A DNA stretch of 64,000 bases. It comes from Caenorhabditis elegans. Taxonomy: Eukaryota; Nematoda; Chromadorea; Rhabditida; Rhabditidae. The DNA is taken from assembly GCF_000002985.6 (NCBI RefSeq), contig NC_003283.11, positions 17,547,501 through 17,611,500 on the forward strand, given 5' to 3'. Under the pieces are notes generated by a model. It saw nothing but the letters and a program-made list of their open reading frames with translations, was not told where the DNA came from and made no database searches. The stretch's first letter is position 1. Every line of letters begins with the position of its first letter. Shown one piece after another: positions 1-64,000 of this stretch. A program made the translations under genes and the position numbers.

Positions 1-1788
1 TTGCCAATCGAGATTATCGAAGAAGTTGTTGAAAAGTTGATGCCAGAAGAGCGGTGAGTTTACAAAGATATGTGCGCCCGACACCTACCGGGTTTCTCGG
101 CTAGCTGCTAACCCCGGAAGATGTCGGACGCCCATGTCACTATGAAGTCGTATTCCGCAGGGCCCGACATCTTCATTGTATCGCTACGCAGGAGGGGCGA
201 CCTAAGCTGAGTTTGTCGGATGTCGGCTGCTGAACAAACTTTATTGCCTGTTCAACATTTTTCAAATTTCAGATTCGTCGTTCGAAAAGTGTCCCGACAA
301 TTTCAACGCCTTATTGACAGCAAAGACAATGGCCTCCAAAACATTCGGTTCCATTGCTTCAGCGTTAGAAATGATCAGCACTGTACTATAGACTTTAATC
401 ACACTTATGTCGAATACAAGAACATTTTTGCAAAAATGCCAACAAAAGAAGAACAAAAGGAGTTAAAGAAGCTTGACGTGAAAGATGATTGTTATGTAGC
501 TCTTGGGTATAATCCTAAAAGCTGGAAGCGTCTGAAAGAGATGAAAAGTTTTGATGTCGCAATGACTGACTTGGCGTTTTTCTTGAAAAATCCAAAAACT
601 CAACTAGAAGTTTTGAGCATCCATTTAAGTGCTCCAACTGACTCTCACGATTATTGCTCTGAAACCATCACTAACCTTTTTTCAAGTCAACTCTCCAATC
701 TTCATGTCAAAAAGTTTGTGCTCAAAGAGTTTACAAACTCTCAACTCGCGAAGATCTTTCCAAGTTTCAAGGAGGGTGTTCTGGAAGAGATACATCATCA
801 GATGTTTCAATCAGAGAGCAATCAATTTGTATTTCAAGAATTAGTTGAGCTGGAGCAATGGAAAGAGGCGAAGTGCTTGACAATGAAGCCAGCTGCTCAT
901 GAAACTTACGATTTGGATCTTTAAGTTCGTGTAAAGAGTTTTACAGTGGAGCATGCAAAACAATTCAAAAAGGTAAGGTTTTTGAGAAAATCCCAGGATC
1001 CTAAGCTCTCAAGGCGGTGCCTGGCTTCCCCGGCGGTCTTAGGCTTTCCCGGCGGTCCCAGGGTTACACGATGGTCCCAGGCTTCCCTGGCGATCTTAGG
1101 CTTCCACGGCGGCCCCAGATTTTCCCGGTGATCCCAGGCTTCCCCGGCGATCTTAGGCATCCCAGGCATCCCCGGCGGTCCCAGGCTTCCACGGCAATGT
1201 TAGGCTCCCACGGCGCTCCCAGGCTCCCACGGCTGTCCCAGACTCCAGAAACAGTCCTAGGCTTTCACGGTGGTCATCGGATTCCCCGACGAGCCCAGGC
1301 TTCCACGGTGGTCCCAGGTTTTCCCGGTGGTCCCAGGTTCCCACGGCGGTCCCAGGCTTCCACGGCGGCCCCAGACTTTCCCGGTGGTCCCAGGCTTCCC
1401 CGGCGATCTTAGGCATCCCAGGCATCCCCGGCGGTCCCAGGGTACCACGATGGTCCCAGGCTTCCCCGGCGATCTTAGGCATCCCAGGCTTCCACGGCGA
1501 TTCCAGGCTCCCACAGCGGCCCCAGGTTTCCTTGGAGGTCCCAGCTTCCCAGGCACCTACATTTTACGAAATGCATTTTTGTATTTGCAGGTATTCCCAA
1601 AGATTGCAAATTTCGAGTCATGGATTATAAAAGGTCATATCACGGACCCTCTTGAGATTGTCAAGGTTTTCCTTCCTGATTACAACAGCTACCCAGAGGG
1701 ATCTGCGAAGTACATTGCTGACGGAATAACCTATTTTATTGATTTTGAGACTAAATTGTTTATTTTCGAAAAAAGTTACTATGATTAA
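1..1788 (+). pseudogene. F-box/FTH (DUF38) gene, 5' end outside window, one in-frame stop
   Basis: Three exons are readable: 1-53 (end of the F-box, reading LPIEIIEEVVEKLMPEER), 273-972 and 1591-1788. The F-box continues across the intron as FVVRKVSRQFQRLID. The rest matches the FTH (DUF38) domain of nematode FBXA proteins, ending in the typical last exon with DPLEIVKVFLPDY. Such proteins are presumed Skp1-binding SCF adaptors whose FTH domain binds targets. All splice phases agree, but codon 922-924 is TAA, about 16 codons before the end of exon 2. The intact paralogue at 2221-3696 has roughly 10 more residues at this place, so a small deletion with a stop is likely. This is either a recent pseudogene or a protein lacking its last 80 or so residues. 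The start codon lies upstream of the window. Confidence 0.8.
976..1556. repeat. GC-rich minisatellite inside an intron
   Basis: About 580 bp of imperfect tandem repeats built on units such as TCCCAGGCTTCCCCGGCG, with higher-order copies (the GATCTTAGGCATCCCAGGC block recurs at least twice). It fills most of the intron between the second and third exons of the F-box gene at 1-1788. It gives long Gly/Pro-rich open frames on both strands that mimic collagen, but splice sites flank it exactly. Confidence 0.9.
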
Positions 1789-1954
1789 TCAGATTGAAAT
1801 AAAAAACTCTTTGAAAACTTTAAAACTATCAATGTCTGAGCAGCCGACAGATAAGCGGGACATTCAGCAATTTTTGGCAATCAATAGCAAACTGTCCTCC
1901 GAGTTTCGTAGGAGCTTGAATTGACCATTCTAGTATTCAGTTTTCATTAATTTA

Positions 1955-2014
1955 GCAGCCGACATATATGGAAGACCGAATGGTCCGCCGCGGACCTGGA
2001 TTATTGTCGGCTGC
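1955..2014. repeat. Short terminal-inverted-repeat element (GCAGCCGACA family)
   Basis: A 60 bp unit bounded by GCAGCCGACA and its complement TGTCGGCTGC. A related unit lies at 2435-2501 inside the intron of the next gene, and GCCGACA-type fragments occur near 66-230, 44603 and 49680. These look like very small MITEs. Confidence 0.6.
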
Positions 2015-2220
2015 CAAAAATATTTGTTGCATAACTGTCAAACTAACAACTATAGTGAATGGGTTTATGATGTCAAGTTGACATTTCCCTGCCCAACTTT
2101 GTCATTGTGTACTCAAAACTAGTGATAGCAGATTGTAGTTTGATAATCGCTTCGTTTTTTTGTCGTCTGCGTCTATTTCTGAAAACTGTCCGCAACTTGA
2201 AAATCGACTCAATTTCAACA

Positions 2221-3696
2221 ATGGGAAAAAACAAAAGAACTAAGAAGTTGGCCATGGATTCCGGCAATTCTGGGACAATGTGAGTTTTTAAATTTTTATT
2301 TTTAATCTAGTTACAATTTAACAAAAAAGTGAGTTTCAGATCAAAACCAAGTAGCATTGTGCACTTGCCAATCGATGTTCTTGAAGAATTTTTGGAAAAG
2401 TTGGAGCCAAAAGATCGGTGAGAGTTCAAATCCTGCAGCCGACAACGATGGAGGTTCGCGGTGGATCTTTACAATCGCGGGTCTCAATTTTTGTCGGCTG
2501 CTCAAATGAAGAAAACTGGGTACTACAGTGAAAATTTTAATTTATTCTAAAAGGAAGGGACTGACTAGTTGCTATGTTTAACTAAAACTGGGCGTGGCTG
2601 AACGCTGATTGGTCAGAAGTTCCCAAGCTTTACAAAGTGAAAAAGTCCGCTATAAAATCAAAGACTACATGACCAATCAGCAATCAATCACGCCTAAGAC
2701 CAATTCGCTGGTTGGTTTGAAAATGGGCGTGGCTCGACGCTGATTGGTTTTCAGATTCCTCCTCCGCAAAGTCTCCCGCCAATTCAAAGCACTTATCGAC
2801 AACAGAGACTATGGTCTCAAACGGATTAAGCTCTCAATCAACATAATGTTCAAAAGCTGTTCTATATATTTTGATGAGAATCGTGTCGAATACGAGGACA
2901 TTCCAAAACTGCCTAGAGGAACACCAAGAAAGTGGGAAAATCCAGTGCTGAAAGACGACTGCTCGGTTTGTCTGGAAGATGATGTGATCCATCGAGTGGT
3001 CGGCATGACTCATTTGGAAGTTGCGTTAAGTGACATGACACTGTTCCTGAGAAATTCAAAGTGCCGACTGGACTGGTTGTCAGTTCCACGGGCTTTCAAC
3101 CAAAGTTCTGAAACTATAACTAGACTTTTCTCCGACCAACTCACCAATCTACATGTCAAAAAGCTCATTCTACGGGAATTCACAAGTACCCAGATTGCTC
3201 AGATTCTTCCAAGTTTCAAGGCAGGCGTCTTGGAAGAGATCCTCTGGGAACTACACGATCCAGTAAATATTGATGTTGTACAAGAAGATCTTGTCGGGTT
3301 GGAGCAATGGAAAAGAGCAAAGAGCTTGATAGTTAAGCCAAGTTATTTCAAAAAATCTTACGTGCATGTCACAACGGATTTTCAACTTTTTGCTAACTTC
3401 TCGAAACTTAAAGCTTACCTGAAATTTTTTAGAGAGGACCATGCTCGAGACTTGAAAGAGGTGGGTGCTATAGGTTTTATATCAAAAATACACTTTTTAT
3501 ACTTTAGATTCTACCAAAAATCCCAAATTTTAAATCTTGGACTCTCACAGCTCCCATAGAAGATCCCATGGAGGTGGTGAAGATTTTCAGGCCGGAATAT
3601 GCGGGAGGCCCGTTTAGAAGCATAGATTACACTGCTCATGGATTGATATATACCATAGAATTTGATTTCAAACACTTTAAAGTTATTGGAAAATGA
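2221..3696 (+). CDS. F-box/FTH (FBXA-type) protein
   Basis: Four exons fit in phase: 2221-2279, 2340-2417, 2755-3460 and 3508-3696. The product starts MGKNKRTKK. It has an F-box split by an intron (LPIDVLEEFLEKLEPKDR, then FLLRKVSRQFKALID) and a full FTH (DUF38) domain ending with DPMEVVKIFRPEY and a short hydrophobic tail. Members of this family are presumed SCF ubiquitin-ligase adaptors: the F-box binds a Skp1-related protein and the FTH region recognises the target. It is closely related to the upstream gene and is probably its tandem duplicate, but carries no stop. The 338 nt third intron contains a GCAGCCGACA unit and two copies of a GGGCGTGGCT...CGCTGATTGGT motif. The start is the first ATG in phase with the F-box. 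Confidence 0.88.
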
Positions 3697-3704
3697 ATTT
3701 CTTG

Positions 3705-3800
3705 CTATTTTTAGGCTTAGTAGTGTTAGGCTTAGGTCCAGGTCCAGGTCCAGGTCCAGGCCTTAGGCTTAGGCTGAGGCATTCGCTTAGGTCTAAGTTT
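3705..3800. repeat. Degenerate nematode telomere-like (TTAGGC) array with GGTCCA tract
   Basis: Just after the F-box gene the plus strand reads TTAGGC-type units mixed with a short (AGGTCC)n run. TTAGGC is the nematode telomere hexamer. The array is short, degenerate and embedded between genes, so it is interstitial. Confidence 0.75.
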
Positions 3801-4005
3801 AGATTTATTATTAGGCAGCTAAAGTTCTATCGCTTTCCCAATCTCAGTTTTTTGAATGCATTTGCTCTAAATTAAAAAGAAAATTAAATTTAGAATTTGA
3901 AAATTTTATTAGCATATAAAAAATGACAATTTTGAAATGACATAATGACATACAGAATTAATTGAAATATTACAACAAAAAACTACAAAATTAAGGTAAC
4001 ATGTA

Positions 4006-5316
4006 CTAACAAAATCTTTTGGCAGCTGGTCTACTGAATTCACACGAGCTTCTTCTTTTCCTCTCCAACTTTTTCTCCTCCTGGCTCCAAACAAAAACTT
4101 GAAGCTTAGCCTCTCTAAAAAGCACACTGACACGAATTCCATCATCTCGAATAAAGTCATAAGCTTCTGTCAAGTCAATTCCATTTGCTAAAGAATCCTT
4201 CTGTTTTGGGTAGAAATGTTGCTGGATCTTCAAGAGACTTTTGGAATGGGATGACTTAAGGGAGAACTTTTGTGGCCGGTGCTCTGGGCTCCATTCCTGC
4301 GCGTTGAGCCCTTCAAGTACTACAATTGGATCCCAACTTCCTTCCCAACTATCTCGAATCGTTAGAACTTCCAGTTGACTATTGGATTTCTTCAAAACTT
4401 GCAGAAAATTGCGGATGGTATGGTTGGAAATTGAAACACGATCCAGAAAAACGATCCGATTGTTGAATCGGAGAAGATCCGTGAGAGCCATGTTACCAGA
4501 GTGACCCACAAATAAATAGTCCACGTTGTAGATCTGAAAGTAAGAGAAACTTAAAATTTTATCAAAAGTTCAGAACGTGGACAACTAACCTTATCACTGC
4601 TGCTCCAGGCTTCTCCAGACAACACGATCCCTTTCTCGACGCTGATCGTCTCCACCAACTCATCCTTTTGATGTTGCCAGAACTCATCTAATCCAGTGGA
4701 AAACTCATTAATAATCAGATATTCACAGCTTCTGGGCATTTTTTCTTCTTGCTCCAAAAACTTATGAGCCATGTACGAGGAACCAAAGGATAAAGTGTTT
4801 AAAGACACTTTGAATAGATTCTCCAGGTGCTTCAGACCGTGATGAAAGAAAGTCAGGTCATCTTCAATAGTGGATTTATTGAAACTGTAGCCCCATGGCT
4901 GCTGGTCGCTTTTGATCATTCTATCGTGGGCGCCCAGAAACACTGAGAAGCCGCCAGTTGCGATTTTCATCGTTTTTTTTAATTGTTGAAGTTTTGGAGA
5001 GTCAACAGAGACGTTGATTCTGAAAATTAAATTATTTTAGTACTTGGAAAACTTTAAAAGTTAATGTGAAATTGAAATTTGTAGAAGCATCCGGCCTAAG
5101 CCTAAGCTTACGTCTAAGCCGAAGCCTAGGCCTAAACATAGGCCTAGGCCTAAGCCTAAACCTTGGTCTAAGCCTAAGCCTAAACCTTGGTCTAAGCATA
5201 AGCCTAAACCTAGATCTAAAAAACATTTTTAAAACTTACAATTCTCCAATAGACATCTGTCGAAGCACATTTTCCAATGGAATGAATGGCAGGTCGGCAA
5301 CACGGAAAGCAGACAT
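4006..5316 (-). CDS. F-box protein with FBA_2-type associated domain (FBXB-like)
   Basis: Minus-strand exons 5316-5240, 5019-4590 and 4533-4006 join in phase. Exon 1 encodes the start of an F-box (LPFIPLENVLRQMSIGE). The rest matches the F-box-associated type 2 domain of nematode FBXB/sdz-33-like proteins, including NVDYLFVGHSGNMALTDLL and a later IVFLDRVSI segment. The C-terminus is basic (KKLERKRRSSCEFSR). The likely role is substrate binding in an SCF complex. The F-box looks short: the second half expected after the GEL of exon 1 is not visible, and the intron that should hold it contains a TTAGGC-like array. A missing or lost exon is therefore possible. Opposite in strand to its two upstream neighbours. 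Confidence 0.8.
5093..5222. repeat. Degenerate TTAGGC/GCCTAA array in an intron
   Basis: Runs of GCCTAAGCCTAA with single-base variants (GTCTAAG, GCCTAGG) for about 130 bp. It lies inside the first intron of the minus-strand F-box/FBA_2 gene, so it is not a chromosome end. Confidence 0.8.
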
Positions 5317-5588
5317 TTTTTATAATGAAATTTTAAAAAAACTAGGACTGTAAAACTGGTAGACTGATATGTTTTCTTACCTAACAGATAGTCCTTGCCA
5401 ATGCAACAGAACATGGGCGGGGCCTGCCAATAAAAACGCGCGCTTTGTTCTAATCGATATGAAGAAGGACATCTGCCATGTTGTAAATTTGCAGACTGAC
5501 TTAACACATGTAAGATAGAGATTGACATGGGAAAATTGAAGAGATAATATACCCTTTTTCGCCAAAAAAATGTGAAATCATCACGCTA

Positions 5589-5890
5589 TTAAAGGTGGAG
5601 TAGCGCCAGTGGGGATTTTGATTAAATGCACTTATAATGATCCAAAACAACCGAATATCATAATAAAACAGTCCAGAAATTTTTAGATTTTTCATGATTT
5701 CCGGTCAAAGTTTTGGCAAATTGCCAAAATTTTGAAAAATACGAGCATTTGAGGAAATTAAACTGAGTAATTGCCACTTTTTAACAGTAAATAAAAATTT
5801 TTTTGAAAAGTTTTATCATGATATTTGGTCATTTTAGGACCAAAAGAGTGGTTTTTAACAATTTCCCCACTGGCGATACTCCACCTTTAA
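5589..5890. mobile_element. TTAA-flanked palindromic MITE, copy 1
   Basis: A 302 bp palindrome that begins TTAAAGGTGGAGTAGCGCCA and ends with its complement CTCCACCTTTAA, flanked by TTAA. It has no coding capacity. The same ends occur at 6878-7212 and 34840-35552. This pattern matches the TTAA-targeting palindromic MITEs (PALTTAA-type) known in C. elegans; the family name is from memory. Confidence 0.85.
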
Positions 5891-6369
5891 CCATGCAAAA
5901 TCAGTTGAGAACTCTGCGCCTCACCTCCCGCATTTTTTGTAGATCCCCGTAGATCAAACCGAAATAAGACACTCTGACACCACGTGTGAGCAGATGTACC
6001 CTTTTACAGACCGTGAAGCTCTTAATTTTTAGCAAATAATCTGAAAAACACGCATCACTAAGCTCTGTTAAAAAAAATTCACTCCTGCATGTATATTTCG
6101 CGGGCCCTTTCGAGCGTGAAAATGCAGTGCCCCATGGAAAGTCTCAAAAAGTTCAAGTTTTTAGACTTTTTCTTTTCAATACCAAGTCTATAATTTGACA
6201 CAATATTCAAATAAAACACGTCAAAAAACTAAGGAAGTAGGAAAGTCGTGCTAAACATATTCCGACTACGTGCATCAAAAATCATCTACATCAAAAGTTA
6301 TCCGACCGTGACGACTATCATCATTAATTTTCCCTTGACTGAAATCCTCCCAGGCACCCAGTACTTCCA
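5891..6369. other. Intergenic stretch with a partial palindromic repeat
   Basis: No gene is visible. The part at about 5918-5990 (TCCCGCATTTTTTGTAGATC ... CTGACACCACGTGTG) is one half of the repeat family found complete at 45091-45266 and 50234-50416. The rest is AT-rich sequence upstream of the srg receptor. Confidence 0.6.
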
Positions 6370-6676
6370 ATGTCCTCTACCTTAACACTTTTCCTCGCAT
6401 CTGCCCTATACGGCTTACCATCTCTATTTTTATACATATTAACATTTATAGTAATAGCAAGACACCGAAAAACATTTGATTCTTCTTTTTTTCAACTATA
6501 TGTATTTGATGGAGCCATGAGCTTATTCACCTATATTATGGGGTTCGTGGTAATTCGTCTGGCTAGTGTAACTTGTGGCGAGTGTTGGATCCTTTATTTA
6601 GGAATTTAGGTGGGTTGGTGTTTCTTTTGCTTTTTAAGTTCACTCTAAGTTGCTCGGCAGTTGGCTCTAACCTCCC

Positions 6677-6749
6677 AAAAAATATTAACTTGGATCAGAA
6701 AAGTTGAGCCAAGGTTTAGCCAGTTTCTGATCCAAGTTAATATTTTTTT
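6677..6749. repeat. Strong hairpin in receptor intron 1
   Basis: AAAAAATATTAACTTGGATC at 6677 pairs with its complement ending near 6749, with about 20 nt between the arms. It would fold tightly in RNA or single-stranded DNA. Confidence 0.75.
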
Positions 6750-6877
6750 GGCCAAATTTGAGCCAGAAACTTGAGCCAAATGCCGAGTACCCGGAGATTT
6801 TTGAACTAAATCAGTATATGTGGGTATTCCAATTTTCGGCCTTTTTGAGACGAATTTTTTCCGATTTTTTTCCATAT

Positions 6878-7212
6878 TTAAAGGTGGAGCAGCGCCAGTG
6901 GCAATTACTAATTTTTAGGGACTCATAATTTTGGAAGTCGACCAAAAAAAAAATTTTTTTTCAACATTTTTCATGTTTTAATTTTGTTTAAATTATTTGT
7001 ATTAAAACATTGTAGGGGTCGAAACATGCGACATTTCTTTAAATTTCCTCAAAGCCCGTATTTTTCAAAATTTTGGCAATTTGCCAAAACTTTGACCGGA
7101 AATTATGAAAAATCTAAAATTTTTTTGGAGTGTTTTATTATGATATTCGGTTGTTTTGGATCATTATAAGTGGATTTAAACAAAATCTCCACAGGCGCTA
7201 CTCCACCTTTAA
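6878..7212. mobile_element. TTAA-flanked palindromic MITE, copy 2
   Basis: Same ends as the element at 5589-5890 (TTAAAGGTGGAGCAGCGCCA ... GGCGCTACTCCACCTTTAA), 335 bp, in intron 1 of the srg gene. Internal sequence is diverged from copy 1. Confidence 0.83.
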
Positions 7213-7470
7213 AGCCTACATATGTCTGTTTGATTCAGGTTAAAGCTGAAATTATTCAGGCTCCATAATTCCCCCGAGCCTGCTAAAAACCTTACAGCCC
7301 CATATGGCCTATGTACAGTACTCTATCACAGCCCTTGTATCCTTGAATCGTCTGACTGTCCTTATTAACTATAACGTTTTTGAACCGGTTAGTACTCGTT
7401 GGACTTTGGTCTTTAAGTGGTACCTGTTTGCAATAGAAAGGCTGTTTAATATATGTTGTTATATTATCAA

Positions 7471-7651
7471 AAAATAACAATCGCACAGGCCACGTGGCTT
7501 TTGTTTTTTATTTCTTTTTTATTTTAGCTCCTCCCACAACTTTATTTTCGAAGAGAATTTTAAAATTGAACTAAAGGTCAAACATGGGAGGAGCTTAAAT
7601 AAAAAACAAATAAAAAACAAAAGCCACGTGGCCTGTGCGATTGTTATTTTT
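7471..7651. mobile_element. Palindromic MITE in srg intron 2
   Basis: AAAATAACAATCGCACAGGC at the left end is repeated in inverted orientation at the right end (GCCTGTGCGATTGTTATTTT), and the arms continue through CCACGTGGCTTTTG. About 180 bp, non-coding, AT at both edges. Confidence 0.75.
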
Positions 7652-8353
7652 TTATAATAGACTTGGAAGCGATTCACCTGGATATTCATACTTCTAGCTT
7701 TCTTTGTTCCATTCGTAAAAACCTATGTTATGTTGATTTTTAAAGCTAAAATATCTTACATTGAGGCTACCGACTCGTTTGAGCTAGTCTCTAGTGATTT
7801 GGTATAAAATCTGAAAGTCAATCCAAATAGCCTTTTAACTTTTCAGCCATTCAGAGATATCTTCTTATCTGTATTTTTGTTTATGATGATCACCATGATT
7901 ATATCAACATTTTGCAATTTACTCAGTTTTCGGTTTCTTCGAAGTCTGAGTATTCAACGAAAAAAGGCGGAAGCCAACTTTCTCATGATCATGTCAATTA
8001 CCTGCTTTGTTCAATTTGTTGGTACAGTGCTCACTGGGGGTCTATTATTTCATGAATCTGCTGAACTACTCGGAATTATTTTAGTGGTCCTTCCATATTC
8101 AAGTGACCTACTCTCACTTCTACAGCCATGGCTTCTGGTGTGCTTTAGTAGAGCTGTAAGTCTTGTGAAGGTTGTAGGGAGTAATTGGGATGTTCAGATC
8201 CGGAAGCAAATCAAGGAAATGTTTGGATTGCATTATGAGCAGCATATTGTCCAAATTCGATCTATTACGAGCTGAACAGTATTCTTTATGCACTGTTGAA
8301 AAATACAAAATGAATGGGTCAAAAAACTTTTTCTGATATCAGAAGCAATACAA

Positions 8354-10977
8354 TTATACCATCTTTTTAATTTGAAATGAGTTTGGATTAATTTTCAAGA
8401 GGAATTTTTTGTTGTGTCGTGTGTAATTTATTATTGGCCAATCATCGCTTTGATAGTCTGGTACGAATACATTTGCAATTTCAATTGGATCGAAGTCGTC
8501 GGATTCGAAGTTTGCATATTTGAAAGTGTCGGATTTCATCAAAATCTGAAACTATGTTAATTGTTTATACTTGAAGCGTAAAGCCTGCAGCAAATGCCTA
8601 AGCCTAATAGTAAGCCTAAACTCCTAAGCTCAAGAGTAGTATAAGTCCCACACGACACCCCCATCCCACACCAGACCCCCCTATTGACCTCTCCCAAAAT
8701 GGGGTGTCCATCTATGGATGTCCATTTATGGATGGCCATCGTTTTTTATTGATCTGTTTTTTTCGTTTATCATGGAACTGTTTTTTATTAGGAAAAAATG
8801 TTGTACTGTATGGGAGAAAATCTGAAATTAAAAAATATTTGAAATCGAGTATGTGGAATAAAATGTTTTCATTTACACTTTTAATATGTTTCATTGTGCA
8901 CGCCTCCTCTCTATTACTCCGCCCCTCTGCACAATCGAAAATCTCATTCTAAAGAAATTTAGAGCATCATTATCCAAGTTGACACTTTCACGACAACAAG
9001 CCCCTACACTGAAAGTCATAACTCCTGGCCCTTCATATGGAGCTTGCAAGAAAACTTAGGTCATCTGAAAGCTGTGTGCACTATTAAGGAAATTTCTTTA
9101 GAATGAGATTTTCGATTGTGCAGAGGGGCGGAGTAATAGAGAGGAGGCGTGCACAATGAAACATATTAAAAGTGTAAATGAAAACATTTTATTCCACATA
9201 CTCGATTTCAAATATTTTTTTAATTTCAGATTTTCTCCCATACAGTACAACATTTTTTTCTAATAAAAAACAGTTCCATAAAAAACGAAAAAAAAAACAG
9301 ATCAATACAACAGAACAATAAAAAACGATGGCCATCCATAAATGGACATCCATAGATGGACACCCCATTTTGGGAGAGGTCAATAGGGGGGTCTGGTGTG
9401 GGATGGGGGTGTCGTGTGGGACTTATACTACTCTCAAGCGTGAGCCTAAGTCAAAAACTTCAGACTTAAGCTTCTTGGTGACCTATACGTCTCTGTGTGA
9501 AAATTCGCGTTGATCGGCCAACTGGAACTCTCTCAAAAATTAAAAAAACGGGAAATTCCTAAGCCTAAATACCGTCAGTGGCGAGCGTTAGCTCCCCAAG
9601 CCTAAGCCTGAGCCTAAACCTAAGCCTGAGTTTAGAATAAGATTATGCCTAGAACTGACCCTAAGACTAAACCTAAACCTAAGTCTAAGCCTAATCCTAA
9701 CCCCTGAACCATTCAAAACTTACATCTCTAATTTTAACCGCATCATCTTTTGTGAAAAGATCCAAAGTAACGTCGAAATAAGTGAGATGGAAGAATTTTT
9801 CAATGTTGATGGAGCAATTGTCAATGTCAAAAATTAGAGCTTTTGCATTCTTCAGCTGAACTGTATCCATTAATTTTGTGCTATGGCCGTCTGTAGAAGA
9901 GGCAAAAAAGTGAACAACTTCGAGCGTTTTAGGCTCGAAGTACGGCAGGATTGCGTCGATTTCTTCGTTTTTCAATTCACAAACTAGTTTTCGGACTCGT
10001 AATTTGTTCATCGATCTCAAGACGTCTAGGACATCTTTGAAAATGTTTCCCCGAATCTGCTCTGACATTTGTGCGTCGAAGAGTACAGAAAATGTTTTTG
10101 CGTCTTTAGACACTATTGTTTTGAAATCTTGAAGTGCTATTTTCCGATAATCTCCTCCTTTAATTCGGATTGTTCTGTTTTCATAGATTATTGTACATCC
10201 GTTTGGTACAGGGCAATAGTTGACAGTTTTTTCGTTCAAAAATAGTCTAGCTTCGTCTTGTTCGAAACAAATTCCCAGTGTATTAAAATGAAGTTCTTGC
10301 TGGTCAATTTTGTCACGGAAATTGCGAGAAACTTTTCTGGCCACGAGTCTTAAAAAGAGTGATTAAGATTGAAAACTTCAGATTTTTTTTTCGAAATTTC
10401 TTTTGAAAAAATTTCAGATCTTTGTTCCTGGTGACTAATTTTTCATAAGGACCTTTTTTTTATTAAGGTACGGATTTTATTTAGAAGTCTAAATATTTTT
10501 TCATAAGATCTCACCTATCATAAAGTTCCATTTTGGCACAGATTTCATTCCAAACTTTTTCTGGCATATTATATATTAGGGAAGGTTTTTGCGGCACACT
10601 GAAAACAAAAGAGAATTTCAGCCAAAATCTGAATTCCCTGACATAAAACTGTATACTTACCCATTAAAATATTCAACGAATTTTTTGCACCAGTCTATTT
10701 CAGAAATTTTGTGTGGAACCTCTGAGGGAGGATTGATCGAGCAACGCAGATCATTGGAATTTCGTACTTTAATCTGCCAAGTATCGTCCTCCAAGTCATG
10801 ATTGCCATTGTAAAATCTATGAAACCAATAGTCAAATTCTTTGTAGGCAATCTTCTCCTTCAAGGTGTTACAAATTGTTTCATAGGCTTCAAACACGGGC
10901 TTCTTTTGGAGAACTTCATAGAGAATACAAGATCGAATGAAGGTTTTGGAGTAGGAGTTTTGAGCGGTAGCCGACAT
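8354..10977 (-). CDS. HTH_48 / F-box / FTH fusion protein, copy A
   Basis: Minus-strand exons 10977-10661, 10598-10515, 10348-9724 and 8545-8354 join in phase. The first exon encodes an N-terminal helix-turn-helix like that of Mos1/mariner transposases (HTH_48): SCILYEVLQKKPVFEAYETI, then YWFHRFYNGNHDLEDD. Exon 2 is the F-box (NMPEKVWNEICAKMELYDR) and exons 3-4 are the FTH (DUF38) domain ending at DPIEIANVFVPDYQ. The F-box suggests an SCF adaptor; the role of the transposase-derived HTH is unknown. The last intron (1178 nt) contains an 802 bp palindromic element and a TTAGGC-like array. A second copy with matching exon lengths lies at 15710-18503. Confidence 0.87.
8633..9434. mobile_element. 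802 bp palindromic element, copy A
   Basis: Left arm 8633-8962 begins AGAGTAGTATAAGTCCCACA; the right arm (about 9090-9434) is its complement. About 127 bp of unique spacer lies between. Non-coding; the open frames seen on both strands are mirror images. It sits in the last intron of the copy-A F-box gene. Confidence 0.87.
9593..9712. repeat. Degenerate TTAGGC/GCCTAA array
   Basis: GCCTAAGCCTGAGCCTAAAC-type units running into the donor side of the F-box gene intron. The matching copy is at about 16968-17085. Confidence 0.75.
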
Positions 10978-11225
10978 TTTGATATGATGCTCAAATGCAA
11001 TGCGCCGGAAAAAATGGCATCAAAAGTTTAGACTTAGCAATATATCTTCACCGGGTTCCTCAGTGTTGACACAGAACACTTGAACTGCTGGAGAATTAGT
11101 CAGAGAAAGGAAATACGTCAAACATATTGTTTCACAAGAAAACATTTTACTTCGTTGGGTATTATATTTTGAACAGAAATTGCAATTCAAATGTGAGGCC
11201 TTTTAGACACAGTAATATGGACGTT

Positions 11226-11315
11226 CAGATCCGAAAACAAACCGAAGAAATGCTTGGGTGGAATATTAAGCTACAAATAGTACAAATTCAATACCTGGTA
11301 CCTGATGAACTCTAA
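11226..11315 (+). pseudogene. Orphan srg last-exon fragment
   Basis: After TTCAG at 11222-11226 the plus strand reads IRKQTEEMLGW and ends at a stop at 11313-11315, matching the last exon of the srg gene (IRKQIKEMFG). Weaker traces of the same exon follow the other F-box units near 14200 and 18740. No upstream receptor exons are present here. Confidence 0.6.
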
Positions 11316-11770
11316 AATAATAAGTGTTACCTTCAATCAAATAGATTTTCTGTATTTTTTGATGCACAATGAAAACTTGATGGACATTCTAATTTTCTTG
11401 TCGACATTTTCAGAGCATTTGAAAAAATTTTTCGCCAATTCTTTCGTCTGACCGATTAGTCCGTAAATGTTTGCTTCTATCTCCGTTGTTTTACCAAAAG
11501 AAATCAACATAAAAACGGGCACATAAAAATTGATAATAAACACGCCGTGGAGACAAGTCAATTATTCCAGCAGAGTGTTTGAAACAATTTCCTTAACTTT
11601 TCTTTTTCAAACATTAGATCTCTTCTAGTTTCTCAATAGGACTTTTAGGCTATACGCTTTCGGTTTTTTTCTGGATATTAACAATAAAATGCATTTCTTT
11701 TAAGTGATCGAATTCCAACAAAAAAACGTACACATTTTTTGAAGAAAACCTAGACGGAAAACGCGAAGAA
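11316..11770. other. Intergenic region upstream of the double-HTH F-box gene
   Basis: No coding exon is seen. A block of about 150-200 bp near 11360-11560 is shared in diverged form with 14395-14520 and 19615-19750, so it belongs to the duplicated F-box unit and probably holds its 5' flank. Confidence 0.5.
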
Positions 11771-14112
11771 ATGGATGAATCACCGAGTCGTTTTTCGTGA
11801 GTTGTTTTTAAGTTTTCAAGTAAAATTAGTTACTCTATATTTCAGAGAACGCGATATTTCGTTTACTTACATACATCATACAGGATATGGAAGACCTAAT
11901 ACAATATGCTACGTATGAAAAATTCTAAGTTTAGAAAAAAAAAGTTTTCATGAAATTTTAGGGAGCTCCAAGATATACTACATATGTGAACGAAACATCA
12001 ATCATGCCACGGTAAGGGAATTTCTTTTATATACGCATTTTTTAGTATCTGATGTCGAATCAAATTTTCAATAAACGTAAAAGTTGTTTGGCGATAGTTG
12101 TTTAATTGAAATTAAATTACATGTGTATTATACCCTCACTTTTTTGAATTAAATTAGTAATTGGTTTATTTATTCATTTATTCAACACATATACGCAAGT
12201 ACCAAAATTTTTTATTTTTCAAGACGTGGCGTCGGTTGTCTGCGTCTTGCTATACTTGTTGCGCAGCGAGGCTAGGTTTGAGCATAAATATTTTCAGGCC
12301 AATATCCCAAGGGGCTGTAACCATACCAAACAGTCAAATCGCAATTCGAACATGTATTCTCTATGAGCACCTTCACGGGAGGACGGTTACAGCGGCATAT
12401 AGAAACTTTTGCAACAAAGTTGGGAATGGTGTCATTGATTTTAGATCCTTTGGATTTTGGTTTGATAGATTCCGAACAGGAAATCATGATTTGGGCTATG
12501 ACATTGAGTGAGTAACAATAATCAGATTTCTTGTGCAAAATTCCGATTCCAGCAAGGAACTTGAGCCTCGATCTTTGGCAGAAATGCACAAGGACATTAT
12601 GAGAAACATTTTAAGAGAGCTTAACTCTCAATCCCCGTAAGCTAAAATCTGAAAATGAAGAAAACTTACACTTGAAACTTAGAAATTCTCCTGGGTCTTC
12701 TGACCGCTACCAAAATGAAGATGAGTACTTTCCCGTCTACAACCAGCTCAAAGAGCTTATTCAAGAACTGAAAGATAAACAAGACCCAGTGTTGGTTTAA
12801 CGTGTTGGCTCCCAAATGTTACAGTTAAAAATTTTCAGAAAACCCGTTACAGAACCCGTAAAACCATTTGAAAGCAATAGGAAAGTACTGTGGGGTTATA
12901 TATTTTTCGAATGCTCTCAGAGTAATTCAATTTTTGAGGCTTATGAGAAAATGTGTGAAACTGTTGGAAAAAATGCAGTCAAGTACTGGGAGTTTGAATA
13001 TTGGTATCAGAAGATTAAGGCAGGGGATTCCAGTATGGAATCTGACATTGAGTAAGTTTTGAGTTAATTTAACATTACCCACAATCTGCTCATTTTTCAT
13101 ATTTCAGTTTTGACAAAGAGATCCGATCAATGTCCGCAATGCCTATAGACATAGTTGGTGAGATAATGAACAAACTGGAATTAGAAGAAAAGTGTGTTTG
13201 ATATCTGTGTACAAATCTATTAAACAAATTTTTCAGACTATTGATGCGAAAAGTTTCGAAGAGTCTTCGTGGCTTTATGGATAATCTGAACATTGGTGTC
13301 CGAAAAATTAGTCTAAAAATCTACAATACAAAATCAATTTTGCAATTTGATGAAAAGGAAGTGATCTATCAGGACAAAAAGGATGACTGTAATTTGTTGC
13401 TCAATGATCAAGAAAAACTTGTGAAAGGTGGAAACTATACAATAATGGCTTTGCATGATTGGTCAGTGGTCATGCAAAACCAGACACTGAAGCTCAAAAC
13501 ACTTAATTTAACGTTGGCATTGGGAAAATCTGAGCATTATCATAACTGCTACACAACTATCACGACTGTTGTCAAAAAGGCAATATGTTTGTTTGTAGAG
13601 AAAATCACACTTGAAGGATTCCAATTCAAGGAAGTTTATGACGTTCTAAGGAACTTTAAACCAGGAGTACTTGAAAAGATTGTACTTAACTCACCAACAG
13701 GCAGCAAAGGTATAGAATTGCTAATTCATATGAACCAATGGAAACAAGCCCGAGTATTTGAAAGCAGCCGAAACTGCATACTTGCAATGCCAATTGAGAA
13801 TTTTTTTCGCTTCTCGAGATTTGACGTTTCCCTGAAATCTCTATCAAAGTTAGATGCGGTATTGATCCGAGAGGTTAGCAAAGATCTAATATAACATTTT
13901 TATTCAAAGAATTATTATAGAAACTGCTAAAGTCCAGTAATTTTAAACGTGGATGCTTCAGAATGTTCAACTATGATCCAATTGAAATTTTGAACGTATT
14001 TGAGCAAAATTATTCAGGAGGAACGTCTGGATCAATCACCTACAATGATGAAGAGTCGGAGTTCAGAATTCATTTTGATACAATGAACTTTGAAATTATT
14101 AAGTGTATCTGA
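11771..14112 (+). CDS. F-box/FTH protein with two tandem HTH_48 domains
   Basis: Ten exons join in phase: 11771-11796, 11846-11912, 11962-12011, 12298-12507, 12553-12636, 12675-12790, 12839-13051, 13108-13191, 13237-13873 and 13921-14112 (the exon 6 start is approximate). The first Mos1-like HTH reads CILYEHLHGRTVTAAYRNFC with FWFDRFRTGNHDLGYD. After a short linker a second, diverged HTH reads SIFEAYEKMCETVG with FEYWYQKIKAGDSSM. Then come the F-box (AMPIDIVGEIMNKLELEE, LLMRKVSKSLRGFMD) and a complete FTH domain ending in DPIEILNVFEQNY. The intron between the two HTH units uses the unusual donor GTTGGT. The protein is probably an SCF adaptor that arose by duplicating the HTH exons. The start is the first ATG in phase with the short N-terminal exons, which are also found in two neighbouring fragments. 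Confidence 0.83.
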
Positions 14113-14740
14113 TTAAAAATTTTACTTTGTTGGGTGTTTTACTTTGTCTAGAAATTGCAGTATCAATGTGAAGCGTCTTAGGCACAGTAATATGAACTTT
14201 CAGATCCGAAGGAAAAATGAGGAGAACAGAACTCTCTGCCAATAATTGTTCACACATGATATGTTTCAACCTGATAAACTTTAATATAATCTGTTTTAAT
14301 TTTTTTTTGTTCCTATGTTGTTGGAATTTTTTTGAAATTACGTTTGATTTTAAAAATAAGAAAGTAAATTGTTCATAAAAAGTAATCATACATTCTCCAT
14401 TCGTTCGACTTATCATCATTTTTCAGAGCACATGGAAAAAGAGTTTCGGCAATTCTTTAGTCTCTTTGTCGTACAACTTCGTTTTTATCACCCGTGTTAA
14501 AAAAGAGAATCAAGCAGAAAAAACGAAAACGGTAAATGATAAGAGTTTTTTTTTTCAATACACACATGTTGTTTTACAATAAACATCGTGGAGAGTTTTT
14601 TTTCAATTCAATTTCTCTTCAAAATTTTTCAGTTTTTTATTGTCTCAATTTCAATTTTTGCTCGTGGTTTAAGCAATGCATGTTTTGCAGTATGTCCACA
14701 ATAACAAGTTAATTCTTTTAGATAGTTGAAGTTGTAAAAA
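14113..14740. other. Duplicated intergenic segment
   Basis: No exon is seen. The block 14395-14520 (ATTCTCCATTCGTTCGACTT ...) recurs at about 19615-19745 and in part near 11360-11560, marking the same 5' flank of each HTH/F-box unit. Confidence 0.6.
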
Positions 14741-15488
14741 ATGGATGAGTCCTCTGGGAAAAATACCACGAAAAACTGTGAAAAAACACCTGAATCACCG
14801 TGAGTTGTTCTGCAATTTTCAAGCAAAATTAGTTAGTTTTTTTTAATGTTTCAGAGTCCACACGCTTTGTTCGTCTCAAAGTGAGAAAAATCAATATCTT
14901 GGAAGTCACAAAAAACATGATTCATTGAATGATATTTTGGTTTGAGAGAAAAACATTAAAGCTGAACAAAAAAAAATTCAGGGAATGTCGTGTTCACCGG
15001 AAAGGATGCCCGTGAATCGTACACCAATAATTCCAGAGTGAGAAGAAGTTTCTTCATTAAAACATAAATAGCCACAATTTCCGTTTCAATTAAAACAATT
15101 ATTATTTCTGACTGCTTATCTTCTGAAAATTAATAAGTTTAAAACACAAATATTTCAAGACCAATATTCCAAGTGGCTGTAACTATACCAAACAGTCAAA
15201 TTGCAATCCGCGCGTGTATCCTTTATGAGCATCTTCACGGGAAGATGCTTACAGTGGCATATAGAAACTTCTGCGACAAAGTTGGGAATGGTGTCATTGA
15301 ATTTGAGTCTTTTGAGTTTTGGTTTAATCAATTCCAAACTGGGAATCATGATTTGAGATATGATATTGAGTAATAAAAAAAACAATGATATTTGGACTAT
15401 GGTTAAACTTTAGAAATTCAGGAATGCGCTTGAACCTCGTTCTTTGGCAGAAATCACTTCTACAGCCATGGCTTCTGGTGTGCTTTAG
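14741..15488 (+). pseudogene. Truncated HTH_48/F-box gene cut at a duplication junction
   Basis: ATG at 14741 starts an exon (14741-14799) like the first exons of neighbouring units. The HTH_48 exon is 15160-15369, exactly as long as the matching exon of the intact gene (210 nt), and reads CILYEHLHGKMLTVAYRNFC with FQTGNHDLRYD. The next exon starts at 15422 (ALEPRSLAEI) but at about 15453 the sequence switches to the srg tail and stops at 15486-15488. The F-box and FTH exons are absent. It is the left joint of the second segmental duplicate. Confidence 0.75.
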
Positions 15489-15615
15489 TAGAGCTGTAAG
15501 TCTTGTGAAGGTTGTAGGGAGTAATTGGGATATTCAGATCCGAAAGCAAATCAAGGAAATGTTTGGATGGAGCTCAGAGCAGCATATTGTCCAAATTCGA
15601 TCTATTACAAGCTGA
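15455..15615 (+). pseudogene. Duplicated srg TM7/tail fragment
   Basis: Nearly identical to 8115-8275: it reads LLQPWLLVCFSRAV, keeps the 42 nt intron and the final exon with IRKQIKEMFGW. It has no TM1-TM6 exons. It marks how far the 7.34 kb-spaced duplication extends to the left. Confidence 0.85.
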
Positions 15616-15709
15616 ACAGTATTGTTTATGTACTGTTGAAAAATATATGTATGATTGCTACAACATAAAAGAGTTAAAAGTTATTTTATAAAAATCCGAA
15701 TCGATAAAA

Positions 15710-18503
15710 TTATATTATCCGTTTAACTTGAAATGAATTAGGAGTAATTTTCAAAAGGAATTTTTTGTTGTGTCGTGTGTAATTTATTATCGGCCATTGA
15801 TTGCTTTGATATCCTGGTACGAATACATTTGCAATTTCAATTGGATCGAAGTCGTCGGATTCGAAGTTTGCATATTTGAAAGTGTCGGATTTCATCAAAA
15901 TCTGAAACTATGTTAATTGTTTATACTTGAAGCGTAAAGTCTGCAGCAAATGCCTAAGCCTAAGCCTAAACTCCTAAGCTCAAGAGTAGTATAAGTCCCA
16001 CACGACACCCCCATCCCACACCAGACCCCCCTATTGACCTCTCCCAAAATGGGGTGTCCATCTATGGATGTCCATTTATGGATGGCCATCGTTTTTTATT
16101 GATCTGTTTTTTTCGTTTATCATGGAACTGTTTTTTATTAGGAAAAAATGTTGTACTGTATGGGAGAAAATCTGAAATTAAAAAATATTTGAAATCGAGT
16201 ATGTGGAATAAAATGTTTTCATTTACACTTTTAATATGTTTCATTGTGCACCCCTCCTCTCTATTACTCCGCCCCACTGCACAATCGAAAATCTCATAGT
16301 CAGTCTAAAGAAATTTAGAACATCATTATCCAAGTTGACACTTTCACGACAACAAGCCCCTACACTGAAAGTCATAACTCCTGGCCCTTCATATGGAGCT
16401 TGCAAGAAAACTTAGGTCATCCGAAAGCTGTGTGCACTATTAAAGAAATTTCTTTAGAATGAGTTTTTTGATTGTGCAGTGGGGCGGAGTAATAGAGAGG
16501 AGGCGTGCACAATGAAACATATCAAAAATGTAAATGAAAACATTTTATTCCACATACTCGATTTCAAATATTTTTTTAATTTCAGATTTTCTCCCATACA
16601 GTACAACATTTTTTTCTAATAAAAAACAGTTCCATAAAAAACGAAAAAAAAAACAGATCAATACAACAGAACAATAAAAAACGATGGCCATCCATAAATG
16701 GACATCCATAGATGGACACCCCATTTTGGGAGAGGTCAATAGGGGGGTCTGGTGTGGGATGGGGGTGTCGTGTGGGACTTATACTACTCTCAAGCGTGAG
16801 CCTAAGTCAAAAACTTCAGACTTAAGCTTCTTGGTGACCTATACGTCTCTCTGTGAAAATTCGCGTTGATCGGCCAACTGGAACCCTCTCAAAAATTTTA
16901 AAAAAAAACGGGAAATTCTTGAGCCTAAATACCGTCAGTGGCGAGCGTTAGATTGGCAAGCGTCAGCTCGCCAAGCCTAAGCCTGAGCCTAAACCTAAGC
17001 CTGAGTTTAGAATAAGATTATGCTTAGAACTGACCCTAAGACTAAACCTAAACCTAAGTCTAAGCCTAATCCTAACCCCTGAACCATTCAAAACTTACAT
17101 CTCGAATTTTAATCGCATCATCTTTTGCGAAAAGATCCACAGTAACGTCAAAATAAGCTAGATGGAAGAACTTTTCAATGTTCATGGAGCAAGTGTCACT
17201 GTCAAAAATTAAAGCTTTTGCATTTTTCAGCTGAACTGTATCCATTAATTTTGTGCTATGGCCGTCTGTAGAAGAGGCAAAAAAGTGAACAACTTCGAGC
17301 GTTTTAGGCTCGAAGTACGGCAGGATTGCGTCGATTTCTTCGTTTTTCAATTCACAAACTAGTTTTCGGACTCGTAATTTGTTCATCGATCTCAAGACGT
17401 TCAATACATCGTTGAAAATGTTTTCCCGAATTTGCTCAGACATTTGTGCTTCAAAAAGTACGGAAAATGTTCGTGCGTCTTTAGTCACTACTGTATTGAA
17501 ATCTTGAAGCGCTATTTTCCGATAATCTGTTCCTTTGATTTGAATTTTTCTGTTCTCGTAGATAATTGTGCATCCGTTTGGTACTGGGCAGTAGTTGACG
17601 GTTCTTTCGTTCAAAAATAGTCTTGCTTCATCTTTTTCGAAACATATTCCCATGGCGTTAAAATGAAATTCTTGTTGGTCAATTTTGTCACGGAGAATGC
17701 GCGAAACTTTTCTGGCCACGAATCTTGAAAAATTTTGGATTGAAACCATATTGACTTTTAGATGAAATTTATGCCATTTGAGAAATCGTTAAAAACATTT
17801 TTGGTCAAACATTTGTTTTAATTGTTTTTTGAAAACTTCCCAAAATTCATTTTTTCGGAGACATTTCAAGGTGTTTCTATAGTTGTAAAACTTCATAAAA
17901 AGACGATGAAAAAAAATACTTTGATGGAAAAACTCATCTGAATAATTCATATCTACTTTATTGCTACAATTTTTGCATAAGGACCTTTTTTGAATTACAT
18001 GGGGTGTGTATAGAAGTCTATGACCACACGGTAAATATCATACTTTCTTTATAAAATCTCACCTATCGCAAAGTTCCATTTTGGCACAAATTTCATTCCA
18101 AACTTTTTCCGGCATATTCTGCAGGGAAGGTTCTTGTGGCTCACTGAAAAACATTAAAATTTTCTGTAAAGAAGCTTAGCACTTACCCATTAAAATATTC
18201 GACGAACTTCCTGCACCACTCTTTTTCGGAAATTTTGTGTGGAACGTCTGATGGTGGATTGATCGAGCAACGCAGATCATTGGAATTTCGTACTTCAATC
18301 TGCCTATTATCGTCCTGCAAGTCATGATTACCATTATAAAATCTATGAAACCAATATTCAAATTCTTTGTAGGCAATCTTCTCCTTCAAGGTGTTGCAAA
18401 TTGTTTCATAGGCTTCATTCACAGTCTTTTTCTGGAGCACTTCGTAGAAAATACAAGATCGAATGAAGGTTTTGGAGTAAGGTTTTTGAGCGGTGGAAGT
18501 CAT
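15710..18503 (-). CDS. HTH_48 / F-box / FTH fusion protein, copy B
   Basis: Minus-strand exons 18503-18187, 18143-18063, 17723-17099 and 15901-15710 join in phase. Three exon lengths equal copy A (317, 625 and 192 nt) and exon 2 is one codon shorter (81 against 84 nt). The N-terminal Mos1-like HTH reads SCIFYEVLQKKTVNEAYETI, the F-box NMPEKVWNEICAKMELCDR, and the FTH domain ends at DPIEIANVFVPGYQ. No stop or frameshift is seen, so both duplicates may be active. Presumed SCF adaptor. Most amino acid changes lie in the FTH domain and the HTH-to-F-box linker. Confidence 0.87.
15983..16790. mobile_element. 808 bp palindromic element, copy B
   Basis: Duplicate of the element at 8633-9434, in the last intron of the copy-B gene. 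A few substitutions and a CATAGTCAGTC/TTCT difference in the left arm make the arms slightly less perfect than in copy A. Confidence 0.87.
16968..17085. repeat. Degenerate TTAGGC/GCCTAA array, duplicate
   Basis: Copy of the array at 9593-9712 with a small insertion (GCGAGCGTTAGATTGGCAAG) just before it. Confidence 0.75.
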
Positions 18504-19924
18504 TTTGATATGATGCGCGCGGCAAAAAAATTACATCAAAATTTTAGACTTAGCAATATATCTTCACCGAATTCTTCAGTATTGACATTGGAGTTAGAGG
18601 GCACTTGCACTGCTGGAGAGTTAGTCAGAGAAAGGAGAACAGTCGAGCATGTTGTTTCGCAATAAAACATTTTTTTTTGTTGGGTTTATATGTCCTTCAG
18701 CAATTGCATTCTTGAACTGGCCTAAATAAGATGTCCTTGCAGATCCGGAAACAAACTGAGGGGAATGGAACTCTGTGCAACTACTTGCTCCACCTTCATA
18801 TATTTCTAGCTGATGAACTGTAAAATAAATTTGTTTGTATTAGTTTTACCAACGTCTCTTTGACACTCGCCCATTCAAATAGTTACAACACCCTGTTCCA
18901 TCCTCAGGGTTTTTCAGGATTTTCAAATTTTCGGCGATATGGGCCTACCGGCAAGCTTTTTCGAGATTTTTCCAGATATTAATGGTGTACCAATTTCCCA
19001 AACATTGAGTGGAAATTCCAAAAAATGGAAGACGATTGTTATAAGAAATGGTAAGAATATGATCTTAGTTACATTTTTGCGCATATTTCATCCCAATGGA
19101 CGTTCTTGAAAATTTCTCACAATTTTCTGAAACAAACAAAAGATTTCAAACATTTTTGTGATATATTGCTAGCCACATTCGTCTAATTTTCCAAGTCACA
19201 TTGTTCCAGTTTTGATATTGCTAATTTGGTAGACCTAATTCTGGTTTGATTCCTCAGTCTCTCTAGTCTCTTGGCGTTGTTGTATACGAACTGATATTAT
19301 CTCCTCTGATCAAAAACCAAGTGTATTTGGCGAAAACACGCAATCCAAATAGGGATATAAATACGAAGAGAAGAAATTACCCCAAAAAGATCAGGCAAAT
19401 CTACGGCAAATCAGTAAAGACTTTTTGTATTTTTCGTGGTTTTACTTCTCGATTTCAATTCAATTTATTTTTTGAAAGACTATTTTAAAGTGGTTCCGTC
19501 TATTTGTTTTTACATATGTAGTTTGGCTTTTGATCTTCTCCTTTCTAAAAATTGTATTCAATATTATGAGTTACTTTCCCTGCATTTTTCATTAAAAAGT
19601 ATGTATTTGCCGCACATTCTCCATTCGTTCGACTTATCATCATTTTTTCAGAGAACATGAAAAAAGAATTTCTGCAATTCTTCAGTCTCTTTGTCGTACA
19701 ACTTCGTTTTTATCTCCCGTGTTAAGAAAGAGAATCAAACAGAAAAACGCAAACAATAAAATTGATTTTAAAAAAACCGCTGTGACAACTCGTTTTCTCA
19801 TAGCGCGTTGAAAAAATGCTTCTCGTTGTAATAGTTTATTCCAATTTAAATTTTTTTGATTTAGCAAGAAACGACTTTCTTAGTTCGTTTTTCAGATTAT
19901 CCGAAAAACTAAACATTAGTAAAA
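18504..19924. other. Intergenic region, partly duplicated
   Basis: About 330 bp after the gene matches 10980-11310. The block at 19615-19750 matches 14395-14520. The 800 bp between shows no convincing exon on either strand. Confidence 0.55.
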
Positions 19925-20192
19925 ATGGATGATCAGCTTGAAAAAAATTTAGAAGTAGGAGAATGGAAAAAATGTGAAGAAAAAGCAGAATCTCCGTGAG
20001 TTGTTTCGCAATTTTTCAGCAGAGTGAATTAAGTTTTTGTTAATTTCAGAGTTGGGAACCCTTTTCTACTTCATTATGATCACTTAAATCTTTGTGTTTG
20101 AATGCAAAAACACTGTTACTAATTAAGAGCGTAGTTTTTTAGGGAGGACCAACTAATTATGTGGGGATGCAAATTACACCAATAATTCCCAG
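19925..20192 (+). pseudogene. 5' remnant of an HTH/F-box gene next to the LTR element
   Basis: ATG at 19925 begins an exon ending at 19995 (MDDQLEKNLEVGEWKK). An exon at 20143-20192 has the same 50 nt length and position as exon 3 of the double-HTH gene. The HTH exon that should follow is missing: 93 bp later the LTR element starts. The remaining exons are not found in phase on the far side, so the gene was cut off here. Confidence 0.6.
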
Positions 20193-20285
20193 GTGAGCAA
20201 AAATTCTTACATTAATACAGAAACAGCTGCAGTTCTACTACAATGGAACAATCAGTTGTTATATATACCGTATATTCTCTATTAG

Positions 20286-21056
20286 TGTTGTCGATTCAGC
20301 CCTTCGAGGTCAATCTCGACAACCTTTTTAACAGTGCTCTGATATAGGTTTCTACGGAATAGCCCACTATTCTTAACCTATATCAGCTCGACCGCACCGT
20401 TGAGCATTACTCCAATTATTATCTCTTCATTACATTTTATTTCATTCAAATCCGTTCAGTATTCGCCGAGATATAAATATATCTATAAATATTCGTATTC
20501 AAATCACGCGCCAACACCTTATGGTAGCGCGCTCGCGGCGAGACCCACGCGTCTCTAACTTCTTGGCATCGCGCCAAGTCCACCGACCGCCCGCGGGGAG
20601 TTCGAATATGTCCGTCAATTGTGACGTAATTGAATACCAATTCCGGTGTAATCTCCACGTATCGTTTTCCCTCACGTGCAGATATACCATCATGTTCGTT
20701 AGATTTATATCTTTAATAACAGTTTGAACTATTACCAGTCTAAATGACCCATTATCATCATTTCACCATCATATTCGCCAGACGAGGGTTTTTCACCATC
20801 TTAAGAACTTCTAATATCATCCTTATATGTTCTTTGCTGTATTTCCCTCATTTTACTTGTTTTTCCTATTTAGAGTCCTGCTCTACCCACACGGGAGAGG
20901 TTGTATAATAAATAGGTTTTTGAGTATTCCTTTGTTCGTCATACACCGCTTATCTTACACAATTCAGATGCTTTATCGGGACACACGGAGAGAGAGAGAG
21001 AGAGGTACCGGAGGCGTGATCGATACCGACTACTACCATCCTACACGCCCTCGACA
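20286..21056 (+). repeat. 5' LTR
   Basis: Starts TGTTGTCGATTC and ends CCTCGACA directly before a putative primer binding site. It contains an AATAAA at about 20907. Only the first 18 bp are matched by the 3' copy, so the right edge is inferred from the TG...CA rule and the adjoining TGG. Confidence 0.7.
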
Positions 21057-21074
21057 TGGTGCATCGAACCGGTG
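21057..21074 (+). promoter_or_regulatory. Putative primer binding site
   Basis: TGGTGCATCGAACCGGTG follows the LTR without a gap. The TGG start fits pairing to a tRNA CCA end, and TGGTGCAT resembles tRNA-Gly sites of other retroelements. The exact tRNA was not checked. A donor-like AAAAG/GTAATC at 21094 could splice the leader to the accessory gene acceptor at 21824. Confidence 0.45.
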
Positions 21075-21879
21075 GACAAGGATCGACGTTTAAAAGGTAA
21101 TCTTTCGTTCAAAAATCGATTAAAAATGCAAAAAATTTCGTCTAAAAATATCAAAAATTACCAAATTTATACCAAAATCTATCTTCAAAATTCCATTTTT
21201 CCAAAAAACTCTATCAAAATTCCTTTTTTTACCTAAAAAATCAATTAAAATCCAATTTCTATTCAAAAATCCATACCAAAATTGCATAAAAATCGATAAT
21301 GAGCGGAAGATTTATTCTGAAACTCTCCTTGATTTCAACTATTCACAAAAAAGAACCCGTCGGACCGCTCTCTCCTCTCTGATGTACCTAGAAATCACTG
21401 AATTTCGAACAAATTACTCAATTATCCAAGTATATCCATCGAGTGTATCCTCAACATGATCCGAACGAGGAAATATTCCGTTGACTTCGAAAAAACTCTC
21501 AAGCGAATCGAGAAATCTATGCAAATCGATGATTTAGTAGAAAACTTCACTAAATCGAGCTGTATCGCTAAGAAGATCAGGCAAAAATGCCTCAAAATCG
21601 ATTATCTGCTCAAAATTGTGTAGATTTATTATTTTTCTCATCAATTCTCACGAAAATTTCATGAAAATCATGCAAAATTCCCATTAAAATCCACTGAACC
21701 CCGATAAAATTCGTTGTTTACGCGTGACTACGGTAGACTTTTCTGTGCAACCTGACGTGCGGTGTATGCGTACATTTCGCCCCGCCCCCAATTTCGAATG
21801 AAAATATTTTCAATTTTTAGGCCAACAGCTGCCATTTATCGTCAGAACTACTTATTCCAGCACGGATTTCGAGTCGAAA

Positions 21880-24103
21880 ATGCCAAAAAGTGAGTTTTAC
21901 GTGATTATTTCATAAAATTTATGCAGAAAATTCGGAAAAATATCGAAAAAATCGACGAAATCTCGATTTCGGCCTAAAATTTTGGGATTTTTCGTTATAA
22001 TTTTAGATTTTCCCCATTTCTTGAATTATTTCGATGATTTCTAAGCGAGAATACGCGTGGCCCTGTAATGTAACATCAAAATTACTTGAAATTCTCCGAA
22101 AAACTTGGAAAAATCGGAGAAAAACGAATTTCGAAACTTTTCGAAACTTTTCGAAAATCTGCAAGTCACCTCAAAAATCAATTTTATCAAGTTTTCAACA
22201 ATCTTAAACTCTCTAATCGCCCTTAATATCAATATTAATCAATATTTGATTCCAGAACAACGAGAAAAGGCCGGAAATCATACCATCAACATGGATCCTC
22301 GTGCCGAGCCAACTCAAGAAGCTGGAAATCAATATTACCAACGAAAGGAGGATGAAAATCATCATATCTTCGCAGAAGTACCCACGAAAGGAATCTCCTG
22401 TGAAAATACCATCCCCGATGCGATTTTAGATGAGGAGAAAGAGACAAGAGAAGGTATGGTCTAAATTATTATATAAAAATCATTATTATTGATTTTTTTA
22501 GACCCCCAATTCATCAGCGAGATGATAGAGCAACGCGGAACTACGAATACCAACGCAGCAATTGAATTTGCCCAGCACGACGTGATGGCAACCATATCAA
22601 TCGAGAAAGAAGCCAACCAGCTGGCAAAAATCTCCGACCTGCTGCAAGAACCCGCCGAACTCTGCCCAAAACCTCCGCCGGTATGCCTTTAGTCTCCAAA
22701 ATTGTTGAAATACTCATTATTTAAAATTTTTACCGAATTTCTCTCGAATTATTTAGCAAATTCTCTCACTGGTGACATTAATCAAAATCTATCGATTATT
22801 TAATATTCCCAATCAACATATTATTCGCTAAATCGATGAATTATTCCAGATGAGCCCAACCAAGAGCATCCATTCCAATCAATCCTCACCGATCAAATCA
22901 GACGGCTACTCTTCTGAAAACTCCAATGAGCAGGACTCGAGTTTTGAGACCACTACAGAAGAGACACCATTGCCGGAGAAATCGCCTCCGAAAGCCGTCG
23001 AAACCCCCATGAAAACCATCGGGAAAGAAAAAGCTCCACCATCCGAGGACAAATTGCTCACACATACCACCAATATGGAAGAGAGAGATCATGGTAAATA
23101 TTTATTAATGCGATCTTAATAATTAAAAAGCAATCAAAAAATTCAATTGCAGTCACCGACACCAAACTCGACAGAATGATCTACATACTCGAAAGTCTGG
23201 AGAGATTACACCAAACCTCCTGGGAATTCCTGCACAAAATGGAGAGTACCATCGTTGAAAGTTCAAAAAATGTGAAAGAAAATGAGAAGACCATCAAGCA
23301 ACTGGGCGAAGAAATTCGCAAGAACCATGCCGTCAACCAGCAGCTGAACAATTTAATGAACAGCACCTTGGAAGACGCTACTCGTACCATCAAAGTTGCC
23401 CACGAAGCCATGAACTCACATAAATATTGGAACGACAATACCAACGAAACCATCACTCGCCATCTATACGAATTCGCAGCCATTGTCCCACGAATGGAGA
23501 ATGCTGTGCAAAAACTTACCGGATACTGTGCAAGATACCCACAAGAAGCTCTAGGGATGAGATCTGAGAACGTGGCTCCACAATGGAACCATTACCCTCA
23601 ACCCCCACCAAAGGAGGCTCCAAAAGAAGCAATTGAAACTACCATCAAGAGAACCGAGGTAAATTAGCAAATCATTCAATAACCAAAAAATAACTCATAA
23701 ATATTCAGAGTACCTGCACATTTTGCGGACTGTACAACCACACCAGCGAGAAATGCAAGAAATTCTTCACGTGGTTCGATCGACGCGAAAGACTAACCGA
23801 GATGAAGAAATGCCATCACTGCTTGGAAGTCTACGAGCCAGTCGAATTCTGTGGAGCTCAAATGCATACCAACTGCCCAAGCGAAGACAGTTTCTGTAAA
23901 TATTGCAAGGCACTGAGAGGTACCCAACGCGGATGGAAAGACACCGCGGCACACCATCCAGCCGTGTGTGAGCATGCTCCAAAAGAGTATAATACCCAAG
24001 AACGTCCGGTGAGTAATGAATATTATGAGAAATCATTAGAAACAAATATTGAATTCAGATCAAAAAGGGAAGATACATTCCGAAGAGAGATACCACCAAC
24101 TGA
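21880..24103 (+). CDS. Spliced accessory protein of the LTR element: coiled coil plus zinc knuckles
   Basis: Seven exons join in phase: 21880-21889, 22256-22453, 22502-22680, 22850-23093, 23153-23658, 23709-24008 and 24059-24103, giving 493 residues. The first exon encodes only MPK plus one base after an acceptor at 21824. Residues 1-210 are polar, low-complexity and acidic. Residues 215-350 look like a coiled coil (LESLERLHQTSWEFLHKMES). Residues 382-395 are a CCHC knuckle (CTFCGLYNHTSEKC). Cys/His clusters at about 414-435 (CHHC...C) and 442-466 (CKYC...HHPAVC) follow, mirroring the three-knuckle layout of the downstream Gag. I do not know a named family. It may be a Gag-derived nucleic-acid-binding protein made from a spliced RNA driven by the LTR. 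It is one of the longest intron-rich frames in a retroelement I would expect, and a captured host gene is an alternative. Confidence 0.78.
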
Positions 24104-26075
24104 GGAGGAAGCAAATCATAAGCACCTTCTACTACCACTTTCAATACCATCTCTTCATACCATCGTCTCCTATTGATAATTGCTAATAAACTCGCCATAC
24201 CATCTTGTTTGCATTTTAAATAAATAATTGATTGTTGAATAATTATTGAACTACTTATTGATCAGTTTCGGAATCGAGTTACAATACTCTTCATTATCTA
24301 TTCCCCCCCATTCATGATACGATGTTCAATATTATTCTAAACGAGGTTGAAAAAAGTGAAAGAGAAAATGCGAGAAAGATAATTTAGATAATTTATAGTC
24401 ATACTTTCGGACTAAAACATTCAAACGAAATTTTTCGAGAAAAAATCACGACGTGTAGTTATTTGCCCACGCATAGGCCAGAGATAGTAAACGTACCATA
24501 AGACACCTGAGCGAGCCATCATTAATCCAATTTCCAATCCAATCCAATCCAGCCGCTCTGCTATTTCTGTTGCACCCTGTCCGAGCCTTGTTTGTATGCG
24601 TGCTAGTTAACAAGTAATGACAGTGTTTAACTAGGTGATAATGATACCGACGAAAAAAAAAAAAAAAAAATTGGGAAATCCCAACGTCAATAACGGTGTA
24701 TCCCGAAATGAACATTATTTTCCAAAATCCGAAGACTTCAAAAATGAAACCGGATATATCGTCATTGACGTTTAAAGGCAACTAATATAAATCAGGGAAA
24801 CGCCCCTAACCATATCAAAATCCAGCCTTATCCAAATCGCAAAAGGATTTCCCAAACACCGAAGAAGGTGAAAAGTGCGTTAGTTATACCACCTAAAAGC
24901 CACCTAGAAATACCCATCAAGAAATTTTAGGACGACGCTTCGCTATATCTAATCATCCAATCCAATCCAAAAGCTCCCAAATTTTCCCAAATTACTAAAA
25001 ATCGAAAAAGGATCCCCCCTAATGGGAGGAGCGGGGAAATGACCCCCCTAATGGGAGCGCTAGCGCACTATTCACAAGTTAAGTAAGATAAAACGCGTTT
25101 AGTCAACGCGGGAATATAATTTCCTAAAAAGCTATTCGAAATTGAGCCAAAAATAATTCTATATCGAAGAAGTGAATATAATTCGCGAACCGAGAATTAG
25201 GACGCCAATCTTGAGAAAATATCTCGAAAACTGAACAAATAATACCATCATTTCTGAATTATTGACAGTTGAGTGGCAGGAGACCGCGAGAAAATCAGAA
25301 TTGCGAGTTCAGTTGAGAGATCCAGATTTTAATTGTCCATCGAATTGGCGTTTGGTGGAGAATTATAATTTGGTTCGGCGAGCAATAATAAGAATTAATT
25401 CGAAATATAAAAATTGAAAACTCAATTAAGATTGACTTTTGAAAGAAATTATAATCTTTTTCCATAAAAATAATGAGAAAAATATCTGTAATACCAGTCT
25501 ATATTCAAAAAAAAAACACGAAACGTGACCCCCTAATCTACTTTAATCGGAAATTGTTAGTATAAAAGGGAAAAAATTCAGAAATTTAATCACTTCGAAA
25601 CAAATAAGTTGATTCTCTCACTTCGATAAAAATCGATAGTCTAATATTGAACATTGTGACGTGTCTAAAAACGACAAAAAATAATGAAAATAAAATTATT
25701 TCATTACAGCAAAATGGAAAATCCGAACGGAAATCCAAATGCCGAGCATCCCAATCGTCGACCATCAGACCGTCTCCCAAATCGTCAAGATTGCCTTTAA
25801 TACGCTCTCAGTATTACCCACATTCGAAACGAGAGGTATAAAACGAAAATTAATTGCGAATTGACAAAATGTTCATTTTAGATACCAATCGGTGAAGAAC
25901 CAAGAAGCTACTCGAGAGATACCAGGCCATCAACTGCACAAACACGATGCAATTCAGTACAAAAATCTACGAATAAAGAAAATAATTAATTTAATTATTT
26001 CTAGACATAATGCACTGATGGAGATGGTAGACTTCATGAGATTTCGAAATACCCACGAGAAGAGAATATCCGAAA
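24104..26075. other. Interior of LTR element, no clear gene
   Basis: AT-rich sequence with the same ATACCATC-rich style. Around 25709-25880 a frame reads TVSQIVKIAFNTLSVLPTFE between an acceptor (TTACAG) and a donor (GAGAG/GTATAA), which may be a small exon, but I could not join it to a following exon in phase. Confidence 0.45.
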
Positions 26076-26548
26076 ATGATGGTTGCAATACCAACATTAA
26101 TTGTCGGAAAATCGGAATACGATTCGAGAAATTTAACAATAGTTCAAAGAGTTCAAAAGATGGAGAGGACTCCACGTCGTTGGCCCGCAAACAGGCAAAA
26201 ATATGCCCATTGTGCTCCGGAAAATTTTTTTGGAATACACGTCTCAAGCTATACCCTCGAAGAGTGCATTATATACCAACTTCTGAACAAGAACAAAATT
26301 GTCACCTACTTAGCCGTCAATACCACTGGTTTTTCGCAATCATATAATTCGAAATCAGAATTACACCTCGTGAGTATACGCAAATAATTAAATTGAAGTG
26401 AATTGAAAATTCTAAAAACTTAATCAATAATATTCAACTATGAAAAACGGCAAAATTTCAGCAAATCGCCAAAATACCACCGATTGTGGTCATCGAACAA
26501 GAAGTTTCAGCGAAACCAGCTCAAATTCAAGCTTCATCAACCATCTGA
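26076..26548 (+). CDS. Putative second accessory coding segment (two exons)
   Basis: Exon 26076-26369 and exon 26462-26548 join in phase through a GTGAGT...TTTCAG intron and give about 126 residues. The first part contains RRWPANRQKYAHCAPENFFG and YTLEECIIYQLL; the last exon ends at a TGA. There is no family I recognise. The start is uncertain: the frame is closed a short distance upstream and no acceptor is obvious, so ATG 26076 or 26079 may be used, or upstream sequence is damaged. Its position between the zinc-knuckle gene and gag suggests a second accessory gene, possibly decaying. Confidence 0.45.
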
Positions 26549-28685
26549 GTGATACTACCGATGATGAGTCAGAAATGTCGTTAATTGATGAATAACCAAC
26601 GAAGATAAATATAATACCTTCGTTTTAAAATTTATTAATTATTCCCCGCCATACCCTCTATACACATTTCAGTCCTTCAAAGACAACCATTGAGCTAAAA
26701 GCTCCCGAATAAATTCGAATTCGTTGAAAAATGTGTACTATTATTGAAATATCAAAAGAAAATCTAAGAATCGGCATAAAGAGAAAAGGAATAATTGATA
26801 ATACTAAGAACGAATCTCAAATAGTTGAATAATAAATTAATTTAATAACAAAGGTCACAAATAAATCTATTGCTTGAATGTAGAAAAGAAAGAAAGTGAG
26901 TGAACGTTGAATACTGAACGAAAAAGTACAGTAGTAAAACGAAGTCAGAGATTTCAGAAAATAAATCAGTTGCAAAGTTAGAATAGAGCGGAGCCGTCTG
27001 ACTGGAGCGTATATTTACCTCTGTTCAGAACCCATGCAAAGCAACTACGTCGAAGCGGGACAATCTGAAATAAAAATCTGAAATACCTGAACCTGAAAAG
27101 TTAAGATCGAATCTGAAAATAAAAAGGAAGTACTACTACAGAAAAGATCGTTAAAATACAATGTTCATTTAATACTCGAAAAGAAAAATACCAACAGATT
27201 ATACTCTCATTAAAGGAAGAATTTATCTTGGAAAAAAGAAAAGTCTCCACATAATACATGTATAATACGAACATCTCAGTACATGTTTCAGAATGAGATT
27301 AGTAGAACACCCGAATATGTCAGGCAGACGCCTCAAAAAACTTAAAGGAGTTGAAGAGAGGTTCTCATATCTAAGGCATTCAAGATATGAAACTTTAGTC
27401 CGTGACTAGGGATTGTTCTTTTTATTATGTCCTTATCAGCAAAAGTACTCCGTGACAGGAAGACAAGATGTGACTCGCTCCGGCACACCACCGGAGAAGT
27501 CAATCTTCGGAAAAATGTCAAGCTGAATAAGGAGATTATATACAAAGGATACTCGGAAAATGTTACACGAAAACACATTTACGAGGAGCGAAAACGACAT
27601 GTATATGATTAATCTTGCATAAGGTTCATAATAAAACATAGAAGGCAGTGCTTAAGAAAACTGACTATGGCTAATACAATTCAAATATGTAAAGACACAA
27701 CAGTTCTAAAAAACATTATCAGAACATTCAGAGCGCTCGAATTGTTCATTACAAAGCCTAGAACTGGTTGGTATAATGATTTAAAAGATTGATTGATCAC
27801 TGTGATAAAATTACGCAGACGATTAAATTAACCAACGGCAGCATTGAGATAGACTTCGGTATCACCCACTGTCTCAAAGCACATCCCGATCCAGCAGATA
27901 TGAAAAACGGCAGCAATGAGATAGACTTCGGTATCACCCACTGTCTCAGAGCACATCCCGACCAAAGAAATATGATAGACCACGAATATGATTCAAGCTA
28001 GACCACGGTTATTCTAAAACGAACACAAACCTACTACTTGAATTTCCACTATCAGACCGGAGACCACAGATACTCGGATCAATCATACCATCATAATCTT
28101 TGAAAATCAAGTACAGTGTTACTAGAAATACATGAGTATTTATGAGGAGAAGTGATGTAAAACGAAATGTGCAAAGTCATACGCGAAGTTACAAGTCAAC
28201 CACGGTAACCAATAAGCCAAGTGGACCACGGTAGTTACAAACAAAACGTCAATCCCACTGCTTGGATGAAGAATAAAAACCATCAAATCGAAAAACCCAT
28301 GATTCTGTAACATATATTTGACTAAGCACAGAAATTTGTAAATCAAGGGAGCTTGAATTACATACGAATGAACATCACATGGAAGAAAACTACCTCAATT
28401 GAGTAATAAGATCAGCTCATTTGAGAGACTCCGCTGAAATTCAGTGTTAAAAATTGATCAGATCAATAAAGATTCACCACGAATTCTATGATTACAAATA
28501 CATGAGATGTCAAAATTCCTCATTTTTCAGTACCAATACATATATTCTAACATACTTCTATCTTGTTTAGAATACCATCCAATATCGTATCATCGAATAC
28601 TATCGTATCCATAAATCCCTATTTTTTCTCATAGTCGTACATTACTACAATATGTTACGTTCAGGGTCATCTACAATCATCTTTA
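26549..28685. other. Interior of LTR element upstream of gag
   Basis: About 2.1 kb with no long frame on either strand. It contains a 72 bp tandem duplication at 27834-27964. It could be a long leader or decayed coding DNA. Confidence 0.5.
27834..27964. repeat. 72 bp tandem duplication
   Basis: AACGGCAGCATTGAGATAGA at 27834 recurs at 27906 with one change, followed by a shared CTTCGGTATCACCCACTGTC. The two copies are separated by a short variable CCAGCAGATATGAA. Confidence 0.85.
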
Positions 28686-28700
28686 TTGCATCTTCGGACG

Positions 28701-31145
28701 ATGTCAGGAGACGAAGCTACATCTAGAAACTCGAGTTCAACTCGAGTCAATGTCTCTCATGAGACACATCATCCAATACCCCCGGTGCGAAATTCGGCCA
28801 CCCGGCCAATTAGTACCATAATTACCAGAATCCTAAAATCTAAAGAAGACTTATTCGAAAAATCGAAGATTCTCTTCGATAAAATTGGCGACACCATGTC
28901 ACCAACTTCCCAATCCGATCTGATCAACATTGATCAGCACGTCATCAAACTCTCGAACCTCGAGCAAAAAATCGGAAAAGTTCCGAATTACATCGAAAAT
29001 CGTTTCAACCTACCTGAGATCATCAACCATCCTCAGATGGACGTGATGAGAGCCGAGGCTAAAAAAGAGCTTGACCGCCTTGATGCCGATAGAATCTTAA
29101 TGAAAATTAAGCAAGACAGCGACTTATTCAAAAGCGAGCTCAACCATCATAATTATGCCATCAGCCCATCTGAGGAAGACGTCGCCTTGACTGAAGACCA
29201 AACTAACGTCGATGTTGAGGATGATGATTTCGAGGCGAAGAATGATCAACTCTCGAGAGCCAGCAGTAATTACCAATTTACATCTTCAGTTCCTAATACC
29301 AACGATACTGCAAATCTCGAAAACGATAAAAGAGACGAGGTCGAAAGACTCAAAGCCGAACTTGCTCGCCAAGCCGAGAAATTGATGAAAGCTGAACAAG
29401 CATTGAAAGCCAGTGAGAAAACAGCAGCTGAAAAAGAACAAATCTCCAAGGATCTCTTTGAAACTGAGAAGAGATCGATCATTCAAAGTGAAAGAGAAGA
29501 TCAGGAGAAAAATCTCGAAGCTGCTAAAAAGGCTAGCCAACGCGAAGTCGAAAAACTTCAACAAGAAAAAATGGCTGCCGAAAATCTAGCCCAAGAATCA
29601 AGTGAAAAACTCAATGTTGCCAAAGAAACCACCAACGAATCATCTAAATCGCATATCAAAGTTCCTGGGGATTCCACCCAACACGAACAATCAAACAAAT
29701 CAAGCCTAAATCATATTCCAAAAGCAACTGAGACACCTATTCAAGGACAAGTGACAAATAATACCGTCACACAAATGTCAAATCAGCCACCATTAGATAC
29801 TTTGCCTAAAACAATAGAACAATTAGTTCTTGGAATGTCGAAATTGGTTGATATAACTACTGAAAGTCATAGAGCTCTTATGCTAGAAATATACAATCGT
29901 GAAGAGAAAAGCTCTCAGGATCTTAAAAATACCGATATCAAACAAAATCAAATGATCCAATCTACAGAATCTATTCAACCAGACATTAGAAACATCCACA
30001 AGCTGCTCATAAAATTCAGCGGAGAAGAACATGAAGATTTCGAATTCTTCTATGAAAGTTTCAAAGAAACCGTTTTCAAAAACAAGAACTTCACGAGCCA
30101 CATTAAATATCTAATTCTCAAACAACACGTCAAAGGCTCAGCCAGTAATTACCTACAAAAAAGTGAAAACTATGCCGAAGCTGTTGAGTTATCTCTCAAA
30201 GAACTCAAAGCAGTCTACGGACAAGAAGAAGATAGTCTAGATCTACACGAAAAACTCTTAACTCTTCCATTCGATCAATATGATTGGGAACAAATGATCA
30301 AAGATCTATCAAGACACAGAATTGTAGTCTATCAGCTGAGAAATAAAAATATGAACGTGGACGATATCAGAACGATTTCTCCTTTCATCGCTAAATTACC
30401 CACATCGATCAAAAACGAACTAGCCAAATCTACGAGAAAAGGTCTCGAACAATTCAAATGGCTAGAGATTCATGATATGGTAGCCGAATGTATCGATACC
30501 ATCAAAGCAAGATCCAAACTTGATCGCGGAGCAGTTTCAGTCAATGAAATTCCAAGAAATAAAGAGTCCATTCACCTTACTTACAATAACGGTCAAAATG
30601 GTAGTGATAACAAAAGATCCAACAGTCACACTGAATACAAGTACAAAATCACTCAACAGAACGAGAAAGAATCTGACAAACCATATCGAATCCCTGAAAC
30701 AGGAGAAATTGTGGAATCATATTACAAACCGGAAAATCAAGGTCCAAATATGCGCATCATCCAATTCACCTTTCCGTTCCACCAGCCAGAGAGCAATGTA
30801 CAGTGTATGGCATGCATGGGTCCACACAAATCTATGAGATGCACACTCTCGAGCAAACAATTCAGAGAAGTAATTCGAGAAAAGAGACTCTGCGCCAATT
30901 GTCTCAATCCACATCACGACATCAAAAAGTGCAGAAGCTATAGATCCTGTGCATATTGCATGGGAAAACATCACTCAGGAGCATGTCCAAAGAAAGAGTA
31001 CTATAGAGATACCGATAACTATCCAGAAGAAGCAGATCCTATCGTCTGGAAAGAACCAGTTAATAGAGTTAATATGTTATTTCGAGACCAACGGGGCCAG
31101 CAATTCCGCGGGCAACAATTCAACACCCAAACCAACTCTCAATAA
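28701..31145 (+). CDS. Gag polyprotein of BEL/Pao-type element
   Basis: One open frame of about 810 codons; the start is ATG 28701 (MSGDEATSRN) or the in-frame ATG 28686. Residues about 215-320 form a charged coiled coil. Residues about 430-620 match the DUF1759 capsid-like region of BEL/Pao Gag (IRNIHKLLIKFSGEEHEDFE). Near the C-terminus are three Cys/His knuckles: CMACMGPHKSMRC, CANCLNPHHDIKKC and CAYCMGKHHSGAC, which should bind the packaged RNA. The frame has no internal stop, so selection may have kept it. It ends about 70 codons into the overlapping protease frame, which suggests a ribosomal frameshift. Confidence 0.85.
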   Translation: MSGDEATSRNSSSTRVNVSHETHHPIPPVRNSATRPISTIITRILKSKEDLFEKSKILFDKIGDTMSPTSQSDLINIDQHVIKLSNLEQKIGKVPNYIENRFNLPEIINHPQMDVMRAEAKKELDRLDADRILMKIKQDSDLFKSELNHHNYAISPSEEDVALTEDQTNVDVEDDDFEAKNDQLSRASSNYQFTSSVPNTNDTANLENDKRDEVERLKAELARQAEKLMKAEQALKASEKTAAEKEQISKDLFETEKRSIIQSEREDQEKNLEAAKKASQREVEKLQQEKMAAENLAQESSEKLNVAKETTNESSKSHIKVPGDSTQHEQSNKSSLNHIPKATETPIQGQVTNNTVTQMSNQPPLDTLPKTIEQLVLGMSKLVDITTESHRALMLEIYNREEKSSQDLKNTDIKQNQMIQSTESIQPDIRNIHKLLIKFSGEEHEDFEFFYESFKETVFKNKNFTSHIKYLILKQHVKGSASNYLQKSENYAEAVELSLKELKAVYGQEEDSLDLHEKLLTLPFDQYDWEQMIKDLSRHRIVVYQLRNKNMNVDDIRTISPFIAKLPTSIKNELAKSTRKGLEQFKWLEIHDMVAECIDTIKARSKLDRGAVSVNEIPRNKESIHLTYNNGQNGSDNKRSNSHTEYKYKITQQNEKESDKPYRIPETGEIVESYYKPENQGPNMRIIQFTFPFHQPESNVQCMACMGPHKSMRCTLSSKQFREVIREKRLCANCLNPHHDIKKCRSYRSCAYCMGKHHSGACPKKEYYRDTDNYPEEADPIVWKEPVNRVNMLFRDQRGQQFRGQQFNTQTNSQ

Positions 31146-33291
31146 CTCTCTTTCTAAGGCAGGCACGGGATCAAAATTTAAGATTCGCGTGCCACCCACT
31201 GATTTGCCAACAGAAATCGCTTCAAATTGTTCTATTAACCCAAAAGTTTGCTCTAAAAGTTTAAATCTCAAAAAGTCTCATAGATACCATCATCTCAATA
31301 CCCAAGTTAATCTTAACAATCATACCAACTTTGACCAAAATTGTTCAAGTGATAATTACTGTACCGAAACCAACGCGTTCATAAATCACATCAATAATTC
31401 TCAAATTTTCAATCATGTTGCAACATCTGAATCTCATTCCGATAAAGATTACAGATTACCATTCATGTGTGTATACACTGCTGACGGCGAGCCGATCAGA
31501 GTCTTAATTGATTCTGGCGCTAACCTATCCATTATCGATCATGGATCAGCACGACGTATTGGTCTGAAAATTTTGAATACAACGCAACTTTCCATCACCG
31601 GTTACAGTAATACCATCACTTCCCAGTCCATCATTTACCATCTATGTCTGAAATCCACAGACTCAAAGAGCCCATTCGAAATGCAAATCGCGGAGACTCC
31701 ACATTTACCAAAAACACCATTCATGTGTCCCAATCTTGATCGAAAATATCTACAGTATCTCAAATCGAAAACATCCAATGTCGAAAAAATCATTCCCTGG
31801 CGCAGGTATTCAAATCAGTTGAATCAACTCGTACTACAGTCTAAAAGACTCAACGAAAAAACGCCATTCGGAATAGTCAATCATCCAAATCTTGACATTG
31901 AATTACTATCCAGAGCTACCAATTCACTCAATCATATTATCAAAATCAACACACATGAAGTCTACGCCATGACAGTACTAAAAATTACCGATTCGAAATA
32001 CGATTACCAAAAATTAGTACATACCATCGAGCAAATGTGGAATCTAAAAAACATCAGAATTGAAAACATCCAAATCAACAAGACTACGAAAAAAGACACT
32101 CGTGATCTAATGAAAGCATTTATCAAAAATTGTCAATTCAATTCTTATGGTAACGTTGCATTATTACTACCATTCAACGGAAACGAGAAACGTCTCGGTT
32201 CCAATCTGAACGTTGCAAAAAAGCGATTAGCATCAATAGTGAGCACTCTGAGAAATGGAAATCAGATCACAATCGAATATGATAAGATTCTCCAAGATCA
32301 GTCTCTAGATACAAAAGTTCAAACCAACTTGGAAATAATTGCAAAAATGCGATCAAGCGATAAAAACGAGTCCAAATGGAATACCTATCTAATTAATGAA
32401 CTCTATATGATTGATGCAAAAACAATTCTACTACAATGCCAAAAGCCTATAGGGTTAATCATTCATCAATTCTACAGAGAACCCATCAAAGAAGGCTCCA
32501 AAATACTAGCTAACTTAAACACCTACATTGGTGTTGACGGCTTAACTCTGAGCAAAAAATTGGATAGAAAAATCCAAATCATGAAAAGAATCAAAAAGGA
32601 CATCATCCTCGATCTTAAGTTGCTCAGATACGCACTATTCTCCGCTGAAGCGATGATCAACATCGTTATAATAGTCAGTGACTTTGTTAGCAATTATAAA
32701 TCGCTAATCGGAAGAATTACCGAAATTATTTCGCCAAAGAGCATGAGTGAAAAATGGTCGGAAATGGTAAAGGAGAGAGGGACTTATCTACTCATCCCAC
32801 TCGAAGTACACCACATGGACAAGGACAACGACTTGGACACCTCCGCACCGACGCAACCCACCGAAGAAGAAGACGACCTGGACTACAAGTCCTCTCCACC
32901 CCCATTACCACCAACACTCGCTCTAACTCAACTTCCGAGCAAAATTGCTCCGAACAGCTCAAAAAGAGCGGCTCACGTAGCCAAAAAATCTAACGACACC
33001 AATACCAAACATTTGTCTAGAGATAAAAATGTAACAAGAGATACCATCCAGAATCAGACAGAAGTCGATGATCATTACGTAGTATACAAAGATCCAGCTG
33101 TACCAGAACCAAACCTATTACATGATTGCTCCCACAGAAGTTACCCAGGGACTCAAGGAACATCAGATAATAATTTGCAAAATGCAACTGGTGAGACTCT
33201 TTGTACTCCTTTCACTCATCCAAATTCGTCTGAACCCCCCCAATGGGAGTGTTGTCGATTCAGCCCTGGAAGGGAAAATTCGATAGTATGA
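30949..33291 (+). CDS. Protease/truncated pol frame of BEL/Pao-type element
   Basis: Overlaps gag in a different frame; its likely expressed part begins in the overlap near 31075-31145. It carries the DUF1758-type aspartic protease motif VLIDSGANLSIIDHG (catalytic Asp codon at 31510). A section with YDYQKLVHTIEQMWNL and NVAKKRLASIVSTL fits the part just before reverse transcriptase in BEL pol. The frame then passes straight into sequence of unknown type and an acidic, proline-rich tail (TEEEDDLDY) without RT, RNase H or integrase. Because the frame stays open, the deletion is old enough to have been tolerated or was in frame. The last codons run into the 3' LTR fragment. Confidence 0.75.
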   Translation: MHIAWENITQEHVQRKSTIEIPITIQKKQILSSGKNQLIELICYFETNGASNSAGNNSTPKPTLNNSLSKAGTGSKFKIRVPPTDLPTEIASNCSINPKVCSKSLNLKKSHRYHHLNTQVNLNNHTNFDQNCSSDNYCTETNAFINHINNSQIFNHVATSESHSDKDYRLPFMCVYTADGEPIRVLIDSGANLSIIDHGSARRIGLKILNTTQLSITGYSNTITSQSIIYHLCLKSTDSKSPFEMQIAETPHLPKTPFMCPNLDRKYLQYLKSKTSNVEKIIPWRRYSNQLNQLVLQSKRLNEKTPFGIVNHPNLDIELLSRATNSLNHIIKINTHEVYAMTVLKITDSKYDYQKLVHTIEQMWNLKNIRIENIQINKTTKKDTRDLMKAFIKNCQFNSYGNVALLLPFNGNEKRLGSNLNVAKKRLASIVSTLRNGNQITIEYDKILQDQSLDTKVQTNLEIIAKMRSSDKNESKWNTYLINELYMIDAKTILLQCQKPIGLIIHQFYREPIKEGSKILANLNTYIGVDGLTLSKKLDRKIQIMKRIKKDIILDLKLLRYALFSAEAMINIVIIVSDFVSNYKSLIGRITEIISPKSMSEKWSEMVKERGTYLLIPLEVHHMDKDNDLDTSAPTQPTEEEDDLDYKSSPPPLPPTLALTQLPSKIAPNSSKRAAHVAKKSNDTNTKHLSRDKNVTRDTIQNQTEVDDHYVVYKDPAVPEPNLLHDCSHRSYPGTQGTSDNNLQNATGETLCTPFTHPNSSEPPQWECCRFSPGRENSIV
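33250..33267 (+). repeat. 18 bp remnant of the 3' LTR
   Basis: TGTTGTCGATTCAGCCCT is identical to the first 18 bp of the 5' LTR and then stops at the palindromic block. The rest of the LTR is not found on the far side of the block. Confidence 0.8.
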
Positions 33292-33356
33292 GGGGCGGGA
33301 GTGGGGGCGTGGCGTGGGACGGGCCAAAGCGAGTAGCGCCTTTGTGGAAGGCTTAA

Positions 33357-33642
33357 CTACTCGGCAAATCTCTCGTCCTGGAGCGCGGACGGGGCGCGAC
33401 GAGATCACGGGTTCGCGCTCCAGTCACCCATTTTTTCGCGCTCCTTACGAGCCACATCCGCGCTTCAATCGCGTTTGCTCCGCGCGCATTCCGAAGTTGA
33501 AAAATTCTTGCGAAATTATATGGAACGCGATCAGAGCGCCAACGTGGCGCGGAAGGAGCGCGAAAAAACGTGTGACTGGAGCGCGAACCCGTAATCTAGT
33601 CGCGCCCCGTCCGCGCTCCAGGAGGAGCGATTTGCCGAGTAG
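33357..33642. mobile_element. GC-rich palindromic MITE nested in the inverted-repeat block
   Basis: Ends CTACTCGGCAAATC and its complement; the inner arms contain CTGGAGCGCGGACGGGGCGC in both orientations. The mirror copy lies at about 36674-36959. Confidence 0.8.
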
Positions 33643-33966
33643 GGCTGTTAAGCAGGACCAACAAGAATGTCTTTTATTCTGCTACCGTCCTCATGATTTT
33701 GAAAAGGATGAAGCTGTGCTCTTGCCCTCACTCACAAAAAACTGAAAAAATATCGATTCCCGTCTTTCCAATTTAGACAATTTTTTCAAAATTTTTATTC
33801 GGGTCCTAACAACATACATTTTGAGTTTATTGAACTTATCCGTAATGGGGCTATTCAAGTAGCGTCGTGAAATTAAAAAAGTGTATTTCAATACACAGTT
33901 TGCCTTATTCAAGTAACTTCAAAAATATGTATTCCAATACAGTTTGCGACGTAATATCGCGACATT

Positions 33967-34118
33967 TTTTCACACGGTAACAAGTGAGAGACGCAGAGAC
34001 GTGTCCCCGCAGGGTGGTAAATAAGTTTCATTTCTTATGTTGTAAGTGCGGCGGGTGGGCGGAGAATCCTGCGAGGGCACATGTCTCTGCGTCTCTCATT
34101 TTTTACCGTGTGAAAAAA
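33967..34118. mobile_element. Small MITE with GAGAGACGCAGAGAC ends
   Basis: TTTTTTCACACGGTAACAAG at the left and its near-complement at the right enclose a non-palindromic core with GCGGCGGGTGGGCGGAG. The mirror copy is at about 36198-36349. Confidence 0.75.
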
Positions 34119-34414
34119 TGTCGAGAAATGTCGCGAAATTACGTCACAAACTGTATTGAAATAAACGTTTTAATTTCAAGACACTACTTGAATAAATATG
34201 TTCAGATAATTATTCTTGAACAGTATTATAAACACCCACTTTTGAGCAATAAATCGCTAAATAAAAATCTTAAAATCGTGCAACTTTTACTCAATAACGC
34301 CAATCAATTAAACTTGATGGCTCTGTGAAGAACTGGTATTTTTCATTGATGATAGAGTACGGGTGCACACCAGAGCTGGAACAAACATGTATTTTCAGTA
34401 TGAAAAACTAAAAT

Positions 34415-34680
34415 GTAGGGCTCCCATGAGGTCGCCGCAAAGGCGCCTTCGCCGGCCTCAGCGGTCGCCGCGCCGGCCTCACGGCGTCACTCTCGCCTTT
34501 CACTGAATTACGCATAAACTTTTATTTTCATCTCTTATATTTGTTTCTAAATTTTCAACGAATTATTGAAAATTTAAATTTCACGTCAAATTCATTGAAA
34601 GCGGCGAACGGCAAAGGCGAAGGCCGGCCGGCGTGAGGCGAACATTTTGCGCCTCACTCATTGTCAGCTGAGAGCCCTAC
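34415..34680. mobile_element. Element with GTAGGGCTC ends, complete only in the left arm
   Basis: Bounded by GTAGGGCTCCCATGAG and CTGAGAGCCCTAC. In the right arm the matching sequence breaks off at 35706, inside the element. Confidence 0.7.
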
Positions 34681-34839
34681 TAAAATGATAATGTTCGTTT
34701 TAAACACGAAAACGAAGACAAAAATGTCACCGTTGAGAACTTATAAATTAAACATGGTTTTTAGACTCAATTCATGGTCCAATTATCTGTCATGAGCTGC
34801 GTTTAACATGCTATAAAAAAAAAATTTTGTCGGCTAACC

Positions 34840-35552
34840 TTAAAGGTGGCGTAGCGCCAGTGGGGAAATTGCTTTAAAAGATGCCTATGGTACCACAATG
34901 ACCAAATATCATAGTAAAAAAATTCAAAAAAAATTTCTAAATTTTATATGATTTTTTGAAAATTGCAAAAATCTCAGTTTGCGTCGAATTCCAATTTGAA
35001 TTACCGCCATTTGGATTTGTTCGATGGAGCGCGCTTGCACGTTTTTAATATTTTTTTTTTGTTATTTTCCACCGATTTTTCATGTTTTCAGTGTATTTTT
35101 GCTTGAAAATTGAAGGAAAAACCAAGATAAATGCACATAATTGATGAAAAAGCTACTTTACAAGCGTAAATCTAGGAAATCAATAATTTCTGGTTCGATG
35201 TCGTTTAAAAACGTTAGTTCTTATTTTTCAGACTGTGTCGTTCTTTTTCATCAATTATGTGCATTTATCTTGGTTTTTCCTTCAATTTTCAAGCAAAAAT
35301 ACAGTGAAAACATGACAAATCGGTGGAAAATAACAAAAAATAAAATAAATAAATTTAAAAAATTGCAAGCGCGCTCCATCGAACAAATCCAAATGGCGGT
35401 AATTCAAATTGGAATTCGACGCAAACTGAGATTTTTGGAATTTTCAAAAAATCATATAAAATTTAGAAAGTTTTTTTGGATTTTTTTATTGTGATATTTG
35501 GTCATAGCCATCTTTTAAAGCAATTTCCCCACTAGCGCTACTCCACCTTTAA
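34840..35552. mobile_element. TTAA-flanked palindromic MITE, copy 3 (713 bp)
   Basis: Starts TTAAAGGTGGCGTAGCGCCA and ends GCGCTACTCCACCTTTAA. The arms are long, with an inner inverted repeat around ATTTTTGCTTGAAAATTGAAGG. It lies at the centre of the 3.78 kb inverted-repeat block. Confidence 0.85.
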
Positions 35553-37048
35553 AATTTGCAAAAATTGGCTGATACCGTTTTACTACAAGATTTCTTTCAC
35601 TACGGAATTTCTTTTACTACAAGTTGCGCATTCAGATCTTTTACTACATACAATTTGTAAAAGATAAGGTAGTGAAAGAGTATTTGCCGTAGTAAAATAT
35701 CTATGCGTTCGCCGCTTTCAATGAATTTGACGTGAAATTTAAATTTTCAATAATTCGTTGAAAATTTAGAAACAAATATAAGAGATGAAAATAAAAGTTT
35801 ATGCGTAATTCAGTGAAAGGCGAGAGTGACGCCGTGAGGCCGGCGCGGCGACCGCTGAGGCCGGCGAAGGCGCCTTTGCGGCGACCTCATGGGAGCCCTA
35901 CATTTTAGTTTTTCATACTGAAAATACATGTTTGTTCCAGCTCTGGTGTGCACCCGTACTCTATCATCAATGAAAAATACCAGTTCTTCACAGAGCCATC
36001 AAGTTTAATTGATTGGCGTTATTGAGTAAAAGTTGCACGATTTTAAGATTTTTATTTAGCGATTTATTGCTCAAAAGTGGGTGTTTATAATACTGTTCAA
36101 GAATAATTATCTGAACATATTTATTCAAGTAGTGTCTTGAAATTAAAACGTTTATTTCAATACAGTTTGTGACGTAATTTCGCGACATTTCTCGACATTT
36201 TTTCACACGGTAAAAAATGAGAGACGCAGAGACATGTGCCCTCGCAGGATTCTCCGCCCACCCGCCGCACTTACAACATAAGAAATGAAACTTATTTACC
36301 ACCCTGCGGGGACACGTCTCTGCGTCTCTCACTTGTTACCGTGTGAAAAAATGTCGCGATATTACGTCGCAAACTGTATTGGAATACATATTTTTGAAGT
36401 TACTTGAATAAGGCAAACTGTGTATTGAAATACACTTTTTTAATTTCACGACGCTACTTGAATAGCCCCATTACGGATAAGTTCAATAAACTCAAAATGT
36501 ATGTTGTTAGGACCCGAATAAAAATTTTGAAAAAATTGTCTAAATTGGAAAGACGGGAATCGATATTTTTTCAGTTTTTTGTGAGTGAGGGCAAGAGCAC
36601 AGCTTCATCCTTTTCAAAATCATGAGGACGGTAGCAGAATAAAAGACATTCTTGTTGGTCCTGCTTAACAGCCCTACTCGGCAAATCGCTCCTCCTGGAG
36701 CGCGGACGGGGCGCGACTAGATTACGGGTTCGCGCTCCAGTCACACGTTTTTTCGCGCTCCTTCCGCGCCACGTTGGCGCTCTGATCGCGTTCCATATAA
36801 TTTCGCAAGAATTTTTCAACTTCGGAATGCGCGCGGAGCAAACGCGATTGAAGCGCGGATGTGGCTCGTAAGGAGCGCGAAAAAATGGGTGACTGGAGCG
36901 CGAACCCGTGATCTCGTCGCGCCCCGTCCGCGCTCCAGGACGAGAGATTTGCCGAGTAGTTAAGCCTTCCACAAAGGCGCTACTCGCTTTGGCCCGTCCC
37001 ACGCCACGCCCCCACTCCCGCCCCTCATACTATCGAATTTTCCCTTCC

Positions 37049-37369
37049 ACACAACTATAGTGAAGCGCGGTCCCGCGCAACGTCGACCGCAGTGCGCAGA
37101 GTGTGATAGAGCGGGTGCACAGAGTGTGCGAGAATAGAGCGGTATACACTGTTCACGTTTCGCCTTTGTGGAAGACTTCGCCCTATATTATAGTATGTCG
37201 TCATGATCGTCGCTGACACAGATTGAGATTGTGACGTCGAATTCTAAACAGTTACAATTTCTGTGTTTTTTTTTTTCAGCTCAAAATTTCAGATGAAAAA
37301 TAAAAAACTAGATACTGGCTTCAAATTTTTTTTTTGTTGGGTTAACATATATAAATTCGGAAGTTTCAG
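37049..37369. other. Junction region between the inverted-repeat block and an FTH gene
   Basis: Holds CGCCTTTGTGGAAGACTTCG, similar to GCGCCTTTGTGGAAGGCTT within the left arm, but not the missing 3' LTR. No F-box exon is visible, although the next gene needs one. Confidence 0.55.
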
Positions 37370-38376
37370 CTTATCAATTCGGAAAGTATGCAAGAGCCTT
37401 CGAAGCTTTGTCGACACCAAATATTTTGAGTTTTCCAACATGGATCTTTGCATAGCGATTGATGGTGATAATTGTTACCTAAAAATAAAAACTCCCGATG
37501 AGAATAGAACTCTCGGATACAAAAAAAATGAAATTGGGTGTAGCTTTTGGGCAGATCCACCAATAGCTTATAATTCTGATTATATTCAAACTTGGACGAT
37601 CATAGGCGATACACCTCTGAACGTGTGCATGAGTGATCTGGGGTCTATCTTGAAACATCATAAAGCCCCAATCGACTTTTTCAAGTTCGGACTGCGTGCT
37701 ATCGATGACGTTGTTATTCTCACAGAAATTATCAGAGAAACGCTTATGCCTGAAGAAACGCGGTTAAAAGTGAACACAGTACGTTTGGTCGGAATTGATA
37801 TGAAGATGATGACCAGAATACTGTCGTATTTGGATGAAAAAATGCTAAATGCAATTAACCTGGTGTATGATGCAGAAAGCAGAAATGAAAGAGAAGAACT
37901 TGACACTGGTCGAATGGTGAAGCTGGCACAATGGAAAAACGCCAAAATACTTAGTGTTGAAAAATGTGCTGTGTCGTTTCCAATTGAAAGTATTGGACAT
38001 TTTTACAAAGTAAAACTTTGTTTCCGTCAAATTACCATCCAAGATTTACTTTATCTGAAGGAGGTAAGCATAATAGAAGTAGTTCAGGGTGACCTATTGA
38101 AACTTTCAGATTTTTATCAATTCATGTGTCCCTCGAAAATTCAAAATTCAAAGTAGATCGTTTGATGCAGAAAATTTGGATGAAACTTTTGGCCTCCCTT
38201 TCGTGACCGAAAATAATGTGCAGCGTAAAATGTGGGTATTCAGAGTGCTAGTGAACAGGCGGAGAGTAGTTCAACTAGACTATTTGGAGCGTATAGCAGG
38301 TGCGAGGGAGATAACTTGTTTCAAATTTACACATTCCGAAGTGCCACCAGAACTAATTGATGAAATCCCTTGGTAG
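37370..38376 (+). CDS. F-box/FTH-type gene, 5' exon not found
   Basis: Exons 37370-38063 and 38110-38376 join in phase. The first begins inside the F-box C-terminal half (LSIRKVCKSLRSFVD) after a TTTCAG and needs two bases from an upstream exon. The FTH domain follows, with LMPEETRLKVNTVRL and a second part (YLERIAGAREITCFKF) ending at TAG. The family role would be an SCF adaptor. No exon for the first half of the F-box lies between here and the inverted-repeat block, so the 5' end may have been removed by the insertions. The closest relative in the window is the minus-strand gene 46924-47944. Confidence 0.72.
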
Positions 38377-39351
38377 TTGCATACACTTTTATTGTGATTC
38401 AAAATATTTTCTGTATCATAACATGTAATGTAAAAATGTGTGAATAAAAATTGAATCTGTTTCATTAGATCCTCTACTTTTCCCTGCAATTTTACAGTGC
38501 GGGGTTATAGACGTGCTCACATTAAACTTGATGATGTCGTAAAAATTTTATTTTGAAAGTGCTTTGAAAAAAAAGTATTGATATTTCTTGGGCACATCTT
38601 GGCTACTCCATTTTTTTGACAAAAACATTTTCAAATATCCCCGGCGATGTTCTTTTTTGATTTTTTGTCAAGTCTGATATTTCAAACAAAAAAGTTAGTG
38701 GTAGTGAAATGACTGAAAAGCTGGGAAACTGAAAGTAATGTTGCAACCAGGTTTGTGATTGACGTGTTTAGTCTTCCAGGTATTTGCAAATACATAGATA
38801 CCAGTATATTCAATTGAACTTTTAATGTGCGCGGAGTTTTCTTTGATGGGAGAATTTTTTTAAGTGTAAATACAAATACATGTTCATTAAAATATGTAGT
38901 TTATGCCTAGGTTCACGTGAGAATTTTAGGTACTTATGTATTATTTCCCCTCATTTTGAAAAAATACATTTTTAAATATAAACGTGTGGAGTTTTTGTAT
39001 TTTAAGGCTTTGGAAATAATCATTTCTAAGCCTAAAGAAGGAAAATGGACATCACGTTTAATTAAAATGGATAATATTAAAATGAGGGGAAATAATACAC
39101 AAGTACCGAATTTTATTTGAATTTCTATTAAACATCCTAACCAAAAATTCAAAAAATAAATATTCTCCGTGACATTAAACTTTGTATTTTCCCCCTCACG
39201 TTATCTAACGTTCAATCTCATCCTCCTCACTCATTCTCATTTTTTTCCACGAGTTTTTGCTGACAATTCATATTTCTTCTGGACCAGAATAACAATAATT
39301 GTGAGTTTTTGTTCCTACAACTTTCAGATTTTAATTTTGAATTTTCAGAGG
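38377..39351. other. Intergenic region with an inverted repeat partner near 44.7-44.86 kb
   Basis: About 38735-38850 (GTTGCAACCAGGTTTGTG ... TTAATGTGCGCGGAG) is present in inverted form at about 44740-44860, on the other side of the WSN gene. No exon is seen. Confidence 0.6.
38930..39106. mobile_element. Palindromic MITE with GTACTTATGTATTATTTCCC ends
   Basis: A 177 bp unit whose right end GGGGAAATAATACACAAGTAC mirrors the left end with minor changes. Non-coding. Confidence 0.8.
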
Positions 39352-42300
39352 ATGCTTTTGTTGAGAGCATGGTTATTTTCGATTCTTGTATTCGGAATAT
39401 GTTCGACAGCAACTAAACAAGTTTCGAAAATTGAGAGACAGTCGGGTTGGTGATTTGATTAAAAGCTGCCGTTTTTTTCTGATTGTGGCGATTTTCTAGG
39501 ATTTGCTTATAATTTGCTGCAGGAAATTAGTGTATTGAAACTGGTTTAGAAAAAATTTTCGGCGGCGCTGCTGTAAACCCACAGGGTTCCTTCTTCATTG
39601 CATTTCTCGCGCTCCATTGATAGTTGCCTGTTGGAGAACGCGTGGGAAAGTCGTGTACTTTACAGGGACACGAAGATTTAGTTTTACAACTAAAACCGAG
39701 CCGCAACGCGACACGCAACGCGACACGCAACGCGGCACCCAACGCGGCACGCAACGCGACACGCAACGCGACACGCGACACGCAACGCGACACGCAACGC
39801 GACACGCAACGCGACACGCAACGCGACACGCAACGCGACACGCAACGCGACACGCAACACGACGTAAAAGCCCATTATCAAATTCTTACTTTAATTTTTC
39901 TATTTTCAGCATACTCGGCTCTCCAGCAAACAGTCGAAAACTTCTCATCCCTTTCACGTCTTGTCAATGCAATTTCCCTCCAACAAGCACTGCTCGATGG
40001 ATCTGCAAAGCCGAATGACGTCATCGCTGAGCTTCTTGATATCGAGTCCGGAGACGCTGTTGCAAAATTGATTGGAACTGAGATTGACGCGAGCAAGATC
40101 AGAGGAAATCTCGATAAGACTTATGAGCACGTGAGCAAACTTAAGGATAATCCTGTGAAAGATTCATCAAAAGTTCGGGAAGCGATTCTTAATTTAGAGT
40201 TCATGAAAACTCGAGTTGATGATTTAGAGAAGGTGGTCGACGTTCCGGATTTAACCACGAAGGCAAAATATTATGTTTCTTCAATTTCTGGAAATGTGGA
40301 TTTTCTCAAAATTGGAACATTCAAAAATGTGTTGAATAATTTGAACTCTCTGAAAAACAATACTCTTGATTCGAAAAATGCTAGAGCAAGTGCAGGGGCC
40401 ATAACTGCTTTTGATCAATTATCCATTGATTTATCATCATTTCAAAATGAATTTTCGGATATTACAAATCATGAGTCAAATCTGAAGAATTTTTATGCTC
40501 AAAAAGATTTCTATAAAGTTTTTGATCCTATTTTTGCTAAAAGCCAAGAAGGGAAAAAGTATGAGAGTTCTTTCGAGGCATTAACTAATCTTCAGTCAAC
40601 TTTGAAAGCCGTTCAAAAAGATTCAAAAGTTTTAATACCAATTATGAAGGAGCATAATACATATCTCAATACTGCCCAGTCAATTGAAAAACTTGTTCTT
40701 TTCTTAGGTACTCTGGCTAATGAGAGAAAAACTTCAAAGTTATATTCCTTGGGATTTCCTCATGGAGTTAGTGATATTCTGCAGATTCAAGAGAATTTGA
40801 AAAGTGAATGGCTTAAGAATACATTAGCTGAAGGTGGCGATATGTCCAAACTTTCAACATCGTTGGATTTTGTTGCAAAAATTGGTGAATTGGCTAAGGG
40901 TTACGTCGAAAATTGGAAAAAGCTTCAAAGTCTTTCAGACCCTTCCACAAAAGTAGCTAATTTTAGTATGCTGTTTAAAAGTATATCGTCAGCTGGAAAA
41001 ATCCTTGCCGGTAATACTGACGTAGGAAACTCGATTGACACGCTCACCAAAAGCGTTAAGGATTTAAAGCCTATCAAAGGATCTCCCATGTTCAGTGATT
41101 TTGAGAAAATTTACAACAATGTGAAAGAAGTGGGTGATGGAGCGGCTTTCGTTGAGAAAACATATAAAAGTGTATTATCCGGTGAGCACAAGGATGTAGT
41201 ATCAATTGTCCAGTCTTTGAGATCAGCATTATCAGGTGCTCAAGCCCTTACAGTTGCGGATGAAATTTTTGAAAGGGTTAAGAAGGTTAGAGAAATTAAA
41301 GATTTTGACAAGCTCCTATCTTTTATCAATGCATCAATGCAGTTGTTAGCAAGATAAAACCAGAGTTCTCCGCTCGATTAACCGAAATCTCAAAGACCAC
41401 TTACAACTGGGATTCTATTGCTTCTGTTCATAATAGTCTGTCTGACACAGGATTGGTAGATGCATTGAAAAGTTTGAAAAGTGCGAATCCTGATGCAAGC
41501 AAAATTGAGAAAATGCTGGAGTTTGGACTGAATGTTCGGGAAATCAAGAAAGACGAAGTTCAGAGTGTGAAGGGTATAGTGGAATCGACTGAAAAGTTGA
41601 AAACAAGTCTGACAGCCATGAAAGAAGCGATGGATCGTAAAGGTGCAACATCAAAATCTAAGAGAGCAGTAGCTTTAAAAAAAATGGAAAACTCTCAGTC
41701 TTTGATGAAAGAGTTTGCAACTGGAATAAATGCTCTGAGGAAGTTGTCTGATGTATTGGCTAAACAAGTTGTGGTGTCAACTGCTGCAGATTCACCAAAT
41801 GAAGTTAACAATCTGATAGCTGGTTTACCGGAAATGCAGTCATCCTGGATCCAGGAAAATCGAGACGGAATGAAAAAGTTGTTGGATGATTTGACGAAGC
41901 TGGATAAGTATGCAAAGGACCACAGCAGTGATAAGGATCTCATTAAATATGGATCAATACTCTCGAAGGCTTCTGAGATAACAGGAGTTCCCATTGATAC
42001 TTCGCTCATCGGAAAATCAGTTGTTCCAGCTCTTCAAGCATCTCAGAATTCTAAGATAAAAGGAGCAACACCTACATTCACAGAGCTGAGCCAGCTGGAA
42101 CTTGACTATTCCAAACACAGTGTCAGTATCAAGGCAGCTTTCTTGAGTTTGGTGCCAATCCGCAAGTACTTTGATGATGTCTTCGGAATTCAGAGGGATC
42201 CCTCAGGAGCAGTTGGTGCTCATAGTAACGGAATGTGAGTCTCTGTGGTGATATATTTGTTCCAATATTTAATAAATTTCAGCTCGTTGAAAACCTTGAT

Positions 42301-44475
42301 GCTCATTTGTGGAGGTGCCCTTGGTGCCATTCTGATTGTAGTGGCTGGTGTGCTCCTTTTCTTGAAAATCCGCAAGTATAGACGTAAGTTAGCACTGTTT
42401 CAGCAAAAAGTATGTTCTTTTGTTTTTTAGAGTACTCAAAGCTTCTTCATGATCCAGAATATTGGGTGCTTCTATCTTATACCAGGGAGACTGAGCCAGT
42501 AGATTTCGGAAGTGGTACCTGTATTCCAGCCTACATTCATATTCTGAGAAACAACTATGGTGCATTCAAAAAGTGTCTGAAGAACGGAGCATATGTGAAT
42601 GCAAAAGGTAATCCTGAATAATGTTGAGACTAATTAAATATTCAATTTTTCAGTCCAAAGTCACAAGCAATCAAATACAATGCTTCATGAGTGTGTAGCC
42701 CAAGGAAAGACAAAATACATTGAGACATTGATCAAGTACGGTGCAACTACTAAAATATTGAACCATGAAGGGGAAACACCGTATGACATAGCAAAGAGGA
42801 TGAAGAAGACGAAATGTTTGAAGATATTCAAGAAGTATGAGGGCAAATCGTATAGAATTGTGCTCCCCGAGCCAGTGTCGAAGCATGACTATTTGATTGA
42901 AGTGGAGAAGGCGATTCCAGCCGAAGAGCATTACAATGCAGATTTCTTTCGAAAGTTTCCGCAATACGTGAGTTGGCTGGAGATGTAGATAGCCAAATAC
43001 ACTCAAAATAATAAAACTGCGTGGCGTACACTGCAGAAAACCTAATATTTAGGCCCCGCCTTTTTCTCGTCCACTCACGGAGAAAAGGCAAAAATTTGGA
43101 CCCCAACCAATATCAGGCCGCCGACATCTCACGGGCTCCGCGCGCCGCTATGTTTAACTCGCAGCGGGCGGAGACAGTTCGCCACGCCCACAGCTAGTTA
43201 AACGCATCGGCGCGCGGAACCCGCGAGATGTCCGCGGCCTGATAGTGGTTGGGGTCCAAATTTGTTCCTTTTCTCCGTGAGTGGACGAGAAAAAGGCGGG
43301 GCCTAAATATTAGGTTTTCTGCAGTGTACGCCACGCAGTTTTATTATTTTGGGTGTAGTTATTTAAATTTTAGGTACTTCCCGATAAAAAGAGGCCGACT
43401 CATTATGTGGCGAAGACTGATGAGAACAATGTTTTGCACGTCCGGGAATACCATCTTCAACATATCTTCAAGTACGGTTGGGGCTGATCTCATTACATAT
43501 GATCAAGTTGGACAAGTAGGCTTAGGCTTAGGCTCAGGCATAGGCCTAGGCCTAGACTTAGACTCAGGCTCACGCTTATGCACGGCTTATTCTATTAGAT
43601 TCTGCTACTTCGGTGGCTTTATGCAAGCGTCTGCGCCTGTCTTTATCAGCTGTGTAGGTTTTTTTATGTGGTGACTAGATCGCGTGTACTTTGTCCTAGA
43701 AAGGTATTTTTCAATTCAAATGTCAGAAAAAGTGGCTAGATCGGTTCAGATCTTGGTCGTACTGATTTATACCAACGTTTTCAGCGCTTCCATGATCATG
43801 GGACATCGTTGGCTCAAGGCATGTATCGATAAGTCTTCTACTATCACTGACAATATGAAGTTCCGTGTCACCAAGATGCTCTTCCAAGGCAAAGAGTATA
43901 AAGCTCTGATTGAGATCAAAAATTTCATCAATCGAATGAATGTTCCGTACCTTATGAATTCGGGTGTTTCGTATAACGAGTTTGTCATCAAGCCGGAATG
44001 TAAGTTTGCACATATTTCCTAATGTCTAACTATTCATATGTTTTCAGGGGCCACGCTGCGCATTGTTTGTTCTCAACTTGGAGTTTACGATGGAACAGGA
44101 GACTTTCCGGCAACAAATCCAAAGGAAGGACCGTCATATCATCGTGAGGAAAAACCGAAAAACATTTTCTTGTACCGTCCGCGGAGTTGGGATCAGGTCC
44201 GATTGAACTTCAAGCAAGTGTGGCTCGAGAATCCGAAATTTTTCTTCATGAGCACGGACAAGTTTACCCATTTCCTGCTCGGTTTCAAGATCACTACGGA
44301 GAATGTTTTGAAATATGAAAAGTATGGTAAAAACAGATCTGCACTCAAAAACAAGAAGACGCTTACGAAGGAAGATGAGAGTACTTCAAGTCAACCCGAG
44401 TTGAGCAACACTGCTGGCTCTCAAGTTAATACACTGACCGTGACTGGATCTGCCGCAACGCCGCCGACCAAATAG
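39352..44475 (+). CDS. Signal peptide - WSN domain - transmembrane - ankyrin protein, frameshifted by an 8 bp duplication
   Basis: Exons: 39352-39445, 39910-42234, 42283-42383, 42431-42607, 42654-42967, 43374-43476, 43727-43999 and 44048-44475. Exon 1 is a signal peptide (MLLLRAWLFSILVFGICSTA). Exon 2 starts with a WSN-domain match (SLSRLVNAISLQQALLDGS) and continues as a long helical, Lys-rich ectodomain. Exon 3 is a transmembrane helix (CGGALGAILIVVAGVLLFL). Exons 4-5 hold ankyrin-like repeats (NAKG ... TMLHECVAQGKTKYIETLI), and a conserved-looking cytoplasmic region follows. This predicts a type I membrane protein of unknown function. ATCAATGC at 41325-41332 is directly repeated at 41333-41340. 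It shifts the frame and creates a stop at 41355-41357, and the exon-2 phase is correct only without one copy. Hence it is a recent null allele, or an assembly error. Confidence 0.78.
39706..39867. repeat. 12 bp microsatellite in the WSN gene first intron
   Basis: About 13 units of GCAACGCGACAC with a few GCGGCACC variants. It creates long artefactual Arg/Asn/Thr frames on both strands, and real splice sites flank it (39446 and 39909). Confidence 0.9.
43005..43350. mobile_element. 346 bp palindromic MITE in WSN gene intron 5
   Basis: Left end AAAATAATAAAACTGCGTGG and right end CCACGCAGTTTTATTATTTT are inverted copies; the arms run about 105 bp through CCCCGCCTTTTTCTCGTCC. The centre has a second inverted pair (ATCTCACGGGCTCCGCGCG / CGCGCGGAACCCGCGAGAT). 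Confidence 0.88.
43517..43580. repeat. Short TTAGGC-like array in an intron
   Basis: GTAGGCTTAGGCTTAGGCTC followed by GCCTAGG and GACTCAGGCT variants; another intronic telomere-like tract. Confidence 0.7.
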
Positions 44476-44886
44476 AAGAATACTGAAGCCCCATATAGTA
44501 GATGAGAGAAGGAAATAATAATGATATAATGTGTGATGGTTTAAAGGTTTTGATTAAATGAATTTTTGATAGAAATCCAATTTTACTTAATTTTTTTCAC
44601 ACCTTGAAGAGCGGCAGCCGACGTTGTAACGATTGTTTGTAGGCTGAAAATATGTTCACAAGAAGTGCGAAGCTTTATTCTAAAATTGTTTATTTTGTTT
44701 ACATGCCATATATTTTTTAAAGCTTTTCCGATCAAACATAACTCCGCGCACATTAAAAGTTAATCAAATTGAATTTACTAGTATCTACGTATGTATTTGC
44801 AAATACTTGGAAGACTACACACGTCAAGCACACACCTGGTTGCAACATTACTTAATTTTTTCAGTTTTTCAGTTTATGACTTCCAG
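44476..44886. other. Intergenic region between WSN and srz genes
   Basis: Contains the inverted partner of 38735-38850 (at about 44740-44860) and a GCAGCCGACG fragment near 44603. No exon is seen. Confidence 0.6.
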
Positions 44887-46743
44887 ATGAACACCACCCA
44901 GGCTTCTATCACCGATGTTCTGCGGAACGTAAAAGGAGACCCGGTTACTGTAATTCTTATTGGGTTTGTGGTTCTGATTGTAGTGTATACTACATTGCTT
45001 CCGTTTTATTTGCGTATTAATCAAGTTAATAGAGAGCGGGATAACAAGGTAAGCCTGAAAAACTCTCTTTTAAAAAAATTGCAACTACTGATGGTGTCAA
45101 AATGCCCCATTTCGGTTTGATCTTCAAAAAATGCGGGAGAAGAGACGCAGACTTTTCAACTGATTTTGCATGGTTAAGAGTGTACTGACGTCACATTTTC
45201 CTGGGAAAAAATTCCCGCATTTTTTGTAAATCAAACCGACCGCAACAAAACTGCCTGACACCACGTGTGAGTATGTGAAATAATTTGCGCTTCTCAATCC
45301 CTATCTTTTGCACTTTTCCATAGAATTTCCAAGTAAAACACTTCACTTCTACTTCAGACCCTCTTCTTCTCTATCACGAATCACTTCTGTTTTTTGGTCA
45401 AAACTTCCTATTTCTTATTTGTGATCCTTCTTATTGACTCCACACTTCTTATGAAGTTTCCCCAGGCGTAAGGATCAGCTAGGAAACTCGAATATTCTAC
45501 ATTTTCAGAGTGATCCAATTTGATGTATCTTTGCAAATACTCATGCTTTTCCTCTTCTACGTGCTTTATATCTGCATGCAAGCCTTCCACTTGCTGTTAT
45601 TTTTCCTATCTATTGGAAGATTCACGCTATATTTTTGGCCGTCATCTGAAAAATTTCTAATATGGGTTCAAACAAGATTGAGAATTCGTTATGTGTATTT
45701 TGCAACTATTGCTAAAGAAATCATAAGTTTTCTGATAGTTGATTATGATAACAATGAAGATACCGATAAAGCATCTTCCCGTGTGGATTTGGGATTCGAG
45801 GTAGGTTTTCTATAAAGTTCAGCCTCAATTGGAAAAAAATGTTCTGCAGATCACTTGTCTAGTGCTCAGTGTTCTTATATTTGTCTCTGCAATTCTCTAC
45901 ATCCCGATTATGTTTAGTGTTCGGAAACAGTCGAGTCTGAGAGCATTCAAAAAAGATAGGCCGCAGACTTATATATTCTGGCAGACAATGATTGTGCTGA
46001 TTTTCAAGTCGGTAAGTTTGAGATTGGGTTTTTAAGCGACCGACGTTACACGGGATCTGCTAATTGACCTTTAAAAATTCTAGCTTCGCCAGATTTTCGA
46101 TTATTATTCAAAATAACTGCAAAATTAGAAAAAGTAAAAAAAAAGATTCTAGGACTTTTCAAATTTTTTCAGAAAATTCTAAAAGTTTCCAGATTTTTTC
46201 AGAAAATTCTAAAAGTTTCCAGATTTTTCTAGAATATTCTAGAAGTTTCCAGTTTCTTTTCTAGACAGTTCTAGGAGTCTCCAGTTATTCTAGAAAATTC
46301 TGAATTTCCCGCCATGATCTTGCAGCGAAAAGGGTGCTTGTTTGACCCCTCCCATGGCGTCCTAGGGTATTGAAAGCTCCTCCCATATTGTAGCTAGGCT
46401 TTGCCCATTGATGACGTAGTCAGCAGACGTCAAATATTTTGTATTTATAGTAATGAGGATTGTCAGAAGTCATTTTCAGACCTACATTCCATTCTTCATT
46501 GCATCAATGCGTGGCGGCGAGTTTTTCATGAGCACGTTCATTCACTTTATTCTACTATCCGACTTTGTCACAATGCCACTGATCATTCAAGTATCATATT
46601 TGGCCTGCAATAAGCGAAACTCGAATATGCTCTGCTCCTCACTCAGATTCCGTCAGTTTATGAGAAATAGTGTATATGTCAGTTCATCGGTACGGCCCGC
46701 GAACGCTGTTGAAATTATTTCAAGTCAAGTTTCTCAGGCATAA
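44887..46743 (+). CDS. Srz-class chemoreceptor
   Basis: Five exons join in phase: 44887-45048, 45358-45467, 45509-45800, 45850-46011 and 46480-46743, giving 329 residues. The order fits srz receptors: TM1 ending LPFYLRINQVNRERDNK, TM2 (FLVKTSYFLFVILLIDSTLL), TM3 with QAFHLLLFFLSIGRF and YFWPSSEKF, TM5 (LSVLIFVSAILYIPIMF), and a TM7 with PLIIQVSYLACNKRN, a hallmark of the family. Srz proteins are presumed chemosensory G-protein-coupled receptors. Intron 1 contains a palindromic repeat (45091-45266) and intron 4 a 32 bp tandem repeat (CAGAAAATTCTAAAAGTTTC). No stop or frameshift is seen. Confidence 0.88.
45091..45266. mobile_element. Palindromic repeat, TGGTGTCA family
   Basis: Starts TGGTGTCAAAATGCCCCATT and ends GCCTGACACCA; both arms include AAAAAATGCGGGA and its complement. 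A second copy is at 50234-50416 and a half copy at about 5918-5990. It looks like a common Caenorhabditis non-autonomous transposon. Confidence 0.8.
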
Positions 46744-46923
46744 CATTTGTTTATTTTTCTACACTTATTCACAATCGAATAAAGATCCTTTCCCTATTTT
46801 AATGCACGTTATGAGCCCGAGTAACCAGTAGCCACATAAAAAGAGTAATAATATTTATTCACATAATGATGTACCAAACGCTATACTACAATAAATCCTG
46901 AACTTAAATTAAAACTTTAATTT

Positions 46924-47944
46924 TTATTGTTCCCAACGTAGCACATTTGCTGGAACATCAGAAATCTCGACATGGGAAAACACAAATACCGTTATCTCCC
47001 TTTCTCCAGCGATACACTCCAGATAATCTATGCAAACTGCTCTCCGTCTGTCCATTTCCATTTTGAAGAACCACTTTTTATGAACAACATTTTGTTCGAT
47101 CTTGTTTGAAAGAGACGGTGCTCCTAGAGTTGGGGTCAAATCTTCTGCATCGAATGATCTGGCTTTAATGTCAAATTTTCGATTGGCGGATGAGGTTTTG
47201 AAGATCTGAAATTTATACCATAGATAACCACGAACAACTTGTATTATGCCTACCTCCTTTAAATGAACCAAGTCTTCAACGGAAATTGTGCGTAACGTTA
47301 CTTCAACTCTCAGAAAGTGCTCGATATTTTTAACTGAAAATGAAAGTCCACAGTCACGGGCCCAAAGCTCTTCTGCCCTTTTCCATTGCCCCAACTCCAC
47401 AATTTTAGTAGAGTCAAGCTCCTCTTCTTCAACCTTACTATATGCATCATAGTTCAAGAAAATCATTTTTAGGTCATTTTGATCCAAATATGACAGAATC
47501 CTTGCTATTATCGGTAGATCAACTCCCAGCATGGCAACACACTTGACCTTTAGTAGACGAGTTCTTTGAGGCACCAGAGTTTCCTTTAGCTTATAAATGT
47601 ACTCATCATCTATGGAACGCAGGGTAAAAGCGAGTTTGCTTATGGGAGTTTTTTGGTGCTTCAGAATTTGTTCCAAGTCATTCATACAACAGTTTAACGG
47701 TGTATCGTCTGGCATCATCCGAGTTGCAATGAAATCAGAACCGTAAGGTATCGGCGGATATGCAAGAAGTTTGCAGCCGATCGGATCTTTTTTATAGGTA
47801 AGGGATGTTTTCCCCTCGGGGGTTATTACTTCAAGCATTGAATCTTTTCCATCAAATGTTATCCAAACATTCCGTTCGGGGAAGTTGAAATGTGTGGTGT
47901 CGATGAAATTACGGAGGTTTTTACAAACTTTTCGAAGCGTCAAG
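46924..47944 (-). CDS. F-box/FTH-type gene, 5' exon not found
   Basis: Minus-strand exons 47944-47254 and 47205-46924 join in phase. The reading begins in the second half of an F-box (LTLRKVCKNLRNFID) after a TTTCAG. An FTH (DUF38) domain follows (SFSVKNIEHFLRVEVTLRTI) with a last part YLECIAGEREITVFVF. It is most similar in this window to 37370-38376 on the other strand and shares the RKVCK start and the C-terminal layout. As there, no exon for the first half of the F-box was found upstream. Both genes may use a distant or short first exon, or may be decaying. Confidence 0.72.
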
Positions 47945-48582
47945 CTGAAATTCATAAAGTACGATGTGATCACGCAACAGAAAATTTACATTGTGACAAA
48001 GGAGCACTTTTCTATGATACTTTTCATAGCCTGGTAATTAGTCGATATGAGAGATAGCAAGTTGAAGTCAGAGTTTACGATTTGTGGTTTTACCTGGAAA
48101 CTGGCAAATTATTATCTAGATAATTTTCTTCCGTTGTCTTGACATACTTTGACAGCGGCTAAAACTTACCGGAGGCTATGGACGAGTGCAGTTACTTACA
48201 GGAACCCGATGCGGCACGATACCGCCTAGCCTTAAGACCCGCGACCTAGCGAACTAACTTTCAATGCAACATGCGATCTAGCGACCTGTGACGTTTTTCG
48301 ACCTGTGTTATGATGTCTCAGTAAGACTCAGGTCGCAGTTCGCGTTGAGACAGAGAAGGCCAGTCCGCAATGCCGCAAGTCCGCCAGGCCGCTAGGTCTC
48401 AAGGGCGCTACGCCGTCAGGTCGCTAGGCCATCAGGCCATCAAGCCGCCAAGACGTAGCTGCAGGCTTGCCTTTATGAATACCGCTTTGAAAAAGTACTG
48501 TGACAGCATATTTATCAATTTCTACCGACTTGAAAATAGTTTCAAGTTTTGAGCGAACTACGTTACTAACTTTAAACAGTCT
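47945..48582. other. Intergenic region with short repeats
   Basis: Around 48220-48470 are imperfect repeats of GACCTAGCG and GCTAGG/CCATCAGGC type. The expected F-box exon of the neighbouring gene is not visible. Confidence 0.5.
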
Positions 48583-49644
48583 CTAAAAACTAACCTCTGC
48601 TTCCACAAATCCAAATTGAAACGTATAATCATTTGTAATACAATATTCGATCCGAAGATCATATGAAGTATGAACCTCATGTGGGAAATACCAAATCTTT
48701 CTGTGAAGCTCTCCGCCGTTCTTGTATTCAACATGCTCAGTTTCCCCGAACACCTCGTGTGGCTCAACGTTGTTGGTGTCATTTGAAATTTCAGAGGTTT
48801 TCGCATATCGGTTGAAGTTGAGCTCGAATGTAGAAGGCTTTTCGTTGACGAGGAAGTGCTGAAAGACTTTATTATTTTGTTTCCTAATTTTATTTCTGAC
48901 AAATTTGCCTCCTTTAACATAATCAAATCATCGTAAGTTATTTTTGCAAAAGTTACTCGAACGTCTTCAAAATGGAGGAAATTCGAAATTGCAGCTTTCA
49001 CATAGAAATTGTTGATGGACAATAAAGATGCATTCTTCCACTGCTCCAAATTCACTAAGCCATCACAATGAAGTTTACCTTTATCGCCCGTCAAAATGAT
49101 TTCCTTAAGAACTTGAGGCTCCAGACAAGCCATGATTCTTGGCAGATGCTCATTGATTGGTTTTTCAGACAGTGTGACTACAAACGTATTAACTTTAAGT
49201 TTAGAGCTTCTTTCTCTGAGCATTGCTTCAACGGTGTCTTGCAAGGTTTTGTGGATTTGAAGTAGGATCTCATTGGATCCATCGAGCTCCAGATTTGTGA
49301 TAGAGGCAATCGAGAAGCTCCAAAGAACTGGTATAGATCTCAACAGGTATTCAAGGTGTAATACTGAGACTTTGCAAACGGGTGACTGTGAAACTTCTTG
49401 CATTCTTTCGCTTTCAATAATACACCAATCTCCTCTTGGCTTGTATGATATTCTTATATTTTTAGTCTCATCTAATGTTTGCGTGGTCAGAGCTCTTTGA
49501 ATATAATTTGGCACCGCTGCTAAAATCATATCAATCATGATTTGGCTTTCATGGATCATCAGGGCAAAGGCATGATCTTCCGCGTTCTCTATTTCAGTTT
49601 TGATAGCCGTTTTTGATAGGATGACTGATCGGGTGATTATGGGA
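48583..49644 (-). CDS. FTH-domain (F-box family) gene with a GC-AG intron
   Basis: Exons 49644-48909 and 48858-48583 join in phase on the minus strand. The first contains FTH-type sequence (VCKVSVLHLEYLLRSIPVL, LVNLEQWKNASLLSI, HFEDVRVTFAKITYDDLIMLKE). The second begins HFLVNEKPSTFELNFNRY and ends at a TAG after the GAG/GTTAGT position, where a further intron is possible instead. The intron between them starts GCAAAT rather than GT, yet the frame, the TTTCAG acceptor and alignment to the neighbouring paralogue support it. The acceptor at 49645 shows that a 5' exon, presumably with the F-box, is missing from view. Likely a substrate-binding module of an SCF adaptor. Confidence 0.7.
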
Positions 49645-50113
49645 CTGCAATATGTATAAGATTAGAGGGGTCCAGATGCGCCCGACATCTACAGGGTAGA
49701 ACCTAGCCGCCAGATCGCGGCCGATAGGAGCCGGCTGGGCTGAACAATTTTTGAGGCAACAGGCTTCTGATTAGCTCAAAAAACAAATCCAAATGAGTTC
49801 GGCTAGAAACCAGTGAGATGTCAGAAGTGGTCTCTGCCATACTAATCAGGAAATTAAAACCAGGCAAGTAGCTGCTTAAACTATGCAATTTTCTGCCAGC
49901 ATAGGAAGATCGCGGCTTGTGGTGTGCTTGGTTTGAACGGCGGCCTATGTGCTAGACTGAAGGCAGGTGGTTTGACAATGCTGATCAAAACGTTGTTCCA
50001 ACAGAGTGAGTTTTTTGATAACGATATATATATGATTTTTGATAACGTGGAAGGACCACGAGTCATTCCGAAGTGCGGTACTGCTAGGGGGGTCCTGGTG
50101 TTATCTTGTACTT
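49645..50113. other. Intergenic region between two FTH genes
   Basis: AT-rich with a GCGCCCGACATCTACAGGGT fragment of the GCCGACA repeat family near 49680. No exon is seen. Confidence 0.5.
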
Positions 50114-51243
50114 CTACGAACTACTCAGGAAACTTTCCGGGTAGTTTAGCTCAAAGTACTCTGGTGTTTCGTGGTTTAGAAAATGCTGAAATTATTAGTT
50201 TCAGAGTTTTTTTTCAGTTACTTTAAGCCATCACGTGGTGCCAGAGTGACCCATTCCGGATAGATCTACGTAGATTTACAAAAAATGCGGGAGATGAGAA
50301 GCAGAGTTCTCAGCTGATTTTGCATGATTAAGAACATGTCGATGTTACATTTTTCTACGCGAAAAATTTCCGCATTTTGTGTAGATCAAACCATAATGGG
50401 ACAGCCTGACACCACTTGAGCCATAAAACAATATATACTTACGTCTCTCAGCAAAGTCAGCTCGCTATAAGTATTTGGGTCCATTCCTGTGCTCACTTTG
50501 GCAAAATGAAAAAAGGCATCAAATTTTAAGTCAGTCGATAGGTTCTTCATTTTAACCTCCTTTCCATTGAGCCACTGCTCCAAGGTAACAATAGCGTCAA
50601 ATTTCAAATGAGTCCCCGGGATAGGGGTGCTCAGAATTATTAAATTAAGGAAGTTGGAGTTGAGATGAGACATTATAATTGCAGCGTGATTATTGAATGG
50701 TTCTTGCCATAAGTTTACTTCAAAAGTGAAGACGTTCAGTGGTTTCTGCCGGGATGTCAGCATTCTGTTCAGGTTCTCTAAGAATATGGCATTTGTGAGT
50801 AGATCCTGAGCGCTGGGGGTTGGTTCATCTTGAGATTTATTAACCGAAATCACTGAGAATTTTTTGAGCACATCCATAGTACCAAGGGCATGCTCCAAGT
50901 GCAAAACGGAAACTTCGAAAAATTCCAAGCGGTCTATGAACTCTTGCTGGTCATTATTCTCAATCAAGCATCCATCGTCGGTTGGTCTGTAGGTAATCCA
51001 TACATTTCTTACTTCAATTGTTCCAGACTCCAGAGGTGTTTCAGTTTCCAATATCAGCTTTATCTGGTCTTTTCGAATTTCCAAACGAACATCGATAACT
51101 TGGGTGGCATCGAGCTGAGCTAGTGATGATTGGAGAATTTGAGACTGGTCGGCAGAGCAGCTGAAAAATAATGGCTCGTGAAAGTGAAAAGAGACATTTT
51201 TTGAAAATTGGACCCGGAAGGTGTCGGGTGCATTGTTTGGCAA
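50114..51243 (-). CDS. FTH-domain (F-box family) gene, shortened C-terminus
   Basis: The main exon ends at a donor after 50443 (LLRD/GTAAGT). A second exon, 50185-50114, reads HFLNHETPEYFELNYPESF, aligning with the start of the paralogous exon 48858-48583, then stops after 24 codons where the paralogue runs on. The main exon is FTH-like (FEVSVLHLEHALGTMDVL, IVTLEQWLNGKEVKM). It may begin at an acceptor at 51161, or at ATG 51243 if the in-frame upstream part is translated. The intron contains a TGGTGTCA-family repeat. The short last exon suggests recent truncation. Confidence 0.62.
50234..50416. mobile_element. Palindromic repeat, TGGTGTCA family, second copy
   Basis: CACGTGGTGCCAGAGTGACC at the left and GGGACAGCCTGACACCACTT at the right. 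It shares the AAAAAATGCGGGAGA arm with 45091-45266. Confidence 0.78.
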
Positions 51244-52476
51244 CCTCCAAAAATGATAGGAAAATGGTAGGTAAGTGGATAGTAGGAAGTGAACGACAAT
51301 GAGCGGCCGACATTTTATGGGTTTTGAAAAATGTTCAAATACCAGTGTCTATAGGTGTTCAAAAAACTCACTAATTCTGTGCCGTTTTCTAGCCAAATAT
51401 GTGACTCCAAGCTCTCTTCGAATTCTACATGCAAAAACCAACCTTTAGCGAAATCAATATTAAAGAAGAATGTTGTTTACGAAAAAAGACGTAAACTGAT
51501 AAGACTACGGCAGGAAAGACCTATGATCATTGTTGAAAACTGATAAAGAGTTGAATCAACAAAAAGTAAAACATTGAAAATTGATATTTAAGCATAGAAT
51601 AGGATTTTCAAAACTTTTTTGAATTTTTTTACAGCTGTTATCAAGATTCAGATTGATTCACAGCAGTGATGGTCGGCAATTGCCCTTCGGCAAATTTCTC
51701 GTTGGCAAATCGGCAATTTGCCGGTTTTACCAATTTGCCGGAAATTTTCAAATCCGGCAGTTTGCCAGTTTGCTGATTTGCCGGAAATTTTTAATTCAGC
51801 TACTTTGCCGAATTGCCGCAAAATTTTCAAATCCGGCAATTTGTCGGTTTTGCCGATTTGCCGGAAATTTTCAATTGCAGCAATTTGCCGGTTTTCCCGA
51901 TTTGCCGGAAATTTCCAGTTGCGGCAATATGCCGACTTGCTTGAAATTTTCAATTCCGGCAATCTGCCGGTTTGCCGAATTTTCTTTTTTTGGCAAATTG
52001 CCGATTGCCGATTTGCCGGAAATTTTCAATTTTGGAAGTTTGCCGATTTGCAGAAAAATTTTCAATTCAGGCAATCTGCCGGTTTTGCCGATTTGCCGGA
52101 AATTTCCAGTTGCGGCAATATGCCGAATTGCTAGAATTTTTCATTTGCCGGTTTGCCGAATTTTCTTTTTTGGCAAACTGAAAATTGCCAATTTGCAGGA
52201 AATTTTTACTTCTGGCAGTTTGACGATTTGCCGCAAAATTTTCAATACCGGTGATTTGCCGTTTTGCCGATTTGCCGGAAATGTCCAGTTGCTGCAATTT
52301 GCCAGTTTTTCAATATCCAGGCAAATTTAAATTATTAGCTAAAAATAGGTAATTTTTCCAAAACTTTGAGTAGCCATAGCTTTCTTTTGGGAAATTTATC
52401 AGAACGTCTCATTACGAAATTTGATATATTCGCCTATTTTGGGTCAAATCTAGCCTATAATTACCGTTTTTTACAG
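51244..52476. other. Intergenic region mostly filled by minisatellite
   Basis: Apart from the repeat at 51672-52310 no coding exon is seen; 51340-51545 has a short open frame without family resemblance. Confidence 0.6.
51672..52310. repeat. TTTGCCGGAAATTTTCAATT minisatellite
   Basis: About 640 bp of units near 20-60 bp built from GCAATTTGCCGGTTTTGCCG and TTTGCCGGAAATTTTCAATT. Unit borders drift, as is usual for this class of Caenorhabditis repeat. Long Cys/Arg/Phe-rich frames here are artefacts. Confidence 0.9.
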
Positions 52477-53372
52477 AATGATCTTCTCACTTGAACCAAA
52501 AGCGACTAGAAAAGCCGCACAGGCGCTGGAATTTGCGGCTCTCGGGATTTTGGTGAAAGTTGGCCAAGACTTGAAAATCACCATTTACAACGGTTCAATC
52601 GGGTTTTATTTGGACATTTACTATGGTAAAATTGCAAATACTCGATTGGAAGGCGGAAATGTTGGTATAGGGATCGAAAGATTGCCAACTGGCACACTAT
52701 ATCTGAAAACTTTCTGATCTTTCTCCGCGACAATGCCTCGATCACTTCCAAGAAGTTTTTTGGCATTACAAAAAGATTTCCATTGAAATTGATCATACCG
52801 TAACCAACTACCAATCGATTTATGAAGAATTTAAAGATTTTAAATTCAAATCCCTGTCGATGCAAGTCAATCAAGCAATTGGAGATGACGAATGGGCTCG
52901 AAAATGCGCAATGAACTTTTCCCGCCAATGTGACGAGGTTGACTTGGACGGAGAGCCACTATCCACGCACACTGCTTGTGAATTTCAAAACTTTGCTTGT
53001 CAGAAATTCACACGATTCAATTTGTCCAAGAAATGCACATTGAACGATTTGCTGGTTATGGAATCTCAAGATTTTGTTTCATCGATTGATTTTGAGGAGC
53101 TCAACTTGTTTCTGAAGTTCTGGATTAAAGGAAATGTTCAACATCTGAAATGCGTGGAGTTGCATGTGGGAAGTGATATGCCTGATCAGGAAAATATTGC
53201 GATCTTATTCGAAAATATCAGTTATGAGGAGGCGCCAAATGATAAGGCGGTTGAGTACAAATATCGACGGGTTTGCCGAGGAGCAAAGTATATTCGAAGA
53301 GCTGATGGGAATACTGCAGTAGTCGGATTTGATGATTTTGATAATTGTGTGAAGTTAATTGTCTTGGATTGA
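52477..53372 (+). pseudogene. F-box/FBA_2 (FBXB-type) gene with a frameshift
   Basis: After TTTACAG at 52476 a frame reads from the end of an F-box (SLEPKATRKAAQALEFAALG) into an FBA_2-like region and stops at 52715-52717. The homologous reading resumes in another frame immediately after (QCLDHFQEVF) and continues to 53372, including FLKFWIKGNVQHLKC and YIRRADGNTAVVGF, typical of the FBA_2 domain. A frameshift of one or two bases near 52705-52720 therefore splits the gene. No exon for the first half of the F-box is visible in the repeat-rich upstream DNA. The likely ancestral role is a target-binding SCF adaptor. Confidence 0.75.
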
Positions 53373-54425
53373 TTCTTTATTCTTGAGGTGTTTTTGAGAT
53401 TGTGAATAAATATTTGATGACCGAGATGTGAACTGTTGAATTAAGATCATGGAAAACGGATTTTCCGATTCATTCACATAGACGGCTTAAACTTGCTTTT
53501 GTGATAGTGAATGAATTGTTTCTTTAGCTTGAAAAAAGAAGATCAGACAGCTTCTTACAAAATCGATTTTCAAGTCTACTCTCGATTTTTGGAAGTTTAG
53601 ACTAACCTGGAAACAACCTTTTTTGATTTCAAGAAATGTTTATTATTTTTCTTTAAAGCTGGAGTATATAAATTTGAGACTTTTCTTTTTTAGACGCAAA
53701 TTGGTCCAAAACTACCGAATTTCGTAATGAGACGTTCTGAAAATTTTCTCAAAAAAAGTTATGGCGGTTCAAAGTTTCGGAAAAACCCCTATTGCAGATG
53801 AAATCTCAAATTCTGCCAACTTGGCAGTGTCAGAAGTTGCAGTAGTAAGCTTTTATTTGATTATCATCCTTTAATATTAAGTTTCAAAACTTGGTAGTTT
53901 TGTGGCATTTTGGGTTGAAAATATAGGCATTATAAATTTCTTGGCTTCTTGAAAATTTATTGAATTTTTTTGGGATTTTTCGCAGAAGAATTATAGTTAC
54001 TTGCTTCCTGGAAAACAGGTCTGGCGCATCCCTGGTAAGTACACTGTATTCCAATTTTTTGCACAAAAAGTTGAAAAAACACAATCATCGATTTTTTTAT
54101 CATGCCAACAACTAAAACATAGCATTTTTGAAATTTATTGCTAAAGGCACCAAAAAACCACAAAAACGACAGTCCTGGTTACTTGGTAGATAATTCTTTG
54201 CATTTGACCTACCACCTTCTCACAGCATTGCTTCGCAAGATCAATGGCTCTTCTTTCTGCATTTGACCTACCTTCCCCGCAATATTGCTTCCTCGACTCT
54301 CCCCTTCTCCACAACGCGAACAACACATCCCGCGTTATTGATTAGTTTGGTGCAGCGTTCGCCTGTCCTTTTATAGCTAACCAGGCAGTTAGTTAGTCAT
54401 TCGACAAATCTACTCTCATCTAAAT
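53373..54425. other. Intergenic region upstream of the zinc-finger gene
   Basis: No coding exon is seen. Just upstream of the zinc-finger gene, TGCATTTGACCTACC occurs twice (about 54197 and 54259), each followed by CTTC/CCC and an ATTGCTTC motif, a small imperfect duplication in a likely promoter. Confidence 0.5.
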
Positions 54426-55285
54426 ATGACGTCTATTCTCAATCCAGTCATCCGCAAGGAATACAGCGAGCTCAAGAGACCCGATCTCAGAGGTTAGTTC
54501 TTTTTTTTAATGTTTTTTTTTTGTTTTGTGCTTTTATAGAATTTTTTAAATTTAATTTCCAAATTTCAGGCAAATTCATCTGTGCGTCCTGTGGACAACA
54601 CTTCCAACACAATGCCTCCCTCAACCGTCATCGTCGACTATTGCACGGAAACGAGCACACATGCATGATGTGTGATCGGAAACTCAACGCAAAGGAGACG
54701 ATCCGAGATCACATGAGAAATGAGCACAATCTGTTCCAAGTATTCACTTGTGGGTGCTGTAACTGGTCGTTCTCCAGCAAGAGACAACTCTCGGAGCACA
54801 CGAAGTGCATTCAGGGAACTGGAGCTCCAGGAGACACCATTCCAATCGCCAAGTCCTGCAATGCACCAGGATCACTTATTCAATCGACAATCCAAGGAAC
54901 TCCTCCAGTGGTGAAAACCGGTCGCAAACGTGGAGGCTCGTTGTCGTCGTCATCATCCGTCTCCACGTCCATCTCTTCCCGTGATGTCTCCGGATCCCCT
55001 CCGCCAACTGAAGAAGAAGCCGAGCGCAAGGTGCTATTTGACAACGCCGTCGACACTATTCTACAGAGCAAGTTCTTCACTTATCAGCAAATCACTGAAG
55101 TCGACACTTGGATCAAAATCATTGAAAATGCAAATACTTTAGCGGATACACTCCAGAGAATTAATAAAACTAAGAAGGTAAGCAGAGAGTTGATAGGTAT
55201 TAGAGTTTAATAAATAATTTTTCAGATCAAAGCAGAAATGCCAGCCGACAAGGACGTGAAGCGTTTCAAGCTGGAAGTTGAGTAA
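54426..55285 (+). CDS. lsy-27: C2H2 zinc-finger transcription factor, LSY-27-like
   Basis: Exons 54426-54492, 54570-55177 and 55226-55285 join in phase, giving 244 residues. Three C2H2-type fingers lie at about residues 26-102: CASCGQHFQHNASLNRHRRL with LH, CMMCDRKLNAKETIRDHMRN with EH, and CGCCNWSFSSKRQLSEH with a final KC in place of the usual His. A Ser-rich linker follows, then a conserved-looking C-terminal helix region. It should act in the nucleus as a DNA-binding regulator. I recognise the pattern as LSY-27 (F47H4.1 in C. elegans, in an F-box-rich neighbourhood), which acts in left/right asymmetry of ASE taste neurons; the symbol is from memory, and a paralogue such as lsl-1 is possible. 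Base composition is more GC-rich than its neighbours, as expected for a constrained gene. Confidence 0.8.
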
Positions 55286-55456
55286 TTTTTGAAAATTTGC
55301 CGCAAAGTGATTTTAATATGTATACTTTCCCTGTTTTGAATTTCAAATCCCATTGAACTATACTACATCTTTAATAACTTTAAAGCAATATTCCGTGTCT
55401 CTATTTTGTCGATACTATCTCATTCGGTTTAATAATAAATTATGTGTACTTCTTAC

Positions 55457-55460
<4 letters not shown>

Positions 55461-55512
<52 letters not shown>
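55461..55512. repeat. (AT)n microsatellite
   Basis: An uninterrupted run of AT of about 52 bp downstream of the zinc-finger gene. Confidence 0.97.
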
Positions 55513-55516
<4 letters not shown>

Positions 55517-55684
55517 AAGGTACTCTTCCAAATATGGAGAAATATGGAATAATATGGAGGTTTTCCAAAAAAGACATCAATTCTTTAAGGCTTTCGTTGG
55601 AGCACGATCAGTTCCACCTGTTGGTCGGTAGCATTTCTATTTGATCTCAATAGTCATACTCAATTCGGCATAGACATATGAAAA

Positions 55685-56445
55685 ATGAACAGCTCGTTTT
55701 CTAATTTTAATTACCTTCCCGATTTATTCGATTTCGTGTCAAAGTTTTGGGTACTTTTGACGATGTCATTATCATACCTCACTCTTCCATGTTATATATA
55801 TATATATGTGCACAAAACTAATAGAAGAGGTTTGTGATTTTCAAAAATAATTTCTGAAAAAATCGAGAAAACTCTAAAGCACCTGGTAACTTTTGAATAA
55901 CTTCAAGGTAAATCAAGATAATTCCGATTTTCAGAAACAATGATAATTGTTTGAAAAATTGAACGGCAGTAAATTTTTAGAAGTTTTTTTTTGGTGAAAC
56001 ATTGGAACATTTTGGAGACTTCTAGAAGTAATCGCTTAAAATTTCAGAGTTTCCCACTAATAATAAAACAATTTTACAAAAAGATAAAAATCGCTTATTT
56101 CTGTTTTTTTATGGTTATTGTAATAGGATCTGTGATTTTTCTAACTTTTTTCTCCAACATTTTGTTAAACCCTTCTTTTGAAAAATCCCATATTGTACTC
56201 ATGTAAGTTCAGAATTAAAGCGTAAAAACTTGTATCTTTTAAATCTTTTATACAGTATCTTCCTTCTTTTTGGTGGCGCCGTGGTAACAATTCAATTTCT
56301 TGCTTTTATAGTAACACTGCAGGTGTTTCATATTTTGATATTTCTGATCGCCATTCAAAACTTGTTGCGATTTTTCTTTCCGTCAAGATTTGCTTTATTG
56401 CAAAACTCAACGGATAGATATGTTAAACAGTTTTATATATCATAA
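55685..56445 (+). pseudogene. Srz receptor copy A, truncated
   Basis: Exon 1 (ATG 55685 to donor 55829) resembles the intact srz at 60597, but an extra TA repeat changes its length to 145 nt and shifts the frame. Exon 2 is 56048-56202 and exon 3 starts at 56256 (IFLLFGGAVVTIQFLAF). The frame ends at 56443-56445, where homology to the intact gene stops after VKQFYI. TM5-TM7 are absent and the sequence joins a PAN-gene tail. Confidence 0.8.
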
Positions 56446-56499
56446 AAATATTTCACAAAATTTTAGTTCTCGTATTGTTACTTTTTTTATGTATTTACG

Positions 56500-56638
56500 A
56501 AATATACGATGTGGCCGGCATCTCAAATATTGTTGGGTAAAAAGTTTCCAACCAAAGCGAACACAACCGAAATACACACAATTTCTTTCAATGCAAAGAA
56601 TCCGACAAAGATGGACATTTGAAATTAAAGAAGTGTAA
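56500..56638 (+). pseudogene. Tail of a PAN-type gene fused behind srz copy A
   Basis: The end reads RQRWTFEIKEV and a TAA, as in the last exon of the small PAN-like genes (60274-60399). The preceding codons are scrambled. Downstream sequence to about 56770 continues as the inverted copy of 60140-60270. Confidence 0.6.
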
Positions 56639-56787
56639 TACATGATTAAAGATTAATAAAGTGTTTATTCGGTAATATTAATATTGTATTCATATTTCAA
56701 ATTAACTATTAACTGATGTACTCACGTACTCGCGTATGGGCATGTGGTCAACCAACAGGTGAAATGAATGGCGATCAGAAATATCAA

Positions 56788-57869
56788 CACGGCATTTGGA
56801 GGCAACTTCCTGCCAAATTATGGCAACTTCCTGCCAAGTTTTGCTTGTTTCCAACTTCCTGCCATATTTTGCCAACTTCCTGCCAAATTTTGGCAACATC
56901 CTGCCAGCATGTAGCATGCATGGCTTTGGCAACAGTCTGCCAACAGTCTGCCAAACTTCGGCATCAGCTTGCCAACAGCCTGCCAAACTTTTTGGCAACA
57001 TTTACGGTAAACATGACGCACTGGCGTAATTTCGGAGCATCGGTGCTTTACAGCCGAACTTCAAAATTGAATTTATTCAAACTTTGCGGTGGAACTATCG
57101 AATTTCGAATTTTAAAAAACTAACAGTGATAGAAAAATTAGTAGATTATCATAAAATGAAAGCAAAGTGGGAATAAGAACGCATACTACACGAAAAACGA
57201 AGTAGGATAACTTCATGTCGTCGCGGCTTCTGAATTAATGTTGTAAAACATGTTGTTAAGAAAACCCGACTTGATAGAACGAGCTATGCGAAATTGTTTA
57301 TTCTTTGAGAACAGTTACATCAACTTGCTTACAATAGTCCTTTACATCACCATGTTCTAGAATTACATGTTGGGCATTTCAGAGCTACTTATCTGTGTTT
57401 ACCTCCTTGAAACTATTTTCTTCAACATTTTTTTACAAGTTTCCATTGGATTTCATATTTGAACAACTCTATTCTACTTTATCTTGCGCGCGGGCATAGC
57501 TTAGAGGTTAAGGAATTGGGCTGACAGTCACAAGGAGAAGGTTCGGGATCTGGTAGGGCAGAAAAAGGGAAACATGACAGTGCAAGTTGATATCCAGCCG
57601 ATTGGACTAATTCAAAAAGTAACGTTTTTTTTCTAATTTTACCTTGTTCTGGTTGAATCGTATGTATGCTAAATTCATTTTATTGATCCCCTTAATACAA
57701 AAATAACCATAATCAGTTGAAAAAAAACGAAAAAAGAATTTTTACTGACAACACCTGGGCAACTTCCTTCCAACAATTTGGCAACTTTTTTTAGTGGCAC
57801 TAAATAAGTTGCCAGGTTGTTGGCAGGAAGTTGCCAAAGTGTTGCAGGAAGTTGCCTCTGAATGCCGAG
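56788..57869. mobile_element. 1.08 kb TIR transposon inserted in srz copy B
   Basis: Ends are inverted: CACGGCATTTGGAGGCAACT at the left and the complement of CTCGGCATTCAGAGGCAACT at the right. Inside the left end are tandem GGCAACTTCCTGCCAAATTT units, and inverted versions lie inside the right end. The flanks rejoin exactly to the srz sequence seen uninterrupted at about 60112-60150, with a 2 bp AA duplication. No transposase is visible, so it is non-autonomous. Confidence 0.83.
57488..57565 (+). other. tRNA-like relic with A and B boxes
   Basis: TAGCTTAGAGGTTAAGG resembles a tRNA D-arm/A box and GGTTCGGGATC resembles a degenerate B box 33 bp on. A loop CTGACAG lies between. The acceptor stem and T stem do not pair well. 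It is probably a tRNA-derived SINE or pseudogene carried within the transposon at 56788-57869. Confidence 0.5.
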
Positions 57870-58386
57870 AAAACATGAAACAGCTGCAGTGTTACAATAA
57901 AAGAAAACTATTGAATTTTTACTTCGGTGCTACTAAAAAGAAAGACGGCACTGTAAAAAAATATTAAAACTTTTTACGTTTTTACAATATTATTTTGAAC
58001 TTACATAGAGTAGAATTTCGTTTTTTTTTAATCGAAAAAGAGTTTATGTGAAAGTAAATCACAACTCCTATCACAATAAACACGAAAACAGAAAAAAAAA
58101 CGATTTTTACATTTTTGTAAAATTGTTTCATAATTAGTGGGAAACTCTGTAAAGTTATAATATATTTTTCAAAACACTTGAATTAATATTTCAAAATTCT
58201 GAAATATGCCAGCAAATTTTAGCGAATTGCAAATCAAACCTCTTCTATTTGCCTATTAATTTTGTGCATATATATATAAAATGGAAGAGAGAGATAAGAT
58301 AACAACATCGTCAGTAGTATCCAAAAGTTTGACGAAAAATATAATAAATCGGAAAACTAATCAAAATTCGAAAATGAGTTGTTCAT
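57870..58386 (-). pseudogene. Srz receptor copy B, minus strand, interrupted
   Basis: The minus strand starts at ATG 58386 (MNNSFSNFD) and then meets TAG where the intact gene has TAT. Exon 2 and exon 3 homology runs down to 57870, where the 1.08 kb element interrupts it; it resumes at 56787 for a short distance before the same break (GCCATTC/ATTTCACC) seen in copy C. Non-functional. Confidence 0.8.
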
Positions 58387-58818
58387 TTTCCATGTATATG
58401 CCGAATTGATTATGACTACTAATAGTAAGATTAGAACTGATAGATATACATGCAACCGACCAACCGGTGAAATTCTTAATTTGATTCATTTCGCAGATTT
58501 TTTGAATAGCTTGTGGCTTAAATCCACGATTTTCGAATGACTAGACTTATAGAAAACCTCGGATCCAGATGTAGAAGACACTGCATGAGAGTGGTCTGGC
58601 ACTATTTAATACATTTTTTTTCTTTTGGCTTGGGATTAGACTACTCATGTCGCAATTAACCAAAAAAAAATTTATAAAAACCTCTTCTTGCTTTTGCTGT
58701 GATTTTGATCTATTCGTTTTGACGAACATACATCAAACTCTTATTCCTCCATCTTTACTATCCATAAAACTTTTGAATTTTCTGACATTTAACAACTTCC
58801 GTGGGAACGGATCTCTTG

Positions 58819-58825
58819 TATATAA
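58819..58825 (+). promoter_or_regulatory. TATA box of the PAN-like gene
   Basis: TATATAA lies about 40 bp upstream of the ATG and is conserved at the same place in the inverted copy (about 63133-63139, minus strand). Confidence 0.6.
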
Positions 58826-58862
58826 CCTCTGCTCTGAAGTCTCTTCTCCAGCATCTTCCAAA

Positions 58863-59422
58863 ATGCACTTCTTTCTCAACATCCTCGCCTTCGCCTCCAT
58901 CGGCCTATTTGTCAACGGAGAAGAGTGGTGTATGTCACAATTCATGGAAGGTTGGCAATATGCTAATGTCGCTCAGCCGTTTCAAGGTGGAAAAGCATCT
59001 AGTGTGACTGAATGTATGAACAGATGTTTGGACAATCATATATGTATGTCCTCCGAATTCCAATACAACAATGGGGTTTGCTATAGCTATAATACACTCG
59101 CTGTAAAAACCCATTATTTGGTGCCTAACTTTTATTATAGCAAGCCTATGGAAAATAAGTTCAATCCCATCAAATCTAATGTGGCTTTTAAGGTTTGTGA
59201 TTTTCTGTTGATTTTCGGCTTTAGTTGTCTCAAGAACACCAATAGACTTTTGATCAGTGATCGTATAATAATTGCTGTAAAACTATTAAACTTCAGGCCC
59301 CCAAGAAAAATGGAGTTTGTCCACCGGATCAAGTCAGAAACGGTGACACCGTAACACTACCAAATGGAAGGAAGTACTCGCTCAAACGAATCGACACGAG
59401 ATTTGAAGTTAAAGAAGTGTGA
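58863..59422 (+). CDS. Small secreted PAN/apple-like protein, copy 1
   Basis: Exons 58863-59192 and 59297-59422 join in phase, giving 151 residues. Residues 1-20 form a signal peptide (MHFFLNILAFASIGLFVNGE). The mature part has a Cys pattern like PAN/apple domains: WCMSQF, ECMNRCLDNHICMSSEF and GVCYSY. The second exon (PKKNGVCPPDQ, ending EVKEV) adds one more Cys. PAN domains mediate protein or carbohydrate binding outside the cell; the specific role here is unknown. A TATA box and about 400 bp of upstream sequence are shared with the inverted copy at 62536-63096. Confidence 0.87.
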
Positions 59423-59812
59423 TTCATGTATTGATTCAAGATTAATAAAGTTTTCATTCGGCAATATTAATATCGTATGTATATATCGAATTACTTTATG
59501 TACTTACTGGTTGAGTTGATTGTACAAAAACGGAAGCCTTGAAGAATTAACTATTTAAAAAATTGAACTGGCTGAGAAATTTAAAACCAACGCGTAGTCT
59601 AGCAAAGAAATAATGAATAAAACCTTACTTGAAAGAGAACCTATTGATAAAGAAAAGCCATCGGTATTAAAGATGTAGTTCAAATATTGTGCTGATTTGA
59701 AAAAAAAGATGTAATCATATTAAACCAAATGCAAAAAGTATATAAATACGTTTAACAAATCTATCAGTCAAGTTCTGTAATGAAGAAAAGAATTTTGAAA
59801 TATTAATTCAGA
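59423..59812. other. Intergenic spacer
   Basis: AT-rich, no exon or clear repeat seen. Confidence 0.55.
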
Positions 59813-60150
59813 ATTTTGAAATATTAATTCAAGTGTTTTGAAAAATATATTATAACTTTACAGAGTTTCCCACTAATTATGAAACAATTTTACAAAAATG
59901 TAAAAATCGTTTTTTTTTTTCTGTTTTCGTGTTTATTGTAATACAACTTAAGGTTTACTTTCACATAAACCCTTTTTCGAAAAAAAAAACGAGATTCTAC
60001 TCTATGTAAGTTCAAAATTATATTAGAGAAAGATTTAATGATTTTTTACAGTACCGTCTTTCTTTTTAGTATCACCGAAGTAAAAATTCAATTGTTTTCT
60101 TTTATTGTAACACTGCAGCTGTTTCATGTTTTGATATTTCTGATCGCCAT
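59813..60150 (+). pseudogene. Srz receptor copy C fragment
   Basis: Begins with the intron end and exon 2 (SFPLIMKQFYKNVKIV at 59871 on) and part of exon 3, and breaks at GCCATTC (about 60149). It is the inverted counterpart of copy B, including the same break, but lacks the 1.08 kb insertion and has no exon 1. Confidence 0.8.
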
Positions 60151-60273
60151 TCATTTCACCTGTTGGTTGATCCCATACGCGAGTACGTGAGTACATCAGT
60201 TAATAGTTAATTTGAAATATGCATACAATATTAATATTACCGAATGAACACTTTATTAATCTGTAATCATGTA

Positions 60274-60399
60274 TTACACTTCTTTAATTTCAAATGTCCA
60301 TCTTTGTCGGTTAAGCATGTACTTTTTTCCATTTGATAGTGTTACGGTGTCACCGATTCTGACTTGATCCGGTGGACAAACTCCATTTTTCTTGGGGGT
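60274..60399 (-). pseudogene. Orphan last exon of a third PAN-like gene
   Basis: On the minus strand the exon reads PKKNGVCPPDQVRIGDTVTL and ends in WTFEIKEV and TAA; its 126 nt length equals the exon in both intact copies. Only a few codons of the first exon remain upstream (about 60500-60515) before srz-related sequence begins. Confidence 0.75.
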
Positions 60400-60596
60400 C
60401 TGAAGTTTTACAGTTTTACAGTAATTTTTAAATGATCACTGATCAAACGTCTAACAGTGTTTTTTTTAGCCAAAAAATCAACAGAAAATCACAAACCTTA
60501 TAAGCCACATCGGATTTCACCTGTTGGTCGGTGGCATGGCGATTTATCTCACCATCAGTAGTCATACTCAATTCGGCATATACATACATATGTATA

Positions 60597-62097
60597 ATGA
60601 ACAACTCATTTTCGAATTTTGATTATCTTCCCGATTTATTCGCTTCCGCGTCATTGCATTGGATACTTTTGATGATGTTATTATCATATATTTCACTTCC
60701 ATTTTATATATATGTGCACAAAATTAATAAGCAAAGAGAAGAGGTTTGTTTTACAATTCGTGTAGGGAACTTTGAAACAATAAGGCTAACGTTTTGAAAA
60801 ATGTTTTATAATTTTCAGAGTTTCCCACTTATAATGAAACAATTTTACAAAATGGTAAAAATCGCTTATTTCTGTTTTTTCATGGTTATTGTAATAGGAT
60901 CTGTGATTCTTCTAACCTTTTTCTCTAACATTTTGTCAAACCCTTCTTTTGAAAAATTCCATATTGTACTCATGTAAGTTCAGAATTAAAGTGTAAAAAC
61001 TTGTATCTTTTTAATTTTTTCTTTACAGTATCTTCCTTCTTTTTGGTGGCGCCGTGGTAACAATTCAATTTCTTGCTTTCATTGTAACACTGCAGGTGTT
61101 TCATGTTCTGATATTTCTCATCGCCATTCAAAACTTGTTGCGATTTTTCTTTCCGTTAAGATTTTCTTTATTGAAAAACTCGACAGATAGATATGTTAAA
61201 CAGTTTTATATATTTTTTGTATCAAAAGAAATTGCGTGTTTTTTGCTTTTCGCCGCATGTGATAATGACTTTTTGCCCAGAAATATTTGGGAAACCGGCC
61301 ACGTTGTATATTTGGTGAGTACATAAAAAATTATCAAGACAGTGCAAAAACTATTCCTAGGGTGCTAAAATAGTCAAATATCATGTAAAAATGTTCTCCA
61401 AAATGGTCACACCACTTAAGAATTTTGGTGGCTTTTTAGAATCAACTGGTTCTTAACAAAAATTGCTGACACTTTCGAGGTTCCGCGCCGCACTATACAG
61501 AAAACAGAGTCACTTTATCGGAGGCCAAAAAAAAGCTCTAGCGTCCACTAGGCAGCTGCAACGCGTGAGCAACTTGAGCAGGGTATTTAGGGATATTCTT
61601 GTTTTTGGAAACTACCCATTCTCAAAAAAACAAAAACCTCACCAAAAAGCTTTCAGATAACATTTCTAATAATGAACGTACTCATTTCCCAGTTGTCTCC
61701 ATTGATCTATATTCCAATAATATGGAGAACACGGAAAAATAAAACTCTTATGTATTCACAACAACATGCTTATCTTTATAGATATGTTTTCTGGCAAAAT
61801 GTTCTAGTGTTCTCGTTTAAAACGGTAAGAAATTTTGAATGAAACATTGTAAAATTTGTCTTTGAGATTGCCTTGCCATATTTGATGGAAAATCCCGAAA
61901 TTGATAGAATTTTAGTTGGAATTTTATATAACGATTTTTCCACGCTACCATTGACAATTCAGCTGTCCTATTTGTGGTGCAATCGACACTGTTTATTTAT
62001 CAATTTTAATATCAAGACGTTTTTAAAAGTTTTATGTGGTAAAGATGACGTTTCTGTACATCCAGTGGCTGCTCCAATTGTGTATTCTATAACCTAA
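60597..62097 (+). CDS. Srz-class chemoreceptor, intact copy D
   Basis: Five exons join in phase: 60597-60743, 60819-60973, 61029-61314, 61693-61824 and 61867-62097, giving 316 residues. TM1 ends LPFYIYVHKINKQREE. Exon 2 carries KIAYFCFFMVIVIGSVILL. Exon 3 has LQVFHVLIFLIAIQNLLRFF and YVKQFYIFFVSKEIACFLLF. Exon 4 reads LIYIPIIWRTRKNKTLM, and exon 5 ends with PLTIQLSYLWCNRH, the srz signature near TM7. A presumed chemosensory G-protein-coupled receptor in neurons. The last intron uses a TTTGAG acceptor, which is unusual. It is the only complete member of four local copies. Confidence 0.88.
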
Positions 62098-62535
62098 TAG
62101 CACTTCATTTATTCTCTTGAAACGCATGTAACTCACTCAAATGTCCGTTAAAAGACTTTTCATAATGAAGTATTCAGTAAGATAGTTTAATGTGATTACA
62201 TGATTTTTTTTAATTCAACACAATATTTGAACTACATCTTTAATACCGATGGCTTAGCTTTATCAATAGGTTCTCTTCAAGTAAGGGGTTTTTTTTCTCT
62301 GTTAGACTACTCCTTGGTTTTAAAATTCTCAGTCAGTTCAATTTTTCAATTAATATTTTCTTCGAGGCTTTCGTTTTTGTACCATAAACTCTACCTGTTT
62401 GTTGACTACATGCCCGACTAAGTAACTAGGTAAGTTCAAAGTAACTAAGTAAGTTCATCAGTTAGTAGTTAATTCAAAACATACACACAATATTAATATT
62501 GCTGAATGAACACTTTATTAATCTTGAATCATGTA
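62098..62535. other. Intergenic, possible degraded srz sequence
   Basis: Around 62200-62420 an open frame resembles neither srz nor PAN closely; the 62450-62530 part is the shared 3' flank of the PAN genes. Confidence 0.4.
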
Positions 62536-63096
62536 TTACACCTCTTTCATTTCAAATGTCCACCCTTGTCGGTAGAGCGAGTACTTCTTTCCATTTGGCT
62601 GTGTTACGGTGTCACCGTTTTGGACTTGATCCGGTCCACAAACTCCATTTTTCTTGGGTGCCTGAAGTTTAACAGTTTTACAGCACCTTTTTATACGATC
62701 ACTAATCAAAAGCCTAACGGTGTTCTTGAGACAACCAAATCCGAAAATTAACAGAAAATCACAAACCTTAAAAGCCACATCGGATTTGACGTCACTCCAC
62801 TTATTTTCCAATGGTTTGTTATAATATGTGTTAGGCACCAAAACATGGGTTTTTATACTGAATGTAGCATAGCTGTGGCAATCCCCATTGTTGTAGAGGA
62901 ATTCGGAGGACAAGCATATAGGATTGTTCAAACATCTGTTCATACATTCAGTCACACTAGAAGCTTTTCCAGATTGAAATGGACGACGTCTGTCTGCGTA
63001 TTGCCAACCTGTCATAAATTGTGACATACACCACTCTTCTCCGTTGACAAATATGCCAATGGAGGCGAAGGCGAGGATGTTGAGAAAGAAGTGCAT
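62536..63096 (-). CDS. Small secreted PAN/apple-like protein, copy 2
   Basis: Minus-strand exons 63096-62767 and 62661-62536 have exactly the same lengths as copy 1 (330 and 126 nt), giving 151 residues. It has the signal peptide MHFFLNILAFASIGIFVNGE, then WCMSQFMTGWQYA, ECMNRCLNNPICLSSEF and GDCHSY, and the end WTFEMKEV. The differences from copy 1 are mostly amino acid changes in the surface loop after the first Cys (ADRRRPFQSG against ANVAQPFQGG), with the framework kept. Extracellular, function unknown. Divergent duplicates with conserved promoters suggest both are expressed. Confidence 0.87.
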   Translation of the reverse strand: MHFFLNILAFASIGIFVNGEEWCMSQFMTGWQYADRRRPFQSGKASSVTECMNRCLNNPICLSSEFLYNNGDCHSYATFSIKTHVLVPNTYYNKPLENKWSDVKSDVAFKVCDFLLIFGFGCLKNTVRLLISDRIKRCCKTVKLQAPKKNGVCGPDQVQNGDTVTQPNGKKYSLYRQGWTFEMKEV

Positions 63097-64000
63097 TTTG
63101 GAAGATGCTGGAGAAGAGGCTCTAGAGCAGAGGTTATATACAAGAGATCCGTTCCCACGGAAGTTGTTAAATGTCGAAAAATTCAAAAGTTTCATGGATG
63201 GAGGAATAAGAGTTTGATGTATGTTCGTCAAAACGAATAGATCAAAATCACAGCAAAAGCAAGAAGAGGTTTTTATAAATTTTCTTATGTTATTGGTTAA
63301 TTGCGACATGAGTAGTCTAATCCCAAGCCAAAAGAAAACATGTATTAAATAGATGTCGTCAACTAAAATGCCGCGGTACACGTCCGCAGTCGGTGAACAA
63401 AACTTTTCGTTGAATACTCAGTCAGCCAAATTTAACTACTGTAGAAATTTCTCCCCACACGTCGCGATTGCCGCTCCGTGATGCAATCTGTTGCCACATT
63501 TGGATCCACGGTTTTTAAAAGTCTAGTCATTCAAAAGTCGCTTTTAGGTCACTAGCTTTTGATAAAATCTGCGAAATGGATTAATGGATGAATGCAAGGA
63601 TCTTTGACGTGAAACAATTAATTTTTTCCACTGCTATGAAACATTTCGAGCATTTCGTCAAGGCAAATGTTAGATCAACCAATTTAAGAATGTTCAAATT
63701 GATGTATAATATCTAACGTAGTTTAACTAAATTGCATACGAACATTGTGCGTAAAGCATGCAAGACGATTCGAAAAACTACAAAAAATCAATGTCTTGAA
63801 AAATAAAATAAAAAACTATTTAAGTTTTCTAAATAAAACTATATCCACAATGAACAATTCGTCTATCAGATGAGTGATGTAGGTTATGTTTCCGCCGTGG
63901 TTAATTTTCAGATTGGCATATCAACGATTACCCACTTCAAAGTGCTCCTCTGGTCCTAAAAATTTTGAGGTGACCTTCTATGAAGGTCCTCTTCTAAATA
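63097..64000. other. PAN gene upstream region and gene-free end of window
   Basis: 63100-63540 is the inverted copy of 58500-58860, including the TATA box. From about 63550 to the window end I see no exon or repeat. Confidence 0.55.

Follow-up and report, generated by a model that had tools for sequence, protein, structure and literature searches.

Non-autonomous LTR elements such as TR-GAG keep gag, lack a reverse transcriptase (RT) and are moved in trans. In Caenorhabditis elegans, Cer8 and Cer9 are BEL elements, the latter carrying sdg-1, and both are targets of nuclear RNAi, like the element described here (PMC4367959). The element Cer1 encodes the protein CERV, which is made from spliced mRNA, and its genomic RNA has to be exported from the nucleus without splicing (accessible text of PMC10309623). 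Retrotransposition in C. elegans had never been reported according to PMC4367959 (2014), and Cer1 insertion sites differ among wild strains according to the same part of PMC10309623. Besides, C38D9.2 and F15D4.5 recur as targets in C. elegans small-RNA studies (PMC4367959, and PMC11717427 in its accessible part), and both have been proposed to be 'nucleocapsid-like', a proposal known to us through the latter text.

In the current study, we analysed a window of 64,000 nt of C. elegans chromosome V, in which positions 20286-33267 hold a copy of a BEL/Pao element. We conclude that it is a defective copy related to Cer8 and Cer9, that several deletions took its RT-RNase H-integrase region and that its 3' LTR was lost at a palindrome. 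C38D9.2 and F15D4.5 are identified as accessory genes with zinc knuckles, each belonging to one of two related LTR elements.

The window element resembles Cer8 and Cer9 in its BEL gag-pol (31-33% identity in gag, and about 50% over the RT/RNase H ORF of the chromosome II relative described below), its long 5' region before gag, its upstream zinc-knuckle ORF and its dispersed sense-strand motif. On the other hand, the window copy lacks RT, the motif is a different one, and the DNA similarity amounts to one match of about 50 bp in the stretches compared. Unlike elements of the TR-GAG type, the window copy has a spliced accessory gene, has kept its protease and a remnant of pol, and lacks a complete 3' LTR. 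CERV is likewise element-encoded, whereas Cer1 belongs to the Ty3/gypsy superfamily, the main CERV ORF lies 3' of pol, and the accessible text of PMC10309623 describes no zinc knuckle for CERV.

Structure of the window copy and its relatives

The window copy (Table 1) is arranged as 5' LTR, primer binding site, accessory gene, 4.6-kb spacer, gag, protease, pol remnant, polypurine tract and an 18-bp 3' LTR. The 5' LTR, already recognised in the earlier note, matches 23 places in the C. elegans genome, itself included, the best other at 80%. We take the primer binding site to resemble the 3' end of tRNA-Gly. As the earlier note had it, gag starts late, its first ATG lying 7.6 kb past the LTR end, and zinc knuckles occur in both gag and the accessory gene. 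The gag ORF gave omega values of 0.22-0.36 in four comparisons and matched the gag of Cer8 and Cer9 by tblastn at about 1e-55. The DUF1759-like segment of that note was found in gag (E 1.1e-4); of its DUF1758-like segment, aspartic-protease models were matched (PF13975, E 1.7e-5), whereas DUF1758 itself gave no score, and both E values are for matches under Pfam's curated cut-offs. A BEL-type gag with DUF1759 and CCHC knuckles, together with an aspartic protease, places the element among the BEL/Pao LTR retroelements.

The protease (about 31480-31677) lies in an ORF that overlaps gag in another frame. No RT, as previously noticed, and no Pao-type RNase H or integrase was matched by Pfam in the window ORFs. 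The same frame runs on to 33291 through a pol remnant, absent from the earlier note, which comprises the start of the RT region, RNase H-integrase fragments and the end of the integrase C-terminus. The 18-bp LTR match at the 3' end was present, and the palindrome begins where it stops, so that the window copy has no complete 3' end; the observation in the earlier note is largely borne out, the 3' LTR being among the points to be amended. There were no Rfam matches at the gathering threshold in 20000-37300.

Table 1. Features of the window copy and the adjoining palindrome (window coordinates).
Feature	Position	Strand	Basis or remark
5' LTR (TG...CA), 5' flank ATTAG	20286..21056	+	genome search and sequence
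Primer binding site TGGTGCATCGA	21057..21067	+	also present in the C6 copy
Leader, 823 nt	between 21056 and 21880	+	motif count by region
Accessory gene, 493 aa, 7 exons	21880..24103	+	gene model, C2 comparison, coordinates in PMC4367959
Accessory gene exons 1-4	21880-21889, 22256-22453, 22502-22680, 22850-23093	+	gene model
Accessory gene exons 5-7	23153-23658, 23709-24008, 24059-24103	+	gene model
Exon 6, triple zinc-knuckle domain	23709..24008	+	common to Cer8, Cer9 and further loci
Spacer between accessory gene and gag	24104..28700	+	comparison with C2
gag ORF, DUF1759 and three CCHC knuckles	28701..31145	+	ORF and Pfam search
Protease and remnant-pol ORF, 805 codons open	30874..33291	+	ORF list, Pfam, C2 comparison
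Deletion scars relative to C2	32303..32668	+	about 1.7 kb, 0.69 kb and 0.29 kb gone around two retained fragments
C-terminal tail and polypurine tract	32669..33249	+	comparison with C6 copy and C2
TACCAHC sites, 33 on sense strand (2 on other strand)	20685..33048	+	word count
3' LTR remnant, 18 bp	33250..33267	+	directly 3' of polypurine tract
Palindromic element, outside the retroelement	33267..37049	.	arms 1343/1343 identical, 3.8 kb

The earlier note had suggested looking for an RT-encoding sister element with the same LTR, and a related RT-bearing copy from the same LTR family was found at C2:13244573-13259641. This 15-kb relative, the F15D4.5/F15D4.6 locus on chromosome II, shares the long 5' region and the accessory gene, the latter with all six introns at the same positions (protein 60% identical, gag about 79% identical). 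Its LTRs are damaged, and, unlike in the window copy, RT, RNase H and integrase domains are present, in broken frames; the window copy is thus a defective derivative of a BEL/Pao element. Compared with C2, the scars removed RT, RNase H and most of the integrase, and a further 50-odd bp are gone near 31790. Indels in the spacer are mostly not in threes (8/53 in threes). A further copy, at C6:1658996-1670407, has no RT. No intact family copy was seen among the copies examined.

Dispersed sense-strand motifs

On long pieces, each of four BEL families shows its own dispersed sense-strand motif, namely TACCAHC in the window's family, CAHCCGCG in Cer8, CAHCCGCT in Cer9 and GCTGCCC in a fourth. The sense-strand sites of the window element fall in the accessory exons (11), spacer (11), protease and remnant pol (7), gag (2) and LTR (2), with none in 742 nt of introns and none in the leader. 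For the accessory genes of the window and C2 together, 20 sites were counted in 2,941 nt of exons and none in 1,481 nt of introns or in the leader. In 200 Markov simulations of the window element the mean was 11 and the maximum 19, the motif words having been chosen from the same sequences as were simulated, so that these are not independent tests. All sites lie on the sense strand in two C2 pieces (44), two C6 pieces (28), Cer8 (26), Cer9 (44) and the fourth family (12), counting each family's own word. With repeats filtered, a form of the family motif is the top dispersed 8-mer in 10/10 element pieces, three of which (7.0, 7.1 and 7.8) score below the best control stretch (8.9, repeat-rich). 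At the sites common to Cer8 and Cer9 the last base changes from G to T in four of four cases, one at an alignment gap, and, taking every CAHCCGC site, those of Cer8 end in A (3), C (7), G (26) or T (2), and all 44 of Cer9 end in T (G versus T, Fisher p 1.4e-17). These putative family-specific motifs were not found in the literature searched.

In 3.5-kb pol stretches, a clean association of motif and accessory gene was not obtained over 15 loci, which are 15 of 22 matches; the seven set aside were an identical duplicate and six that were fragments or neighbours. The strict 8-mer test reached 9 in 3/5 accessory-bearing loci, two of the three being 97% identical copies, and in 0/10 without the gene; the degenerate test reached it in 1/5 and 2/10, respectively, and, for want of this contrast, the link is not established in pol stretches. 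Moreover, 10 of the 11 sites in the accessory coding sequence share one codon frame and ACC is used at 31/45 Thr codons, indicating that codon use contributes there.

A host factor acting in splicing, anti-silencing or mRNP formation might read the dispersed motif in place of an element-encoded protein. The confinement of accessory gene sites to exons in the window and C2 is reminiscent of exonic splicing signals, and the same germline machinery probably handles these families. However, a host factor would be expected to read one motif, while most sites carry a different last base in Cer8 than in Cer9, the words of the remaining two families are unrelated, and the spacer as well as protease and remnant pol also contain many sites, all of which makes this reading somewhat unlikely.

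The accessory gene C38D9.2

Based on coordinates in PMC4367959, the accessory gene is C38D9.2, which is in print as an HRDE-1 target; nuclear RNAi silencing is in print for both the window and C2 loci. The seven-exon, 493-residue gene of the earlier note was exactly reproduced, and the splice model was found in both copies. One contig listed for P0001 encodes all 493 residues in 1,733 bases and, being shorter than the 2,224-base gene, derives from spliced RNA, in line with an element protein made from spliced mRNA. Omega against C2 is 0.35 for the whole gene and 0.15 for exons 6-7. A search of 5.8 billion proteins returned only the C2 copy and the protein itself, in a variant differing at two residues, and thus, at this sensitivity, nothing from other nematodes. 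AlphaFold2 with a two-sequence alignment gave no usable model (mean pLDDT 41.3), and the best match of the zinc-knuckle profile in a PDB sequence search had E 0.13. A derivation of the zinc region from gag is not claimed (profile comparison probability 16%, E 0.0016).

A zinc-knuckle ORF homologous to exon 6 stands upstream of gag in Cer8 and Cer9, and the triple zinc-knuckle domain is common to four BEL families, the window's, Cer8, Cer9 and one more. At 6/12 places with this domain, a BEL RNase H match on the same strand follows some 6-11 kb further 3'. The position of the domain upstream of gag in four families was not found in the literature searched. Exon 5 was found at E <= 0.01 in the genome only in the window and C2, besides a 29-residue scrap on C4 within a small LTR derivative. 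All three loci sit in LTR elements, and exon 5 was not seen outside such elements, an occurrence that would have spoken against its belonging to the retroelement.

Domestication of C38D9.2 and the gag-protease ORFs as a host gene set would agree with the open frames, the omega values below 1 in gag and accessory gene, the spliced transcript and the tolerance phenotypes of C38D9.2(ok1853) in the accessible part of PMC11309393. We nevertheless consider it unlikely, as equally constrained relatives are LTR elements that have pol or recently formed LTRs, nuclear RNAi silencing of the locus is in print, exon 5 was found only within LTR elements, and the constraint may date from element life.

RT loss and probable movement in trans

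The earlier note proposed a non-autonomous lineage with a new architecture, in which large size, late gag and accessory gene went with the loss of RT. Of this, the absence of RT and the movement of an RT-less copy hold. The architecture does not, since the RT-bearing C2 copy has all these traits, introns included, and the known Cer8 and Cer9 already have the homologous upstream ORF; RT loss is a deletion in the window copy and not the architecture of the family.

The C6 copy, with LTRs identical at 818/820 positions and a 5-bp target duplication (TTTTC), was inserted recently, most likely in trans, and of the two RT-less copies it alone combines RT absence with these two traits. In the search of 5.8 billion proteins with the window gag, the one match among those listed was the C6 gag. 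The accessory zinc knuckle was not found in this copy, suggesting that the accessory protein is dispensable in cis. Between the C6 and window copies, dS is 0.20 in the tail and 1.14 in gag, a contrast in line with recombination having spread a common RT-less 3' end.

An RT-free architecture, with the accessory gene as part of a non-autonomous lifestyle, might be read from the two RT-less copies, whose remnant ORFs both stay open across several deletions, and from the tail, where all indels are in threes (2/2 against C6, 4/4 against C2; omega 1.04 and 0.55, respectively). This is quite improbable, because the RT-bearing C2 copy has the accessory gene as well and the recently inserted RT-less copy yielded no zinc-knuckle exon.

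It is very improbable that the motif excess simply reflects codon bias, repeats or composition: against the ACC-rich Thr codons, the tandem repeats in Cer8 and Cer9, words picked after looking and the degenerate pol test stand the sites in non-coding spacer and LTRs, their near-restriction to the sense strand, the repeat-filtered survey, a count above every simulation and a last-base switch that is family-wide.

Proposed mechanism and implications

Overall, we consider it probable that the findings are jointly explained by a defective BEL/Pao copy, an RT-less relative moved in trans and motif-based recognition of the family's own RNA. RT and integrase for the C6 copy would have been supplied by an RT-bearing relative, and the family proteins would recognise the RNA of their family by the TACCAHC sites distributed along it; each of Cer8, Cer9 and the fourth family has a motif and a zinc-knuckle accessory ORF of its own. 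As reader, the accessory protein is the most likely candidate, with a triple zinc knuckle and a long helix predicted at low confidence, which, by analogy, would act like CERV on intron-containing genomic RNA; the Gag nucleocapsid is an alternative candidate. The host silences the family by germline nuclear RNAi, as published for the window and C2 loci.

More tentatively, and with a little less than even confidence, we hypothesize that this BEL clade marks its own RNA with a family-specific word of 7-8 nt in a dozen to more than 40 sense copies. The word and its reader, zinc-knuckle accessory protein or Gag nucleocapsid, would co-evolve, as the concerted change from CAHCCGCG to CAHCCGCT between Cer8 and Cer9 may illustrate, and each family, RT-less passengers included, could in this way separate its transcripts from host RNA and from the RNA of other families.

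At the sequence level, the recently inserted C6 copy is evidence that such elements move in trans in C. elegans. Should the motifs prove to be a recognition code, four natural specificity variants within a single laboratory species would make it possible to test how an LTR element distinguishes its own long, intron-containing RNA from host mRNA.

Structure of the window element

The window covers 17547501-17611500 of contig 5 (chromosome V). Its BEL/Pao element belongs to a known superfamily but is defective. The 493-residue gene of seven exons that the earlier note had read from the sequence was confirmed by a splice model with canonical splice sites. The absence of a visible reverse transcriptase (RT) was likewise borne out, a Pfam search of the element returning no match. 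DUF1759 and an aspartic protease were detected, each under its curated cut-off. The 18 bp at 33250 in the earlier note do match the LTR, although they are not the start of a complete 3' LTR, since the palindrome takes over at 33267. No LTR was found past the palindrome by a repeat search to 37000, by the LTR search or in the sequence just beyond it, and the 3' LTR has therefore been lost.

Features of the window element and the adjoining palindrome (window positions)
Feature	Position	Strand	Remarks
5' LTR	20286-21056	+	LTR search of the genome
PBS TGGTGCATCGA	directly 3' of the 5' LTR	+	common to the window element and the copy on contig C6
gag ORF	28701-31145	+	ORF scan
Second ORF	ends at 33291	+	ORF scan; frame other than that of gag, overlapping gag
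3' LTR remnant TGTTGTCGATTCAGCCCT	33250-33267	+	equals LTR positions 1-18; polypurine tract just before
Perfect palindrome	33267-37049	.	arms 1343/1343 identical; starts at the 3' LTR remnant

The palindrome contains nested inverted repeats and joins the LTR remnant to unrelated sequence with no clear target duplication. In the spacer, a 72-bp unit is tandemly duplicated (27834-27977), and cross-matches suggest that both units also occur in the copy on contig C2. The ORFs flanking the retroelement (17072-17788 and 37248-38156) resemble one large C. elegans gene family, by eye of the F-box/FTH type.

Relatives with and without RT

An RT-encoding relative with a matching LTR lies at C2:13244573-13259641, where the LTR search of the genome placed matching LTR pieces ~15 kb apart. 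This copy is colinear with the window element from the LTR through the tail. Spread over several frames, it also has domains of RT (PF00078), Pao RNase H (PF05380) and integrase (PF17921, plus rve under its cut-off). It has the same accessory gene, which speaks against the idea that this gene belongs to a new RT-less architecture; the loss of RT in the window copy is secondary, its pol lacking ~50, 1,700, 690 and 290 bp relative to the C2 copy. The latter is itself damaged, one LTR piece being without its end, including the PBS region, and the other without its start; the 230 bp common to both pieces are 99.1% identical. An RT-bearing relative with the same accessory gene is new as far as we could see.

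The copy at C6:1658996-1670407 (minus strand) has an LTR pair identical at 818 of 820 positions, a target duplication TTTTC and an intact gag frame of 689 aa, identical to the public protein P0003. It lacks both the region corresponding to the RT of C2 and the protease active-site stretch, and searches did not find the accessory zinc-knuckle exon there. The near-identity of its LTRs makes it most likely that the many internal losses came before insertion, and the copy, already RT-less, would have moved with borrowed enzymes. The dependence on a partner for RT that the earlier note had suggested is supported insofar as an RT-less C6 copy inserted recently with enzymes presumably borrowed, but not as the architecture of a lineage, the loss of RT being secondary. 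As far as we could see, this recent RT-less insertion is also new.

Descent appears to differ along the element. In gag, dS between window and C2 is 0.28 and 0.37 in two pieces, against 1.14 between window and C6, whereas in the tail it is 0.20 for window and C6 and 0.47 for window and C2; gag closer to C2 and tail closer to C6 would fit template switching. Indels in the tail (32669-33250; 1625-3034 of the C6 stretch) come in threes in 2 of 2 cases against the C6 copy and 4 of 4 against C2; the corresponding fractions are 1 of 14 for the leader and 8 of 53 for the spacers. Tail omega is 1.04 against the C6 copy and 0.55 against C2. Simulating 88 random substitutions in the tail gave a mean of 3.4 stops, with zero stops in 2.7% of runs. 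The pol-remnant tails of the two RT-less copies keep their reading frame but not their residues (omega ~1). As a guess, an open frame without residue conservation would suit the avoidance of nonsense-mediated decay.

The accessory gene and its zinc-knuckle domain

By its printed coordinates, the accessory gene is C38D9.2. Among 5.8 billion proteins, its only relatives were itself (P0001, two residue differences) and the C2 protein (P0002, 60% identical), the latter reproduced exactly by removing the corresponding six introns from C2. P0001 comes from a contig of 1,733 bases, fewer than the 2,224 of the gene, so spliced RNA was sequenced. Omega of the gene is 0.35 overall and 0.15 in exons 6-7. 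Its introns (window 21890-24058; 1041-3182 of the C2 stretch) are 83-98% identical between the copies, more alike than the synonymous sites of exons 5-7 (dS ~1.1). Available excerpts of PMC4367959 list C38D9.2 (chrV:17568000-17573000) among the HRDE-1 targets, the sole transposon annotation there being a 68-bp Cer8 fragment, and also F15D4.5/F15D4.6 (chrII:13245000-13250000), with no transposon annotated. Excerpts of PMC11717427 give C38D9.2 and F15D4.5 the names PIRE-7 and PIRE-4 and cite earlier work describing both as nucleocapsid-like proteins encoded within retrotransposons; the assignment of the gene to a retroelement is therefore already in print.

Exon 6 carries a triple zinc-knuckle pattern, which a translated-frame scan also found upstream of gag in Cer8 (L026:3287), Cer9 (L028:5917) and a fourth BEL family on C5 (L045), and not on the opposite strands of these stretches. 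In an alignment of six domain sequences 11 columns are invariant, and Cys or His fills ten of these. Among the best candidates scored, the domain lies at at least 12 genome places (E up to 1, two weak). Set against 22 BEL RNase H matches, 6 of the 12 are followed ~6-11 kb downstream by one in the same orientation; the window belongs to the six that are not, and none of the 22 lies near C6:13601153, C5:20304398, C6:16833826 or the two weak places. The knuckle genes at these three named places look like remnants or domesticated copies, and C6:13601153 is in addition 25% identical to residues 261-454 of the accessory protein, ahead of the knuckles. The sharing of this domain by four BEL families is new as far as we could see, no paper describing it in these elements having been found among those listed, judged by titles and the starts of abstracts and with few subscription papers covered.

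Dispersed family-specific words

Word counts in the window element singled out ATACCATC and ATACCAAC; for ATACCA the sense strand has 34 sites and the opposite strand one. Counts of TACCAHC, with H standing for A, C or T, are 33/2 (sense/other) in the element, 3/2 and 4/1 in the window flanks, and 24/0, 20/0, 12/0 and 16/0 in C2 and C6 pieces. Other families have words of their own: CAHCCGCG in two Cer8 stretches (17/0 and 9/0), CAHCCGCT in Cer9 (22/0 and 22/0; 8/0 in a 97%-identical copy on C3) and GCTGCCC in the L045 element (12/0). The highest counts for a foreign word were those of TACCAHC in a Cer9 stretch (6/4) and in L045 (6/1). In each of 11 pieces the observed count was above the highest value among 200 Markov simulations, with words chosen on these same sequences.

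In an unbiased ranking with repeats dropped, a form of the family word led the list in all 10 element pieces, scoring 7.0-19.6, while the best scores in eight control stretches were 5.4-8.9. Three element pieces (7.0, 7.1, 7.8) fall below the best control; that stretch is rich in repeats, and its two top words score 8.9 (5/3) and 8.8 (5/0). Without the repeat filter, control scores rise further owing to repeats. The best word of one contig-4 control was CTGTTTCA, which we take to be the Ruby motif of piRNA genes, so the ranking detects real dispersed motifs. Four LTR copies of the window family lie on contig 4 (C4:15308215, 15830780, 16349076 and 16893607), at 15.3-16.9 Mb, presumably a region of clustered piRNA genes. 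One of the loci there, C4:16893604-16896512, is a 2.9-kb deletion derivative in which the 5' LTR, the leader and a scrap of accessory exon 5 run into the final 65 bp of an LTR; its three word sites are all sense, and CTGTTTCA lies in its flank.

Cer8 and Cer9 are 71.6% identical in their aligned part, and most word sites have turned over. All 4 sites common to both (one at an alignment gap) have a final G in Cer8 but a final T in Cer9; the final-base tally for every CAHCCGC site is A3 C7 G26 T2 in Cer8 and T44 in Cer9. Between window and C2, ATACCA sites were kept at 10 of 16 (reverse 9 of 12) in the first block, against 37.6% of six-mers generally, and at 2 of 4 each way in the second, against 60.4%, which is no excess. 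The accessory exons hold 11 and 9 TACCAHC sites in the two copies, and their introns (742 and 739 nt) and leaders none. Evidence on a putative link of accessory gene and word in 3.5-kb pol stretches is mixed: of 5 accessory-bearing loci 3 reached a score of 9 in a strict test, against 0 of 10 others, but in a degenerate test 1 of the 5 and 2 of the 10 did so. The degenerate-test result for accessory-bearing loci, like the choice of words on the tested sequences, would suit an excess arising as a by-product, which we regard as very improbable.

Because the word is sense-strand, family-specific and changes in concert, it points to a putative RNA ligand with a family-specific reader. Candidate readers are the accessory knuckle, encoded by all four families, and the nucleocapsid knuckle of Gag, present in the window family, Cer8 and Cer9; a translated-frame scan did not see a Gag knuckle in L045. 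A functional model for the accessory protein may be CERV of Cer1, which, according to excerpts of PMC10309623, unspliced genomic RNA needs for its export; SDG-1, a Cer9-borne protein, sits near germ granules (PMC11793870, in part). Excerpts of PMC1858694, PMC4714518, PMC11236994, PMC11309393, PMC13426946 and PMC3118150 were also used.

Above all else, the family-specific dispersed word is new as far as we could see; no paper describing a dispersed motif in these elements was found among those listed, again judging by titles and abstract openings with few subscription papers covered. Taken jointly, a defective BEL copy, an RT-less relative probably moved in trans and a putative recognition of self RNA through the words offer the best explanation, and a reasonably probable one. 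More tentatively, these elements may mark their own RNA by a family word, with word and candidate reader co-evolving.
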